Shown here: one piece after another, positions 1 to 64,000 of the stretch | Layout of the letters: every line of letters starts with the position of its first letter | Numbering within the stretch: position 1 is the stretch's first letter | Assembly (NCBI GenBank): GCA_963422465.1 | Contig: OY730175.1 | Span: forward strand, 2,232,001 to 2,296,000 | Origin: Lichina pygmaea | Taxonomy: Eukaryota > Ascomycota > Lichinomycetes > Lichinales > Lichinaceae | DNA length: 64,000 bases | Reading direction: 5' to 3' | The notes under the pieces: model-generated | Told to the model about the DNA's origin: nothing | What the model saw: the letters and a program-made list of their open reading frames with translations, nothing else | The model's database searches: none | Program-made: the position numbers and the translations under genes

Positions 1-3000
1 GATTGGAACTCTGTGGTCTCTGACTAATCTGTCCAGTAAGAGGTGTCCTAACTGTTCTGCTGTGTGGGTCTCCTTGAATAGTACCACTATTAGATATTTT
101 GTGAATCTGTCCACTATCACCATAATCAAGTTGTAGGTGATTCCTGTGACTGGGTCTTTGGACTTGGGTAGCTTTGTGATGAAGTCTATTGACACATCTT
201 CCCACAGGCCTCTTAGTATTGTGTTCAGGTGTCTTTCTCTATATGGCTTGTGTCTTCTGTGTTTGTTTTTCTGGCACAGTAGATATTTGCTGATGTAGCT
301 TGTGACATGTTGTCAGAGGTTGATGACATTGTTCCCTGCCTGTTGGATAAGGTCTGTGGTCTTGGAGATTCCTGGGTGACCATGTGCTGGATTGTTGTGG
401 TAGTTCCTTATTAATTCTTCAGTGTCTTCTGCTATGAGCTTGTTGATCTGTGGTCAAGGCACCAGGTTTCCTTGCTGGTCCTGCTGTAAGATCATTCCTT
501 GGTGTTCATCATCTTCGATGTAGTCTTTTTGTCAGCTTAGTGTGTCTGCTCTCCTATTGTCCTGTCTGGGGGTGTACAAGATCTTGAACTTGTGTTGCCC
601 TAGGAGTTCAGCCTATCTGACTTGTCATCTGTTCAGCTTCTTGGTTGTTGTGAATGTTGTCAGATTCTTGTGGTCTGTGAGAATGGTGAGTTCAGAACTG
701 CTTTCCACGTACACTCTCCAGTGTTCGAGTGTGTTGACAACTGCCAGTAGCTTTTTGTTGTGGATATTATAGATTTGTTCCACTTGTGTTATTTTTTGTG
801 AGTAGTAGGCAACTGGGTGCCACTTGCCGTCTGCCTGTTGGCATAAACATGCTCCCACTGCTTGATCTGAAGCATCTGTCTTGATTCATGTTGGTTGGCC
901 TGTCTTGAAGTTGAGGAGAACTGGTTCCTTGGCGCAAGTGTCCTTGAGTTGCTGGAATACTTTTTGTTGTCTCTCCGTCTACCAGTACTCCATGTTCTTC
1001 TTTGTGAGTTCTGTCAGTGGTGTTGCCATCTGTGAGTAGTTCTTAATAAACTGTCAGTTAAAGTTGGCAAATCCTAGGAAAGGTTGTACTTTCTTAACTG
1101 ATGTCAGTGTTGGCCATTGCTGAATCACTTTGATTTTCTTAGGGTCAATCTTGATCCCTTCAATTTCTATGATATATCTGAGGAATTCAACTTCCAGTTT
1201 GTTGAACTCACATTTCTTCAGGTTGAGCTTGAGCCCTACTTTTTGTAGGTATTGTAGAACATCCTTCACATGTTTGGTATATTCCTGTTACGTGTTCAAG
1301 TAGACAAGAATGTTGTCCAAGTAGGTAATAGCTGTTTGGTCCAGGTGTGCTCTGATGATGTTGTTGATCAATGCTTGACATGTTGCTGGTGTGTTTGTGA
1401 GTTCTGAATGGCATAACCAGATACTTGTAGTGTCTGTATCAGGTTCTGAAGACTGTCTTCTATTCTTCTCCTTCTTTTATGTATATCAGGTTGTATACTT
1501 CTTTCAAGTCTAGCTTGGTAAAGATTGTAGTTTGGCTGATCCTGTCTTGCAATTTGTTTGCATTTAGTAACAGATATCAGTTTTTGATAGTAATGTTGTT
1601 GAGTTTCCTGTAGTCCACACAAAGTTGAAGACTTCTGTCTTTCTTTGGTGCAAATAGTATCAGGTATCCTGCTGGCGATTGAGATTCTTGAATGAAACTC
1701 TTTTTCAGGTTTTCCTCCAGGTACTCACAAAGTACTTGGAGCTCTTTCTCTGATAACTGGTAAATTGGTCTAAATTCTGGCTCTGTCCCTGGTTGCAACT
1801 TGATCTTATAATCCCAAGGTTGGTGCTTAGGCAACACTGCTGTTGTTGTCTCTTCCTGAAAGAGGTTATTATACTCAGGTCAGTACTCTTCAGGGATCTC
1901 CAGAGAGTTAACAACTTCCTCTCTTTTTATCTCTGACTGTTTGGCCACCTGGTTCTGGGGTATACCTGTCAAGGCAGACCTCTTCTCTTGAGAGTCATCC
2001 TTTCTGTCAGTGAGGTTCCACTGAGAACTTCTTCTCTTATCTGTCCATGCTTTCTGCGGCTGGTAACAGGTCTGAGCTGTGTTGTTAGTGCAGTTCCTAA
2101 ATATAAGTACTTCTGTCCTCCAGTTAACAACTGGGTTGTGCTTCTTTAGCCAAGGCATCCCCAAATAGATATTCTGAGTGGCCAACTTGACAATATCAAG
2201 GTAGATCCTTTCAGCATGGTGTCCAGTAACTATTTCCATTAGCTGTGTCTTATGGCAGACTAGCTCTGTCTGTCTATTTACTATTGCGAGCTGATAGGGC
2301 TACTGCTTGCATCCCCTTCCAGTACCAAGAGTGTTGTAAAGTTGTCTTGAAATGTAGTTTCCACTGGCTCCAGAGTCAACAAGTGTGTATGTCTGTACTG
2401 GCGTGTTGGCGTGTAGTGACACAGGTAATCACAGGTGCTTTGTGTTGCTAGGGGTCATGTTGTTGAGCTCCTGATGTCACCCCTTGACAAGAGAGTTCAG
2501 TCTTTTCCTGATTGAAGTGTCTTTCCACTGACTGGGCAATGGATCCAGCTATTCCCATCAGTTCTGAGGAATCTGTTCATGAATTTGTCTTGCTGATGCT
2601 GGTCACATCTGGGTTTGAGGCAGTACTGCCAATTGTTGATGTAGCAGTTGCAGTTGTTGCCTTGCTGTAGGAACATGAGGTGTTTGTGCCAATCATGTGT
2701 GTGCCCAGGGAATACAGTGTGTTGGTGTTTATCCCAGAGATAGATCTCACACACATCCTTCTTGCAATTAACCCAATGTTTGTGGCAGGTGGCGCAGTAG
2801 GGTGAATGTTCTCTGTACCTTCGTAGTTGTTTGTGGTAGGTGTAGTAGTACTTCGTGCAAAACCTCCACTGTAGTTCGCTGTGCCGTAGATTTCGTGGGT
2901 CTATGCTGTAAGTATAGCTTCCTTGTAGTATTTCTTCTTTGATAGACATGGGTTTGTCTCAGTCCCCATCAGAGGTGGTTAAGGGCTCCTGTCCCTTGTC

Positions 3001-4014
3001 CTGACCTGTCTGTTCTGGTAGGTCCTTACCTCCTGATGTTGCCAGTTGGTAGACTGCTTCCAATATCTGATTGTAGTTGTCCTATTGTTTAAGGGATAGC
3101 TGAGCCTCTCCTGGTGGGTTCTCTGGCTTGATGACATTCCAGTCTCTGTCAAGTGTATTTAGTTGCTGTCAGTGCACCTTGTTCTTTAAACAACAGTCTC
3201 TCACCATGTGGTCTAGCTTGCCACAGGCATAGCACTTCAGTACTTTCTCTTTCTTGTTGTTCCTTCTCTTTGTGAATCTTCTCTTGTGGTGGACTACATC
3301 CAGTTCCATGGGTGCATAGCCATATGGGTCATATGGTGGTGCCTTGTTAGGTGGCTTGTAGTGGTTGCTCACATACTATGCAGGGTGGCTGTATCCTCTG
3401 TTGTGGTGTTTCTCCATCACTTGCTTGAATAGTTTGTTATCAATGTTGATTGCTTGTGTGATGAGTTTGTCCAGTGTGTCGACTGCTTGTCTGTTGAAAG
3501 TGATTTCATCCTTCATGTTTTCCTTGAGTCCATGTTGGTACATAACCATCAGAGTGTCATTATCCTAATGAGTCAGTACTGAGTATTGTTTGAACTGCGT
3601 GGTGTACTCTGCGGCTGAGTGTTGTTGTTTGATGTGCTAGATCATCTGTATAGCCACTTTGTCTTTGTTAGATAGTCTAAGAATCCTTTTGATCTTGTCC
3701 TTGAATTGTGTCTATTTTGTCATCCATTCTGATATAACATTGTGGTCTCTGTTTCCTGAGAGATGTTTGTTGACGTAGGGCTTGATCCATCAATAAGTAT
3801 TGCCTCTTATGTAAGTGGTTGTGAAGAGGGGCCACTTTTCCTTAGGCAGCTTTGTCTCTGGTTAGAATTGAAAGTAGACTTGGAGTTGCATAAGCCAGTC
3901 GTCAACCTTGTTTCTTTCACTGTAGAACAGGTCTGGCTTGGCAACACTAATCTATCTATCTGGGAAGTTGGGGTTGGTTACTCCTGAGGTACTCATCCTT
4001 GAGGGTCTTCAAAG
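1..4014 (-). mobile_element. Family A chromovirus A0, internal region, cut by the left window edge
   Basis: Ty3/gypsy-type internal sequence read on the minus strand. From right to left it holds gag (start near 3990, CCHC zinc knuckle CYACGKLDHMVRDC near 3185-3230), a Cys/His-rich segment (2497-2949), an aspartic protease region (about 2150-2440), reverse transcriptase (about 1050-1860), RNase H (about 600-1000) and the start of integrase (1 to about 450). The same order and wording recur in A1, A2 and A3. It is a fossil with many breaks. Its 5' LTR is the one at 4015-4529, which also serves as the 3' LTR of A1, so A0 and A1 form an LTR-internal-LTR-internal array. Confidence 0.9.
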
Positions 4015-4529
4015 TGTTGCGGTCTGTACTGTACTGTCCTATCTGAGTATAGGATTAGGGTGAGAGGTGGAAGGTGGGTTGGTTCTCACAGGAGAGGAGT
4101 GTCAAGGAGTACGAAGGGGTTTGGTGGAATATGGTGGTGGTGACACCTGATCAAAAGCTTTATACAAAAGGATTGTATTGAAGTAGATCTAGTTGTCTGG
4201 ATCACAACATAAGTTGAAGACAATTGTTCTATAAGAGAACTATCACCGGACTATATAGTGCTGGCCTGTCAAGACAATCAAGATTGTCTTGACAGTCTTG
4301 ATGTCAAGACAGGTGAGATTGTCTTGACAGTCCCACCATGTTATGCACCCTGTGTCAAGACTGGTGAGATTGTCTTGATGCTTCATGCATGCTGCGTCAA
4401 GACTCCTGTGTCTCTCGACAGTCACGTGACTCCTTGTTGGTTGGTCACTTGACTTCCATAGTGTCCTCTTGCCTGGCCTGCGGCCTGATTACCTATAAAT
4501 GAGTGGCTCCTATCCTATGGGTTGTAACA
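4015..4529 (-). repeat. Family A LTR shared by A0 (5') and A1 (3')
   Basis: In sense orientation it begins TGTTACAACCC and ends GACCGCAACA. To its right lies the polypurine tract and 3' internal sequence of A1. To its left, directly after the LTR end, lies the gag start of A0. It is therefore not a solo LTR but the junction of a tandem array. It contains a sense TATA (CTATATAG, 4251-4258), an antisense TATA (TATAAAT, 4494-4500) and the TCAAGAC-type iterons. Length is 515 bp; other copies run to 642 bp because the iteron number varies. Confidence 0.9.
4266..4295. repeat. 30-bp perfect palindrome next to the sense TATA box of a Family A LTR
   Basis: Arms CTGTCAAGACAATC and its exact complement, separated by AA. 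It lies about 8 bp upstream of the sense TATA. Each arm holds the TCAAGAC half-site that is also iterated through the rest of the U3 region. The same palindrome, lightly decayed, is present in the other Family A LTRs, for example near 15162-15190. Confidence 0.85.
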
Positions 4530-4880
4530 CTACCTTCCTTTTCTTCATTCATCATCCTGATGAATTCTCAAGTATGTCTGCAAAATCACATGCCTCTACT
4601 TACTGAAAACAACTGGCAGCCCAGATCTGTGATCATAACTTTGTGTCACTTGCTGTGTGACTTCTGTGTTTTGAACCACAAGCCCTGCTTCCAAATGTCT
4701 TACAACAGCAATAAGTTGAAGTGCGCTGAATGCACTTGTTGTGGGAAGTCCTGTGTGTTGCTTTCTTGGGAGTTGCTGAACATGACCCAAGATAACCTTC
4801 ACAAGGATTTGGCTGTTGATGAGACCAAGTGGGATACTCTTGTTGAGCAGCTTGCTGAGCTGCAGACTTGTGTGTCCTGA
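4503..4880 (+). pseudogene. Antisense Zn2Cys6-type reading frame of A1
   Basis: Open frame on the strand opposite to pol, between the 3' LTR and the chromodomain. The Cys pattern is C-x2-C-x6-C-x11-C-x2-C-x6-C, from CDFC (codon 4656) to KSC (about 4757), which is the spacing of fungal Gal4-type binuclear zinc clusters. It is followed by an acidic, leucine-rich stretch (KWDTLVEQLAELQ) expected to form a coiled coil. The conserved wording continues rightwards to about 5085, overlapping the integrase end. Seen directly: cysteine spacing and opposite orientation. Inferred: DNA binding and dimerisation. It is a fossil copy within a broken element. A plausible internal start is the ATG at 4560. Confidence 0.6.
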
Positions 4881-5089
4881 AAGTGAAAGGTTCTTGAAGG
4901 TGCTGAGGGTCAAGCAAAGAAGAAGCTCCAGTGCCTTGTTGCTGAAATAGAGGTGGATGGTGAAGACTTGTCAGTGACAGTTATTGACATGTCTGCACTG
5001 CAGGCTGAGCTGTTCCGTCTTGCTGCTGCCAGAACTACTGCAGAAGGAGCTGGCAGTTTGTGAGGTTCCTGAGTGGTTCCCAGGTATTT

Positions 5090-8000
5090 TCTGAGTCTGG
5101 GTAGTTTTCCACTTGACAAGGTATCACTGACCTTTTCTCTTCAAGATCTGTTTGACCTTGAATTCCTGTTCTTTCTCTGGTTGGTAATAAAATGTTTCCT
5201 GCAAGAGTGTGCTCTGGTCAGCTAATTTGATCATGGAGATGTGAAAGTTTGGGTGTACCTGAGAGTCTCTCAGTAGTCACAGTCTGATGTTGACTGGTCC
5301 AGTTCTTTCTTCGACTGAAAATAGTCTGACCTTGACATAGTCCAGTTTCTTTGTTCTTGGTTTCTTGACTTTCCAATTTTTTGTGAGGAGGTAGACTTTA
5401 TCCCCCTTCTTCAGCTGAGGTGCTATTTTCAATTTTTTGTCTATTTGGTGTTGCATCTTTTCTGAGGTCTCTTGAAGGTAATACCTTATCATTGTGTGTG
5501 TTTGTCATAGGAGCTTGTTATATTGGAGTGCTTTCTCTGTGTTTGGTGAAGCTCTGCTTGGTATTCTGATGTTTATGTGTTGTCCAAAATTGGTAAAGAA
5601 TAGTGATTCCTTTGTTGAGTCTGATCTGTGCTGGTTGATTGCCAGCTGTGCCACTGGTAATAATTGTACCTAATTGCTGTGGGTCTGGTTGATGTAATGC
5701 TGTAAATAAGTCTCCAGGACTTGGTTTGCTTGCTCTGTCTGGCTGTCAGTTTGTGGGTGATAGGCTGTAGACATTTTGGGTTTTGTTCCCATGGCTGCAC
5801 TGATCATCTTCCAGTAGTTGGATGTGAAAAGTTTGTCTCTGTCTGTAATGATTGTGATTGGAACTCCGTGGTCTCTGATCAATCTGTCCAGTAAGAGGTG
5901 TCCCAATTGTTCTGCTGTGTGGGTCTCCTTGAATGGTACCACTATTAGATATTTTGTGAATCTGTCCACTATCACCATAATCAAGTTGTAGGTGATTCCT
6001 GTGACTGGGTCTTTGGACTTGGGTAGCTTTGTGATGAAGTCTATTGACATGTCTTCCCACAGACCTCTTGGTATCATGTTCAGGTGTCCTTCTCCATATA
6101 GCTTATGTCTTCTGTGTTTGTTTTTCTGGTATAGTAGACATTTGCTGATGTAGCTTGTGACATGTTGTCAGAGGTTGATGATATTATTCCCTACCTGTTG
6201 GATAAAGTCTGTGGTCTTGGAGATTCCTGGGTGACTATGTGCTGGATTGTCGTGGTAGTTTCTTATTAATTCCTCAGTGTCTTCTGCTGTGAGCTTGTTG
6301 ATCTGTGGTCAAGGTACCAGGTTCCCTTGCTGGTCCTGCTGTAAGATTGTTCCTTGGTATTCATCATCTTCCATGTAGTCTTTTTGTCAGCTTAGTGTGT
6401 CTGCTTTCCTGTTGTCTTGTCTGGGGGTGTACAAGATCTTAAACTTGTGTTGCCCTAGGAGTTCAGCCTATCTGACTTGTCATCTGTTCAGCTTCTTGGT
6501 TGTTGTGAATGTTGTCAGATTCTTGTGGTCTGTGAGAACAGTGAGTTCAGAACTACTTTCTGTGTACACTCTCCAGTGTTCAAGTGTGTTGACAACTACC
6601 AGTAGCTCTTTGTTGTGGATATCATAGTTTTGTTCTGCTTGTGATATTTTGTGTGAGTAGTAGGTGACTGGGTGCCACTTGCTGTCTGCCTGTTGGTATA
6701 AACATGCTCCCACTGCCTGATCTGAAGTGTCTGTCTTGATTTGTGTTGGTTGGCCTATCTTGAAGTTAAGGAGAACTGGTTCCTTGGTGCAAGTGTCCTT
6801 GAGCTGTTGGAATACTTTTTGTTATCTCTCCATCCACCAGTACTCCACATTCTTCTTTGTGAGTTCTGTCAGTGGTGTTGCCATCTGTGAGTAGTTCTTA
6901 ATGAACTGTCAGTTGAAGTTGGTAAATCCTAGCAAGGCTTGTACTTCCTTAACTGATGTCAGTGTTGGCTATTGTTGAATCACTTTGATTTTCTCAGGGT
7001 TGATCTTGATCCCTTTGATTCCTATGATGTATCTGAGGAATTCAACTTCCAGTTTGTTGAACTTGTATTTCTTCAGGTTGAGCTTGAGCCCTGCCTGTTG
7101 TAGGCATTGTAGAACATCCTTCACATGTTTGGTATGTTTCTGTTGTGTGTTTGAGTAGACAAGAATGTCATCCAGGTAGGTGATAGCTGTTTGGTCCAGG
7201 TGTGCTCTGATGATGTTATTGATCAATGCTTGACAAGTTGCTGGTGTGTTTGTGAGTCTGAATAGCATAACCAGATACTTGTAGTGTCTATATCAGGTTC
7301 TGAAGGCTGTCTTCTATTCTTCTCCTTCTTTCATGTGTGCCAGGTTGTATGCTCCTTTCAAGTCCAGCTTGGTAAAGATTGTAGCTTGGCTGATCCTGTC
7401 TCGCAATTTATTTGCATTTGGCAACAGATATCAGTTTTTGATAGTAATATTGTTGAGTTTCCTGTAATCCACACAAAGTCAAAGACTTCTGTCTTTCTTT
7501 AGTGCAAATAGTATCAGGTATCCTACTGGCGATTGAGATTCTTGAATAAAACTCTTTTTCAGGTTTTCCTCCAGATACTCACAAAGTACTTGGAGCTCTT
7601 TCTCTGATAACTGGTAAATTAGTCCAAATTCTGGCTCTGTCCCTGGTTGCAACTTGATCTCATGATCCCAAGGTTAGTGCTTAAGTAACACTGCTGTTGT
7701 TGTCTCTTCCTGAAAGAGGTTATCATACCCAGGTCAGTACTCTTCAGAGATCTCCAGAGGATTAATAACTTCCTCTCTCTTCATCTCTGACTGTTTGGCC
7801 ACCTGGTTCTGGAGTATACCTGTCAAGGTAGACCTCTTCTCTTGAGAGTCATCCTTTCTGTCAGTGAAGTTCTACTGAGGACTCCTTCCCTCATCTGTCC
7901 ACACCTTCTGCGGCTGGTAACAGGTCTGAGCTGTGTTGTTAGTGCAGTTCCTAAACGTGAGTACTCGTGTTCTCCAGTTAACAACTGTATTGTGCTTCTT

Positions 8001-8320
8001 TAGCCAAGGCATCCCCAAATAGATATCCTGAGTGGCCAACTTGATGATATCAAGGTAGATCCTTTCAGCATGGTGTCCAGTAACTATTTCCATTGGCTGT
8101 GTCTCATAGCAGACTAGCTCTGTCTGTCTATTTACTATCACAAGCTGATAGGGCTACTGCTTGCATCTCCTTCCAGTACCAAGAGTGTTGTAAAGTTGTC
8201 TTGAAATGTAGTTTCCACTGGCTCCAGAGTCAACAAGTGTGTATGTCTGTACTGGCGTGTTGGTGTGTAGTGACACAGGTAATCACAGGTGCTTTGTGTT
8301 GCTAGGGGTCATGTTGTTGA
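5090..8320 (-). pseudogene. A1 pol remnant (chromodomain, integrase, RNase H, RT, protease)
   Basis: Reading leftwards from about 8300: protease region with the GMPWLKKHN segment, RT (about 6970-7700), RNase H (6480-6800, conserved TDHKNL), integrase with the GITYNLIMVIVDRFTKY catalytic-core segment (5670-6077), the integrase C-terminal KKGDKVYLL module (5277-5492), and a decayed chromodomain. Order PR-RT-RH-IN-chromodomain identifies a chromovirus. It is broken in many places. Confidence 0.85.
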
Positions 8321-8329
8321 GCTCCTGAT

Positions 8330-8698
8330 GTTGCCCCTTGACAAGGGAGTTCAGTCTTTTCCTGATCAAAGTGTTTTTCCACTGACTGGGCAATAGGTCC
8401 AGCCATTCCCATCAGTTCTGAGGAATCTGTTCATGAATTTGTCTTACTGATGCTTGTCACATCCAGGCTTAAGGCAGTACTACCAGTTGTTAATGTAGCA
8501 GTTGTTGTTGTTGCCTTGCTGTAGGAACATGAGGTGTTCATGCCAATCATGTGTGTGCCTGGGGAATATGGTGTGTTGGTGTTTGTCCCAAAGGTAGATC
8601 TCACACACATCCTTCTCGCAATTGACCTAATGCTTGTGGCAGGTGGTGTGGTAGGGTGAATGTCCTCTGTACCTTTGTAGTTGTTTGTGGTAGGTGCA
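8330..8698 (-). pseudogene. A1 gag, 3' portion
   Basis: Part of the Cys/His-rich segment between the gag zinc knuckle and protease, ending exactly at the GTGCA duplication where A2 begins. The missing 5' part of gag resumes at 21805. Confidence 0.8.
8694..8698. repeat. Target-site duplication GTGCA, left side of A2
   Basis: GTGCA directly precedes the A2 5' LTR and is repeated at 21800-21804 directly after the A2 3' LTR. In uninterrupted copies the same place reads as a single GTGCA within gag. Confidence 0.9.
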
Positions 8699-8916
8699 TG
8701 TTACAACCCAGGGAATGGGAGCCACTCATTTATAGGCAATCAGGCCGCAGGCCAGGCAAGAGGACATCATGGAAGTCAAGTGACCAACCAACAAGGAGTC
8801 ACGTGACTGTCAAGACACACACGGGAGTCTTGACACAGCATGCATGAAGCATCAAGACAATCTCACCAGTCTTGACACAGCATGCATGAAGCATCAAGAC
8901 AATCTCACCAGTCTCA
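8699..8916 (+). repeat. A2 5' LTR, first part
   Basis: Starts TGTTACAACCC and includes two iteron units. It stops at TCTCA, the duplication made by A3. The LTR continues at 15465. Confidence 0.88.
8912..8916. repeat. Target-site duplication TCTCA, left side of A3
   Basis: TCTCA precedes the A3 LTR and recurs at 15460-15464 directly after the other A3 LTR, inside the A2 5' LTR. Confidence 0.9.
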
Positions 8917-9256
8917 TGTTGCGGTCTGTACTGTACTGTCCTATCTGAGTATAGAATTAGGGCAAGAAGTGGAAGGCAGGTTGGTTCTCGCAGGAGAGGG
9001 GTGTCAAGGAGTGCGAAGGAGTTTGGTGGAACATGGTGGTGGTGACACCTGATCAACAGCTTTGTACAAAAGGATTGTATTGAAGTAGATCTAGTTGTCT
9101 GGATCACAACATAAGTTGAAGACAATTGTTCTATAAGGGAACTATCACCGGACTATATAGTGCTGGCCTGTCAAGACAATTGAGATTGTCTTGACAGTCT
9201 TGACGTCAAGACAGGTGAGATTGTCTTGACAGTCCCACCATGTTATGCACCCTGCG

Positions 9257-9424
9257 TCAAGACTGGTGAGATTGTCTTGATGCTTCATGCATCCTATGTC
9301 AAGACTGGTGAGATTGTCTTGATGCTTCATGCATCCTGTGTCAAGACTGGTGAGATTGTCTTGATGCTTCATGCATTCTGCGTCAAGACTGGTGAGATTG
9401 TCTTGATGCTTCATGCATCCTGTG
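9257..9424. repeat. U3 iteron array of Family A, four 42-bp units
   Basis: Units start at 9257, 9299, 9341 and 9383, with a further TCAAGAC at 9425. Each unit holds a 24-bp dyad: TCAAGAC, a 10-bp spacer (TGGTGAGATT), then GTCTTGA. The remainder of the unit is TGCTTCATGCATCCTG-like skeleton. Copy number varies between LTRs (two to four). Possible role: binding sites of a dimeric regulator (inference). Confidence 0.85.
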
Positions 9425-9522
9425 TCAAGACTCCTGTGTGTCTCAACAGTCATGTGACTCTTTGTCAGTTTGGTCACTTGACTTCCATGGTGTCCTCTTG
9501 CCTGGCCCGCAGCCTGATTGCC

Positions 9523-9530
9523 TATAAATA
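9523..9530 (+). promoter_or_regulatory. Antisense TATA box in the A3 3' LTR
   Basis: TATAAATA lies 36 bp from the LTR edge and points into the element on the antisense strand, toward the Zn2Cys6-type frame. Equivalent boxes lie at 4494-4500, 15424-15431, 23541-23548, 56008-56015 and, in a different sequence context, TATATAAAG at 56988-56996. Transcription would start about at the LTR/internal junction. Promoter function is inferred. Confidence 0.55.
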
Positions 9531-9725
9531 AGTGGCTCCCATCCTCTGGGTTGTAACACTACCCTCCTCTCCTTCATTCATTGTCCTGATGAATTCTTGA
9601 GTATGTCTGCAAAATCACGTGCCTCTGCTTACTGAAACCAACTGGCAGCCCAGATCTGTGATCATAACTTTGTGTCGCTTGCTCCGTGTGACTTCTGTGT
9701 TTTAAACCACAAGCCCTACCTCTGA

Positions 9726-9911
9726 ATGTCTGACAACAACAATAAATTGAAGTGCGCTGAATGCACTTGTTGTGGGAAGTCCTGTGTGTCACTTTCTTGG
9801 GAGTCACTGAACATAACTCAGGATAACCTTCGCGAGGATTTGGCTGTTGATGAGACCAAGTGGGATGCTCTTGTTGAGCAGCTTGCTGAGCTGCAGGCTC
9901 GTGTGTCCTGA
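9726..9911 (+). pseudogene. Antisense Zn2Cys6/coiled-coil frame remnant of A3
   Basis: Contains the second half of the zinc cluster (KCAECTCCGKSC) and the leucine-rich stretch LVEQLAELQARVS. Related wording extends upstream to about 9600 and downstream to about 10100, overlapping the integrase/chromodomain end. It is a broken copy of the frame described at 4503-4880. Confidence 0.55.
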
Positions 9912-10044
9912 AAGCGAAAGGTTCTTGAAGGTGCTGAAGGCTAAGCAAAGAAGAAGCTCCAGTGCCTTGTTGCTGAAATAGAGGTGGATGGTGAAGACTT
10001 GTCGGCAACAGTCATTGACACGTCTGCACTGCAGGCCAAGCTGT

Positions 10045-13000
10045 TCAGTCCTGCTTCTGCCAGAACTGCTGCAGGAGGAGCTGGCAGTTCGCAAGGTTCC
10101 TGAGTGGTTCCCAGGTATTTTCCGAGTCTGGGTAGTTTTTCCACTTGACAAGGTATCGCTGACCTTTTCTCTTCAAGATCTGTTCGAACTCAAATTCCTG
10201 TTCTTCCTCTGGTTGGTAATGAAATGTTTCCTGCAAGAGTGTGCTCTGGTCAGCTAATTTGATCATTGAGATGTGAAAGTTTGGGTGTACCCAAGTGTCT
10301 CTCAGTAGTCGCAGTCTGATGTTGACTGGTCCAGTTTTTTCTTCGACTGAAAATAGTCTGACCTTGACATAGTCCAGTTTCTTTGTTCTTGGTTTCTTTG
10401 TTTTCCAATTTCTTGTGAGGAGGTAGACTTTATCCCCCTTCTTTAGCTGAGGTGCCATTTTGGATTTCTCGTCTATTTGATGTTGCATTCTTTCTGAGGT
10501 CTCTTGAAGTTAGTGCCTCATCATTGTGTGTGTTTGTTGTAGGAGCTTGTCATGTTGGAGTACTTTCTCTGTGTTTGGTGAAGCTCTGCTTGGCATCCCG
10601 ATGTTTGCATGTTGTCCAAAATTGGCAAAAAATAGTGATTCCTTTGTTGAGTCTGATCTGTGCTGGTTGATTGCCAGCTGTGCCACCAGTAATAACTGTA
10701 CCCAATTGCTGTGGGTCTTGTTGATGTAATGCTGTAAGTAAGTCTCCAGGACTTGGTTTGCTTGCTCTGTCTGGCTGTCAGTTCATGGGTGATAGGCTGT
10801 AGACATTTTGGGTTTTGTTCCTATGGCTGCACTGATTGTTTTCCAGTAGTTGGATGTGAAGAGTTTATCTCTGTCTGTAATGATCATGATCAGAACTCTG
10901 TGGTCTCTGACCAATCTGTCCAGTAAGAGGTGTCCCAACTGTTCTGCTGTGTGAGTCTCCTTGAATAGTACTGCTATTAGATATTTTGTGAATCTGTCCA
11001 CTATCACCATAATCAAGTTGTAGGTGATTCCTGTGACTGGGTCTTTGGACTTGGGTAGCTTTGTGATGAAGTCCATTGACACATCTTCCCACAAGCCTCT
11101 TGGTATCGTGTTTGGGTGTTCTTCTCTGTATGGCTTATGTCTTCCATGTTTGTTTTTCTGGCATAGTAGACACTTGCTGATGTAGTTTGTGACATGTTGT
11201 CAGAGGTTAATGATATTGTTCCCTGCCTGTTGGATAAGGTCTGTGGTCTTGGAGATTCCTAGGTGACTATGTGCTGGATTATCGTGGTAGTTCCTTATTA
11301 GTTCTTCAGTGTCTTCTGCTGTGAGCTTGTTGATCTGTGGTTGAGGCACCAGGTTTTCTTGCTAGTCCTGCTGTAAGATTGTTCCTTGGTGTTCATCATC
11401 TTCCATGTGGTCTTTTTATCAGCTTAGTGCGTCTGCTCTCCTATTATCTTGTCCAGGGGTGTACAAGATCTTGAACTTGTGTTGCCCTAGGAGTTCAGCC
11501 TATCTGACTTGCTGTCTGTTCAGCTTCTTGGTTGTTGTGAATGTTGTCAGATTCTTGTGGTCTGTGAGAACAGTGAGTTCAGAACTGCTTTCTGTGTACA
11601 CTCTCCAGTGTTCAAGTGTGTTGACAACTGCCAGTAGCTCTTTGTTGTGGATATCATAGTTTTGTTCTGCTTGTGTTATTTTTTGTGAGTAGTAGGTGAC
11701 TGGGTGCCACTTGCCATCTGCCTGTTGGCATAGACATGCTCCCACTGCCTGATCTGAAGTGTCTGTCTTGATTTGTGTCAGTTGGCCTGTCTTGAAGTTG
11801 AGGAGAACTGGTTCCTTGGCGCAAGTGTCCTTGAGCTATTAGAATACTTTTTGTTGTCTCTCTGTCCACCAGTACTCCATGTCCTTCTTTGTGAGTTCTG
11901 TCAGTGGTGTTACCATCTGTGAGTAGTTCTTTATGAACTGTCAGTTGAAGTTGGCAAATCCTAGGAAGGCTTGTACTTCCTTAACTGATGTCAGTGTTGG
12001 CCATTGCTGAATCACTTTGATTTTCTCAGAGTTAATCTTGATCCCTTCAATCCCTATAACATATCTGAGGAATTCAACTTCCAGTTTGTTGAACTCACAT
12101 TTCTTTGGGTTAAGCTTGAGCCCTGCCTGTTGTAGGCATTGTAGAACATCCTTCACATGTTTGGTATGTTCCTGTTGTGTGTTTGAGTAGACAAGAATGT
12201 CATCCAGGTAGGTGATAGCTGTTTGGTCCAGGTGTGCTCTGATGATGTTATTGATCAATGCTTGACATGTTGCTGGTGTGTTCGTGAGTCTGAATGGCAT
12301 CACCAGATACTTGTAGTGTCTGTATCAGGTTCTGAAGGCTGTCTTCCATTCTTCTCCTTCTTTCATGTGTATCAGGTTGTATACTCCTTTCAAGTCCAGC
12401 TTGGTAAAGATTGTAGCTTGGCTGATCCTGTCTTGCAATTTGTTCGCATTTGGCAACAGATATCAGTTCTTGATGGTAATGTTGTTGAGTTTCCTGTAAT
12501 CCACACAAAGTCAAAGACTTCTGTTTTTTTTTGGCGCAAATAGTATCGGGTATCCTGCTGGCAATTGAGATTCTCGAATGAAACCCTTTTTCAGGTTTTC
12601 CTCCAGGTACTTGCGAAGTACTTGGAGCTCTTTCTCTGATAACTGGTAAATTAGTCCAAATTCTGGCTCTGTCCCTGGTTGCAACTTGATCTTATGATCC
12701 CAAGGTTGGTGCTTAGGCAACACTGCTGTTGTTGTCTCTTCCTGAAAGAGGTTATCATACTCAGGCCAGTACTCTTCAGAGATCTCCAGAGAGTTAACAA
12801 CTTCCTCTCTCTTTATCTCTGACTGTTTGGCCACCTGGTTCCGGGGTGTGCCTGTCAAGGCAGACCTCTTCTCTTGAGAGTTGTCCTTTCTGTTGGTGAG
12901 GTTCCACTGAGGACTCCTTCCCTCATCTGTCTACACCTTCTGCAGCTGGTAACAGGTCTGAGCTGTGTTGTTAGTGCAGTTCCTAAACGTGAGTACTCCT

Positions 13001-13350
13001 GTCCTCCAGTTAACAAATGGGTTGTGCTTCTTTAGCCAAGGTATCCCCAAATAGATATCCTGAGTGGCCAACTTGACAATATCAAGGTGGATCCTTTCAG
13101 CATAGTGTCTGGTAACTATTTCCATTGGCTGTGTCTTATGGCAGACTAGCTCTGTCTGTCCATTTGCCATCGTGAGCTGATAGAGCTGCTGCTTGTGTCT
13201 CCTTCCAGTGCCAAGGGTATCGTAAAGTTGTCTTGAGATGTAGTTTCCGCTGGCTCCAGAGTCAACAAGTGTGTATGTCTGTACTGGCGTGTTGGTGTGT
13301 AGTGACACAGGCAATCACAGGTGCTTTGTGTTGCTAGAGGTCATGTTGTT
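10045..13350 (-). pseudogene. A3 pol (protease, RT, RNase H, integrase, chromodomain)
   Basis: Protease with the DSGASGNYI active-site motif (12931-13314), RT (11941-12858, with the YLDDILVYS catalytic motif in 12200-12230), RNase H (11500-11869, TDHKNL), integrase zinc-binding and catalytic core (10783-11195), C-terminal KKGDKVYLL module and chromodomain (10045-10488, core YLVKWKNYPDSENTWEP). The chromodomain at the integrase end places the family in the chromoviruses. A fossil with several breaks. Confidence 0.9.
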
Positions 13351-14882
13351 GAGCTCCTGATGTCACCCCTTGACAAGGGAGTTCAGTCTTTTCCTGATTG
13401 AAGTATCTTTCCACTGACTGGGCAATAGGTCCAGCCATTCCCATCAGTTCTGAGGAATCTGTTCATGAATTTGTCTTGCTGATGCTTGCCACATCCAGGC
13501 TTGAGGTAGTACTGCCAATTGTTGATATAGCAGTTGTGGTTGTTGCCTTGCTGTAGGAACATGAGGTGTTCGTACCAGTCATGTGTGTGCCCAGGGAATG
13601 CGGTGTGTTGGCATTTATCCCAAAGATAGATCTCACACGTATCCTTCTCACAATTGACCCAATGCTTGTGGCAGGTGGTGTGGTAGGGTGAATGTCCTCT
13701 GTACCTTTGTAGTTGTTTGTGGTAGGTGCAGTAGTGCTTTGTGCAAAACCTCTACTGTAGTTTGCCGTGCTGTAGATTTTGTGGGTCCATGCTGTAAGCA
13801 TAGCTTCCTTGTGGTATTTCTTCTTTGATAGATGTGAGTTTGTCTCAGTCTCTATCAGAGGTGGTTAAGAGCTCCTGTCCCTTGTCCAGACCTGTCAGTT
13901 CTGGTAGGTCCTTGCCTCCTGATGTTGCCAGTTGGTGGGCTGCTTCCAATGTCTGATTATAGTTGTCCTATTGTTCAAGGGATAGCTGAGTCTCTCCTGG
14001 TGGGTCTTCTGGCTTGATGATATTCCAGTCTCTGTCAAGCGTATTAAGTTGCTGTCAGTGCACCTTGTTCTTTGAACAACAGTCTTTCACTATGTGGCCT
14101 AGCTTGCCACAGGCATAGCACTTCAGTGCTTTCCTCTTTTTGTTGTTTCTTCCTTTTGTGAACCTTCTCTTGTGGTGGACTGCATCCAGTTCCATGGGTG
14201 TATAGCCATATGGGTCATGTGGCAGTACCTTGTTAGGTAGCTTGTAGTGGTTACTCACATGCCATGCGGGGTGGCTGTATCCTCTGTCATAGTGTTTCTC
14301 TATCACTCACTCGAATAGTTTGTTATTGATGTTGATTGCTTGTGCGATGAGTTTGTCCAGTGTGTTGACCACTCATCTGTCAAAGCTGATTTCATTCTTC
14401 ATGTTTTCCTTGAGTCCATGTCAGTACATGACCATCAGGGTGTCATCATCCCAGTCAGTCAGTACTAAGTATTGTTTGAACTGTGTGGTGTACTCTGCGG
14501 CTGAGTGTTGTTGCTTGATGTGCTGGATCATCTGTATAGCCACTTTGTCTTTGTTAGATAGTCCAAGGATCCTTTTGATCTTGTCCTTGAATCATGTCCA
14601 TTTTGTCATCTATTCTGTTGTGCCATCGTGGTCTCTGTTTCCTGAGAGATGTTTGTTGATGTAGAGCTTGATCCATCAATAAGCATTGTCTCTCATGTAA
14701 GTGGTTATGAAGAGGGGCCACTTTTCCTTAGGCAGCTTTGTCTCTGGTTGGAATTGAAAGTAGACTTGGAGTTGCATGAGCCAGTCGTCAACCTTATTTC
14801 TTTTGCTGTAGAACAGGTCTGGCTTGGCAACACTAATCTTTCCATCTGGGAAGTTGGGGTTGGTTACTCCTGAGGTACTCAT
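13351..14882 (-). pseudogene. A3 gag
   Basis: Starts MSTSGVTNPNFPDGK only 19 bp after the 5' LTR. It has a capsid-like region and one CCHC knuckle (CYACGKLGHIVKDC, within 14055-14306), then a Cys/His-rich segment (about 13463-13801 in other frames) before protease. Broken. Confidence 0.85.
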
Positions 14883-14900
14883 CTTTGAGGGTCTTCAAAG

Positions 14901-15459
14901 TGTTGCAGTCTGTACTGTACTGTCCTATCCGAGTATAGGATTAGGGCAAGAGGTGGAAGGCAGGTTGGTTCTTGCAGGAGAGGAGTGTCAAGGAGTGTGA
15001 AGGGGTTTGGTGGAACATGGTGGTGGTGACACCTGATCAACAGCTTTGTACAAAAGGATTGTATTGAAGTAGATCTAGTTGTCTGGATCATAACATAAGT
15101 TGAAGACAATTGTTCCATAAGGGAACTATCACCAGACTATATAGTGCTGGCCTGTCAAGACAATCAAGATTGTCTTGACAGTGTTGATGTCAAGACAGGT
15201 GAGATTGTCTTAACAGTCCCACCATGTTATGCACCCTGTGTCAAGACTGGTGAGATTGTCTTGATGCTTCATGCATCCTGCGTCAAGACTGGTGAGATTG
15301 TCTTGATACTTCATGTATCCTGCGTCAAGACTCCTGTGTGTGTCTCGACAGTCATGTGACCCCTTGTTGGTTGGTCACTTGACTTCCATAGTGTCCTCTT
15401 GCCTGGCCCGCAGCCTGATTGCCTATAAATAAGTGGCTCCCATCCTCTGGGTCATAACA
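14901..15459 (-). repeat. A3 5' LTR
   Basis: 559 bp with two iteron units. Directly inside the LTR the sense strand reads CTTTGAAGACC, where a primer-binding site is expected. No tRNA complement is apparent there, but it is complementary to GTCTTCAA near the predicted sense transcript start (see findings). Confidence 0.92.
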
Positions 15460-15464
15460 TCTCA
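15460..15464. repeat. Target-site duplication TCTCA, right side of A3
   Basis: Matches 8912-8916 and is followed by the rest of the A2 5' LTR. Confidence 0.9.
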
Positions 15465-15898
15465 ACACAGCATGCATGAAGCATCAAGACAATCTCACCT
15501 GTCTTGATGCAGGATGCATAACATGGTGGGACTGTCAAGACAATCTCACCTGTCTTGATGCAGGATGCATAACATGGTGGGACTGTCAAGACAATCTCAC
15601 CTGTCTTGACATCAAGACTGTTGAGACAATCTTGATTGTCTTGACAGGCCAGCACTATATAGTCTGGTGATAGTTCCCCTATGGAATAATTGTCTTCAAC
15701 TTATGTTGTGATCCAGACAACTACATCTACTTCAATACAATCTTTTTGTATGAAGCCATTGATCAGGTATGACCACCACTATGTTCCACCAAACCCCTTT
15801 GCACTCCTTGACACTTCTCTCCTGCAAGAACTAATCCGCCTTCCACCTCTCACCCTAATCCTATACTCGGATAGGACAGTACAGTACAGACTGCAACA
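15465..15898 (+). repeat. A2 5' LTR, second part
   Basis: Continues the LTR begun at 8699. It includes a local duplication of a roughly 50-bp segment near 15499-15600, the sense TATA (CTATATAG near 15655) and the CAACA end. Confidence 0.9.
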
Positions 15899-15916
15899 CT
15901 TTGAAGACCCTCAAGG

Positions 15917-17400
15917 ATGAGTACCTTAGGAGTAACCAACCCTGACTTCCCAGATGGAAAGATTAGTGTTGCCAAGCCAGACCTGTTCTACAGTGAAAGG
16001 AACAAGGTTGACGACTGGCTCATGCAACTCCAAGTCTACTTTCAATTCCAACCAGAGACAAAGCTGCCTAGGGAAAAGTGGCCTCTCTTCGCAACCACTT
16101 ACATAAGAGGTAATACTTATTGATAGATCAAGCCCTACATCAACAAACATCTCTCAGGAAACAGAGACCACAACAGCACAACAGAATAGATAACAAAATA
16201 GACATGATTCAAGAACAAGATCAAAAGGATCCTTGGACTATCTAACAAAGACAAAGTGGCTATACGAATGATCCAGCACATCAAATAACAACACTCAGCT
16301 GCAGAGTACACCACGCAGTTCAAACAATACTCAGTACTGACTGACTGGGACAACAATGCCCTGATGGTCATGTACTGATGTGGACTCAAGGAAAACATAA
16401 AGGATGAAATCACCTTCAACAGACAAGTGGTCGACACACTGGACAAACTCATCATACAAGCAATCAACATTGATGACAAGCTATTCGAGTGAGTGATAGA
16501 GAAACACCATGACAGAGGATACAGCCACCCCACATGGTATGTGAGCAACCACTACAAGCTGTCTAACAAGGCACCACCACATGACCTATATGGCTATGCA
16601 CCCATGGAACTGGATGCAGTCCACCACAAGGGAAGGTTCACGAAGGGAAGGAACAACAAAAAAAGGAAAGCACTGAAGTGCTATGCCTGTGGCAAGCTAG
16701 GCCACATAGTGAAAGACTGTTGTTCAAAGAACAAGGTGTACTGACAGCAACTTAATACACTCGACAGAGACTGGAATATCATCAAGCCAGAGGACTCACC
16801 AGGAGAGACTTAGCTATCCCTTGAACAATAGGACAACTACAATCAGACATTGGAAGTAGCCCACCAACTGGCAACATCAGGAGGCAAGGACCTACCAGAA
16901 CAGATAGGTCAGGACAAGGGACAGGAGCTCTTAACCACCTCTGATGGGGACTGAGATGAACCCACATCTATCAAAGAAGAAATACCACAAGGAAGCTATG
17001 CTTACAGCATGGACCCACAAAATCTACGGCATGGTGAACTACAGTGGAGGTTTTGCACAAAGCACTACTGCACCTACCACAAACAACTACAAAAGTACAG
17101 AGGACATTCACCCTACCACACCACCTGCTACAAGCATTGGGTCAATTGTGAGAAGGATGCGTGTGAGATCTATCTTTGGGACAAACATCAACACACCGTA
17201 TTCCCCGGGCACACACATGATTGGCACAAACACCTCATGTTCCTACAGCAAGGCAACAACTACAACTGCTACATCAACAATTGGCAGTACTGCCTCAAGC
17301 CTGGATGTGACAAGTATCAGCAAGACAAATTCATGAACAGATTCCTTAGGACTGATGGGAATGGCTGGACCCATTGCCCAGTCAGTGGAAAGACACTTTG
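15917..17400 (+). pseudogene. A2 gag with zinc knuckle and Cys/His-rich segment
   Basis: Starts MSTLGVTNPDFPDGK 18 bp after the LTR. The CCHC knuckle CYACGKLGHIVKDC lies near 16678-16725. From about 17009 to 17400 follows a conserved segment very rich in Cys and His (FCTKHYCTYHK, HWVNCEKDACEIYLWDKHQ, YCLKPGC) that precedes protease in every Family A copy. Broken. Confidence 0.85.
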
Positions 17401-17454
17401 ATCAGAAAAAGGCTGAACTCCCTTGTCAAGGGGTGACATCAGGAGCTCAACAAC

Positions 17455-20400
17455 ATGACCCCTAGCAACGCAAAGCACCTGCGATTACCTGTGTCACTAC
17501 ACGCCAACACACCAGTACAGACATACACACTTATGGACTCTGGAGCCAGTGGAAACTACATCTCAGGACAACTTTACAATACCCTCAGCACTGGAAGGAG
17601 ACACAAGCAGCAGCCCTATCAGCTCACAATAGCAAATGGACAGACAGAGCTAGTCTGCCATGAGATGCAGCCAATGGAAATAGTTACCAGACACTATGCT
17701 GAAAGGATCCACCTTGATATTGTCAAGTTGGCCACTCAGGATATCTATTTGGGGATGCCTTGGCTAAAGAAGCACAATCCAGTTGTTAACTGGAGGACAG
17801 GAGTACTCACGTTTAGGAACTGCACTAACAACACAGCTCAGACCTGTTACCAGCCACAGAAGGTGTGGACAGATAAGGGAAGGAGTCCTCAGTGGAACCT
17901 CACTGACAGAAAGGACAACTCTCAAGAGAAGAGGTCTGCCTTGACAGGCACACCCCAGAACCAGGTGGCCAAACAGTCAGAGATGAAGAGAGAGGAAGTT
18001 GTTAACTCTCTGGAGATCTCTGAAGAGTACTGACCTAGGTATGATAACCTCTTTCAGGAAGAGACAACAACAGCAGTGTTGCCTAAGCACCAACCTTGGG
18101 ATCATGAGATCAAGTTGTAACCAGGGACAGAGCCAGGATTTAGACCAATTTACCAGTTATCAGAGAAAAAGATCCAAGTACTTCACGAGTACCTGGAGGA
18201 AAACCTGAAAAAGAGTTTTATTTGAGAATCTCAATCACCAGCAGGATACCCGATACTATTTGCACCAAAGAAAGACAGAAGTCTTCAACTTTGTGTGGAT
18301 TACAGGAAACTCAACAACATTACCATCAAGAACTGATATCTGTTGCCAAATGCAAACAAATTGTGAGACAGGATCAGCCAAGCTATAATCTTTACCAAGC
18401 TGGACTTGAAAGGAGCATACAACCTGATACACATGAAAGAAGGAGAAGAATGGAAGACAGCCTTCAGAACCTGATACAGATACTACAAGTATCTGGTTAT
18501 ACTATTCAGACTTACAAACACACCAGCAACATGTCAAGCATTGATCAACAACATCATCAGAGCACACCTGGACCAAACAGCTATCACCTACCTGGATGAC
18601 ATTCTTGTCTACTCAAACACGTAACAGGAACATACCAAACATCTGAAGGATATTCTACGATACCTACAATAGGCAGAGCTCAAGCTCAACCCAAAGAAAT
18701 ACAAGTTCAACAAACCAGAAGTTGAATTCCTCAGATACATCATAGGAATCAAAGAGATCAAGATCAACCCTGAGAAAATCAAAGTGATTCAGCAATGGCC
18801 AACACTGATGTCAGTTAAGAAAGTACAAGCCTTCCTAGGATTTGCCAACTTCAACTGACAGTTCATAAAGAACTACTCACAGATAGCAACACCACTGACA
18901 GAACTCACGAAGAAGGACGTGGAGTACTGGTGGACAGAGAGACAACAAAAAGCATTCCAACAGCTCAAGGATACTTGCGCCAAGGAACCAGTTCTCCTCA
19001 ACTTCAAGACAGGCCAACCAACACAAATCAAGACAGACACTTCAGATCAGGCAGTGGGAGCATGTCTATGCCAACAGGTAGATGGCAAGTGGCACCCAGT
19101 TGCCTACTACTCACGAAAAATAACACAAGCGGAACAAAACTATGATATCCACAATAAAAAGCTACTGGCAGTTGTCAATGCACTCAAACACTGGAGAGTG
19201 TACGCAGAAAGCAGTTCTGAACTCACTGTTCTCACAGACCACAAAAATCTGACAACATTCACAACAACCAAGAAGCTGAACAGACAGCAAGTCAGATAGG
19301 CTGAACTCCTAGAGCAACACAAGTTCAAGATCTTGTACACCCCTGGACAAGACAATAGGAGAGCAGACGCACTAAGCTGACGAAAAGACTACATGGAAGA
19401 TGATGAACACCAAGGAACAATCTTATAGCAGGACCAGCAAGGAAACCTGGTGCCTCAACCACAGATCAACAAGCTTACAGCAGAAGACACTGAAGAACTA
19501 ATAAGGAACTACCACAACAATCCAGCACATGGTCACCCAGGAATCTCCAAGACTATAGACCTTATCCAACAGACAGGGAACAATGTCATTAACCTCTGAC
19601 AACATATCACAAACTACATCAGCAAGTGTCTACTATGCCAGAAAAACAAACATGGAAGACATAAGCTATACGGAGAAGGACACCCGAACACAATACTGAG
19701 AGGCCTGTGGGAAGACATATCAATAGACTTCATCACAAAGCTACCCAAGTCCAAAGACCCAGTCACAGGAATCACCTACAACTTGATTATGGTGATAGTG
19801 GACAGATTCACAAAATATCTAATAGTGGTACTATTCAAGAAGACCCACATAGCAGAACAGTTGGGACACCTCTTACTGGACAGATTGGTCAGAGACTACA
19901 GAGTTCTGATCATGATCATTACTGACAGAGACAAACTCTTCACATCCAACTACTAGAAGATAATCAGTGCAGCCATGGGAACAAAGCCCAAAATGTCTAC
20001 AGCCTATCACCCACGAACTGACAGCCAGACAGAGCAAGCAAACCAAGTCCTGGAGACTTACTTACAGTATTACATCAACCAGACCCACAGCAATTGGGTA
20101 CAGTTATTACCAGTGGCACAGCTGGCAATCAACCAGCACAGATCAGACTCAACAAAGGAATCACTATTTTTTGCCAATTTTGGACAACATGTGAACATCA
20201 GGATACCAAGCAGAGCTTCACCAAACACAGAGAAAGCACTCCAACATGACAAGCTCCTACGACAAACACACACGATGATGAGGCACTACCTTCAAGAAAC
20301 CTCAGAAAGAATGCAATGTCAAATGGACAAGAAATTGAAAATGGCACCTCAGCTAAAGAAGGGGGATAAAGTCTACCTCCTCACAAGAAACTGGAAAGTC

Positions 20401-20748
20401 AAGAAACCAAGAATAAAGAAACTGGACTATGTCAAGGTCAGACTATTTTCAGTCAAAGAAAAAACTGGACCAGTTAATGTCAGACTGCGACTACTGAGAG
20501 ATGCTTAGGTACACCCCAACTTTCACATCTCAATGATCAAATTAGCTGACCAGAACACACTATTGCAGGAAACATTTTATTACCAACCTGAAGAAGAACA
20601 AGAGTTCAAAGTTGAACAGATTCTGGCTAGGAAAAGTCAGCAATACCTTGTCAAGTGGAAAGGATACCCAGACTCAGAAAATACCTGGGAACTACTCAGG
20701 AACCTCGTGAACTGCCAGCTCCTCCTGCAGCAGTTCTGGCAGAAGTAG
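17455..20748 (+). pseudogene. A2 pol (protease to chromodomain)
   Basis: Protease (17455-18033, DSGASGNYI), RT (about 18040-18880), RNase H (18919-19299), integrase (about 19500-20510, with the HPxTDxQTEQANQ-like segment at 19975-20100 and KKGDKVYLL at 20350-20385), chromodomain 20533-20748 (YLVKWKGYPDSENTWE). Broken. Confidence 0.88.
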
Positions 20749-20959
20749 GACTGAACAGCTTGGCCTGCAGTGCAGACACATCAATGACTGTTGCCGACAA
20801 ATCTTCACCATCCACCTCTATTTCAGCAACAAGGCACTGGAGCTTCTTCCTTGCTTGACTCTCAGCACTCTCAAGAACCTTTTGCTTTCGGGACACACGA
20901 GCCTGCAACTCGGCAAGCTGCTTAACAAGAGTATCCTGCTTGGCCTTGTCAACAGCCAA
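20696..20959 (-). pseudogene. Antisense frame of A2, coiled-coil half
   Basis: Read opposite to pol. It has heptad-like QLAELQARVSRKQKVLESAE followed by a Cys-poor tail ending GGAGSSRGS. Its 3' end overlaps the chromodomain end of pol (20696-20748). The zinc-cluster half lies upstream, toward 21115. Equivalent to 4503-5085 in A1. Confidence 0.5.
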
Positions 20960-21240
20960 ATCCTCACAAAGGTTATCTCAAGTCATGTTGAGCAACTCCC
21001 AAGAGAGTGACACACAGGACTTCCCACAATAAGTGTATTCAGTGCACTTCAACTTATTGTTGTTGTCAGACATTCAGAAGCAGAGCTTATGGTTCAAAAC
21101 ACAGAAGTCACATGGAGCAAGTGACACAAAGTTATAATCACAGATCTGGGCCACCAGTTGTTTTCGGTAAGCAGAGGCATGTGATTTTGCAGACATACTC
21201 AAGAATTCATCAGGACAATAAATGAAGGAGAGGAGGGTAG

Positions 21241-21799
21241 TGTTACGACCCAGGGAATGGGAGCCACTTATTTATAGGCAATCAGGCTGTGGGCCAGGTA
21301 AGAGAACATCATGGAAGTCAAGTGACCAACTAACAAGAAGTCACGTGACTGTCAAGACACACACGGGAGTCTTGACACAACATGCATGAAGCATCAAGAC
21401 AATCTCACCAGTCTTGACACAGTATGCATGAAGCATCAAGACAATCTCACCTGTCTTGATGCAGGATGCATAACATGGTGGGACTGTCAAGACAATCTCA
21501 CCCATCTTGATGTCAAGACTGTCAAGACAATCTCAATTGTCTTGACAGGCCAGCACTATATAGTCTGGCGATAGTTCCCCTATGGAACAATCATCTTCAA
21601 CTCATGTTGTGATCCAGACAACTAGATCTACTTCAATACAATCCTTTTGTACAAAGCCATTGATCAGGTGTCACCACCACCACGTTCCACCAAACCCCTT
21701 CGCACTCCTTGACACTCCTCTCCTGCGAGAACCAACCCACTTTCCACCTCTCACCCTAATCCTATACTCAGATAGGACAGTACAGTACAGACCGCAACA
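21241..21799 (+). repeat. A2 3' LTR
   Basis: 559 bp, TGTTACGACCC to GACCGCAACA, preceded by the polypurine tract and followed by the GTGCA duplication. Confidence 0.92.
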
Positions 21800-21804
21800 G
21801 TGCA
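21800..21804. repeat. Target-site duplication GTGCA, right side of A2
   Basis: Matches 8694-8698. A1 gag resumes here. Confidence 0.9.
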
Positions 21805-22956
21805 GTAGTGCTCCGTGCAAAACCTCCACTGTAGTTCACTGTACTGTAGGTTTCGTGGGTCTATGCTGTAAGCATAGCTTCCTTGTGGTATTTCTTCTTT
21901 GATAGACGTGGGTTTGTCTTGGTCCCCATCAGAGGTGGTTAAGAGCTCCTGTCCCTTGTCCTGACCTGTCTGTTCTGGTAGGTCCTTGCCTCCTGATGTT
22001 GCCAGTTGGTGGGCTACTTCCAATGTCTGATCGTAGTTGTCCTATTGTTTAAGAGATAGCTGAGCCTCTCCTGGTGGGTCCTCTGGCTTGATGACATTCC
22101 AGTCTCTGTCGAGTGTATTAAGTTGCTGTCAGTGCACCTTATTCTTTGAACAACAGTCTTTCGCCATGTGGCCTAGCTTGCCACAGGCATAGCACTTCAG
22201 TGCTTTCCTTTTTTTGTTGTTCCTTCCCTTCGTGAACTTTCCTTTGTGGTGGACTGCATCCAGTTCCATGGGTGCATAGCTATATGGGTCATGTGGCAGT
22301 GCCTTGTTAGGTGGCTTGTAGTGGTTACTCACATGCCATGCGGGGTGGCTGTATCCTCTGTCATGGCACTTCTCCATCGCTCACTCAAATAGCTTGTTAT
22401 CAATGTTGATTACTTGTGTGATGAGCTTGTCCAGTGTGTCGACCGCTTGTCTGTTGAAGGTGATTTTATCCTTCATGTTTTCTTTGAGTCTATGTCAGTA
22501 CATGACTATCAGAGTGTTGTTGTCCCAGTTGGTCAGTACTGAGTATTGCTTGAACTGCGTGGTGTACTCTGTGGCTGAGTGTTGTTGTTTGATATACTGG
22601 ATTATTTGTATAGCCACTTTGTCTTTGTTAGATAGTCCAAGGATCCTTTTGATCTTGTCCTTGAATCATGTCTATTTTGTCATCCATTCTGTTGTGCTAT
22701 CATGGTCTCTGTTTCCTGAGAGATGTTTGTTGACGTAGGGCTTGATCTATCAATAAGCATTACCTCTTATGTAAGTGGTTGCAAAGAGGGGCCACTTTTC
22801 CTTAGACAGCTTTATCTCTGGTTGGAATTGAAAGTAGACTTGGAGTTGCATGAGCCAGTTGTCGACCTTGTTTCTTTCACCGTAGAACAGGTCTGGCTTG
22901 GCGACGCTAATCTTTCCATCTGGGAAGTTGGGGTTGGTTACTCCTGAGGTACTCAT
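21805..22956 (-). pseudogene. A1 gag, 5' portion
   Basis: Starts MSTSGVTNPNFPDGK at 22956, with the CCHC knuckle near 22150-22200. It continues the gag that stops at 8698. Confidence 0.85.
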
Positions 22957-22974
22957 CCTTGAGGGTCTTCAAAG

Positions 22975-23576
22975 TGTTGTGGTCTGTACTGTGCTGTCCT
23001 AACCAAGTATAGGATTAAGGGTGAGATGTGGAAGGCGGGTTGGTTCTCGCAGAAGAGGAGTGTCAAGGAGCGCGAAGAGGTTTGGTGGAATGTGGTGGTG
23101 GTGACACCTGATCAATGGCTTCATACAAAAGGATTGTATTAAAGTAGATCTAGTTGTCTGGATCATAACATGAGTTGAAGACAATTGTTCCATAAGGGAA
23201 CTATCACCAGACTATATAGTGCTGGCCTGTCAAGATGATCAAGATTGTCTTGACAGTCTTGACATCAAGACAGGTGAGATTGTTTTGACAGTCCCACCAT
23301 GTTATGTACCCTGCGTCAAGACTGGTGAGATTGTCTCGATGCTTCATGCATCCTGTGTCAAGACTGGTGAGATTGTCTTGATGCTTCATGCATCCTGCGT
23401 CAAGACTGGTGAGATTGTCTTGATGTTTCATGCATGCTGCGTCAAGACTCCTATGTGTGTCTCGACAGTCACGTGACTCCTTGTTGGTTGGTTACTTGAC
23501 TTCCATGGTGTCCTCTTGCCTGGCCCACGGCCTGATTGCCTATAAATAAGTGGCTCCCATCCTATGGGTCGTAACA
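22975..23576 (-). repeat. A1 5' LTR
   Basis: 602 bp with three iteron units. Its outer edge abuts LINE sequence at 23577 (CTACT...). If A0+A1 is one array inserted as a unit, CTACT should also lie outside the far LTR of A0, beyond the left edge of the window. Confidence 0.9.
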
Positions 23577-24809
23577 CTACTGTGAGAAAGCTTTAGTCTT
23601 TTCTTCAAAGGTTTTGGCTATTCCTTCTTGTGTTTCCAGGTCAGGAACCAGAGGAAGATCAGGAGTCTTGTTGGCTTTGGACTTTCCCCACTTTGCAAGC
23701 TTCCAGAACTTTGAAGAGTTGGCCAGCTCATGGATTTGGTGTCTGAAAGTGTTCTGTTTTCCATCTCTGACTGCCTTTTTCTTGAGCTTAGTTGCTTGCT
23801 CAAGTTCCTCTTGACTTGCTTGCCTTTTTTGCACTTTTCTTCTTACTCTTCTTTCCTCTTTAACCTTGTTTTGGATCTCTTGATTCCACCAGGGAACTGA
23901 GTGGCCAGATTGCTTCTGGGGCTGTGTGGATTTGCTTGCTATTTCTTGGAGAAAGTTGTCAAGATACTCCAAGTACTCATCCACTTTATATTTGTCTTGG
24001 AAGTGGAAGAGCAGGTGTAGCTTCTCACACTCTACTCTTGCAAGGTTTGAGTCCAGTGTTCTCCAGTTTCTTTCTGGTTTCCAGATTTTCCTTGGAGGAT
24101 CCAGGTCCAGGCAGGTTAGTACAGGTCTGTGGTCAGACCCATGAAAGAACTGAAGAGCCACTTTAGAGAAAATCAGAGAGTTAGAAAAAGAAGAAGAAAT
24201 AAAAGACAGATCAATAGCAGAACATGGTTTTTCGGAAAGAGATCTTGCTCTGGTAGGGGTGAAAGGTGCAATAGCTAAATCCAGATTTAAATCTTTTATT
24301 AGGTCTTGAAACTTGTTTGCAGTCTCAGAGTACAGTCTTCTTTACTTTGACTAGTCTGGGTGGTGAAGATTTGAGTCTGTGAGAAGAATATGTTGTCCTT
24401 GTTCTTGTAAAGCATTTTGGAGTAAACAGAGAAGAGCTTCTGATGCCTCTGTGTAGTTTTCTTGACTTGATGGGGTGAAGTAGAGATTATGTACCCAAAG
24501 AGAAGTAGGAGAGTTTTCCAAGTAGATTTCAAGAGAAACAAAGTCTTTATTCCAGAAGGTAGAATGAAGAGAAGAGAGTTTCAGATTTTTATTAATAAGA
24601 AAAAGTGTTCTGCCAATCTCTGAACAGTAGAGAGGAAGAAAGGAAGAGAAAACAGTTGAAGTGCTTGTTTCTAGGTGAGGGTTTTTCCAGGGCTCTTGAA
24701 GTGCAATAATGTCCACCTCTTGGAGAGCTGAGGTTGCTAGCAGTAGCTCTTGGACTGATTGGCTTTTTTGCACATTATACTGGAGAAGTGTCAGCTTTGT
24801 GTCTTTCAT
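23577..24809 (-). pseudogene. LINE ORF2, APE-type endonuclease part
   Basis: Begins MKDTKLTLLQYNVQKS at 24809, the usual QYN opening of LINE endonucleases. Further motifs: LQEPW, then TDSNLHHPD where the family has GDFNLHHPxW, and SDHRPVL (about 24130-24160). In-frame stops occur at 24351-24353 (TAG, where a Trp is usual) and two codons later. The frame is otherwise kept to the LTR junction at 23577, so the RT, RNase H and C-terminal zinc motif are absent here. Confidence 0.8.
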
Positions 24810-26194
24810 GCAGATATCTCAGCATCAAAGATCTTGAAGAAGTTAGCAGGTAGCTTTCCTCCAGAGTTGGCTGATCTTGAAGAAAGAATTTGCACTTCTG
24901 GGAGTGCACCTCTGAGTCGCTCTGAGCTTCTGCTTGGCTCAGCTGTTTTACGTTTTTTCTCTCCTGGTAGAGACTGAGAGAGAGGGAAAGACATAACTGG
25001 GGGGGGTTGTAGAGCTGGAACAGAGGTAGCTGTTGGGATCTCATATTTTCCTGGGCGTGTGTTCCATGCTTCTCTTGCCTTCTTGGCTGCTTCCTGGCGT
25101 ACTGGACAGACACTGGCCCAGGCTGGGTGAGCTTCTCTGCAGTTGCAGCATTTTGGCTTGAGAAGCTGTTCAGGAACTTGGCAGGCTCTCCTTTCATGCT
25201 GGCCTCCACAGGCACCACACACAGCTTTGTTCTTGCAGAAGCGTGCTTGGTGTCCATAGCCAAAGCACTTGAAACATTATGCAATGACTGTGTCTGCCAG
25301 GAAAGGTTCTGCTTCATGCATCCTGTGCCCCAGCACTAGCCCACTCTCAATCAAAAGATTGGCTTGTTCAGGGGTAGCCAGATCCAGGTGGAGAGAGGTA
25401 ACTGGCTTCTTTTGAGCTATAGCCTTCTTAGACCAGTAGACTCTCAGGATGGTGATTTGTTTGCTCAGAGATGGGTTGCTGTTCTGGATTATCTGGCAGG
25501 TTTTCTCCAGGTCTTCAGGTTGGATATCTTCTGTTCTGACTCCATGGATCAGAACTGGGAATCTCTTGGGCTGGATGGTTGCTTCCTTTGTGAAGATAGC
25601 TGATACCCAGGCAGGGTTTTTCTCTAGGAAGACTTTAGTCTCTTGGCTTTCTGTGTTAATAAGGATATCCTCTGAAGGAAGTTTCCTTACTGCTCTGACC
25701 TGCTTGTTGTAGGGGCTGGGTAGTCTGTCTTGAAGAGTCTGGAAAAGCTGGATGTGAGTTCTATTAGCCATGTCAGGTGGCTGGATACCAGGATGTACAA
25801 GAACTTCTTTGAGAATTCTTGCAGGTAGAGGGATTTGTGCTGGAATAGATTTTTGGACAGCCTGGGCATATGATAGCTTGGCTTCTTGTTTGTCCAGCCG
25901 CTTGTTGATATTCTCCAGCTCCTGGAAGATTCTGTTGGTGAGGCCAGTAGAGCTAGACTGGGCTTCTGTAGAGAAGGAGTTCTTTTTGATATTTTCCCAG
26001 CTTTTCAGAATAGATTCTGGGACTGGTTGGGTTTTGATCCAGGAGTCTACTAGTTTGTAGTCATTCTGGGGAGCTGGTTGGAGGGTAGGAGAGCTGGACT
26101 GGGTGCTAGGCAGACTGGAAGCTGGTTGGGAGAGTATAGCTGGTGTAGCTCTGGTGTTACTTTCTGAAGAGGTGGGTTTTTTCTTCTTGGGAGC
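24806..26194 (-). pseudogene. LINE ORF1 (gag-like, three CCHC knuckles)
   Basis: One frame is open from about 26194 down to 24806, apart from one TAA at 25277-25279. That stop lies directly before the first knuckle and probably replaced a CAA. Knuckles: CFKCFGYGHQARFC, CGACGGQHERRAC and CCNCREAHPAWASVC. Upstream is a conserved region (RTHIQLFQTLQ to VLGHRMHEAE, 25771-25280) typical of fungal Tad-like ORF1 proteins, which bind RNA and chaperone retrotransposition. No clear ATG was found at the 5' end. The stop overlaps the ORF2 start as ATGA. Confidence 0.75.
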
Positions 26195-26761
26195 TATGTT
26201 AGAGATTGTTTGGCACTGGTTGGGTGTTTCCTGTCTGCAGAGTACTGCCAGAAAGAAGAGTCACCTGGTTTCCCAGCAGTAATAATCTAGTCCTGGGACC
26301 AATCCCCAAGACTAGACTTTCCTGGGCAGCTTTTTCCAACTAAGCTCTGGGCAAAGCTAGAAGTATTAACCTAGACTAGGGACCAGACCCCCTATCTAGA
26401 CTTTCCTTGAGCCAAAGACTCTGCTAGCTCCAGAGTCAGTCAGACTCTAACCATTCCTCTTATCCTGAGACTCTCTCTCTGGTTGTGGGTAGATTGCTGG
26501 TTGTTGAAGAAGAAGATCGTGGATTCAAGATCACAACTTTTGACAAACAGGCGTGGTTCTCAAAGGTGATGGGTTTTCACCTTAAGGTTTGCGTGGTTTC
26601 AGAGAGGAACTCGGCTGTTTTCCAGAATATATGACAAATTGTGGTGTTTGTCAAAAATGATGGTCCTTGAAGGACGTGGTTCTGGGAAGAGTTCGCAGCA
26701 GGAAGACTGTAAGTTATACTAGTGGCTAGCTAGATAGTTTCAGGTTACTGATCCATCCTCT

Positions 26762-27272
26762 TGGTGGCGCAACGCCACGGCGACGACGTGGGAATGCCTT
26801 TATCGGTGCTTCCCGAGTCTGCAGGAACGGTTCGATGGCGCTGAGATCAACGAGCCACGAAATGTGCTATGCCTTTCATACCAACTCCATCAGCCGTTCG
26901 GGGAGTTCCAACTAGCTCTGAAGCCAACAGTAAGACTTGCAAAAGTGTGCTTCTTGGAGAATTTCAAAAAGGGGGGGCTAATGTGGTCAGAGCACGGAGC
27001 ACGTCTATTCCATCAGGACGTACTCTAGATTCCCAACGTGGGAGCTTGACAAACTCCCGCTCAGTCGAAGGGTCACCCTGACGACGTCCGACCCTGCCAT
27101 TCCGCCGCCAGACCGAGATCTCCTCGAAGTGCACGCAGCCATCGCAAAGATTCTGCACGCGAGTGGCATGGCCATGTACATTGACAGAATTCTTGGAGAT
27201 CGTGGCGATATCCGTTGTCTTGCTCAAGACGGGAGCACTGACGTGGCACGTTTGCTGCTCCTGTCATTCTGA
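26762..27272 (+). pseudogene. HNH-nuclease-domain host gene, 3' remnant
   Basis: Two exons can be read. The first ends at 26929; its protein (WECLYRCFPSLQERF, then EINEPRNVLCLSYQLHQPFG) resembles the HNH/DUF-type domain of fungal HNH-nuclease proteins, where an N-x-L and an H-x-x-F are conserved. Intron 26930-26990 (61 bp, GTAAGA, branch GCTAATG, CAG) keeps the frame. The second exon, 26991-27272, ends LLEVHAAIAKILHASGMAMY...DGSTDVARLL, the usual C-terminus of this family (VHAAIAxILHASG). The N-terminal half is missing because the Tad-like LINE lies upstream. The identity rests on remembered family wording. Confidence 0.55.
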
Positions 27273-27640
27273 GTTCTGGTGCCGCTCACGAAGACTTGTC
27301 ACGATACGACGGGAGCATTTCCAGAGTCCAGCATCTCTTTAGTGATGATGGTGATGATGGGATTGGGTTCGGATATTTTATTCCTTGTCCTGACCTACTA
27401 TACACGCCGGAAGACAAAAGTCTATTTGTGTTTTCCGACGAGGGTCCTGTTCTGTATCTCCTCGACACTGGCTGGACAGCTCACACTGCCCGTGTACAGA
27501 AGGGTTGTCTTGTCTTCCTGTCACCCTGTTACCCCATCACCCGATCACCCTCTCACCGGCCCTGTCGCTGAGCCCGTGAACGATGACCATGCTTCGACGA
27601 GTAAACCCGGAGGAAGACGCATCTCGAAAAGAAGGTCTGT
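27273..27640. other. Intergenic, convergent 3' ends
   Basis: 368 bp between the HNH remnant and the Mit1-like gene. No convincing gene, RNA or repeat seen. Confidence 0.5.
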
Positions 27641-30600
27641 TTAGCGGGTAGGAAGGACGTGCGTTCCTCCTCGCGCCCCACCACGCGCTCCGCCACGTCC
27701 GTGCCCTGAATCGGTTGAAGCGCCCGGGACAGTCCTTGGAGTCGCCGACGCAGCGGGAAGACTCGGGCGATGGCTGGACGGCCCAACCTCCCGAGCGCCC
27801 CCACCACCGATGGTAACAGCGTGCGCAGAAAAAGGCGCTTGCTGGGTGGGAGGACCGGCCGCAGAGACGTGAACGCTGGGCCCGACTCGCTGAGTAACAC
27901 CCTGAGAACCAAGCGAAGTACCGTGCGCGGGAACGGATGGGTCGTAGATGAAAGTGTTGTGGGTGGAAGAACTGTGGGTCGGGATGTGAATACCGAATGC
28001 CGGGCCCCCGGGGTGATGGCCTTGGCCGGGATGATGAATTTGACCGGAGTCGTGGCCAGAACCATGGCCAGGGCCACGGCCGAGGCCATGACCACGCCCG
28101 GTACCCGCAGGAGCACGAGAGACCGGGGCAGGATGATCGAAGACACCGGTGGGAGGAGCACGAACAGCAGACCCAGTAGCAGAAGCAGCACGACCGGCCG
28201 CAGCGACCCTCTCGGCCTCCAGCCGCGCAGTCTCGGCGCGCCTCTTCCGTGCCAAGTGACCCTTGATACCACGAAGGTACTGCATCGCGAGATCCTTCGT
28301 CTCTTTATCCTCGGGGCTATTCCTGATGCCGTCCATGATGAGCGACAGCTGTTCTTCATCGCGCAGATGCGGACACTTGTTGCCCGCGCCGACATGCGCA
28401 AGGTTGCAGAGCGGACACCGCTGGTAGCCGGCGAGCTTGAGCGGGCAATAGCCCACCGGGTGGGTCTCGTCGCACGCCAGACATTTTCGGACGCTGCCGT
28501 CGCCGGCGGCGTGCTCGTTGGTGACGCTGGCGCTGGCGCTTGACAAGGCCGTCGCCCATCGTGTCGTCGACCCGGAGCCGACTCCGCTGGGTGCCATGCC
28601 TGGGGCGGTCGACAAGGGCCAGGCGTACCGTGGCAGCGGATTGCTAAGTTTGGAAGGCATGGCAGTGGTCGATGCGCCTGGCCTGACGAGAGGCCGGAGG
28701 TGGGCTGACGTGGGGGTCTTGGTTAGTGCTGAGGTCATAACGTCGCAGGGAAGGCACAAAACCTTACCATATGTCTGACGAGGAGCTCCGACGGCCGAGG
28801 CACCAGACGGACTGACAGCATGAGGCACGCCACGAGCTCGCGCCTCACCCGGCTCGTCCTGACGCACCTCGTCTGCATCGGGCTCCTCATCGTCCGTCTC
28901 GTACTCGCCATCGTCGACGTGCCGGTCATCGAAGTCGGTGTCGCTCCTTGCCTCTGGCTCTGGTTTAAGAGGTGAGGAAGCCCCGTGCATGGTCTGCTGA
29001 GCGTAGTCGACAACCTGAAGAGGCCAGGTCAGCGACCGTCCAAGTCCAACCCCCGCAGATCGCAGGGCAACCCACCACGCGCCGCCGTTTACCCCTCCCA
29101 AACGTCTCTTGGGCTTCTGCGCGTCGCTTCGCAGCGTCTTGCTCACGTTCAACCAGCAGCTTGTCCCAGATGCTCGGGTCGGGCATTGTCTCCTCCGCCT
29201 CACTATCCTTGAGTCCATCCTGTAGGTCCCCTTGATCGTTGGCCCAGACCCTGGCAAAACTAAACTGCGACTCGGCCGATTTCTCGTCGTTGGTCTTCGT
29301 GTTCTCCGCCTGAGTTCTGTCCAGAAGCTTTTCGACCGACGCCACGTCGTAGCGGATATCCCTTTCGTCTTCGTCGTCGAACAAGGCTGCCGCTCCGTGC
29401 TTCAGGATCGAATGCAGATCCAGCTCCGACTCGTCCTCGGCGTCCATCTTCTCGATCAGAATATGGTCTAGGGCCATCTTCTTGCGCCCGATCTGAATGA
29501 CCTTCTCTTCGGCACTATCCCGTGTTACCAGCTGGAACACCAATACTTTCTTCTGCTGTCCGATCCGGTGCGCACGAGACAGCGCTTGGATGTCTTGGTG
29601 CGGATTGAAATCGGGATCCATGATGATGACCGTGTCTGCAGTCGCCAGATTGATGCCAACACCGCCGGCGCGGGTTGACAACAGAAACGCGAAGAGAGAC
29701 GAGCCTGGAGCGTTGAACGTGTCAATCTTCTTCTGTTTCTGAAGGCTGCCAGTGCTCCCGTCCAGTCGTTCAAACGGCAAGCCAAGACCGTCGAGGAAGT
29801 CCTCTACAACGCTCTGCACCTGATTAGCTCGCACCGAATACGTTGCTCTTGCCGCCACTCACCAGCATTTCAAGAAACTGACTGAAGATCAAGACCCGAT
29901 GACCGCGCCCCTTCAGAGCCGGTAGCATGATCTCAAGCAGCCGGAGTTTCGATGATGCATCCACGAGAGTGCGGTGTGACACCCCTGCGTCGAGACTCCG
30001 CTCCTCGATGGATTTGCTGTAGATGAACGGATGGCAGAGGCATTTTCTCAGCTGCATCAAGATGTTGTTCAGGTTGCTCCGCTCGGTCTTTTTCAGCTGA
30101 TGGGTCTCTCGCCGGAAGATCGACTTGATGAGGTCTGGATTCCTCGCAAGAATTGACTTATACAGCCTCTTTTGGAGAACCGTCATCGACACGGGAATGA
30201 TGATCTGGGCCATTGGCGGCAGAAAAGTCAAGACTTGCGCCTTGGTCCGGCGCAGGAAGAACGGTCGGATCAGATCGTGCAAGCGAGTCACGGATTCTGC
30301 ATCTAACACGGCGTATTCTTCTTCCAGCTCGGCGGCGTAGAGACTGCTGTCCAAGAACTGCAGCAGGTTGAACAGTTCGCGAGTGTTGTTCTGGAGCGGC
30401 GTGCCTGCTCAAATTTAGCATCGGCGACGATATGAACGGAAAGCTTCAACCTTACCTGTGAGCAGGATCTTGAATGGAACCTTGAGGGCGTTAAGAGCAC
30501 CGTAAAGGAGGTTCTTATCGTTTTTGAGCCGCTGGCCTTCATCGACGACCAAGCCAGCCCACGGAATCCGCCTCAAGAAAGCTCGGCTGCTATCATCCAC

Positions 30601-33353
30601 CGGCGTCTCATAAGAAGTGATGACGATGTGGCATCTCAAGTCTCTTTTGCCGCTCACGCACAGCTCATGTTTCATCGCGACCTCCCTGGCTTCGATACTT
30701 CCGTAGTACGCCACGGCGCGGAGGCTCGGTGCCCATCTCTTGATCTCACGTCTCCAGTTGAGGCACGTTGAATTCGGGACGACAATCAGAAAGGGCCAGC
30801 AGCCGTGGTCGTGGACGAGCGTGGTCAGCAATCCGATCACCTGTATAGTCTTTCCCAAGCCCATCTCGTCCGCAAGGATGGCGTTCTGACTCTGGTACCA
30901 CTTGTACAACAGCCAGTTCAACCCATCCAGCTGATAGTCCATCATCTTTCCACCAGCCAGCTTGGCCGGCTGCTCCTTCTTCAGGAGGGTCTTCTGAAAG
31001 TTCCTGGATCTGACATCCTCCAGTTTGTCCCTCAAATCCTTCTGGTTCGGCAGATGGATATGTCGTCCTAGTACCCAGTCGTTGTATGCTAGCACAAACT
31101 CCTCCCAGCGATTGCCATCTTCTGGTTTCGGCACTTCTTCCCATACGATCTCGTCATAGCCTAGTCCCTTGTATTTGACGAGAGCCAATTCCACATCAGT
31201 GACCCTGTCTCTCTCTGCCTCCTCGCTCTGTCCGTCACCAACGGTGTCATCCGAGTATTCGACGTCCAGTACAATGTCGATCGTGATGTATTCTTCCGGA
31301 ACAGCCTCGTCCGTCGTCAATTTCGGGAGGTTGTAACCGTGATCGTGTTTTGCAAAGGCCTTTCGCATTGCAGCAGCGGTGACACCCCACACCCAAGCCC
31401 CTGGCCTCCAGCTTGCCTGCAGATACGACCGCCCTTGCCACTTCACCAGATACTCCTTTTCGTCTTCGTCAACCATATCTACCGTGAAGCCCGAGTTGAT
31501 GGTGTCAAGGTCTGTAGGTCTCCAAGCCACGAGCGCCTGCAGTCTGCCCGGCGTGCTTCGGCAGTCGAGACAGGCCCAGTCCTTGTTGTACTGTGTGAAT
31601 CGCTTATCGGCAGCGTTGGCTTCGTCGGGATCTTCCTCCTCGGCCTGAGCATCAGGCGGTGGTAGGTGCTCGAAGTGAAAGGCTCGTTTGCAAGCTTGGC
31701 AACGGAACAGGATGCTCTCTACGTCATTGATCAACGCCTGATCGACCCCAACAACAGGGTCCTCGCCACCGTTCTCCTCCCTCTCTCGCTCCTCTTGCTT
31801 TGCTGTTTTCCGATGTCGAAAAGGGGCACAGGAGGGCCCGGCTTCTTCGCAGACCTGACAGATGTCGAGACGAGGAGCCTTAGGCTCTTTCTTCCGGTGG
31901 GCATTCACGCAACGTCGGCATTGGAGAACAAAGTCTTCATCGGCAATCTTGGTGACCAGGTGGTCCCTGCTGTTGCGGTGTCCCAAACAGCCTTTGTGAT
32001 GAGCGAGCACACAGCCTTGGCAGAACACGAGCAGGCCTTTGATGTCGCTGTCGCCATAGTCACCGCATGTGTCGCACGTCTGCTGGTGCCTGAGACGAAA
32101 ATCGTCGTCCGACTGTCGTTTGAATGTTTCTCTCGCTCCAATGGCCCTCGAACCTGAACGACCACTGTCGTGAATCTCCTGGTTCCAAATCTCGTCTTCC
32201 GTGCGTTCTCGCATGCTCTTCATGGGTCGTCCAACCCTTTCGGATCTTCGAATCCCTTGCGTTTGCAGTCGCATACCTAATCTTGACGATGAATCTGACC
32301 CGCCGTGTACGACTCGTTTGCGGAGATATGGTCCTGCAGAAGACTTGCTTCTTTTCCTCTTTTTGAGCCTTCCCCCAACTGTCTTCGGCGAATTCTCATA
32401 ACTTGAGCTCTCGTCTTCCGCGGCTTCCTCGTCCCAGGAACCCTCAAGCTCATGCTCATCATCGAATTCGAATGTAGCACGAGCTTGACGACCGCGACGG
32501 AGTCTGAGCATCCTAGTCGTGTTGGGAAATCTCTCTTGATCTTGGGCTGAATGTTAGAATCCTTTCTAAAGTGCAAAACAGGTCTCGTACTCCACCAGGC
32601 TTTCGGTGAGCATGAAGCAAGAGTGTGGTGGCCCGGCTCACCCTCATCTGATGATTGTATCGCATAAGCACCGACGTTGCCGGGCAATCTTTCACTTCTT
32701 CCACGTGAGCTCTGATTGTGGAATGAAATCAGATCATCATCGGCGTCTGAGGTGGATGTCGACACCGAAGTGATGCTCAGGTCGTGCCTTTGTCTGCTGC
32801 GTCTAAGAGCTGTGATGGCCTGAAACTGATCAAGCTCGGTCTGACCGTTTGTACGCCGAATCAATCGAGAATCGCGAATCTGGCATAGAGCAATGAATTA
32901 GTATAGTAACAGCTGCATCGTCAGATGGAACAACGGGCCAGGGTCATAGCAAGCAAGGAGCCAGCCATGCATTAGATTCGGGAGTGTTCGCGGATCTGAA
33001 CATGTGATTGTTTCCGCCCAAGTACGTACGCCGACACGGAGCCCGGTCCCAAGCACGACCTGATGATATGAGACGCCGTCAAAGACTCCTAGTCCCTTGG
33101 TAACCCTCTTGATGACATATTCCTTCGGAACATCAATGTAGCCGTCTCGGTTTCTGACTGGGTTGACGACTACTTCCACCTTCGTTCGTTCTGACCGCCG
33201 CCCTGGGCTCACATTCGACGGCAAAGATAAGGCTGCTGCTCTGTCGTTCAGTGTCTCTGCGGGGCTGTAGAATCGCTCGTTCCGTCTTTCATCCCCTGTC
33301 GTGTCTGTCGACGGCGATCGGCGAGTGCCGAAGACATGTGCTGAATTTTCCAT
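27641..33353 (-). CDS. mit1: Mit1/CHD3-like SNF2 chromatin remodeler
   Basis: Seven exons: 33353-33030, 32879-32642, 32546-30456, 30404-29863, 29819-29076, 29014-28768, 28704-27641. Introns are 150, 95, 51, 43, 61 and 63 bp, all GT..AG with CTAAC/CTAAT-type branch sites. The sum is 5250 nt, giving 1749 aa. Domains: two PHD-like Cys/His clusters (about 345-410 and 427-525), two chromo-like segments (YLVKWQGRSY near 553; ELALVKYKGL near 640), SNF2 ATPase with DEMGLGKT (near 750) and DEGQ as motif II (near 856), helicase C with SRAHRIGQ, and a C-terminal zinc-binding motif (CLACDETHPVGYC...CPLCNLAHVGAGNKC, about 1480-1530) characteristic of fungal Mit1 homologs. In fission yeast Mit1 is the remodeling ATPase of SHREC, used in heterochromatin silencing. 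The tail is Gly/His/Arg-rich. The 63-bp last intron is in-frame and stop-free, so its splicing is the least certain point. Confidence 0.88.
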
Positions 33354-33890
33354 GTTGCCCTGTGATGGACGGATGATCCCGGTCCCTGGAGCTTAGCGAT
33401 GGCACTTCTGTGAGTCACATCTGTCCAGAACACATGCTCGTAGGTTAACACAGAAGCTCAACCAATCGCGCCTATGATGACGATGCCTTGAAGTTGGTAG
33501 CATCGTGGGACATAAGGTAGACGCGTGTGACGCGTTAATGAGGACCCCGAACGATAAGGTTTCCGTACCTTGCAGGGCATGCCCGAGCCAGGCTTCGGTA
33601 CTGAAGTAGTACATACGTAGACCCGAGCGGGTAGCCGTGGGGGTTGTAATTAGGGTAGCACGAACAGCCACTGGAGCCTGAAGTGGGGCTTATAACCCCT
33701 CCGTGCCCTATTTGCTTAGGCTTCTCTCACCACTTCCGGAGCCAAATTTTAAGCCTCCTTGTGATGTCAAGCTTCACAGAGCAAACTTTTCGAGGCGCAC
33801 TTGTTTCGTGGTGAATCGTCAAAAGTTCGAGCAACGCTTACACTGTGCGCTGAACGAACGCAGGAGCGTCCAGACGCCGAGCTCCTTCCC
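33354..33890. promoter_or_regulatory. Divergent promoter region, mit1-like / MRM1
   Basis: 537 bp between two divergently transcribed starts. No TATA or known operator stands out. Confidence 0.45.
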
Positions 33891-35557
33891 ATGGAGTGGC
33901 CACGATCACCAGTTCGCTCCACTTCTCGCTTCATATGTCCACTGTCCACTGTCTTTGGTCAGGTCCGGCACGGATCCTTAACATCGGCCATCAACCGCGG
34001 AAGGGCCCTGGACCAATTGCGCGCCCAGGCAGAGCGAGATCGAGGCTCCCGCCCTGTCAGAGAGCGCACTGTATGCCGTTCAGATGAGGGTAGAGGCAGG
34101 GGCAGCGGACTCAGAAATCCCAGCACGATATCCGATTTCCTAGAGTCCGATTACACCACTGCTCCTGGCAGCATCGAGTCTACTCGGGGATTCGGTCCCC
34201 GTCCAGCGCAGCCTCTGCCGGGTCGGCCCAATGCCCTGTTTAGAGATCATACGCCCCTTCCTGAGAAACATGTTGAGAGCCGTCGGCCGGCCAAAAGTGA
34301 GAGAACATCTTCCCTCAAGCGTGCGGCCGCGGACTCTCAGTTTCTTTATGGCTCGCACGTCGTGGAGGCTGCTCTACGAGCTCGTCGGCGGACGTTTCAC
34401 ACGCTGTACCTGGGCAAGCCGAGGCAGGCACAGCTCCAGGGTCGCGATGCGTACCTCGAGGAGCTAGCGGCAAGTGTGGCCTTGGACGTGAAACACCTGA
34501 CACACGGCGAGTTCTGGCAGCTGGACAAGATGGCTTCGAGCAATGCCCATAATGTGAGTCTCTCGGCGACCCCGATCTTGGCAGGCCTGTAGCACCGCCG
34601 CGAGGTCGAATGGTGCAAAAGACGCACGGTCTGACCAATGGATGCGTTGATGACTTAGGGGGTTGTGCTGGAAGTCTCGCCGTTGCCAACATGGCCCACG
34701 TTACGCCTGGAACCGATGAAGCAGCCAAAAGATTCTTTGAGAGCGGTCATTGACCTGCCTCCTCGACTCCACCAGCCCGAATACAAGGACCCACCTCAGC
34801 AGGTCGTGCCTCGCGGCCATTATGCCTATTCGCTGTCGGCCGAGTACAAGCGCTTTCCGCTCGTGCTTCTGATCAGCGGTGTTGTACGAGCCTCGATTGG
34901 TTGTCGCTGGAGTATGAGGCTGATGGTACATCAGATGGACCCGGCAAACCTCGGAAGCATCTTTCGTTCGGCCGCATACTTTGGAGTGGATGCCCTTGCT
35001 ATCTCGGATCATCATACGTAACGTACCCGCTGCTGTCTTCTGCACCTCAGCCTTACCTTCAGAACGGATTCTAACAGGTATCAACCTCTGCTAGCGCTAC
35101 CGTATCACCGACCGTCTCGAAAGTCGCCGCCGGCGCAGCCGAATACATGCCCATCCTCTCAGTCGCTGACACGACCAAGTTCGTGACGCACAGCAAAGCC
35201 AACGGCTGGCGCTTTTACGCCGCCGTGCCGCCTTGGGCGAGACCAGACAAGCCACCGTCGTGGAGAGCACCCGAGAAATTCGCCCCTGTAGATTCACTGA
35301 ACGACCGGCTCCGCTCGGAGCCAGCTGTCTTGGTCTACGGGTCCGAGGCCAAGGGCATATCGCCATCGGTTCTTTCTGAAATGGATCATCTCGTCAGCCT
35401 GGCTGGCGAACCATCGCGGCCGCGGCTGCTGGACAGCCTGAACGTCGCCGTAGCCGCGGCGATGATAATACGAGGTTTCTTGCCGAACGATGGATCGGCA
35501 GCGGAGAGGACAGAGAGTGGCTCCGCTAAGGAAGAGGAATCTGTCAGGATGTGGTAG
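33891..35557 (+). CDS. MRM1: Mitochondrial rRNA 2'-O-ribose methyltransferase MRM1 (SpoU/TrmH family)
   Basis: Four exons: 33891-34553, 34659-34883, 34935-35017, 35095-35557. Introns are 105, 51 and 77 bp. Total 1434 nt, 477 aa. The start ATG opens MEWPRSPVRSTSRF, Arg/Ser-rich as expected for a mitochondrial presequence. The N-terminal substrate-binding domain is seen in FLYGSHVVEAAL. SPOUT motifs: motif 1 GVMDPANLGSIFRSA (split by the 51-bp intron just before MDP), motif 2 VLVYGSEAKGI, motif 3 LLDSLNVAVAAAM. The family uses S-adenosylmethionine to methylate a ribose in large-subunit mitochondrial rRNA. Earlier in-frame codons lack an ATG, so 33891 is preferred. Confidence 0.93.
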
Positions 35558-36212
35558 CCTGCGGATGGACACCAATCGTCCGGTGTGACGCTGTTTCTGA
35601 CAGGCAACGGACGGCAGTAGTGTATGTTTATGGCCATTCATATGTCTGTACTGAACTGCCCATGTGTACGCATCCGATGCAATTACTTTTCGACACTGCT
35701 TCCCAAGTTTGATCTCTGCGTTGGCTTTCCCCACCACCAAGCATTGGGAGTTTGCTCTCTTGCCGCGGTGAAGTCGACAGCGAGGAGAGCAAGCCCAAAC
35801 TCCTCTCTTGCACGGCCTGGCGTGCCCGGGTCCGGCAACCTGCATATGCGACGTTCTTGCTGGCGAGATATGGGTGGGTTGGCTGTGACAAGATGAAGGA
35901 GAGAGAATTCAAGCAGCGAGGGCCGTCCGGCAAGGCAAGCACAGGGCAAGAATAGAACAACGCAACATCGCAACGTCCTCATGTGTACCTCTACCTTGGT
36001 GCGTCCAGCACAGGCCGTTTGAAGCCTACGCTCCTGTTCGGGACTCGTTGTATAAGATGATCTGCAGGTCAGTCCTCTCGCCGGTTGAAGGCTTTTGTCT
36101 TGGGCTGACTCGCCGTTGCCTTTAGACACGCCGCTCGTCTATAGTGCTGCCTTTGTACGCCGCCGGCAGAAGAAGAAGAAAAATCAGGCTTAGGAAAGAG
36201 AAGATCGCTCTC
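35558..36212. other. Intergenic region upstream of the CCCH gene
   Basis: 655 bp. Short frames exist on both strands but none shows a recognisable motif or codon pattern. It probably holds the MRM1 3' UTR and the promoter and 5' UTR of the CCCH gene. Confidence 0.4.
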
Positions 36213-38228
36213 ATGGATGGCTGTCTTCGGCAACAATGTCCGCCGCTCACCCCGGCTAGGCTAGCGACGTCACCTCCGTCACAGCATGATATGCAAAGTC
36301 GATCCTCGCAGCAGCGGCTATGGCCAGAAGAACTGCACCGGGATTCGCAAGCGCAACAGGCACAGCACGGCTGGCCATACCCCAAGACTTCCCTACGTCC
36401 GCTGTGCTTCATATGCCGCGAGGACGGATCGTTTGTGCCTTTGATCGCGGCCGATGAGCTGCCGCCGCAGGTCGTCTTGACGGGCGTTCCCAGGAGGACG
36501 ACGGATCGGGTGTACGTCTTCGGGATGCTGAATCTGGGTGTCGTGCCGCGTCGTTCCAGCCAGTGCTACACGCTGGAAGGGGATGTCGGGTCGTGCGCGG
36601 GCAATGAGACTGAGAGGAGCAGTCTTCGACCACGTGGAACAGATGCAGCAGCCCTAGCAGAGGAGGACCGCCATGGCGGTTTTCCTAATGACGAGAGTGA
36701 TGATCCGTCCGTCGTCCTGGGAATACATGGCCCAGAAGTCACCAGGGATGAGCCAAAGAAGCCGCAGATTGCTCTCCCATCAAGTTCCCAACCGTCGAAT
36801 CCTAGGCCATGGACGAACGGACGGTCATCGTCCTCGACGTACAGCACCGGCAACCATCCGCTCAGCTCAAGCGTACAGGGCGCGAATACGTTCGATGGTG
36901 GGACCAAGAGCAACGGAGACAACACGTCCGTCAACAAAGTCGGCAAGACCGGTATAGCGAAAAAGGACAAGGAGTACTGCACTTACTGGATCTTCCACGG
37001 CGAATGCGCCTTTACGCACTCGGCCAGGGGCTGCAAGTTCAAGCATGAGATGCCTCGGGACGCCAAGACCATGGCCGAGGTCGGCCTGAAAGCCCTTCCC
37101 AAGTGGTGGACGGACCGGACCCGGACTGGGGGTACTGGAATCAACAACGAGCATGTTGATGGGAAGCCTCCCCGGCATGTGCATCTGCATGGGAATCTTC
37201 TGCCAGCTCCTTTGGCGTCTTCGTCATTGACAGCCCCAGCTACGGCGGGCCAGGCGTCGCCGACAGATAGGGGCTCTTTCGGCAATGTCGTCGGTGCTGA
37301 TTTTGGCCCCAAGAAACCTTTTGCCTCTCCTATCCAGCGAAAACAGGCCTCGTTTTCGACCATCTCAAAAGGGGGAGCATGCACCTCCGAGTTGTCTCTT
37401 TGTCACGGTGACACGCCTAATTCCAGCCCTCAAGAGCAGAAACTTGGACACCCGCACAAGGGCGGTACTGTCGTCGAGGCGGTGACCTCGACACCTTCCA
37501 CGACGGCGGCACAGCCTGTGCCACAGTCCGTCCCCGGGACAGGCCAAGGGTCAAGCGTTGTCGAGGCTCCACCTAGCCGTCTCAGCATAGGATTTCCGCG
37601 TGTCTTGGGACAGCAGCAACGGCAGCAAGGTCGACCAGATTGCTATGTCTCCCTTCGTCCGACCACGCCTATCTCCATCTCCTCCGCTTCCCCTCCTGCG
37701 ATCTCATCTCCTACCAAACTCGGCCGCGGCGGCAGCGACGCCCCCATCACTCCCAGCATAACGTCGCCAGCGTCCTCGTGCAGAGCAACAACAGGACCAG
37801 CATCGGGACCGGCCCCTGGTCCAGGACCACAGCTAGAAGCAGCGGTAGGACGATCAGCAGCAGTACCCGGAGCAGCAGCAGCGGGCAACGTGCGACGAAG
37901 GGGCCGAGGACGCGGCAGCACGATCACGATCCGGCCAAGAACGGCAGCCGCCATGTCCAAGTCGCTCGTGACCAAACAAATCACCAGCAGCAATGGCAGC
38001 GGCAGTCACAGTATGTTCGACGATCTCATCGACCTTGGCGACGATGATGGCCCGCGTCACGAACACGATCAAGGCGCTCAAGGGCGGACGGATTATGACG
38101 GCGGTGGAGTTGGTCAAGCCAGTGGAAGTGGACGTGTACGTGCTATCGCTAGTGCCTACGGCGGATATTCTGCAGGACGTGGAGGAGATGGTAGCGGCGC
38201 TCGTGGTGGTGGTGGTGGTGGTATTTGA
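36213..38228 (+). CDS. CCCH-type zinc-finger protein with RG-rich tail
   Basis: Single-exon frame of 671 aa from the first ATG (MDGCLRQQCPP). An N-terminal segment (LCFICREDGSFVPLIAADEL, about residues 68-88) resembles the start of a conserved filamentous-ascomycete family. One zinc finger CTYWIFHGEC...GCKFKHEMP at about residues 256-281 has spacing C-x8-C-x8-C-x3-H, the RNA-binding type. The middle is Ser/Pro/Thr-rich and likely disordered. The C-terminus is RG/GG-rich (RRGRGRG; YGGYSAGRGGDG), common in RNA-binding proteins. Function is not known beyond probable RNA binding. After the TGA at 38226-38228 the same frame stays open and RG-rich for 29 more codons to 38316-38318. Confidence 0.75.
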   Translation: MDGCLRQQCPPLTPARLATSPPSQHDMQSRSSQQRLWPEELHRDSQAQQAQHGWPYPKTSLRPLCFICREDGSFVPLIAADELPPQVVLTGVPRRTTDRVYVFGMLNLGVVPRRSSQCYTLEGDVGSCAGNETERSSLRPRGTDAAALAEEDRHGGFPNDESDDPSVVLGIHGPEVTRDEPKKPQIALPSSSQPSNPRPWTNGRSSSSTYSTGNHPLSSSVQGANTFDGGTKSNGDNTSVNKVGKTGIAKKDKEYCTYWIFHGECAFTHSARGCKFKHEMPRDAKTMAEVGLKALPKWWTDRTRTGGTGINNEHVDGKPPRHVHLHGNLLPAPLASSSLTAPATAGQASPTDRGSFGNVVGADFGPKKPFASPIQRKQASFSTISKGGACTSELSLCHGDTPNSSPQEQKLGHPHKGGTVVEAVTSTPSTTAAQPVPQSVPGTGQGSSVVEAPPSRLSIGFPRVLGQQQRQQGRPDCYVSLRPTTPISISSASPPAISSPTKLGRGGSDAPITPSITSPASSCRATTGPASGPAPGPGPQLEAAVGRSAAVPGAAAAGNVRRRGRGRGSTITIRPRTAAAMSKSLVTKQITSSNGSGSHSMFDDLIDLGDDDGPRHEHDQGAQGRTDYDGGGVGQASGSGRVRAIASAYGGYSAGRGGDGSGARGGGGGGI

Positions 38229-39823
38229 GGAAGACGTGATGCCCGTGGCACGGGATATAGAAGTAGCAGTGGCACTGGACGTAAAAGTGCGAATGAAAGT
38301 GCCAATGCTACGTCGTGAAAGACACCAACGACGCCCAAGCGTCTCACGACGAAGATCCACAATGCTGAACCCCAAAGATCTCGAGCTCACGAGCCTACGA
38401 GCTCACGAGAGTCAAAGCCTACGAGCCCATCACCCCAACATGGCCACGAGAGTCAAATCCCACTAGTTCGACCTGCCGACGAGAGTCAAAGCCCACGAGC
38501 CCGCAAGTCCAATAGCCCAATGTGCCCAAGTGCCCACGAGGAGTCGGGCCCCACGTGCCCAACGTGCCCACGTGTTTACAAATCCGCAGGAACCAACCAC
38601 AGTGCCGGCGAGAGACGGAAGCGCAGGGGAGGCGAGTGTAACAAGACCATGGCACTGCATGGGTACTCCGTATTGTTTAGGTCGGTAGGCTGGTCACTGC
38701 TGCTGCTGTGCTGGTGGTGCTGGTGCTGGTGCTGGTGCTGGTGCTAGTGCTAGTACCTTGATATTTCTTGGATAGATTGCAGTTCTTTGAAGAAGTTGCC
38801 GTTTCCTTGGAGGGAAGGAGGGAAAGAGGGAGGGACGGGGGAAAAAAAGGGGAAGACTGGTTCTGGAGATGGAAGACAGAAGAGGGAAGATGGGCTTCGG
38901 ATAATTCATTGTTGTATTCCGAATTATCTTTTTCTCTTTTGACGTGTTCTCCGTTGGAGGACGGGGTTTCTGATGAGTCGGTCGCCCCTCGAAGGACGGT
39001 TGTCCTTTGAGGATGGTGCTCGAGTACGGTACATCTTGAGACGTCTCTTCTATTCAGATAGCTGCTTTCAAGATGCCCTTCTTTACGACGGTCTTGACAC
39101 GGTACTTACATCTCAAGGACATGTATGGCTGACTGTCCTTTTGACGGGGAATGGTTTGGACATGGGGTCTTTTGACCAGGGATTCTTTGGCAAGGAATCA
39201 CTTGGATGTGGGCACGGTGCGATGCATCATCATGGGAGGCTGTACGAGTACGGTACACACGTACGTCAAGTACGCATCTTGGTACGGCACGGTACGTGAA
39301 AAGGAGTCTTGAGACGGGCGGAGAAGAAGAAGAAGGAGAAGAGATGAAGAAGATGGACGACACGATAAGAGATATAGAGGCTGACAGAAAAAGGAGATAA
39401 GAAGAGATGGAGAGAACAACAAGTAGAGAGAGGGGCAGAAGTAGAGAAGGGAAGATGGAAAAGACAGACAACATGAACAAGATGTAGAGAGGGCAAGTAA
39501 AGAAGAGAGATGAAAAAAGAGAAAATGGATGACATACTCAGAGGCAGAGAAAAAGAAGAGTAGAGCGAAGGGCAAGTAGAGAGGAAGACAAGTAGAGCGA
39601 AGGGCAAATAGAGAGGAAGAGAAGTAGAGAGAGGGACAAGCAAAACAAAGGGCAAGGCAAGAGAAGGGGGAAAAGGAGAAGAGCCATGCTCGCAATGCAC
39701 CAATACAAGGTATTGTGATTTAGCTTGACTTTGGCTGAGATGACACGTATAGACACGTACGGTACGATCACCAGCGCTACGTATCAGAGTGCCAGGGCTG
39801 CGTAGTGTACGTAGCAAGTCTAA
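38229..39823. repeat. Intergenic, low-complexity and simple repeats
   Basis: No gene supported in about 1.6 kb. Contents: degenerate tandem repeats of a CACGAGAGTCAAAGCCCACG-like unit (about 38380-38580); a GCTGGT-type microsatellite (38698-38753); a long purine-rich strand with GAGA/AAGTAGAGAG repeats (about 39300-39690). Several frames here are open only because of the skewed composition. Confidence 0.6.
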
Positions 39824-41281
39824 CTATCTGTTCCAGGCAGGCGATCTTCCAGCCCAAGCCCCAGCCCCAGCCCCAGCTCCAGCTCCAGCTCCAGCCCCGG
39901 CGCCAGCGCCAGCCCCAGATCCGGTCCCAGCCCCAGGACCGACGCGGCCCGATCCACCGACGCCTCCTGCGCGGCCTCTGGGGACGGCGCGGCCTCTGGC
40001 TTTGCCGGCAGCGCCGGCGATGGGGAAAGCAGCCACGTTCGCTTCTCGCCCGTTGACGGCGACGGCGGCGGCCAAAGAAGCCTTTTTGATCTCGGCGGCG
40101 CCGTCGACGAGCAGGCCCTGCTGGGCGCGCGAGTCTTCGAGCAGGTTCGACTCGCGCCGGACGGTCTCGAGGTAGGCCTTGCGCTCGGGCGTCAGCAGCC
40201 ACGACTGGGGAAATTTGGGCGTCTCGCTGAAGTCGTGGTGGCGAAAGTCGAAGGGTACGTCTTCGAAGGTGTCGGTGGGATCCTGGACGTCCCTTTCTGT
40301 TAGCAGGGAGGGTGCTTGGAGGGAAGGAGGGTCGGTTGCGACTTTTGTGAGCAGAGCGTCGAGGACGTTGTACGTACCTTGGCTTCTGCGACCAGCGTGT
40401 CGATCAAGTCACCCAGATACCGTTTGTTCTGCGCCTGCGCCTCGAACATCTCGCAGCTCATCTTGACCGTGTCCTTCTCGGGGTTGTACCGGGATCCGAC
40501 GAGCTTGATCAGCTTGTTTCGCTGCACCTCCGTGAGGTCGGCGATGCCGGCCGGGCTGAATTCGACGACCACTTTGCGCTCCGCTGGGTGTTGCTCGCCC
40601 AGGTAGGTCGTGTATCGGAAACGAAGTGGCCGATCTGCGCCGGGTGCGACAAACGCTTTGGCGTGCCCTACGACATCGAGGTCAGCTTCGACGGTCAAGA
40701 CAGCCTCGACGCGCGGGGGACAACGGGGAGCAATCACGGCTCAGCAGAGGCATCTCCCAGGCCGCGATCCTCGCATACTCGCGAACGTCCCGCTCCAGAC
40801 CCAGATTGGCGTGCGCGGTCGAGCTGATGTCGTCCTGCTTGAAGTCGTCGTCCTCGCCCGTGCCCTCCTCGTCGTCCTCGCCCATGGCCATGATGCCCGG
40901 CACGAACTTCTCCTTCCTCCGCCGGGGCTCCTCCATCTCCTTGAGGTACTCACTGAACGCGCTCGAGATCTCTGCGTTGATGCGCGACTGCACCGCCGGC
41001 GTGCTGAAGTGCGCTTCTTCCTCGTCGTCCTCGGCCTTGTACTCGATCTTCTCCTCGTGGCTCAAGGTCTCGAACTCGGCTCGGGAGTCGGGATCCAGCC
41101 TCGCGGCGTGTCTTTGCAACTCGGCCTTCACCTGCGCCAGTGGCCTTTCCTCTTTCTGCCGAGGTCGAGTCGTCGACGCGAAGCCACGTCGCGGCGTCGT
41201 CGAGGCTGTCCTGTTCAGACATCCTGTCTGGCAGGCGGAACATCGGGCCACAGGCCACATTCTCTTCATGATCAGCGACAT
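39824..41281 (-). CDS. RSM24: Mitochondrial small-subunit ribosomal protein mS35 (Rsm24)
   Basis: Three exons: 41281-40738, 40667-40378, 40282-39824. Introns are 70 and 95 bp. Total 1293 nt, 430 aa. The N-terminus (MSLIMKRMWPVARC...RRGFASTTR) is a typical mitochondrial presequence with an RGFAST-like processing region. The MRP-S28/mS35 domain spans both introns: EYARIAAWEMPLLS, then RPLRFRYTTYLGEQHP, ADLTEVQRNKLIKLVG-like wording, CEMFEAQAQNKRYLGDLIDTL, and DPTDTFEDVPFDFRHH. Structural component of the mitoribosome small subunit. The C-terminus is odd: after the domain it runs into a Gly/Ala repeat encoded by a CAGCCC/CAGCTC array (about 39850-39935), so the protein is longer than the yeast homolog. 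It is divergent from ALG13, 236 bp away. Confidence 0.9.
39850..39935. repeat. Hexanucleotide-type repeat inside the RSM24 last exon
   Basis: Iterated CCAGCC/CCAGCT units. Read on the minus strand they encode an uninterrupted (Gly-Ala)n run near the C-terminus of mS35. Confidence 0.8.
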
Positions 41282-41517
41282 GCTGGGAGTGGCCGTGGTA
41301 GCTATCGCACGACTTTGATATGTGTAGTCGTGGTCACTCCAACGATGAATCGTTACCGTACTTCGTGCAGTACCGTTGAAAGCTCCTTCTGCTGTAGTTC
41401 TAGACGACGGCCGTGGTACCCTCGTACCGTACTTCTTGATGCTCCGTCACGGAATATCCCGTCCCACACCAATACACGCCCGCGACACCATACCGTATCG
41501 ATCCTCAGCCCTCTACC
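41282..41517. promoter_or_regulatory. Divergent promoter region, RSM24 / ALG13
   Basis: 236 bp shared upstream region of two divergent genes. No recognised operator. Confidence 0.45.
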
Positions 41518-42458
41518 ATGGCCACCGCACCGACGCAGCAGAAGAGAGTCTGTTTCGTGACCGTGGGCGCCACGGCATCGTTCGACGGCTTGATCGAGGC
41601 GGTGTTGAGCCAGGCCTTCTTCGACGCGCTGGCCGCCGCCGATTACACCCAGCTACTGATACAACATGGCCGAGGCAAGGGCACGCTCGAGCGCTTCCGA
41701 GAACAGCGGGCGCGCGGGCAGATCGACACGAGAGGGATAGCAGTCGAGGCCTTTGCTTTCAGCGAGGCTGGTCTCACACAGCAGATGCGTGCTGCAAAGG
41801 GTGCAGACGGTGTTGCTGCAGCAGCACCGGGAGAGGGAGTGGTCATCAGTCATGCCGGTATGTCGTAAATCTTGAACCCATATCACGTGCCTTGACCCGG
41901 AAGTGTGTTTCTCCGGTCCGATGTGTTCTTCCGCTCCGCAGACATCACGCACGTGACACGCTACGGTACGTACCGCTGAGCAGCTGGGCTCCCCAGGAAC
42001 CGGCTGCATATTGGACGCTCTGCGTCTCGAGGTGCCGCTGATAGTGGTGCCCAACACGTCATTGCTCGATAACCACCAGCTGGAACTGGCCGAGGAGTTG
42101 GCTCGACACGGATATGCCGTGCACGGAGACCTACGGTGCGTGTTCATTCAATTCTTCAGCTTTTCCATTCTCCGGCTGTACATATGCGTGTGTCTGGGAC
42201 GAGCGCAACCATCGTCGAGTCCAGTGACGCGTGACCCTTGGCCCAAGGAGAAGAAGAAGAAGATGATGATGGAAGTCGGAGTCCTCATTGACATGTACGC
42301 ACGGCCGTGGTGCTGGATAAAGACACCTCCCCGCCGCAATACAGCGCTCCGACGAAGGGCGACGCCGCCGAAAAGCCTGGCCGCCGGTCAACAGCGGCGA
42401 AGATCCGACGAGGAGATTCGCGGGAGTGATGGACTCCGAGATGGGATTCATGGACTGA
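41518..42458 (+). CDS. ALG13: ALG13, catalytic subunit of UDP-GlcNAc transferase
   Basis: Three exons: 41518-41857, 41997-42135, 42323-42458. Introns are 139 and 187 bp. Total 615 nt, 204 aa, the usual fungal length. The protein starts [26 protein letters not shown] (GT28-type TVG opening) and has VVISHAG at the first splice, [19 protein letters not shown] and [13 protein letters not shown]. The last exon, easily missed, gives [22 protein letters not shown] and [12 protein letters not shown], the conserved C-terminus. With the membrane partner ALG14 it adds the second GlcNAc to dolichol-PP-GlcNAc on the cytosolic ER face (N-glycan precursor synthesis). It is convergent with ISWI. Confidence 0.93.
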
Positions 42459-42791
42459 AGGGCCGTGGTAGAGGCTACTCACAAGCGTCGCGATGCTGCA
42501 CAGCGGACAGACGCTCGTGGGAGCATTCTTCATTTTCTTTCTTCTTGTTCTCCTTCTCTTTCTGGTTTCTATTATCTTGGACAATGAAATCGGCCCGTCG
42601 ATCACGGTGCGCTCCATAGCCAGACATCCCCAACTCCGAGCCGCCAGCGGTGCTCGCACCCGGTCCGCCACGTCCTGCCCCACCGTAAACGTGAGAGCGA
42701 TGTGCTCTCGCCCCAACTCCATCGCCATGCTCTCGTGTAGAATACCGCCTGGGACAACTTGCAGGGCTCGGGCCAGGTCCGATCCTCCCCC
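42459..42791. other. Intergenic between convergent ALG13 and ISWI
   Basis: 333 bp of presumed 3' UTRs. Nothing recognised. Confidence 0.5.
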
Positions 42792-45700
42792 CTACTTCTT
42801 GCCCTTCTTCTTGCTCTTTGTCGCCGCGCTCGATGCCGTCGAGAGCACACTGCCGGCCCGAGAGGCCGTCGTCGATCTCGACTTGGTGCCGGCTCGCGAC
42901 TTGACGTTGTCCAGCTGCTTGTTGAGCGCCTAGGTGCGGTCGAAGGTTAGCGGATGCTGCGATGCTCATCATCATCGTCGTCGTCGTCGTCAGAATCATC
43001 GTCGCCGGTACGAAAGCGGCCCAGGCTCACCTTGACGCCGTTCTTGGCCTTCTTCTTCGGCGGTGCCGCGTCCTCTCCGTCCTCGTCCTCGTCCTCGTCC
43101 TCGCCGCGCTCTCGACCCTTCGCCTTGGACGTCCCGTTGACGGCCTTCCCGTCCGCGCCGTCAAACTCCCTGGCGATCGCGGTCAGCAGCGTGCTGCACC
43201 GGCGGCTGAGCTCGACCGGCGTGCGGCTGAGGAAGAACCAGTCGAAGCGGAAGAGCGGGCTCTCGCGGATCTCGTCGCGGATCTTCTCGTGGAGGCCCTC
43301 GGCGTCCAGTCCGTACTTGTCGAGCTGCACGAGCAGGAATCGATCCTCCTCCTCCGTGTAGACCTTCTTGTTCGTCGTCGAGACCGAGTAGTTGACCTTC
43401 AGCTGCTGCAGCGGAACGCGGTACATCTGCATCTTCTTGCGCAGCATGTCGCGCTGGTGGTTCAGCTTGCGCATGCGGTCCTCGCCCGCCTCGATCGTGC
43501 CGATGTGCCTCTGCGACTCGGCAATCTCGCGGAAGCGCTTCCAGAAGACCTTGGCGTACTGCCGCACCTCGTCCTCGGCCTTGTTGTCGATCTCGTGCGC
43601 GATCATGCCGTGGTTGTTCCGGCCGTGCTTCGCCGAGCCGTTGACGAACTGCTGGAAGTCCCGGCGCGACCAGTTGCCGAAGCCCTTCTCCTCCAGCCGT
43701 GCCTTCTCGGCCTGCTCCGCCTCCGTCAGCGGCGTCGCGTCGTCGATCTCCTTCTGCTCGAGCTCCCTCTCGGCCTCGCGTTCGCTGAGGTCGTCGTCGT
43801 CCCCGTCCGCCAGCGGCACCTTGTAGTTCGTCTGCCGGCGGTAGTTGGCCGTCTCCCGCTCCTGCAGGTCTCGGAGCAGGGGCGGGTAGAACTGGTAGTC
43901 GTGCACGAGCACCTGTTTCGGCGGCCGCGGCGCCTTGGGCTTGCTATCGGCGACCCGGCCGCCCGTAGCGAGCGCCTTCCGGTAGTAGTTGTCGACAGAG
44001 TAGGCCTGCTCCTTGCGCTCGCGCTTGGCCGGGTTGATCCAGCTCATGCCGACCTCCTTCTTCCGGTTCGTGAAGTCCTCGCCGTTCCACTCGTACGCCG
44101 AGTCGGACGTGAACTTCTGGAGGTCGTCGATCCCGAGCTGCTCGTACCGTGCGTTCAGCTGCGCCGTCTTCTCCTCGCCGTGCCGCAGGATCGAGTCGAT
44201 GTCGTCGTCGCTGAGGCCTGGCTTGCTCGCGAGCGCTCCGGTCGCTCCCTTGGTCTTGAACACGCTCTCGGCGCCGTGCTGGATCATCGTCAGGAGCTCG
44301 CCCTTGGACGCGGCCGTCTGTTGCTGGGTGCGACCCTGTTGGATGACGAGCTGGTCGAGGCGCAGCTTCTGTGCCGCCCGCTCGAGCACCTTCTCCTCGA
44401 TGGCGTTCTCGGTCACGAAGCGGAACACGACGACCTGCTTCGTCTGGCCGATCCGATGGGCTCGGTCCATCGCTTGCAGGTCCGCCTGCGGGTTCCAGTC
44501 GCTGTCGTAGAGGATCACGATGTCCGCGCTGGTCAGGTTGATGCCGAGGCCTCCGGCGCGGGTCGTCAGCAGAAAGATGAACTTCTCCGAGTCCGGCTTG
44601 TTGTAGTCGTCGATGGCCGAGATGCGTTGCTCGTGCGCGGTGGAGCCGTCGATGCGGCAGTACTTGTAATCTCGCATGACGCAGTAGTCTTCGAGGATGT
44701 CCAGCAGGCGGCTCATCTGCGAGAAGATCAAGACCCTGCTGTTCTGCTGCTTCATGCGGGTCAGGAGCTTGTCGAGCATGACCATCTTGCCGCCGTTGAT
44801 GACCAGGTGCTCGTCCGTCGTGTAGGGAGGGCCGGGCTCGGCCCCCTCGAAGAGGTAAGGGTGGTTACAACACTTCCTGAGCTGCATGACGATGTTGAGC
44901 AGCCGGGTCTTTGACTCTCGATTCGACAACGCTCCGTTGACGGCGTCGATATCCTTCTCGAGGATCTTCTGGTACCACTTGACCTGCATCTCGGACATGC
45001 CGATGTAGAGGTTCACCTCTGCGTCGGGTCGAGCGCGTCAGCAGATGAACCAGCCCATCGTAAAAGCGAACGGCGGCGGATCTTGGCTCACCTTTCTTGG
45101 GCAGCAGACTCTTCTCAACGTCACTCTTGACCCGTCGCAGCAGAAAGGGTCGCAAGACCTTGTGCAGCTGCTGCACCACCGTCTCCTGATCCGTTCCCTG
45201 CCGCTTGAACCATTCGTCAAAGGCCTCGGAGCTGCTGAAGACGTCTGGCAAGAGAAAGTTGAGCAGCGCCCACAGCTCGTGCAGGTTGTTCTGAAGAGGC
45301 GTGCCGGTGATCAGGAGCCGATTCCTCGACTTGAACAGCCGGATGATCTGCGCGAGGGAGGACTCCTCGTTCTTAATTCGATGAGCCTGGTCGAGCGAGC
45401 GTCAGCGTCGGAGGATTGCATTTCACGGGGGGGAGCTCGCGGGCCGACGTACCTCATCGACGATGATGTACTCCCACGCGAATTTCTTGAGGTGCGACTT
45501 CTCTCGAAGCACCATCTCGTAGCTCGTGATGCAGACGTCGAATTTCTCGTCGACGAGCCGATCAGCGATCAGCTGTCCGCGCTCCTCCTTGGCACCCTGA
45601 AGCACCAGCACGTTGACCTCGGGAGTCCACTTCTGGAACTCCCGCTTCCAGTTGTCCAGCGTCGACTTGGGCACCGTGATGAGATGAGGCCCGGTCACGT

Positions 45701-46440
45701 CGCAGATGTGGCGCAGATAGCCGAGGAAAGCAATCGTCTGCAGCGTCTTCCCGAGGCCCATCTCGTCGGCCAGGATGCCCGAAATACCATTCTCGTGCAG
45801 CGATATCAGCCAGTTCAACCCGGCAACCTGATAGTCTCGCATCTCGCCGTTCTGCACGAACGCTGGAGAGTCCCGGAAGGCGGTCTCGGCCGAGCCGCCT
45901 TGCTCTCCGTCCTTGAGGAGCTCGTCGTCCTCCTCCTGCTCGGTGCGCCGAAGACGATTGCCGGCCGCGCCACCGGCGCGTTTTCGTCCTTTCTTGAACT
46001 TTTCGGCATCTTCGCGGTCCTGTCGGTCGATCTCTGCGATGATGTCCTTAACACGCGGGTTCGGACTGAACTCGATAAAATGGCGGAACAGGTCTGTTAG
46101 ACCCAGGAGATAGCGGAATCTACGGATGGAATCATCCTCCTGCAGTGCACGGAGCGATCAGTCTTGAACAGCAACCGATGGGACGTAGAGTCATACCTTT
46201 GACGCGTCCAATCTGTTGTGTTTCTTGCCGAGCGCCTTCTTCCTCGACGCCGTCGCTTCTGACCGTTGCTGCCGGCCGTCTGCCTGCGGCGAGGTCTCCG
46301 AGTCACTGTTCGCGGCAGTATCTGGATGTTTATCCGACTCCTACAGGCGATTAGCTTACCTTTTGCTCACGGCCACGCTGAAGGTCTGCACTCACGCTCG
46401 TCATTGACATATCGTCCGGCTTGACGGCGCCTTGCGCCAT
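42792..46440 (-). CDS. isw1: ISWI-type chromatin remodeling ATPase
   Basis: Six exons: 46440-46396, 46340-46197, 46139-45453, 45386-45092, 45018-43031, 42929-42792. Introns are 55, 57, 66, 73 and 101 bp. Total 3297 nt, 1098 aa, normal for ISWI. The N-terminus has [22 protein letters not shown] (about 64-85). The ATPase has [11 protein letters not shown] (about 185-195), DEAH at 291-294 split by an intron between DE and [16 protein letters not shown], and [14 protein letters not shown]-terminal HAND ([14 protein letters not shown]), SANT ([20 protein letters not shown]) and SLIDE ([19 protein letters not shown]) domains identify ISWI. It slides and spaces nucleosomes; ISW1 versus ISW2 orthology is not decided. 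The last small exon ([14 protein letters not shown]...KSKKKGKK) is basic. Confidence 0.93.
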
Positions 46441-46703
46441 GCTGTGTCAAAGCCGGTTGAAGCGCCAGGAGCGCGGACAGGTGGTTGTCGAGTGATCTAT
46501 GTGGCGGAGGAAGTACCGTATCGTCAAGGAAGAAGAGAGAGTTGGATGGAAGAGAGCTGTGCCATGGGGCTAAATATTAAGATCGTCGACGACTAAGCAC
46601 CACCGTTCTTCGCGATCTATTGATTGTCGCGTATCAACCATTGTCCGGCTACTGTATTACGAGTACCGGTACTCCGTACGTATGTACGAAAGGTGCGTAT
46701 GTC
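46441..46703. promoter_or_regulatory. ISWI upstream region
   Basis: 263 bp between the ISWI start and a MITE-like element. A palindromic GTACCGGTACTCCGTACG stretch lies at about 46663-46680. Confidence 0.4.
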
Positions 46704-47218
46704 CATTTCAGATGTAGTGCGGCCGTAGAAATTTTGGTAGCCTCATGACTTTTTGGTGGTGAGTCTATAATAGTGAGAATTTTCAGTTTGTCGACATCTT
46801 CTCTCAACCTATGCACAACATGACAAAGAGATACTAATCGATTGGAGAGCAGATCCATGTGCTTTCTCTGGCAGAAGATACATAGCCATCCATACACCCA
46901 CATTACAGAGATCACTGGCATGTCAAAGTCACAGATCACACACCTTCAAAAAAAAAGCCTGAGAACAAGGCTTCAACCTGAAGGATTCCCAGCAATAAAA
47001 GGATGAAGACATGCAGGATGCACCTAAGAGTGGTCATCCTAGGCTATACCAGGTTATTGGGTGTAGTTATTGACCTTGTCTATAAGTTCAGTTCCTACAT
47101 TCTCATCAAGCAAGGACACTGAGGACGGGGACTTAGGCGTATCATACAGAATTTTGACTCAATGTATTAAAAGTCATAAGACCAACAAAAATTTCTCGGC
47201 CGCACTACATCTGAAATG
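46704..47218. mobile_element. MITE-like element with terminal inverted repeats
   Basis: Inverted termini beginning CATTTCAGATGTAGTGC and continuing GGCCG then AGAAATTTT. The left copy (46704-46738) and the inverted right copy (47181-47218) are near-identical over about 35 bp with a small indel. It is about 515 bp long, AT-rich, with no transposase domain. The GCGGCCGAGAAATTTT-like termini suggest a non-autonomous Tc1/mariner-type DNA transposon (inference). Outer ends and target duplication are uncertain because weaker inverted similarity continues outward (GTACGAA). Confidence 0.7.
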
Positions 47219-47764
47219 AACCTTCGTACGGTATGGGGAATGCCGAATTTCTAAAAGCCGAACAAAAAGATTTGGACTGGGAAATTTCTGATTGGTTCTT
47301 GTCTCCGAGCACCGGCCCGGTCGATCTCAAAGCTTACTCGTACGCGACTTTCGGGTGGGATTATATAAGCAAGCCTCATGATGTCGGATTACATCAGCCG
47401 TTACCGCTTCCATCAAATTGGTTCGTACAAACGTACGGGTCGGCCATGCCCTTCCCTTATGAACTTACCACTATTTCCCGCACGCACCCAATTTCTCTGT
47501 ATCCGAGTTGCCCTTCTCAAAATTTGAGATCACTCTTTTAGTCAGGCATAGACCACCGACCGGTCCTCCGGGACGACCTCTACTATCACCTCCTCGTCCG
47601 CTTTCAGCCTTCCCAGACATCTTCTACATCGCCCAGCCGCGGATCTAGGGCGTCAACGTAACACTGTGTGGGTACCTAACCAGCCGGTGGACCTGAGCTT
47701 GCCCGTTCGGTCGCACCGTCACTAACTCTCGAGGCTTAGGTGACTGCGGCATTCGATCTCGAGG
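47219..47764. other. Intergenic, one unrecognised open frame
   Basis: 546 bp between the MITE and the HAPSTR1-like gene. A 102-codon frame at 47233-47541 (plus, MGNAEFLKAEQKDLDW) has no recognisable motif and lies against the transposon edge. I do not call it a gene. Confidence 0.35.
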
Positions 47765-48619
47765 ATGGACTCTATGCGGAGCCTCAACAGCTCACTTCCA
47801 GCCGCCCGTTCTGCAGGCCCTCCAGAACAGCTTCTGCAGGCCTTTCGAGCAGCGGCGTTATCTGTCACGAACCTCTACAAGACAGCTGCGTCAGAGCAGT
47901 CTCCGGCTCGACACTCGGGATACCAGGACGCACTGGAGGATTTGAACGCCTTCCTCGACGCTGAACATATTGGCTTGGGTGATGGAGAGGGCTGGCGGGT
48001 CCGACAGTGGGCGGCCGAGAAGCTCGACGTCGGACACGTCGGCCGGCCGGTGTCGGCTCGTGGCGACAGCGACGACGAGAAGGCGGACAGCGAGAGGGGT
48101 CGGAGCTCTTCGCCAGTAGCTCCACCGGAGTGCAGTAGAAGCGTTGCAGCAGAGAATCATGGCCAGCAGCCGACGAGCGCGACATCATCAAGACATGCCG
48201 CTGCGTCTTCGTCCATTGCAGCTCGAACGGAAGATCACTCCCCGACGCCGCCAGAATTCCTGTTCAGGTCAGCGCTACCAATGCCCAAAGGGCAAGAAGT
48301 CGAGATGGTCAGCCAGGACCATGATACACCAGGCGTCGCACAGCATCGTCGGAAAGATGGCTGCTTCTCTCCGACACCGAGCAACAAGAGCGGGCCATCG
48401 GTCAGGTTTGAGGTCGGAACCCGCGCCGCTCGGCATCGACACGGCTCAGGCAACAGCAGGATAACGGCGCGAGGGACAGCGAACCTCGGCGCCGGCGCGG
48501 GTCTCAAACGAAAACTTCCATACAGCGAGTTCTTCGAGCTAGCCGGCATTGGGAACATCCGCGAGGTCTTTGGCAACAGCGCCAAGCGAGGGCGTTTTGG
48601 ACGGGAGTCATCGGAATAG
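47765..48619 (+). CDS. HAPSTR1/C16orf72-like protein (TAPR1/DUF4588 family)
   Basis: Single exon, 284 aa, starting MDSMRSLNSSLPA. Residues about 20-85 carry AALSVTNLYKTAASEQS, GYQDALEDLNAFLD and GLGDGEGWRVRQWA, matching the pattern of the small conserved domain of HAPSTR1 (AAxAVTNLYKES, then a GYQ segment), a nuclear stress-response regulator in animals. The rest is Ser/Arg-rich and likely disordered, then a conserved-looking C-terminal end GLKRKLPYSEFFELAGI. Function in fungi is unknown. The family assignment rests on remembered motif wording. Confidence 0.65.
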   Translation: MDSMRSLNSSLPAARSAGPPEQLLQAFRAAALSVTNLYKTAASEQSPARHSGYQDALEDLNAFLDAEHIGLGDGEGWRVRQWAAEKLDVGHVGRPVSARGDSDDEKADSERGRSSSPVAPPECSRSVAAENHGQQPTSATSSRHAAASSSIAARTEDHSPTPPEFLFRSALPMPKGQEVEMVSQDHDTPGVAQHRRKDGCFSPTPSNKSGPSVRFEVGTRAARHRHGSGNSRITARGTANLGAGAGLKRKLPYSEFFELAGIGNIREVFGNSAKRGRFGRESSE

Positions 48620-49064
48620 CACCTCATCTTTGTGGATAGCGTTAATGTGCCGCGGGTGCTCCTTGACGCGGGGAGCTCCCAGACGACGTCACGATCAGCA
48701 TCCAGCATAGGCGGGCGTTTTGCTCATATCGCTATATATCGGTCCACATCGGCTATCATACAGCCACATGGACGGCTCTATGCCGGAACGGCGGACGAAT
48801 CCACGGTCTCTTTCTCTTTCGCCAGCTATCGTTGGGTCCTCACGATGCATGGGTTCGGTCCAGGGCCAGGCTAGAGCGTGAGCCTCGTCTAATGTGCCCG
48901 CCAAGGGTCGGCACAGACCCTCTGCAAGGCTTATTGGCCCCGGCGCAAGCGGGCGCTCTAGATGTACTTTCTTTCGAGCCTGCAACGTCCTCGTGGATGA
49001 GCGAACGTAAAGCCCCAGACAACGGCTGATATGATCCTGTCCCAAGCCACCTACATGGACCGAC
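48620..49064. other. Intergenic, convergent
   Basis: 445 bp between the HAPSTR1-like and DMAC1-like genes. No feature supported. Confidence 0.45.
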
Positions 49065-49466
49065 TCAACTGATTGCTCGCCACAAGCCCACGCCAACCAA
49101 GGTAGCCCCCAAGGCCGAGATGCCGAATCTGCGGGACTTCATCCCGAACCTCGACCCGCTCTTCAGTATCTCCGCTTCACGCACTCGCAGCTGGTATCGA
49201 CCCGAAAGGTAGCTGTAGGCGCCGAGTCCGACGAAGGCAGATGCTCCTACTCAAGGACAGTGAACGGTTACCGACATGGCATCCGAGTATGGTCCTGCCG
49301 AGCGTCCGGCGGTAGGCCAAGAGGCAGGAGACGAGTGAGGTGACGGTGAGGGGTTTGTACCGATAATTCGACATGGAAGACAGTCATCTCGTCGTTCTGC
49401 TGCGAGTAGATCGCGCAGCCTCTCTGGCTGCTCGGAGCGGTCCGCCGATGGCTGGGGGCTAGACAT
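49065..49466 (-). CDS. Small membrane protein, DMAC1/TMEM261-like (DUF4536)
   Basis: Two exons, 49466-49361 and 49246-49065, with a 114-bp intron (GTACAA..GAGTAG). Total 288 nt, 95 aa. The exons read MSSPQPSADRSEQPERL, RDDCLPCRIIG, then after the splice ASAFVGLGAYSYLSG, a charged loop (REAEILKSG), and FGISALGATLVGVGLW. The D-C-L-x-C-R-x-I-G motif followed by two short membrane segments is the hallmark of the DUF4536 family, which includes the mitochondrial complex I assembly factor DMAC1 in animals. An alternative start 21 codons upstream (49529) is possible. It is divergent from APM3, 233 bp away. Confidence 0.72.
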
Positions 49467-49699
49467 GTTTTTGACGATGGGGGTGGAGGAGAGCTGGAAT
49501 TGATGCTCGTTGGATACAAGCAACTTCACGTGATTAGAAATCGATCTTATGTCATCAGTAACATATCATGTGACTTTAAAACACATGATGCAATAAATCA
49601 CGTGTGCTATGAGAGCGTGCTATTCAAAACTTTTGGTCAAGTCTAAGCAGCCCCTGATCGAGGCAAGCCCCGCGCTTCCCAAATCGGCAAGCGTCCAAG
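49467..49699. promoter_or_regulatory. Divergent promoter region, DMAC1-like / APM3
   Basis: 233 bp, with repeated CATGTGA/CACGTGA-like words (about 49524-49603: TTCACGTGATT, CATGTGAC, ATCACGTGTG), E-box-like sites that could bind bHLH factors (inference). Confidence 0.4.
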
Positions 49700-51597
49700 A
49701 TGAGAGCAAGCATCGAAGCCGTCTACATCTACAACCAACATAAGTAAGGTGCCATTGGCTTGCAAGCTCCGTCTCTGCGCAACACGCTCTGACAACTAAA
49801 TCTAGCGCTCCTATCCTACAACATGTCTATCGATCTCGGCCTCCGACGGCGGCGGACCTCATCGTCCAATATCTGGCGCAGCCGACGCCTCGAGCTCCGC
49901 TGACATACCTCCCGAATGCGTCGCCGCCGACCATTGTCCTCTCCATCCTCCATTCGCGCATGCTCTTCCTGTCCCCGGTGTCAGTGGACACCGAGCCGTT
50001 GCTGGTGCTCGAGTTCTTGCATCGAGTCGTCGACGTCTTGGAGGACTTCTTCGGCGCGCCGCTGCTGGAAAGCAAGATCGAAAATGGCTACGACATCGTC
50101 GCCCAGTTGCTCGGCGAGATGTGCGACGCCGGCGCCGTCAGCAACACCGAACCGAACGTCCTGAGAGACGTCGTGGACGTGCCCGGCTGGGTCGGCAAGC
50201 TTCTTGGTGGGGTCGGGCTGCCGGGGTACGCCACCCGTCACGGGAGCCGATGCGGGTGACACCGTGAGTCTGACGGCACTGGCAGCTCCTCGAACCTGAC
50301 GCCGGCGAGCGGGTCGCTGGCGGTGTCAAACTCGAGTCTGGCCGCCCAGACGTCAGCGTCGCAGCTCCCGTGGCGCCGTGCCAACGTCCGGCACACGTCC
50401 AACGAGCTGTACGTCGACGTCATCGAGTCGCTGTCGGTGATACTGGCACCGTCGGGACGGCCGCTGTCGGCCTTCGCCCACGGCACAGTCGTATTCACGT
50501 CAAAGATCTCGGGCGTGCCTGATCTGCTTCTGGTGCTGTCGACATTGGCCGGTGGCCAGGCGCATCTCGACCGGATCGTCGAGCTGCCCGTCTTCCATCC
50601 TTGCGTGCGTCTGGCGCGATGGCGTGAGAAGCCCGGAGAGCTGAGCTTTGTCCCTCCAGACGGCAAGTTCGTGCTCGCCGGCTACGAGGTCGACCTGCTG
50701 CCTCCGACCTCCGGCAGCAGTCTCGCGAAGCTGCAGCTGCCGGCGTCGATCGAGGTTCGAACCGGCCTCGGTCCGACGGCGACCGAGTTCGAAGTCCGTC
50801 TGACGCTCTCGAACACCTTCCCCGGGGCCGGCTCGTCGTCGTCGTCGTCATCGGCGGGCGGCGGTGGCAGCGGTGCGGGAAACGGCATGTCTCGACCGTC
50901 AGCACTCCGAGCTGGGAGTGGTATCGGCGCTCGTCTGGGCGCATCCTCGCCGGCGTTCGGGCCGAGTTCCAGCTCGCCGACTCTCGAAGACGTCGTCGTG
51001 TCCATCCCGATCCCGCCCGGAGTGCGCAACATCACGGACCTGCGTGCCAGCCGGGGCGAGGCACACTACATGGCCGCAGATGGCGCGGTCGAGTGGAGGA
51101 TATCGTCGAAAGACACCGCATACCTGACCAAGAACGTGTCCGCTACCCTCCGCTGCACCGTCATCGGACATCGGACCGACGACGACGGACACAGCGCGGG
51201 GGCGGAAGCCGATTCTCAACAACATGATGGCTTCAACATGGCTAGGACGACGTACTCCTACGACGACGACACAGCAGACGCCGAGGTCACGCCGTACCAA
51301 AACGTCGAGCCCGTCCGTCAATTGCCTTCCACTGAGGTCTCTCGATCCCAGTCCCAGTCTCAATCTCAGTCTCGATCTCAGTCTCCTTCCCGCAAAAAGA
51401 CCCAGAGCACGGCGCGGCTGATGCCGTCGAGCGCGTGCGTCTCGTTCGCGGTCAAGGGCTGGTTGGCGAGCGGCATCAAGGTCGAGAGCCTGACGCTGCA
51501 GCCGCGCACGAGCAGAGGCATCGGCGACGGCATCCGGCCGTACAAGGGCGTCAAGTATCTGACCGTCAGTCGCGGAGGGATCGAGATTCGTTGTTGA
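49700..51597 (+). CDS. APM3: AP-3 complex medium (mu) subunit
   Basis: Three exons: 49700-49743, 49806-50225, 50286-51597. Introns are 62 and 60 bp. Total 1776 nt, 591 aa. The first exon, MRASIEAVYIYNQH, is the start of the longin-like domain and continues APILQHVYRSRPP. The second intron removes an in-frame TGA at 50257 and joins VGLPG to a Ser-rich linker. The mu homology domain begins PWRRANVRHTSNELYVDVIE, continues TSKISGVPDLLL, LSFVPPDGKFVLAGY and DAAYLTKN-like wording, and ends VKYLTVSRGGIEIRC. AP-3 mu binds YxxPhi cargo signals for Golgi/endosome-to-vacuole transport. A Ser/Gly run (about 50836-50880) and an (SQ)n/(SR)n run (about 51347-51395) are low-complexity insertions. Confidence 0.93.
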
Positions 51598-51810
51598 CGT
51601 TATACGCTCGTACGCTAGACTTTTGCTAATTCCATCAGTTCTCCTTCTCCTCTTTCGTCTTGATACTCTCATGGTAGAGGGCTGTGATAGTAGGCTACCG
51701 TCATGATAAGCACAAGTCTCTTTTCAAAAGGTAACATCCCCACCCCCAGGCCCTCCCTCCTCTTCCTCAAAAAAACAATTTTTTTTTCTCAAAAAGGAAA
51801 GACTGGGGTG

Positions 51811-51933
51811 GAGGCAGGACCAGACTCGAACGGAGAAGGGGGAAGGGGTTTTTGATTTACCTCGTAATAATGGTACTTAGACCATTAGGCCACCCAGGGC
51901 CAGGGTGGTGGGGCCCGGCCCACCACCCATGGA
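51811..51933 (-). mobile_element. tRNA-derived SINE-like unit, copy 1
   Basis: Minus strand. Box A TGGCCTAATGG (51882-51892) and box B GTTCGAGTC (51823-51831) fit the Pol III internal-promoter consensus, but the tRNA stems do not fold properly. T-runs lie downstream at 51775-51795. The similarity with copy 2 extends beyond the tRNA-like part into CCACCACCCTGGCCCTGGG-like sequence upstream, as in a dispersed repeat. Confidence 0.55.
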
Positions 51934-52349
51934 TGGTGAGGCCGGTGGGTCGGATATATGAAGCATCTGACTGAATTGGATGGGACTTGATTTGGCGCAG
52001 AGGCGCACAGGGGGTAACAGGCATAATCATGTCTCTGTCGGATGGACCATGTTCACCAGTATAGAGACACCTGCTTATTGATCTTCTGTACCGGGCGATC
52101 CGACGATGTTTTCAAGCAGAAAGTCCGACAGGTAGAGCATGAGCGAGACGACAAAGCATGAAAGGTGACGACATCAACGCTACATACAGATGATCTTTGT
52201 GGACTATGCGTATACTTAGCTAGACAGCTGTTGTAGGTGTGACGCGTACAGTACGTACGGACGTACTCCGTACAGTATAAGGGTGCACTTCTCCAAACCA
52301 GTGTCCTTCCCAAAAAAATCCAACAAGAAAAAAAAAAAAAGCAAAGGAG

Positions 52350-52459
52350 GGGAGGCCGGACTCGAACAGAGGAGGAGTTGGATTTACCTTGTGAAAATGG
52401 TACTCGGACCATTAGGCCACCCAGGGCCAGGGTGGTGGGACCCGGCCCACCACCCATGG
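52350..52459 (-). mobile_element. tRNA-derived SINE-like unit, copy 2
   Basis: Same orientation and wording as copy 1. Box A at 52409-52419, box B at 52359-52367, followed in sense by a 13-T run (52328-52340), a good Pol III terminator. The anticodon-loop equivalent differs between copies, so these are not two copies of one functional tRNA gene. Confidence 0.55.
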
Positions 52460-53432
52460 AGGCAGTTGCGGGAGTGTTAAGTATATATTCGATTGGGCTC
52501 TGGGGGTACGTAGGGGACTGGTGGGAGGGGGAGGGGGGAGGGAAAAGGGGTATGGAGGAAAAGGGGGACTATCTGGTGACTAAGCAGTCTACCGTACCGG
52601 TACCGTACTGTTGAGCAAGCAGTGGGTGTCAAACAAAGGTAATGAGACACGCCCGCACTGCTTGAACGGAGAAGATTTGTGATACTCGTACGTAACATAC
52701 GGAGTACATGGTCGCGATACCGTACCATTGCCCGCCTCATACGCACGTACAGTACCTATCAGCACTCTACGTACTCCGTGCTGTACAGTATGCGGGGTTG
52801 AGGGAGATCACAAGTGCTGGGCTTGTCCACTTTGGAAGGGTACCGGTACGTATGTACTACAGTGCGTCTTGGAACTCCTCTCGCAGGTCTTTTCTCCCAC
52901 GTAGCCTTACCACAGTTGCGCTGCGCTCGCTGTTCTTCAACTCCCAGACAGCTACGTAAGTACTGTACAAGGACAAGAGTACACGCTCTCGCTCTTCGTC
53001 TCCGACAGTCAATACTTCCGTACAGGGTACCCTCTTGCAGCAGTGTTTCTGTTCCCCCCCCCGGCGTGGCAGTCTGTCTTCAGAGGCGCGCTTGTATTCA
53101 GACATGCATTCACTTCAAAATCAGGTTTGTTTTTCACAACACTTAGGCAAGAAGCCTGGGAGGAAGGGAGAGGGTGAGAGAGGGAGGAGTCGACAATGTA
53201 CATATATGAAAGTCATGTTGGCCGTTGACTGGTTTTTTCTTTCCAGGGAAGGTAGGGAGAAGAGAGACAGGAAGGGAAGAGAAGGCAGCTAGAGAAAGAA
53301 GAAAAGCGACTCTCCACCAGCTCGATACACCAGTCTCCGTTTGAAACAACATCAAGGTCAAGCATCCAGCATCCGGCGTCCAGCATCCAACATCTCACTC
53401 AAGAGAGCAAGACAGTGACAGAGGGACAAAGA

Positions 53433-54424
53433 CTATTTTATTTTATTTTATTCTTACTCTGATTTGGCTGGTGAGCCATGCAGAACTTCTAGATATATGC
53501 TTGTTTTCTCAGAAAACCTTTAAAGGAATAAAAACTAAGACTTGGGTAAGACTAGGGAAATATCTGCAAGAATATATAGTGTCTGAAGAGAATAGAAATC
53601 ACAGAGATAGGAGACTTTCTGGCAAGAGTTTGTGTGCTAAGTTGAACTGGTCTAGTCTTTTCAAAGACATAAACCAGAGAAGAAATTCTTTAAGCACTTT
53701 AGGCTTTTGAAGTAAAGAAGAGAAATTGTAGGAAAGAAAAATAGCTTGCTGTCTTTGAGTAAGAAACTTATTACAAAAGAAAGTGATATGTTGGGCAGTC
53801 TCTTCTCCAAAACCACAGGAACATAAAGAAGATTGGAAGTCTGGAACATTTGCTCTGAAAAGAAAGCTGGCTAGTCCTATTCTTGCTGATAGAATCTGCA
53901 AGTAAAGACTAACTTCAGCTTTTCTCAAGTCTTTGAAAACTTTGAGATTTTTCTTTTGGGGTGGTCTGCAAAATAGCTCCCAGACTGGAGAACACTTCTG
54001 ACTGTTTGTCTGCCATCTGGCTTCCCACTCTCTCTGAAACACTTCTTGCAGTTATTTCTTGGAGTAATCTTGGTTAGTGGTTAGTTCTTCTAGCTATCTT
54101 GCTTTCCAGTTAGGTATGACAGTAGACAAAGACTTTGGAGGTGTTCTTAGAGTGGAAACAAAAACTGTGATCTGGGAGAAAAGCTTGTGAAGAAGTGAAG
54201 AGGGAGAATTAAGAGAAAGTATTAGAAAAATAGAAAGATTGTAGGAAAGTTGCTGTTCTGTATTTGAAATAAAGATCAAGAGGTGGTAGGAATAGTTCTT
54301 CTTTAATAAGAAGTTTGGGAGTAGCTTTAAAGATACCTCCTATAGTTTTTAGACACTTAGTCTGGAAAAGATTTAAAGAAGAAATATTAGAAGGTTTTTT
54401 GTGGGAATTGAACCAGACTCCTAC
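53433..54424 (-). mobile_element. Tad-like LINE, 3' fragment (Tad-b), interrupted by Family C
   Basis: Minus strand. The left end is a TTTTA-type tail (53433-53452; A-rich in sense), preceded by the ORF2 C-terminus. Conserved segments are RIGLASFLFRANVPDF and the CCHC motif CSCGFGEETAQHITFFC (within 53599-54042), and further upstream TKCLKTIGG and PPLDLYF-like wording. It is joined at 54424 to a Family C LTR, so the 5' part is displaced. Several stops are present. Confidence 0.75.
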
Positions 54425-54777
54425 TGTGACGAGGCAATGGCAGAGCAGAACTCAAGCCTAACTGATTCAGTAACCTTGACCTGACTTGGCTTGAGACTTG
54501 AGACTTGGATTGATGTACAAGACGAAAGACAAGGAAGGAAGAAAAAAAGAAAAGAAGAGAAGAAGCTGGGGGAGCAGGAGAAGTTCTTATAGGCAGGGGA
54601 TCAGGCAACGGCGGAGCAAACAGGCAACAGTGCAGATGGAACTTCCCGGCAAGGTGCGTGACTTGTGCCAGATATGCAACAAGGCAATGGCAGAGCAAAC
54701 AGGCAACAGTGCAGATGGAGCTTCCCGGCAAGGTGCGTGACTTGTGCCAGATATGCAACTGGGCCAGAACCGTGACA
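54425..54777 (-). repeat. Family C LTR (3')
   Basis: In sense it starts TGTCACGGTTCTGG and ends TGCCTCGTCACA. It is preceded by a polypurine tract (GGAGGGGGG) at the right. It contains two copies of a roughly 60-bp GGCAATGGCAGAGC / TTCCCGGCAAGGTGCG unit. Confidence 0.7.
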
Positions 54778-55439
54778 TTACCCCCCTCCTTCACATGGCG
54801 AACTCCTGTGAGCCTCAGGCCGCTCGTGGGCGTAGTTCCGTGGCCGTGGTTTCCTTGGGTATTTCTCATGGAAGTTGTAGATGGTGTCTTTGGTGTTCTT
54901 TGGTGAGACGGTCAGTGATGACCCAGATGTGCTTGGCACCAGGGAAGCAGGCATCTCTTGACTTGGGCAAGTCAGTAATAAAATCCATAGCCAGATTCTG
55001 CCAATGTTGCTGAGGCACAGGAAGAGACAGCAGCTCTCCTTGGCGATCACAGGCAGGCTTTGCTCAAGAGCAGACATGACAATTCCTGATGTACTGCTGT
55101 ATAATGTTCACTATCTTTGGCTAATAGTACCAACAAGACAGGAGATTGTGGGTCTTGGCAATCTCAGTGTGGCCAGCTATTGCTTGGTCATGGGCTTCTT
55201 GGAACAAGTGTAGGCGTAGCTTATTGTTCTCAGGGATCCAGAGTTGGTTCTTGTAGAAGAGACAGTCATTTTCCAAGCTGCAGTCTGAGAGAGACACTTC
55301 TTGACTGTGCCTGACATTATCCCTTAGCATCTGTGACACTGTTGCCACTGGATCAACTTCAGCAAGGTTGTTATAGGCAGCTTGGATGATGTCTGAAAGA
55401 GGTGCAGCACCAGGTTCAGTGTCAACTGGTGCAGCTTCT
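54778..55439 (-). mobile_element. Family C Ty3/gypsy fragment (integrase)
   Basis: Integrase zinc-binding region (HDQAIAGHTEIAKTH, then CHVC) and catalytic-core segment (LAMDFITDLPKSRD...KHIWVITDRLTK) on the minus strand. It lies directly against the polypurine tract, so the integrase C-terminus appears to be lost. It is cut at 55440 by element A4. A fossil fragment. Confidence 0.7.
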
Positions 55440-56042
55440 TGTTGTAGTCTGTACTGTGCTGTCCTAACTGAGTATAGGATTAAGGGCAAGATGTGGAAGA
55501 CAGGTTGGTTCTCACAGGAGAGGAGTGTCAAGGAGTGTGAAAGAGTTTGGTGGAATGTGGTGGTGGTGACACCTGATCAATGGCTTTGTACAAAAGGATT
55601 GTATTGAAGTAGATCTAGTTGTCTGGATCACAACATGAGTTGAAGATAATTGTTCCATAAGGGAACTATCGCCAGACTATATAGTGCTGGCCTGTCAAGA
55701 CAATCAAGATTGTCTCAACAGTCTTGACGTCAAGACAGGTGAGATTGTCTTGACAGTCCAACCATGTTATACATCCTGTGTTGAGACCAGTGAGATTGTC
55801 TTGACACTTCATGCACACTGTGTCAAGACAGGTGAGATTGTCTTGATACTTCCTGCACCCTGCATCAAGACTGGTGAGATTGTCTTGATACTTTATGCAT
55901 GCTGCGTCAAGCCACCCATGTTTGTCTTGACAGTCACGTGACTCTTTGTCAGTTTGGTCACTTGACTTCCCATGGTGTCCTCTTGCCTGGCCTGCGGCCT
56001 GATTGCTTATAAATAAGTGGCTCCCATCCAGGGATTGTAACA
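55440..56042 (-). repeat. Family A LTR (3' LTR of A4)
   Basis: 603 bp. Same ends and iterons as the left-nest LTRs. It most resembles the A1 5' LTR at its left end (shared AAGGGYRAGATGTGGAAG). Confidence 0.88.
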
Positions 56043-56339
56043 CTACCCTCCTCTTCTTCATTTATTGTCCTGATGAATTCTTGAGTATGTCTGCAAAATC
56101 ACATACCTCTGCTTACTGAAAACAACTGGCAGCCCAGATCTGTGATCATAACTTTGTGTCACTTGCTCTGTGTGACTTCTGTGTTTTGAACCACAAGCCC
56201 TGTTTCCAAATATCTGACAACAACAATAAGTTGAAGTGCGCTGAATGCACTTGTCATGGGAAGTCCTGTGTGTCGCTTTCTTGGGAGTTGTTGAACATGA
56301 CCCAAGATAATGTTTGCGAGAATGTGGCCACTGAAGAGG
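56043..56339 (-). mobile_element. Family A element A4, 3' internal stub
   Basis: Polypurine tract and antisense-frame region of a minus-strand Family A element, inserted in Family C integrase and cut at 56340 by the LTR of A5. Confidence 0.8.
56156..56339 (+). pseudogene. Antisense Zn2Cys6-type frame of A4 (truncated)
   Basis: Shows the full cysteine set CDFCVLNHKPC then KCAECTCHGKSC with spacing C-x2-C-x6-C-x11-C-x2-C-x6-C. The coiled-coil part is cut off by the next insertion. The last 50 bp resemble the A5 variant more than Family A proper. Confidence 0.6.
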
Positions 56340-57021
56340 TGTTGTCGTCTGTACTGTACTGTCCTATCCGAGTATAGAATTAGGGCGAGAGGTGGAAGGC
56401 AGGTTGGTTCTCGCAGGAGAGGAGTGTCAAGGAGTGCGAAGGGGTTTGGTGGAACATGGTGGTGGTGACACCTGATCAATGGCTTCATACAAAAGGATTG
56501 TATTGAAGTAGATCTAGTTGTCTGGATCACAACATGAGTTGAAGATGATTGTTCCATAAGGGAACTATCGCCAGACTATATAGTGCTCAGTTCGTGAGCA
56601 CAGTGAGCTCTGCTCACTTTGCTCACTCAGTGAGATCAGTGAGCTCTGCTCACTTTGCTCACAGTTCATGCACGCTGCGGCGAGCTGGGTGAGCTCTGCT
56701 CACTTTGCTCACTTGTTCATGCACGCTGCAGTGAGCTGGGTGAGCTCTGTTCACTTTGCTCACTTGTTCATGCACACTGCAGCAAGCTGGGTGAGCTCTG
56801 CTCACTTTGCTCACTTTTCACACACACTGTAGTGAGCTGGGTGAGCTCTGCTCACTTTGCTCACTTGTTCGTGCATATGCATGCTGCGGTGAGCACCCCC
56901 TGGTTTGTCTCACCAGTCACATGACTGGTTCCCGTGTCATGCTGCCTGGTACTTCTGTCCAGTATCCTGTCTGCTGCTTTCTGTGAGTATATAAAGACTG
57001 TGTTCCTCCTGGGTCATAACA
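56340..57021 (-). repeat. Variant Family A LTR (A5) with a different iteron set
   Basis: 682 bp. The part next to the left end (56340-56585, sense U5/R side) matches Family A closely. From 56586 the TCAAGAC iterons are replaced by GTGAGC/GCTCAC iterons. The right end (TATATAAAG, then CATAACA) differs again but keeps the antisense TATA at a similar distance (33 bp) from the edge. Confidence 0.8.
56604..56900. repeat. Variant U3 iteron array, about 51-bp units
   Basis: Dyads start at 56680, 56731, 56782, 56832 and 56889. A full dyad is GTGAGC (or GCGAGC), a 12-bp spacer (TGGGTGAGCTCT), then GCTCAC: 24 bp in total, the same overall length as the TCAAGAC dyad of Family A. The connecting skeleton TTCATGCACGCTGC matches the Family A skeleton TTCATGCATCCTGC. 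Confidence 0.8.
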
Positions 57022-57136
57022 CTATCCTTCTCTCCATCTTTCATCATCTTGATGAAATCTGGTCATACCTCCAAAGTCATGTGCGACTGTTAGCTGAACT
57101 CAGCTTACTGCTCTAATCTGCGATCAGAGTTTTGTT

Positions 57137-57379
57137 TTGCGTACACCCTGCAATTTTTGTGTTCTCTGTGGTTATCTGTACTTCCAGATGTCAGGAGAAG
57201 ATGATAAGTTGAAATGTGCTGTGTGCACTCAGCACGGAAGATCTTGTGTCTCTGTGTCCTGGGAATCTCTGAACATGTCCCAGGACAACCTTCGTGAGGA
57301 TGTGGCCACTGACAAGGCAACACGCAATGCACTCTTTGAACAACTTGCCACAGTGCAGGCTCATCTGTCTTGGAAGTGA
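57137..57379 (+). pseudogene. Antisense zinc-cluster/coiled-coil frame of A5 (diverged)
   Basis: Diverged relative of the Family A frame: CNFCVL, then KCAVCTQHGRSC, then an Asp/Glu-rich stretch with LFEQLATVQAHLS. It sits opposite pol directly after the LTR, as in Family A. Its divergence parallels the change of LTR iterons. Confidence 0.5.
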
Positions 57380-57671
57380 AAGGTGTTAGAGGGCACCGAG
57401 GTCTGTGCGAGGCAGAAGCTTCAGTGCTTGGTGAAAGAGATAGAGTTGGATGGCGAGAATTTGACTTGATCAGTTATTGACATGTTCCTCCTGCAGGCTA
57501 AGCTGTTCAGTCCTGCTGCTGCCAAAACTGTCACAGAAGAAGCTGGCAGTTCACGAGGTTCTTGAGTGGTTCCCAGGTATTTTCCAAGTCTGGCTATCCT
57601 TTCCACTTGACAAGGTATTGCTGACTTTTCCTAGCCAGGATCTGTTCAACTTCAAACTCTTGTTCTTCTTC

Positions 57672-57682
57672 AGGTTGATAAT
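57672..57682. repeat. 11-bp target-site duplication, left of Tad-c
   Basis: AGGTTGATAAT, repeated at 58482-58492. In intact Family A copies the chromodomain-coding sequence has the corresponding site once. Confidence 0.85.
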
Positions 57683-58481
57683 TTTTTATTTTATTTTTTT
57701 TTTTTATTTGATTCTTACACTGTTTGTAGCTTTACAGCCATGCAGATCTTCCAGCTAATAGTGAACTTCTTCAGAAAACCTTTAAAGGAATAAAAACTGA
57801 AGACAGGGAGGTGACTAGAAAGTGTAGCAAAAGGAAATCTTGTAGTGTCTGGTAGGAAAAGCTTCTAGATGTTGGAGTGTGAATAGTGAAGTTTGAAAGC
57901 CAGATTAAATTGGTTTAGTCTTTTCAAAGACATAAACCAGTACAGAAACTTCTGTAGAAGCTCTGGGTTTGAAATAATAGTAGTGAAATCTTGGGGGTTA
58001 AAGAGAGCATGTTGTCTTTGACTTGAGTAGAGAGAGCATGAAGAGGTGATATGCTTTACTGTCTCTTCTGCTTGACCACACATGCATAGGGGGGTAGGAA
58101 AGTCAGGGACTCCAGCTCTGAAAAGAAAACTTGCTAGACCAATTCTCCCAGTTCTGGTTTGCAGTAGTAGACTTGCCTCAGCTTTCTGTAGCTCTTTGTA
58201 GAGCTTTAGGTTGTTGTAGTGAGGTTTTTGGCAAAACACCTGCCATCCAGCATAGCCTTTTCTTTTCTTCTCCTCCCATTGGTTTTCCCACTCTTTAGTA
58301 AAGAGTATTTGTAGTTCTTTCTTTGAACTAGCCTGGTTAGTAGTTATTTGACTTAACCAAGTGAACTTCCAATTAGGAGAGATAGTTGAGGATTTCTTTA
58401 AAGGTTTCCTCAGTGAAGAAGCATAGGAAGAAATAGTAGCAAAGGTACTGTCAAGAAAGTCTTTCAGAGAGGAGGTTTGGG
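57683..58481 (-). mobile_element. 5'-truncated Tad-like LINE insertion (Tad-c)
   Basis: 799 bp, minus strand, with an A-rich (T-rich as shown) tail at 57683-57709 and flanked by an 11-bp duplication, the normal product of target-primed reverse transcription. It encodes the ORF2 end: RIGLASFLFRAGVPDF, CMCGQAEETVKHITSSC (CCHC) and WFMSLKRLNQFNLAFKL (57865-58239). Same family as Tad-b. Confidence 0.85.
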
Positions 58482-58492
58482 AGGTTGATAAT
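58482..58492. repeat. 11-bp target-site duplication, right of Tad-c
   Basis: AGGTTGATAAT, matching 57672-57682. Confidence 0.85.
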
Positions 58493-58849
58493 AGAATGTT
58501 TCCTGCAAGGGTGTGCTCTGGTCGGCTGGTTCAATCATCAATATATGAAAGTTTGGATGGACTCTGGCATCCCTTGGTAGTTGTATCTTGATGTTGACTA
58601 GTCCTGTTTTTTCTTTGACTGAAAATAGTCTGACCTTGATGTTGTCAAGTTTCTTTGTTTTTGGTTTCTTTGTTTTCCAATTTCTTGTGAGGAGGTAGAC
58701 TTTATCCCCCTTCTTTAGCTGAGGTGCTATTTTCAATTTCTTGTCTATTTGATGTTGTATTCTTTCTGAGGTCTCTTGAAGGTAGTGCCTCATCATCATG
58801 TGTGTTTGTCGTAGGAGCTTGTCATGTTGGAGTGCTTTCTCCGTGTTTG

Positions 58850-59272
58850 TGTTAAAGGCCGGGCTGGGTTCACACAGAAACCGGTACAGTCTGTTGCTTC
58901 GTGGGCGGATTCTTAGACAGGGACTCGGTAGAGGAATAGACAGGTGGGGTAACTCTCCTGTGCTATTGTCTCCGTACGATGGGTTTGTATTGTGTTCAGC
59001 CTGGAGAGCTAATCCCTCCGGGCTTTTTGGGGGTCTTTATACAGATGCCCCAAGGGGGGGGTCTTCTCAAGGGGTATCATCCTTTTGCGTGGACGAGCTC
59101 CTCGCTTAGCTCCTGCTTGTCCACCGGACAAGCTCCTTGCTTAGCTCCTGCTTGTCCACCGGACAAGCTCCTCGCTTAGCTCCTGCTTGTCCACCAGATC
59201 AGTCGGATGTTGTTCTGCATGACTAACACCTCTCCCTCGCTTACCTGGGCTGTTCTGGCCTAGGCCTTAACA
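58850..59272 (-). repeat. Family B 3' LTR
   Basis: 423 bp. In sense it starts TGTTAAGGCCTAGG and ends GGCCTTTAACA. It has a sense TATA (TATAAAG near 59036) and a 3 x 35-bp iteron array. Confidence 0.9.
59091..59195. repeat. Family B U3 iterons, 3 x 35 bp
   Basis: Three exact-length units at 59091, 59126 and 59161. At each unit junction lies the dyad CTTGTCC-ACC-GGACAAG (59116-59132 and 59151-59167), 7 + 3 + 7 bp. The sequence is unrelated to the Family A iterons but the arrangement (tandem dyads in U3) is the same. Confidence 0.88.
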
Positions 59273-59357
59273 CTATCCCCTCCCTCCAAGGGTTCTGTCC
59301 CCAGATCCTTTTTGTTCCTGCTCCTCTTTTGCCATGAACCAAAGCCAGACAACTTGA

Positions 59358-59906
59358 ACTTGTTGTCACAGTTTTCTCTCTTGTCGTGTTGGCAAAATAG
59401 GCAAGGAATCAAAAATCGCATGCGGTGCTTGTCGTCGTGACCACGCCAAGTGTGTTGTGAGCTCCGCATCGTCTTTTTGTTGTCGGTGCATCGAGAAGGG
59501 TTGTCGCTGTGACCTTCATCTCTCGGAGTCAGAATGGAAGAAGATGGAACTTGAGCGTGAGCAGCTCAAGGCTCAGCTGCGGGAGACTGATGACCAACTG
59601 TCAAAGCTGCTTCCCCAGCAGATCCACCTCCGCCAGCAGCTGGGTCGTCTCTCACAGAAGGAGGCTGATGCTATCTGTCATGAGCTGTCGGCCATCAAGG
59701 ATCAAGAGTCCCTTGATGCTCAGGAACAAGAGGCCCTCCGTGTTATCCGCGAACGGGAGGTCTGTCAGGCTGCTGCTCCGCCGTCCTTCGAGGATGTCTT
59801 CTCTTCAGAGGCTTTGGCTTCTCTCAAGCTGTTGTCTCTGTCAGACCTGGTTGTTGTGGATTTGCTCGGTGGTAATCCACCAGTTTCTGGTTCATCGCAG
59901 AGCTGA
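59358..59906 (+). CDS. Antisense Zn2Cys6 + coiled-coil frame of Family B
   Basis: Open on the strand opposite to pol, between the 3' LTR and the chromodomain. It carries CGACRRDHAKC and then CCRCIEKGCRC, giving C-x2-C-x6-C-x8-C-x2-C-x6-C (codons 59421 to about 59508), the Gal4-type binuclear cluster, with basic residues in the first loop as in DNA-binding members. It is followed by a long charged heptad-rich region (EWKKMELEREQLKAQL, then LRQQLGRLSQKEADAI) and a tail ending VSGSSQS. It overlaps the chromodomain end of pol by about 83 bp. No unambiguous start was found. It is not the family's gag, pol or env. Proposed role: a DNA-binding dimeric regulator (inference). Confidence 0.65.
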   Translation, partial: TCCHSFLSCRVGKIGKESKIACGACRRDHAKCVVSSASSFCCRCIEKGCRCDLHLSESEWKKMELEREQLKAQLRETDDQLSKLLPQQIHLRQQLGRLSQKEADAICHELSAIKDQESLDAQEQEALRVIREREVCQAAAPPSFEDVFSSEALASLKLLSLSDLVVVDLLGGNPPVSGSSQS

Positions 59907-60090
59907 AGTTCTCGGTTGGTTCCCACAAATTCTCCTCTTTGTCAAATCCTAACCACTTCACCAGGTACTCAGTTTTCTGTCTATTTCTTCGACTATCCAG
60001 GATTCTTTCAACATTGTACTCTTCTTCGTCGTCCTCGAAGTTCCATTCTGTTTCGATCTCCGCGTCGCTGGGTGCTGGTTCGAGCAGCAA
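59824..60090 (-). pseudogene. Family B chromodomain (integrase C-terminus)
   Basis: EEYNVERILDSRRNRQKTEYLVKWLGFDKEENLWEP-type chromodomain with the aromatic cage-like Y/W/W positions, at the 3' end of pol. Confidence 0.85.
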
Positions 60091-60402
60091 GACGTGGAAT
60101 ACTCAGTGTATCCTTGCTTTTTGTGGCAGTCTCAGTTGATAGTTGACCTTCCCAGTGCGCTTCTTGATTTCGAATAGTCTGATTCGTACATGATCCAGCT
60201 TTTTGCTTGGTCGCTTCAAGCGCAGGTTTTTTGTTGATAGGTAGACCTTATCCCCCCTTTCCAGGGTTGGTCCCTTCAACCTTTTGTCGTGTAATCAGTG
60301 GGTGGTAGTGTTCTGGGCACAGTCGATCATTGTTTTCATCATCTTGTGCATAGCAGCAAGTTTGCTAACATCAACAACGTTGCCTTCTGCTGTTGCCTGC
60401 CA

Positions 60403-61212
60403 TCAGGGGTTTCTTCCGTAGTTCGCAAAGAACAGTGTTGTCCCTGTCACGCTATGTTGCTGGTTGTTGTACACAAACTGGGCTATTGGTAGCAGTTCCA
60501 CCCAGTTGTCCTGCTGGTGGTTGATGTAGTGTTGTAGATACTGCTCCATTGTCTGGTTTGTCCACTCAGTTTGTCTGTCGGTTTGTGGGTGGTAGGCTGT
60601 CGACATCCTTGTATCAATGCCAAGTTGCCTTGTCCACGTGTTTCAAAATTTCAAGGTGAAGAGTTTGTCTTGATCTGAGATGATTGTCTTTGGTAGCCCT
60701 CGGTGGCTTACCAGCTCTCTGAGTAGAACACTCGCAAGTTTGTTCGCGGTTCCTGACTCTTTCCACAGGACCAGGTGGGCGTATTTGGTGAGTTTGTCAA
60801 CAACCACCAAAATACTATCATATACCACCTTTGTTGCTGGGTCTGTTGACTTTGGCAACTTGACCACAAAATCCATCGTGATAGTTTCCCATGGTGCCTC
60901 GGGTAGGTCTATCTGCTGTGCCTGCCCGTAGGGCTTATGCCTTGATGGTTTGTTCTTCGCACACTGTTCGCAGTTGCGGATGAACTCTGTCACCTTGCGC
61001 TTCATTCTGTCGAAGTGGTAGTTCCTTTGGATTTTCTCCAAGGTTTTATCTTGTCCGGGGTGTCCATGCAAAGGCCCGTCATGGTGCCTCCAGATCACCT
61101 CCTCTTGTGCTCTTTCTGGCACACTTTCCTTTTTGTTTGCTGTCTTATGGCCAAGGGTAAGGAGTGGACCCTTTGTTTCTGTTGTTGCCAGTTGGGGTTG
61201 GGCATAGACCAA
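60403..61212 (-). pseudogene. Family B integrase
   Basis: Zinc-binding region (HHDGPLHGHPGQDKT, then NCEQCAKNK), catalytic core (TMDFVVKLPKSTD, VVVDKLTKYAH) and the STAYHPQTDRQTEWTNQ segment. Part of the Family B pol fossil. Confidence 0.88.
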
Positions 61213-61299
61213 GGTTCATCCTTTTGTCGCTAGGATTGGGTGTTCCTCTGTTGTTTTCTCATCCATCAGGTCTGGTCGCCTGCTGAGGGCGTCCACTCG

Positions 61300-62340
61300 A
61301 GGATTTTCAGTGCCCTTCCGGTAGAGGATTTGGAAGTTGTATGATGCTAACAACTCTGCCCATCGAACTTGTTGTCAGTTTAGCTTCTTCGTTGTTGTGA
61401 AGTAAGCTAAGTTTTTGTGGTCTGAGTACACGTCTATCGTGTATTTTGCCCCCTCCAAGTAAGGCCTCCATTCTTGGAATACGTCGACAATTGCTAGCAA
61501 CTCTTTGTCGTGGATGTTGTATCTCAGTTCTGGGCCAGAGAACTTTCTTGATCAGTACGCGACAGGGTGTAAGCGGTTGTCAGCGTCTGGTTGACACAAG
61601 CAGGATCCCACTGCTTGGTCCGAGGCATCAGTCTCCAGAATGATCCTCTTCTCAGGATCAAATGATGCCAAAATGGGTGCGGAGGTGAATTTATCCTTCA
61701 ACTCCTGGAAGGCCGCTTGTTGGCTCTCTCCCCACCTGAAAGATTCATTCTTTCTGGTTAACTCTGTCAAGGCTGCTGCTGTTCTTGAGTAGTCCTTGAT
61801 GAATTGTCGGTAGAAGTTTGCAAACCCTAGGAAGGATTGTACTTCTTTGAGGTTTTTGGGTGTTGGCCAGTCTCGTACTGCTGCCGTCTTTGTGTCGTCC
61901 ATTCAGATTCCTTCTGTTGTCAGGATCAACCCCAAATATTCCACTTCCTTTGTGTGGAAAACACTTTTATCCAGGCGTAACCTCATCCCTGCTCTCTGGA
62001 GTGCATGTAGGATCTTCTTGACATGCTGTTTGTGCTCCTCCAAGATTCCATTGGTGTATACCAAGATGTCGTTGATATAAGCGGTGACAAATATATCCAG
62101 GTATTGTCAGAGGACAGTGTTAATAAGTGATTGGAATGTCGCCGGTGCATTTGTAAGGCCGAATGGCATCATGGTATACTTGTAGTGCCTGTACCTTGTA
62201 CGAAAGGCTGTCTTCCATTCTTCACCGTCTTTCATCCTAACCAGGTTGAAAGCGCCTCAAATGTCAAACTTGGTAAACTATTTGGCTCCTTGGATCTGGT
62301 CTTGGATTTCTGATATCAATGGCAGCGGGTAACAGTTTTT
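61300..62340 (-). pseudogene. Family B RT (C-terminal part) and RNase H
   Basis: Segment VQSFLGFANFYRQFI after the RT core and the RNase H start ILETDASDQAVGSCLCQ (61552-61902). Further RT sequence continues to 62340. Lightly broken. Confidence 0.82.
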
Positions 62341-63870
62341 TACTGTAATCGCATTTAGCTGCCGATAATCAACACACAGTCGAAGTTTGCTGTCTTTCTT
62401 TGGCACAAACAATATCAGGTATCCAGCCGGTGATGTTGAAGGTCTTATGAACTCTTTTGCTAGGTTCTTGTCCAGGTAGTCTCTCAGGGCCTCAAGCTCT
62501 TTTGCTGACAGAGTGTAGATAGGGCTGTGTGTGGGTTTTTTTCTGTCTTCCAGCGGAATCTTGTGGTCCCACTCCTGATGTTCCGGTAGTGTCATGATCG
62601 CTGTTTCTTCGAACATCTCCTGGTATTCTTTATACTCACTTGGCAGCTGCGGTGCCTGAGTCTTGCCCACGGTGTCTTGCGTAGTGCAAAGTTGTTGTGT
62701 TCGGGGCTTCATCCAGGCCACACAGGCCTCCCCGCGCTGGTGGTATTTCTTCCACTGTGTCAGTGAGATTTCTTTAATCATCACCCCTGGTTCTGACATG
62801 ACCAGTGTCTCGTCCGGAAAGACTAGTTGCCTTCTTTTCCAGTCAATCCTTGGGTTTTGTTTTTCCAACCACGGAAGTCCTAATATAACTTCATGTGGTA
62901 TCCGGACCAAGTTGAATTCTTCTGTTCTGATCGTCATGCTATGGACACTCAGTCTCAGGCTCTTGGTCTCCTTCGTCACTTGTCCCTTGTCTTTGGAGAG
63001 TGGTGTTCTGTCCACTACCGTCAACTGGTAGAGGTCTCTCTTGCCTTGGACTGGAACCTTGTTTCTTCTGGCAAAGCTTTCTGACATGAAGTTGCCAGTC
63101 ACACCAGAGTCAATCATGGCCTTAGCCAACCACCCATTGACTCTGATCTTGATGTGAAAATGCGGGCTGCAGGCTGTTGCGTCAAGACTCAGCTTGACTC
63201 CTTCCTCCCGGGGTGTTGTCTTGCCTCGCTTCTCAAGCTCTCTCTCGAACTGTCGGTCATCGATGCGAGCCGCAGTCTCAATCATTTCGTAGAGCTCGGT
63301 TGGTCGGTCTCCTCGCGTGATGTCGTCATTGACTTGTTCCTTGAGGTCTTGGTAGAATAGTGCTGTTAGTGCACTGTCTCCCCACTGGGTCCTCACTGCT
63401 AGTTGTTGGAACTTCGCCGTGAATTCCGATGCTGATCCAGTTTGCCGCAGTGCTTGGAGCTTTCGTTCCACATCTCTTTCCTTGTCGAGGATCCCAAACA
63501 TCTTTCTCATAGCTGTCTTAAAAGTTTTCAAGCTTCCCATGACCTGTCGGGTATTGTCTTCTTGCTCCTTGGGGTCTGCCTGATTGTCTAGGTAATCTCT
63601 TAAGTAGATGTTGAACCAAGCGAAGACTGGTCCTTCCAGGTAGAAGGCTGCAAATAGCACCTTCTCCTGGTCTGTTGGGAACTGGGCTGTGTTGAACCCA
63701 TAGTAGAGCTCCAGTTGTGAGAAGAACAACTCCAGTCCTCCCCTGGATCCATCATACCTCTTCAGGGCACCTACCTTCAAGGGCTTCGGGGGTAGGTTAA
63801 CAATAGGTGCCGCCTGGACAGCCTGGACTTGGGCTGCCTGGGAAGGGGTAGGGCTTCGTGGATCCACCAT
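62278..63870 (-). CDS. Family B gag-protease-RT(N-terminal) reading frame
   Basis: 530-codon open frame beginning [16 protein letters not shown], 39 bp inside the 5' LTR. Gag-like capsid region ([26 protein letters not shown]), then directly a protease ([25 protein letters not shown]) and the RT N-terminus ([26 protein letters not shown]). No CCHC zinc knuckle lies between gag and protease, unlike Family A. Gag and pol are in one frame, as in the Tf1/sushi type of chromovirus. Confidence 0.85.
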
Positions 63871-63908
63871 CGTATCAAGTTAGTGTCCTGTACGTTAGAG
63901 ACTGAAAC

Positions 63909-64000
63909 TGTTAAAGGCCAGGCTGGGTTCACACAGAAACCAGTACAGTCTGTTGCTTCGTGGGTGGATTCTTAGACAGGGACTTGGTAGAGGAATAGAC
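63909..64000 (-). repeat. Family B 5' LTR (partial, runs off the window)
   Basis: Matches the left 92 bp of 58850-59272 with only a few differences, which suggests a fairly recent insertion. Confidence 0.88.

What the first reader, a model, noticed from the sequence alone, without database searches (positions are those of the whole stretch)
59358..59906. Chromoviruses with an antisense-encoded Gal4-type Zn2Cys6 coiled-coil protein (Family B copy)
Opposite to pol, in the gap between the chromodomain and the 3' LTR, a frame shows C-x2-C-x6-C-x8-C-x2-C-x6-C followed by a long heptad-rich region, the architecture of dimeric fungal zinc-cluster transcription factors. Zn2Cys6 proteins are known as host regulators; I know of no description of one encoded on the antisense strand of a Ty3/gypsy element. 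The same location in the unrelated-looking Family A carries a frame with the same cysteine spacing.
Basis: partly seen in the sequence, partly recalled or inferred. Interest (0 to 1): 0.92.

Follow-up and report, generated by a model that had tools for sequence, protein, structure and literature searches.

The report
Antisense zinc-cluster gene in fungal retrotransposons
A family of virus-like jumping elements in a fungal genome carries, on the strand opposite to its replication genes, a small gene for a zinc-cluster protein that resembles fungal gene regulators; selection has kept the gene, and it sits next to repeated palindromes in the element's own control region.

Summary
The frame is real and selected. 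It lies on the + strand of a minus-strand Ty3/gypsy chromovirus, between 3' LTR and chromodomain, overlapping only pol's tail. At least 150 relatives occur in this genome (scoring cap). In 80 copies read (50 B1, 30 B2) the start codon is kept in 79; each of six cysteines in at least 49/50 and 29/30. CpG-masked dN/dS is 0.21 between B1 and B2, 0.16 within B1, 0.07 in the cysteine cluster (0.66, not below 1, within B2). The cluster aligns with host Zn2Cys6 domains on all six cysteines, but nothing scanned passes Pfam's PF00172 cut-off (best 20.0 of 21 bits). A second family (A) has its own constrained antisense cysteine-cluster gene.

New here: just upstream, the LTR carries tandem arrays of inverted half-sites. 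Array type follows gene type in 79 of 80 copies (the 80th lies beside another element's array). In one B3 copy all four half-sites carry the same two-base swap. Best reading: the element encodes a regulator of its own LTR. DNA binding and antisense transcription are untested, and the arrays also fold as RNA. Antisense genes at this place are known (brtn of Boty; plant Retand): a new variant of a known kind.

The parts
59334..59906 (+). Antisense gene of Family B (subfamily B1): ATG-equivalent at 59334, one stop codon in this copy before the open 182-aa frame 59358-59903, stop codon 59904-59906
   Evidence: ATG kept in 50/50 B1 and 29/30 B2 copies read
59421..59510 (+). Cysteine cluster C-x2-C-x6-C-x8-C-x2-C-x6-C (Zn2Cys6 spacing)
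   Evidence: dN/dS 0.07 [0.01-0.24] B1 vs B2
59526..59800 (+). Long helical region after the cluster (helix 65-147 of the 190-aa relative P0002)
   Evidence: AlphaFold2; heptad score not above shuffles
59801..59903 (+). C-terminal acidic and hydrophobic stretch, possible activation domain (inference from composition only); part of it overlaps pol
   Evidence: FSSE-LASL nearly invariant between B1 and B2
58850..59272 (-). 3' LTR of the Family B element (TGTTAAAGGCC...TTAACA)
59091..59195 (.). U3 tandem array, 3 x 35 bp, of inverted half-sites (GGACRAG-N18-CTYGTCC-N3), 139 bp before the ATG-equivalent
59273..59287 (-). Polypurine tract (minus strand GGAGGGAGGGGATAG); on the + strand a pyrimidine-rich leader of the antisense gene
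   Evidence: read; role recalled, not tested
59824..60102 (-). pol end: chromodomain frame, convergent with and overlapping the antisense gene
60643..61212 (-). pol: integrase zinc-binding domain and start of the core
62278..63870 (-). gag and protease frame; no zinc-knuckle match between capsid and protease
63909..64000 (-). Start of the 5' LTR (cut by the window end)
   Evidence: 92 nt, 96%
57098..57379 (+). Family A (subtype A2) antisense frame with Cys-cluster remnants
56620..56875 (.). Tandem array (51 bp unit) upstream of the A2 antisense frame, half-sites GTGAGC / GCTCAC
   Evidence: palindromy not above shuffles (335 of 1000)
56120..56377 (+). Family A (subtype A1) antisense frame, C-x2-C-x6-C-x11-C-x2-C-x6-C
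55776..55911 (.). Tandem array (42 bp unit) upstream of that A1 frame
4605..4874 (+). Family A1 antisense frame, second copy (weak array at 4281-4330)
9636..9914 (+). Family A1 antisense frame, third copy, with array 9245-9432 inside an LTR
20885..21163 (-). Family A1 antisense frame, fourth copy (stops inside), with array 21368-21471

Best explanation
Shown: chromoviruses of this fungal genome carry, convergent with pol and starting about 60-85 bp inside the 3' LTR, a second gene on the opposite strand. It encodes a roughly 165-190 aa protein with an N-terminal six-cysteine cluster of Zn2Cys6 spacing, a long helix and an acidic, hydrophobic C-terminus, and selection acts on the protein. Inferred: the LTR, whose U3 lies directly upstream, drives antisense transcription; the protein dimerises, folds around two zinc ions and binds the inverted half-sites that are tandemly repeated in U3 of its own element; so it tunes transcription from the LTRs of all copies of its subfamily, more likely as an activator (acidic C-terminus) than as a repressor. 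Gene and array are inherited as one cassette while other parts of the LTR recombine. It would work like an element-borne regulator in the manner of HTLV-1 HBZ or Tax, with a fungal kind of DNA-binding domain.
For: At least 150 B-type copies scored of 275 candidates, 116 of 150 without a stop in the matched part, and a second subfamily of 61 copies at 85% identity or more, 53 of 61 without a stop (my count of rows). ATG 79/80; no in-frame stop in 28/50 B1 (one of these with a gap) and 29/30 B2; subfamily indels of 6 and 36 nt, in frame. CpG-masked dN/dS 0.21 [0.10-0.36] between B1 and B2, 0.16 [0.06-0.38] within B1, 0.21 [0.11-0.45] within the 20 B1 copies from lower ranks; the other five frames 0.46, 1.06, 1.21, 2.12 and 3.25. 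Cluster 0.07 [0.01-0.24]. Six Cys at least 49/50 and 29/30. Profile match to eight host Zn2Cys6 domains with all six Cys aligned, P=6.7e-5. Short helices at residues 31-35 and 50-55, each starting inside a CxxC pair (low confidence there). Arrays: half-site GGACGAG kept between B1 and B2 while the sequence between half-sites differs; gene and array type agree in 79 of 80 copies, the 80th carrying its own B2 array plus a B1 array about 250 bp further out, whereas 19 of 45 typable B1 copies have a B2-type U5; in B3 copy L096 all four half-sites, two of them direct repeats, show the same two-base swap, and its 18-bp core occurs 9 times in the genome, reversed control 0. Family A repeats the arrangement: 137 of 150 scored copies without a stop, dN/dS about 0.10 [0.08-0.25] with synonymous sites near saturation, other + frames 1.1-1.2, arrays inside its LTR pair.
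Against: No DNA binding, zinc binding or antisense RNA was observed. No PF00172 score above cut-off in any protein scanned. Within B2 dN/dS is 0.66 [0.18-3.11], not distinguishable from 1, and the first 25 codons give 0.90. Gene and array are about 100 bp apart, so co-inheritance is partly trivial, and recombination events were not counted independently. Palindromy of the repeat unit exceeds shuffles in B1 (14 of 1000) and some A1 arrays (2, 49, 77 of 1000) but not in one A1 array (646) or in A2 (335). Arrays also fold well as RNA (z -6.0, -8.0, -3.2, -4.6). The second B3 copy, L095, shows the swap clearly only in half-sites 3 and 4. The cluster of B3 differs little from B2, so the swap is not explained by a changed recognition helix.
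Confidence: 0.5

Rival explanations
1. The protein is a real zinc-cluster protein but acts elsewhere: on host promoters or on host silencing, not on its own LTR; the U3 arrays serve a host factor.
For: Zn2Cys6 proteins are host regulators (recalled). U3 tandem repeats are common in LTRs and need no element-coded factor (recalled). On contig C1, 6 of 27 exact palindromes were not placed near a listed copy.
Against: On C1 21 of 27 palindromes lie either within 500 bp upstream of a listed gene copy (12) or 5-6.5 kb away where its 5' LTR is expected (9); only 150 copies were scored, so unplaced ones may be solo LTRs. Array and gene change together between subfamilies.
Confidence: 0.2
2. The arrays work as RNA hairpins in the sense or antisense transcript (packaging, stability, 3' end), and the protein is a nucleic-acid-binding helper that replaces the missing zinc knuckle of Gag.
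For: Arrays fold far better than shuffles; the B2 to B3 change keeps pairing; no zinc-knuckle match in the gag-protease frame.
Against: Half-sites within B2 and B3 are direct as well as inverted repeats and change alike, which pairing alone does not require, though repeat homogenisation could do it. An antisense gene is an odd place for a virion protein. Cys spacing is Zn2Cys6, not CCHC.
Confidence: 0.15
3. The antisense transcript itself is the working part (double-stranded RNA, silencing); the protein is secondary.
For: Antisense RNAs of LTR elements can act this way (discussed in PMC7264820, passages).
Against: Selection is on amino acids in this frame only: codon position 3 takes 53 of 99 majority-base differences between B1 and B2.
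Confidence: 0.08
4. Chance frame or recently captured host gene fragment without function.
For: The window copy is broken and has no profile match at E up to 1.
Against: Hundreds of copies, kept ATG, in-frame indels, dN/dS well below 1. No host homolog among 8000 candidates scored with the family profile.
Confidence: 0.02

Closest known systems
brtn, antisense gene of Boty-like Ty3/gypsy elements (Botrytis, Sclerotinia; Zhao et al. 2011, seen only through PMC7264820, PMC8365987, PMC4227169, PMC5987419)
   Same: Fungal Gypsy element with chromodomain; antisense gene associated with pol and 3' LTR
   Different: I could not see the BRTN sequence, so homology, a cysteine cluster and LTR target sites are unknown; Boty gag-pol is described with a C2HC zinc finger (PMC4227169), here no zinc knuckle was matched
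Antisense aORF-3R of plant LTR elements: Retand TRP28, Grande gene23, RIRE2 (PMC11963269 and PMC7264820, passages)
   Same: Antisense, between pol and 3' LTR, predicted DNA-binding (TRP28), tandem repeats in the same region of about half of the elements
   Different: Other protein domain; repeats lie between pol and LTR, here in U3; plants, and Retand is not a chromovirus
HTLV-1 HBZ (recalled, and passage in PMC11963269)
   Same: Transcription regulator coded antisense from the 3' LTR side
   Different: bZIP domain, retrovirus of people, unrelated
Fungal Zn2Cys6 (PF00172) regulators of the Gal4 type
   Same: Six-Cys spacing, basic residues between Cys 2 and Cys 3, helix after the cluster
   Different: Below Pfam cut-off; no middle regulatory domain; coded by a mobile element

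Membership tests
Zn2Cys6 binuclear cluster (PF00172) | Six Cys with spacing C-x2-C-x6-C-x(5-16)-C-x2-C-x(6-9)-C | tested here: met
   kept at least 49/50 B1 and 29/30 B2; 14 of 19 B homologs and 37 of 42 A homologs of 95 aa or more match exactly
Zn2Cys6 binuclear cluster (PF00172) | Score above Pfam's curated cut-off (21 bits) | tested here: not met
   best 20.0 bits, E=7.6e-4 (P0008); Family A no better than E=0.12
Zn2Cys6 binuclear cluster (PF00172) | Profile relationship to bona fide members | tested here: inconclusive
   hhalign vs eight host domains: B P=6.7e-5, probability 64%; A P=1.2e-3, probability 19%. No match among solved structures of the family at E up to 1
Zn2Cys6 binuclear cluster (PF00172) | Binds two zinc ions and DNA triplets as dimer | not testable with these tools
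   needs purified protein
Dimerising coiled coil | Heptad pattern beyond composition | tested here: not met
   long helix predicted
Chromovirus (Ty3/gypsy with chromodomain) | gag, protease, integrase, chromodomain, LTRs | tested here: met
   (Retrotrans_gag, RVP_2, Integrase_H2C2, rve, Chromo); reverse transcriptase not scanned
Antisense aORF between pol and 3' LTR | Conserved antisense gene in most copies at that place | tested here: met
brtn of Boty | Sequence homology with BRTN | not tested
   sequence not available here

The most novel reading that the evidence does not exclude
Fungal chromoviruses carry a portable self-regulation cassette: an antisense Zn2Cys6-type factor plus its own tandem palindromic target sites in U3. 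Factor and sites evolve together (same swap in four half-sites), are exchanged as one block between elements with almost identical pol, and were set up in at least two families with unrelated-looking factors and different half-sites. This would be a fungal counterpart of HBZ/Tax control and a source of ready-made factor-site pairs for host promoters.
Probability: 0.4. Interest if true: 0.88.

Novelty: new variant of a known kind. Interest (0 to 1): 0.72.

Why it matters
Antisense genes between pol and the 3' LTR are known from plants and from Boty, but the passages read give no function for them. Here the protein has a recognisable DNA-binding type of cluster, selection is measured on it, and candidate target sites lie next to the gene in hundreds of natural variants. 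That makes a long-open question (what do these antisense genes do?) directly testable, and it would add element-borne Zn2Cys6 factors as a possible source of regulators and binding sites in fungal genomes.

Tried and rejected
Chance frame: rejected. Window copy as zinc-cluster by Pfam: no match at E up to 1. Common origin of the A and B proteins: not shown (hhalign probability 8.5%, Cys out of register). DUF3716 as the family: weak (P0087 E=0.055, 13.8 bits of 22; best 0.16) and no paper in the held library names it. Solved structures: for B only two weak hits (E=0.76 and 0.82), for A mostly coiled-coil proteins, best E=0.029; no Zn2Cys6 entry. Heptad statistics: negative. Palindromy of A2 arrays: not beyond shuffles. 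Structure search with the model was not run, because the confident part is one long helix that would match many unrelated proteins. Host species not identified: the window carries Mit1-type and ISWI-type remodeller domains, which suggests an ascomycete (recalled). Literature: searches showed me no paper describing a Zn2Cys6 gene antisense in a Gypsy element; only a held open-licence library was searched, I judged most hits by listing, and the six papers with Zn2Cys6, Gypsy and LTR retrotransposon together were seen as a listing only. PMC3248453 was searched for 'antisense': none.

Full report
What is there. The window's last 5 kb hold a Ty3/gypsy chromovirus on the minus strand: gag and protease frame 62278-63870, integrase 60643-61212, chromodomain frame ending at 59824, 3' LTR 58850-59272, 5' LTR from 63909. 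The finding's frame lies on the + strand between LTR and chromodomain. Relatives in public data begin with an ATG that corresponds to window 59334 (P0002, 190 aa); the window copy has one stop codon before the 182-aa open frame. Intact copies exist.

How many, and how intact. A search of the own genome with the 182-aa protein scored 150 of 275 candidates, all matching at E of 2.4e-81 or better; by my count of rows 116 of 150 have no stop in the matched part. A search with the homolog P0062 shows a second subfamily, B2: 61 copies at 85% identity or more, 53 without a stop. B1 and B2 proteins are about 57-66% identical. I read 80 copies: 50 B1 (the top 30 rows and 20 taken every other row from rows 31-69) and the top 30 B2 rows. 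The choice by protein similarity favours intact copies. ATG is kept in 50/50 and 29/30; no in-frame stop in 28/50 (one of them with a gap) and 29/30. B1 and B2 differ by indels of 6 and 36 nt.

Selection. In 124 codons that pol does not overlap, with all columns that hold a CpG in any copy masked, dN/dS is 0.21 [0.10-0.36] between B1 and B2, 0.16 [0.06-0.38] within B1 and 0.66 [0.18-3.11] within B2, where divergence is small (300 random pairs each). The five other frames give 0.46 [0.24-0.83], 1.06, 1.21, 2.12 and 3.25. Restricted to the 20 lower-ranked B1 copies: 0.21 [0.11-0.45] within and 0.22 [0.10-0.37] against B2. By part, B1 against B2: first 25 codons 0.90 [0.26-4.02], cysteine cluster 0.07 [0.01-0.24], helix 0.16 [0.06-0.35]. 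The stretch overlapped by pol gives 0.47 [0.18-1.18], uninformative. Selection within B1 shows that the constraint acted while the gene was part of the element. Decay is mainly C-to-T at CpG, which explains the extra cysteines of the window copy.

What the protein looks like. The six cysteines are kept in at least 49/50 and 29/30 copies. Pfam does not call it: no match for the window copy at E up to 1, 7 of 19 homologs at E up to 5, best 20.0 bits of 21. A profile of 14 homologs aligns with eight host PF00172 domains (of 27 matches in the genome) on all six cysteines, P=6.7e-5, probability 64%. AlphaFold2 (14 sequences, mean pLDDT 69.9, pTM 0.32) gives short helices at 31-35 and 50-55, each starting inside a CxxC pair, as Zn2Cys6 folds have (recalled), but with pLDDT around 50 or less there, and one helix at 65-147 with pLDDT 94-97 over residues 71-140. 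A heptad score does not exceed shuffles. The C-terminal 50 residues of P0002 hold 7 acidic and 1 basic residue with 13 hydrophobic ones, which could be an activation domain (inference).

Family A. The own genome holds at least 150 copies (of 491 candidates) of a second antisense frame, 137 of 150 without a stop. Its homologs (147 at E up to 0.1, 120 listed) run to 166 aa, start MPPKSRA in several, and carry C-x2-C-x6-C-x(10-11)-C-x2-C-x6-C; 37 of 42 of at least 95 aa match the pattern. Four A1 copies in the window against six A2 loci give dN/dS about 0.10 [0.08-0.25] with synonymous sites near saturation; the other two + frames 1.17 and 1.09. Pfam gives no PF00172 match better than E=0.12. A and B are not shown to be homologous.

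The arrays. U3 lies directly upstream of the antisense gene. B1 copies hold 1-6 units of 35 bp built from GGACGAG-N18-CTCGTCC-N3, B2 copies 1-4 units of 47 bp with two direct and two inverted half-sites. The half-site is the same in B1 and B2 although the sequence between half-sites differs. In B3 copy L096 the unit differs from B2 at 13 of 47 positions, and 8 of these are the same two-base swap in all four half-sites; the other B3 copy read, L095, shows it clearly only in two. The B1 palindrome with 3-bp gap occurs 185 times in the genome, its reversed control 0 times; on contig C1, 12 of 27 lie within 500 bp upstream of a listed gene copy, 9 of 27 at the distance of the 5' LTR, 6 unplaced. 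In the window five of six antisense-gene copies have a clear tandem array 139-223 bp upstream and the sixth a weak one; for an A1 element the arrays lie with a repeated 300-nt LTR stretch, 95% identical at 5984 bp spacing.

A cassette. In 12 copies aligned, pol is 97-99% identical between B1 and B2 up to the chromodomain, gene and U3 drop to 45-79%, and the U5 side rises again to 99%. Of 50 B1 copies 26 have a B1-type U5, 19 a B2-type U5 and 5 could not be typed, while gene and array types agree in 79 of 80; the 80th, L048, has its own B2 array and a B1 array about 250 bp further out, which I read as a neighbouring element. Closeness of gene and array makes this weaker than it looks, and independent events were not counted.

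Mechanism. I think the element codes for a regulator of its own LTR; probability 0.5 for the whole chain. Shown: gene, constraint, cysteine cluster, array position and its linkage. Inferred: antisense transcription, zinc and DNA binding, target sites, sign of regulation. The chief rivals are action on host genes, and an RNA role of the arrays, which fold with z of -6.0, -8.0, -3.2 and -4.6 against shuffles. Two points lean towards a protein site: direct half-site repeats changed alike in L096, and the same half-site in B1 and B2 rather than merely kept pairing. The missing zinc knuckle in the gag-protease frame keeps a nucleic-acid-helper role possible.

Known or new. [quoted passage not shown] Grande, RIRE2; passages of PMC11963269 and PMC7264820) and in the fungal element Boty (brtn). 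None of the passages that I saw mentions a Zn2Cys6 cluster or LTR target sites. Hence a new variant of a known kind, with the self-regulation cassette as the bold reading.

Noticed in passing
window 58464-63999: The Family B element is inserted in the integrase-chromodomain part of a Family A element (A pol frame reads through the LTR border near 58850).
   Followed up: partly
L012, L028 and others, LTR part: B1 copies with B2-type U5 or TATA region: mosaic LTRs, 19 of 45 typable B1 copies.
   Followed up: partly
L096, U3 unit: Half-sites of subfamily B3 read GGCAGAG instead of GGACGAG and have lost their CpG, which might escape methylation.
   Followed up: partly
window 62278-63870 (-): No zinc-knuckle match between capsid and protease of the Family B gag frame.
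   Followed up: no
window 8917-15390: A Family A1 element of about 6 kb with 95% identical LTR stretches and 42-bp arrays in both.
   Followed up: no
window 25181-25276 (-), 53599-54051 (-), 57865-58530 (-): Pieces that look like non-LTR (Tad-like) retroelements: CCHC cluster and RNase H-like frames (recalled resemblance).
   Followed up: no
window 27641-32511 (-) and 42947-45016 (-): Host genes for Mit1-like (PHD-like, Chromo_MIT1, zf-CCCH_6) and ISWI-like (HAND, SLIDE) remodellers between the repeats.
   Followed up: no
copies L009-L038, L069-L088: Decay is mainly CpG transitions rather than at other contexts.
   Followed up: partly
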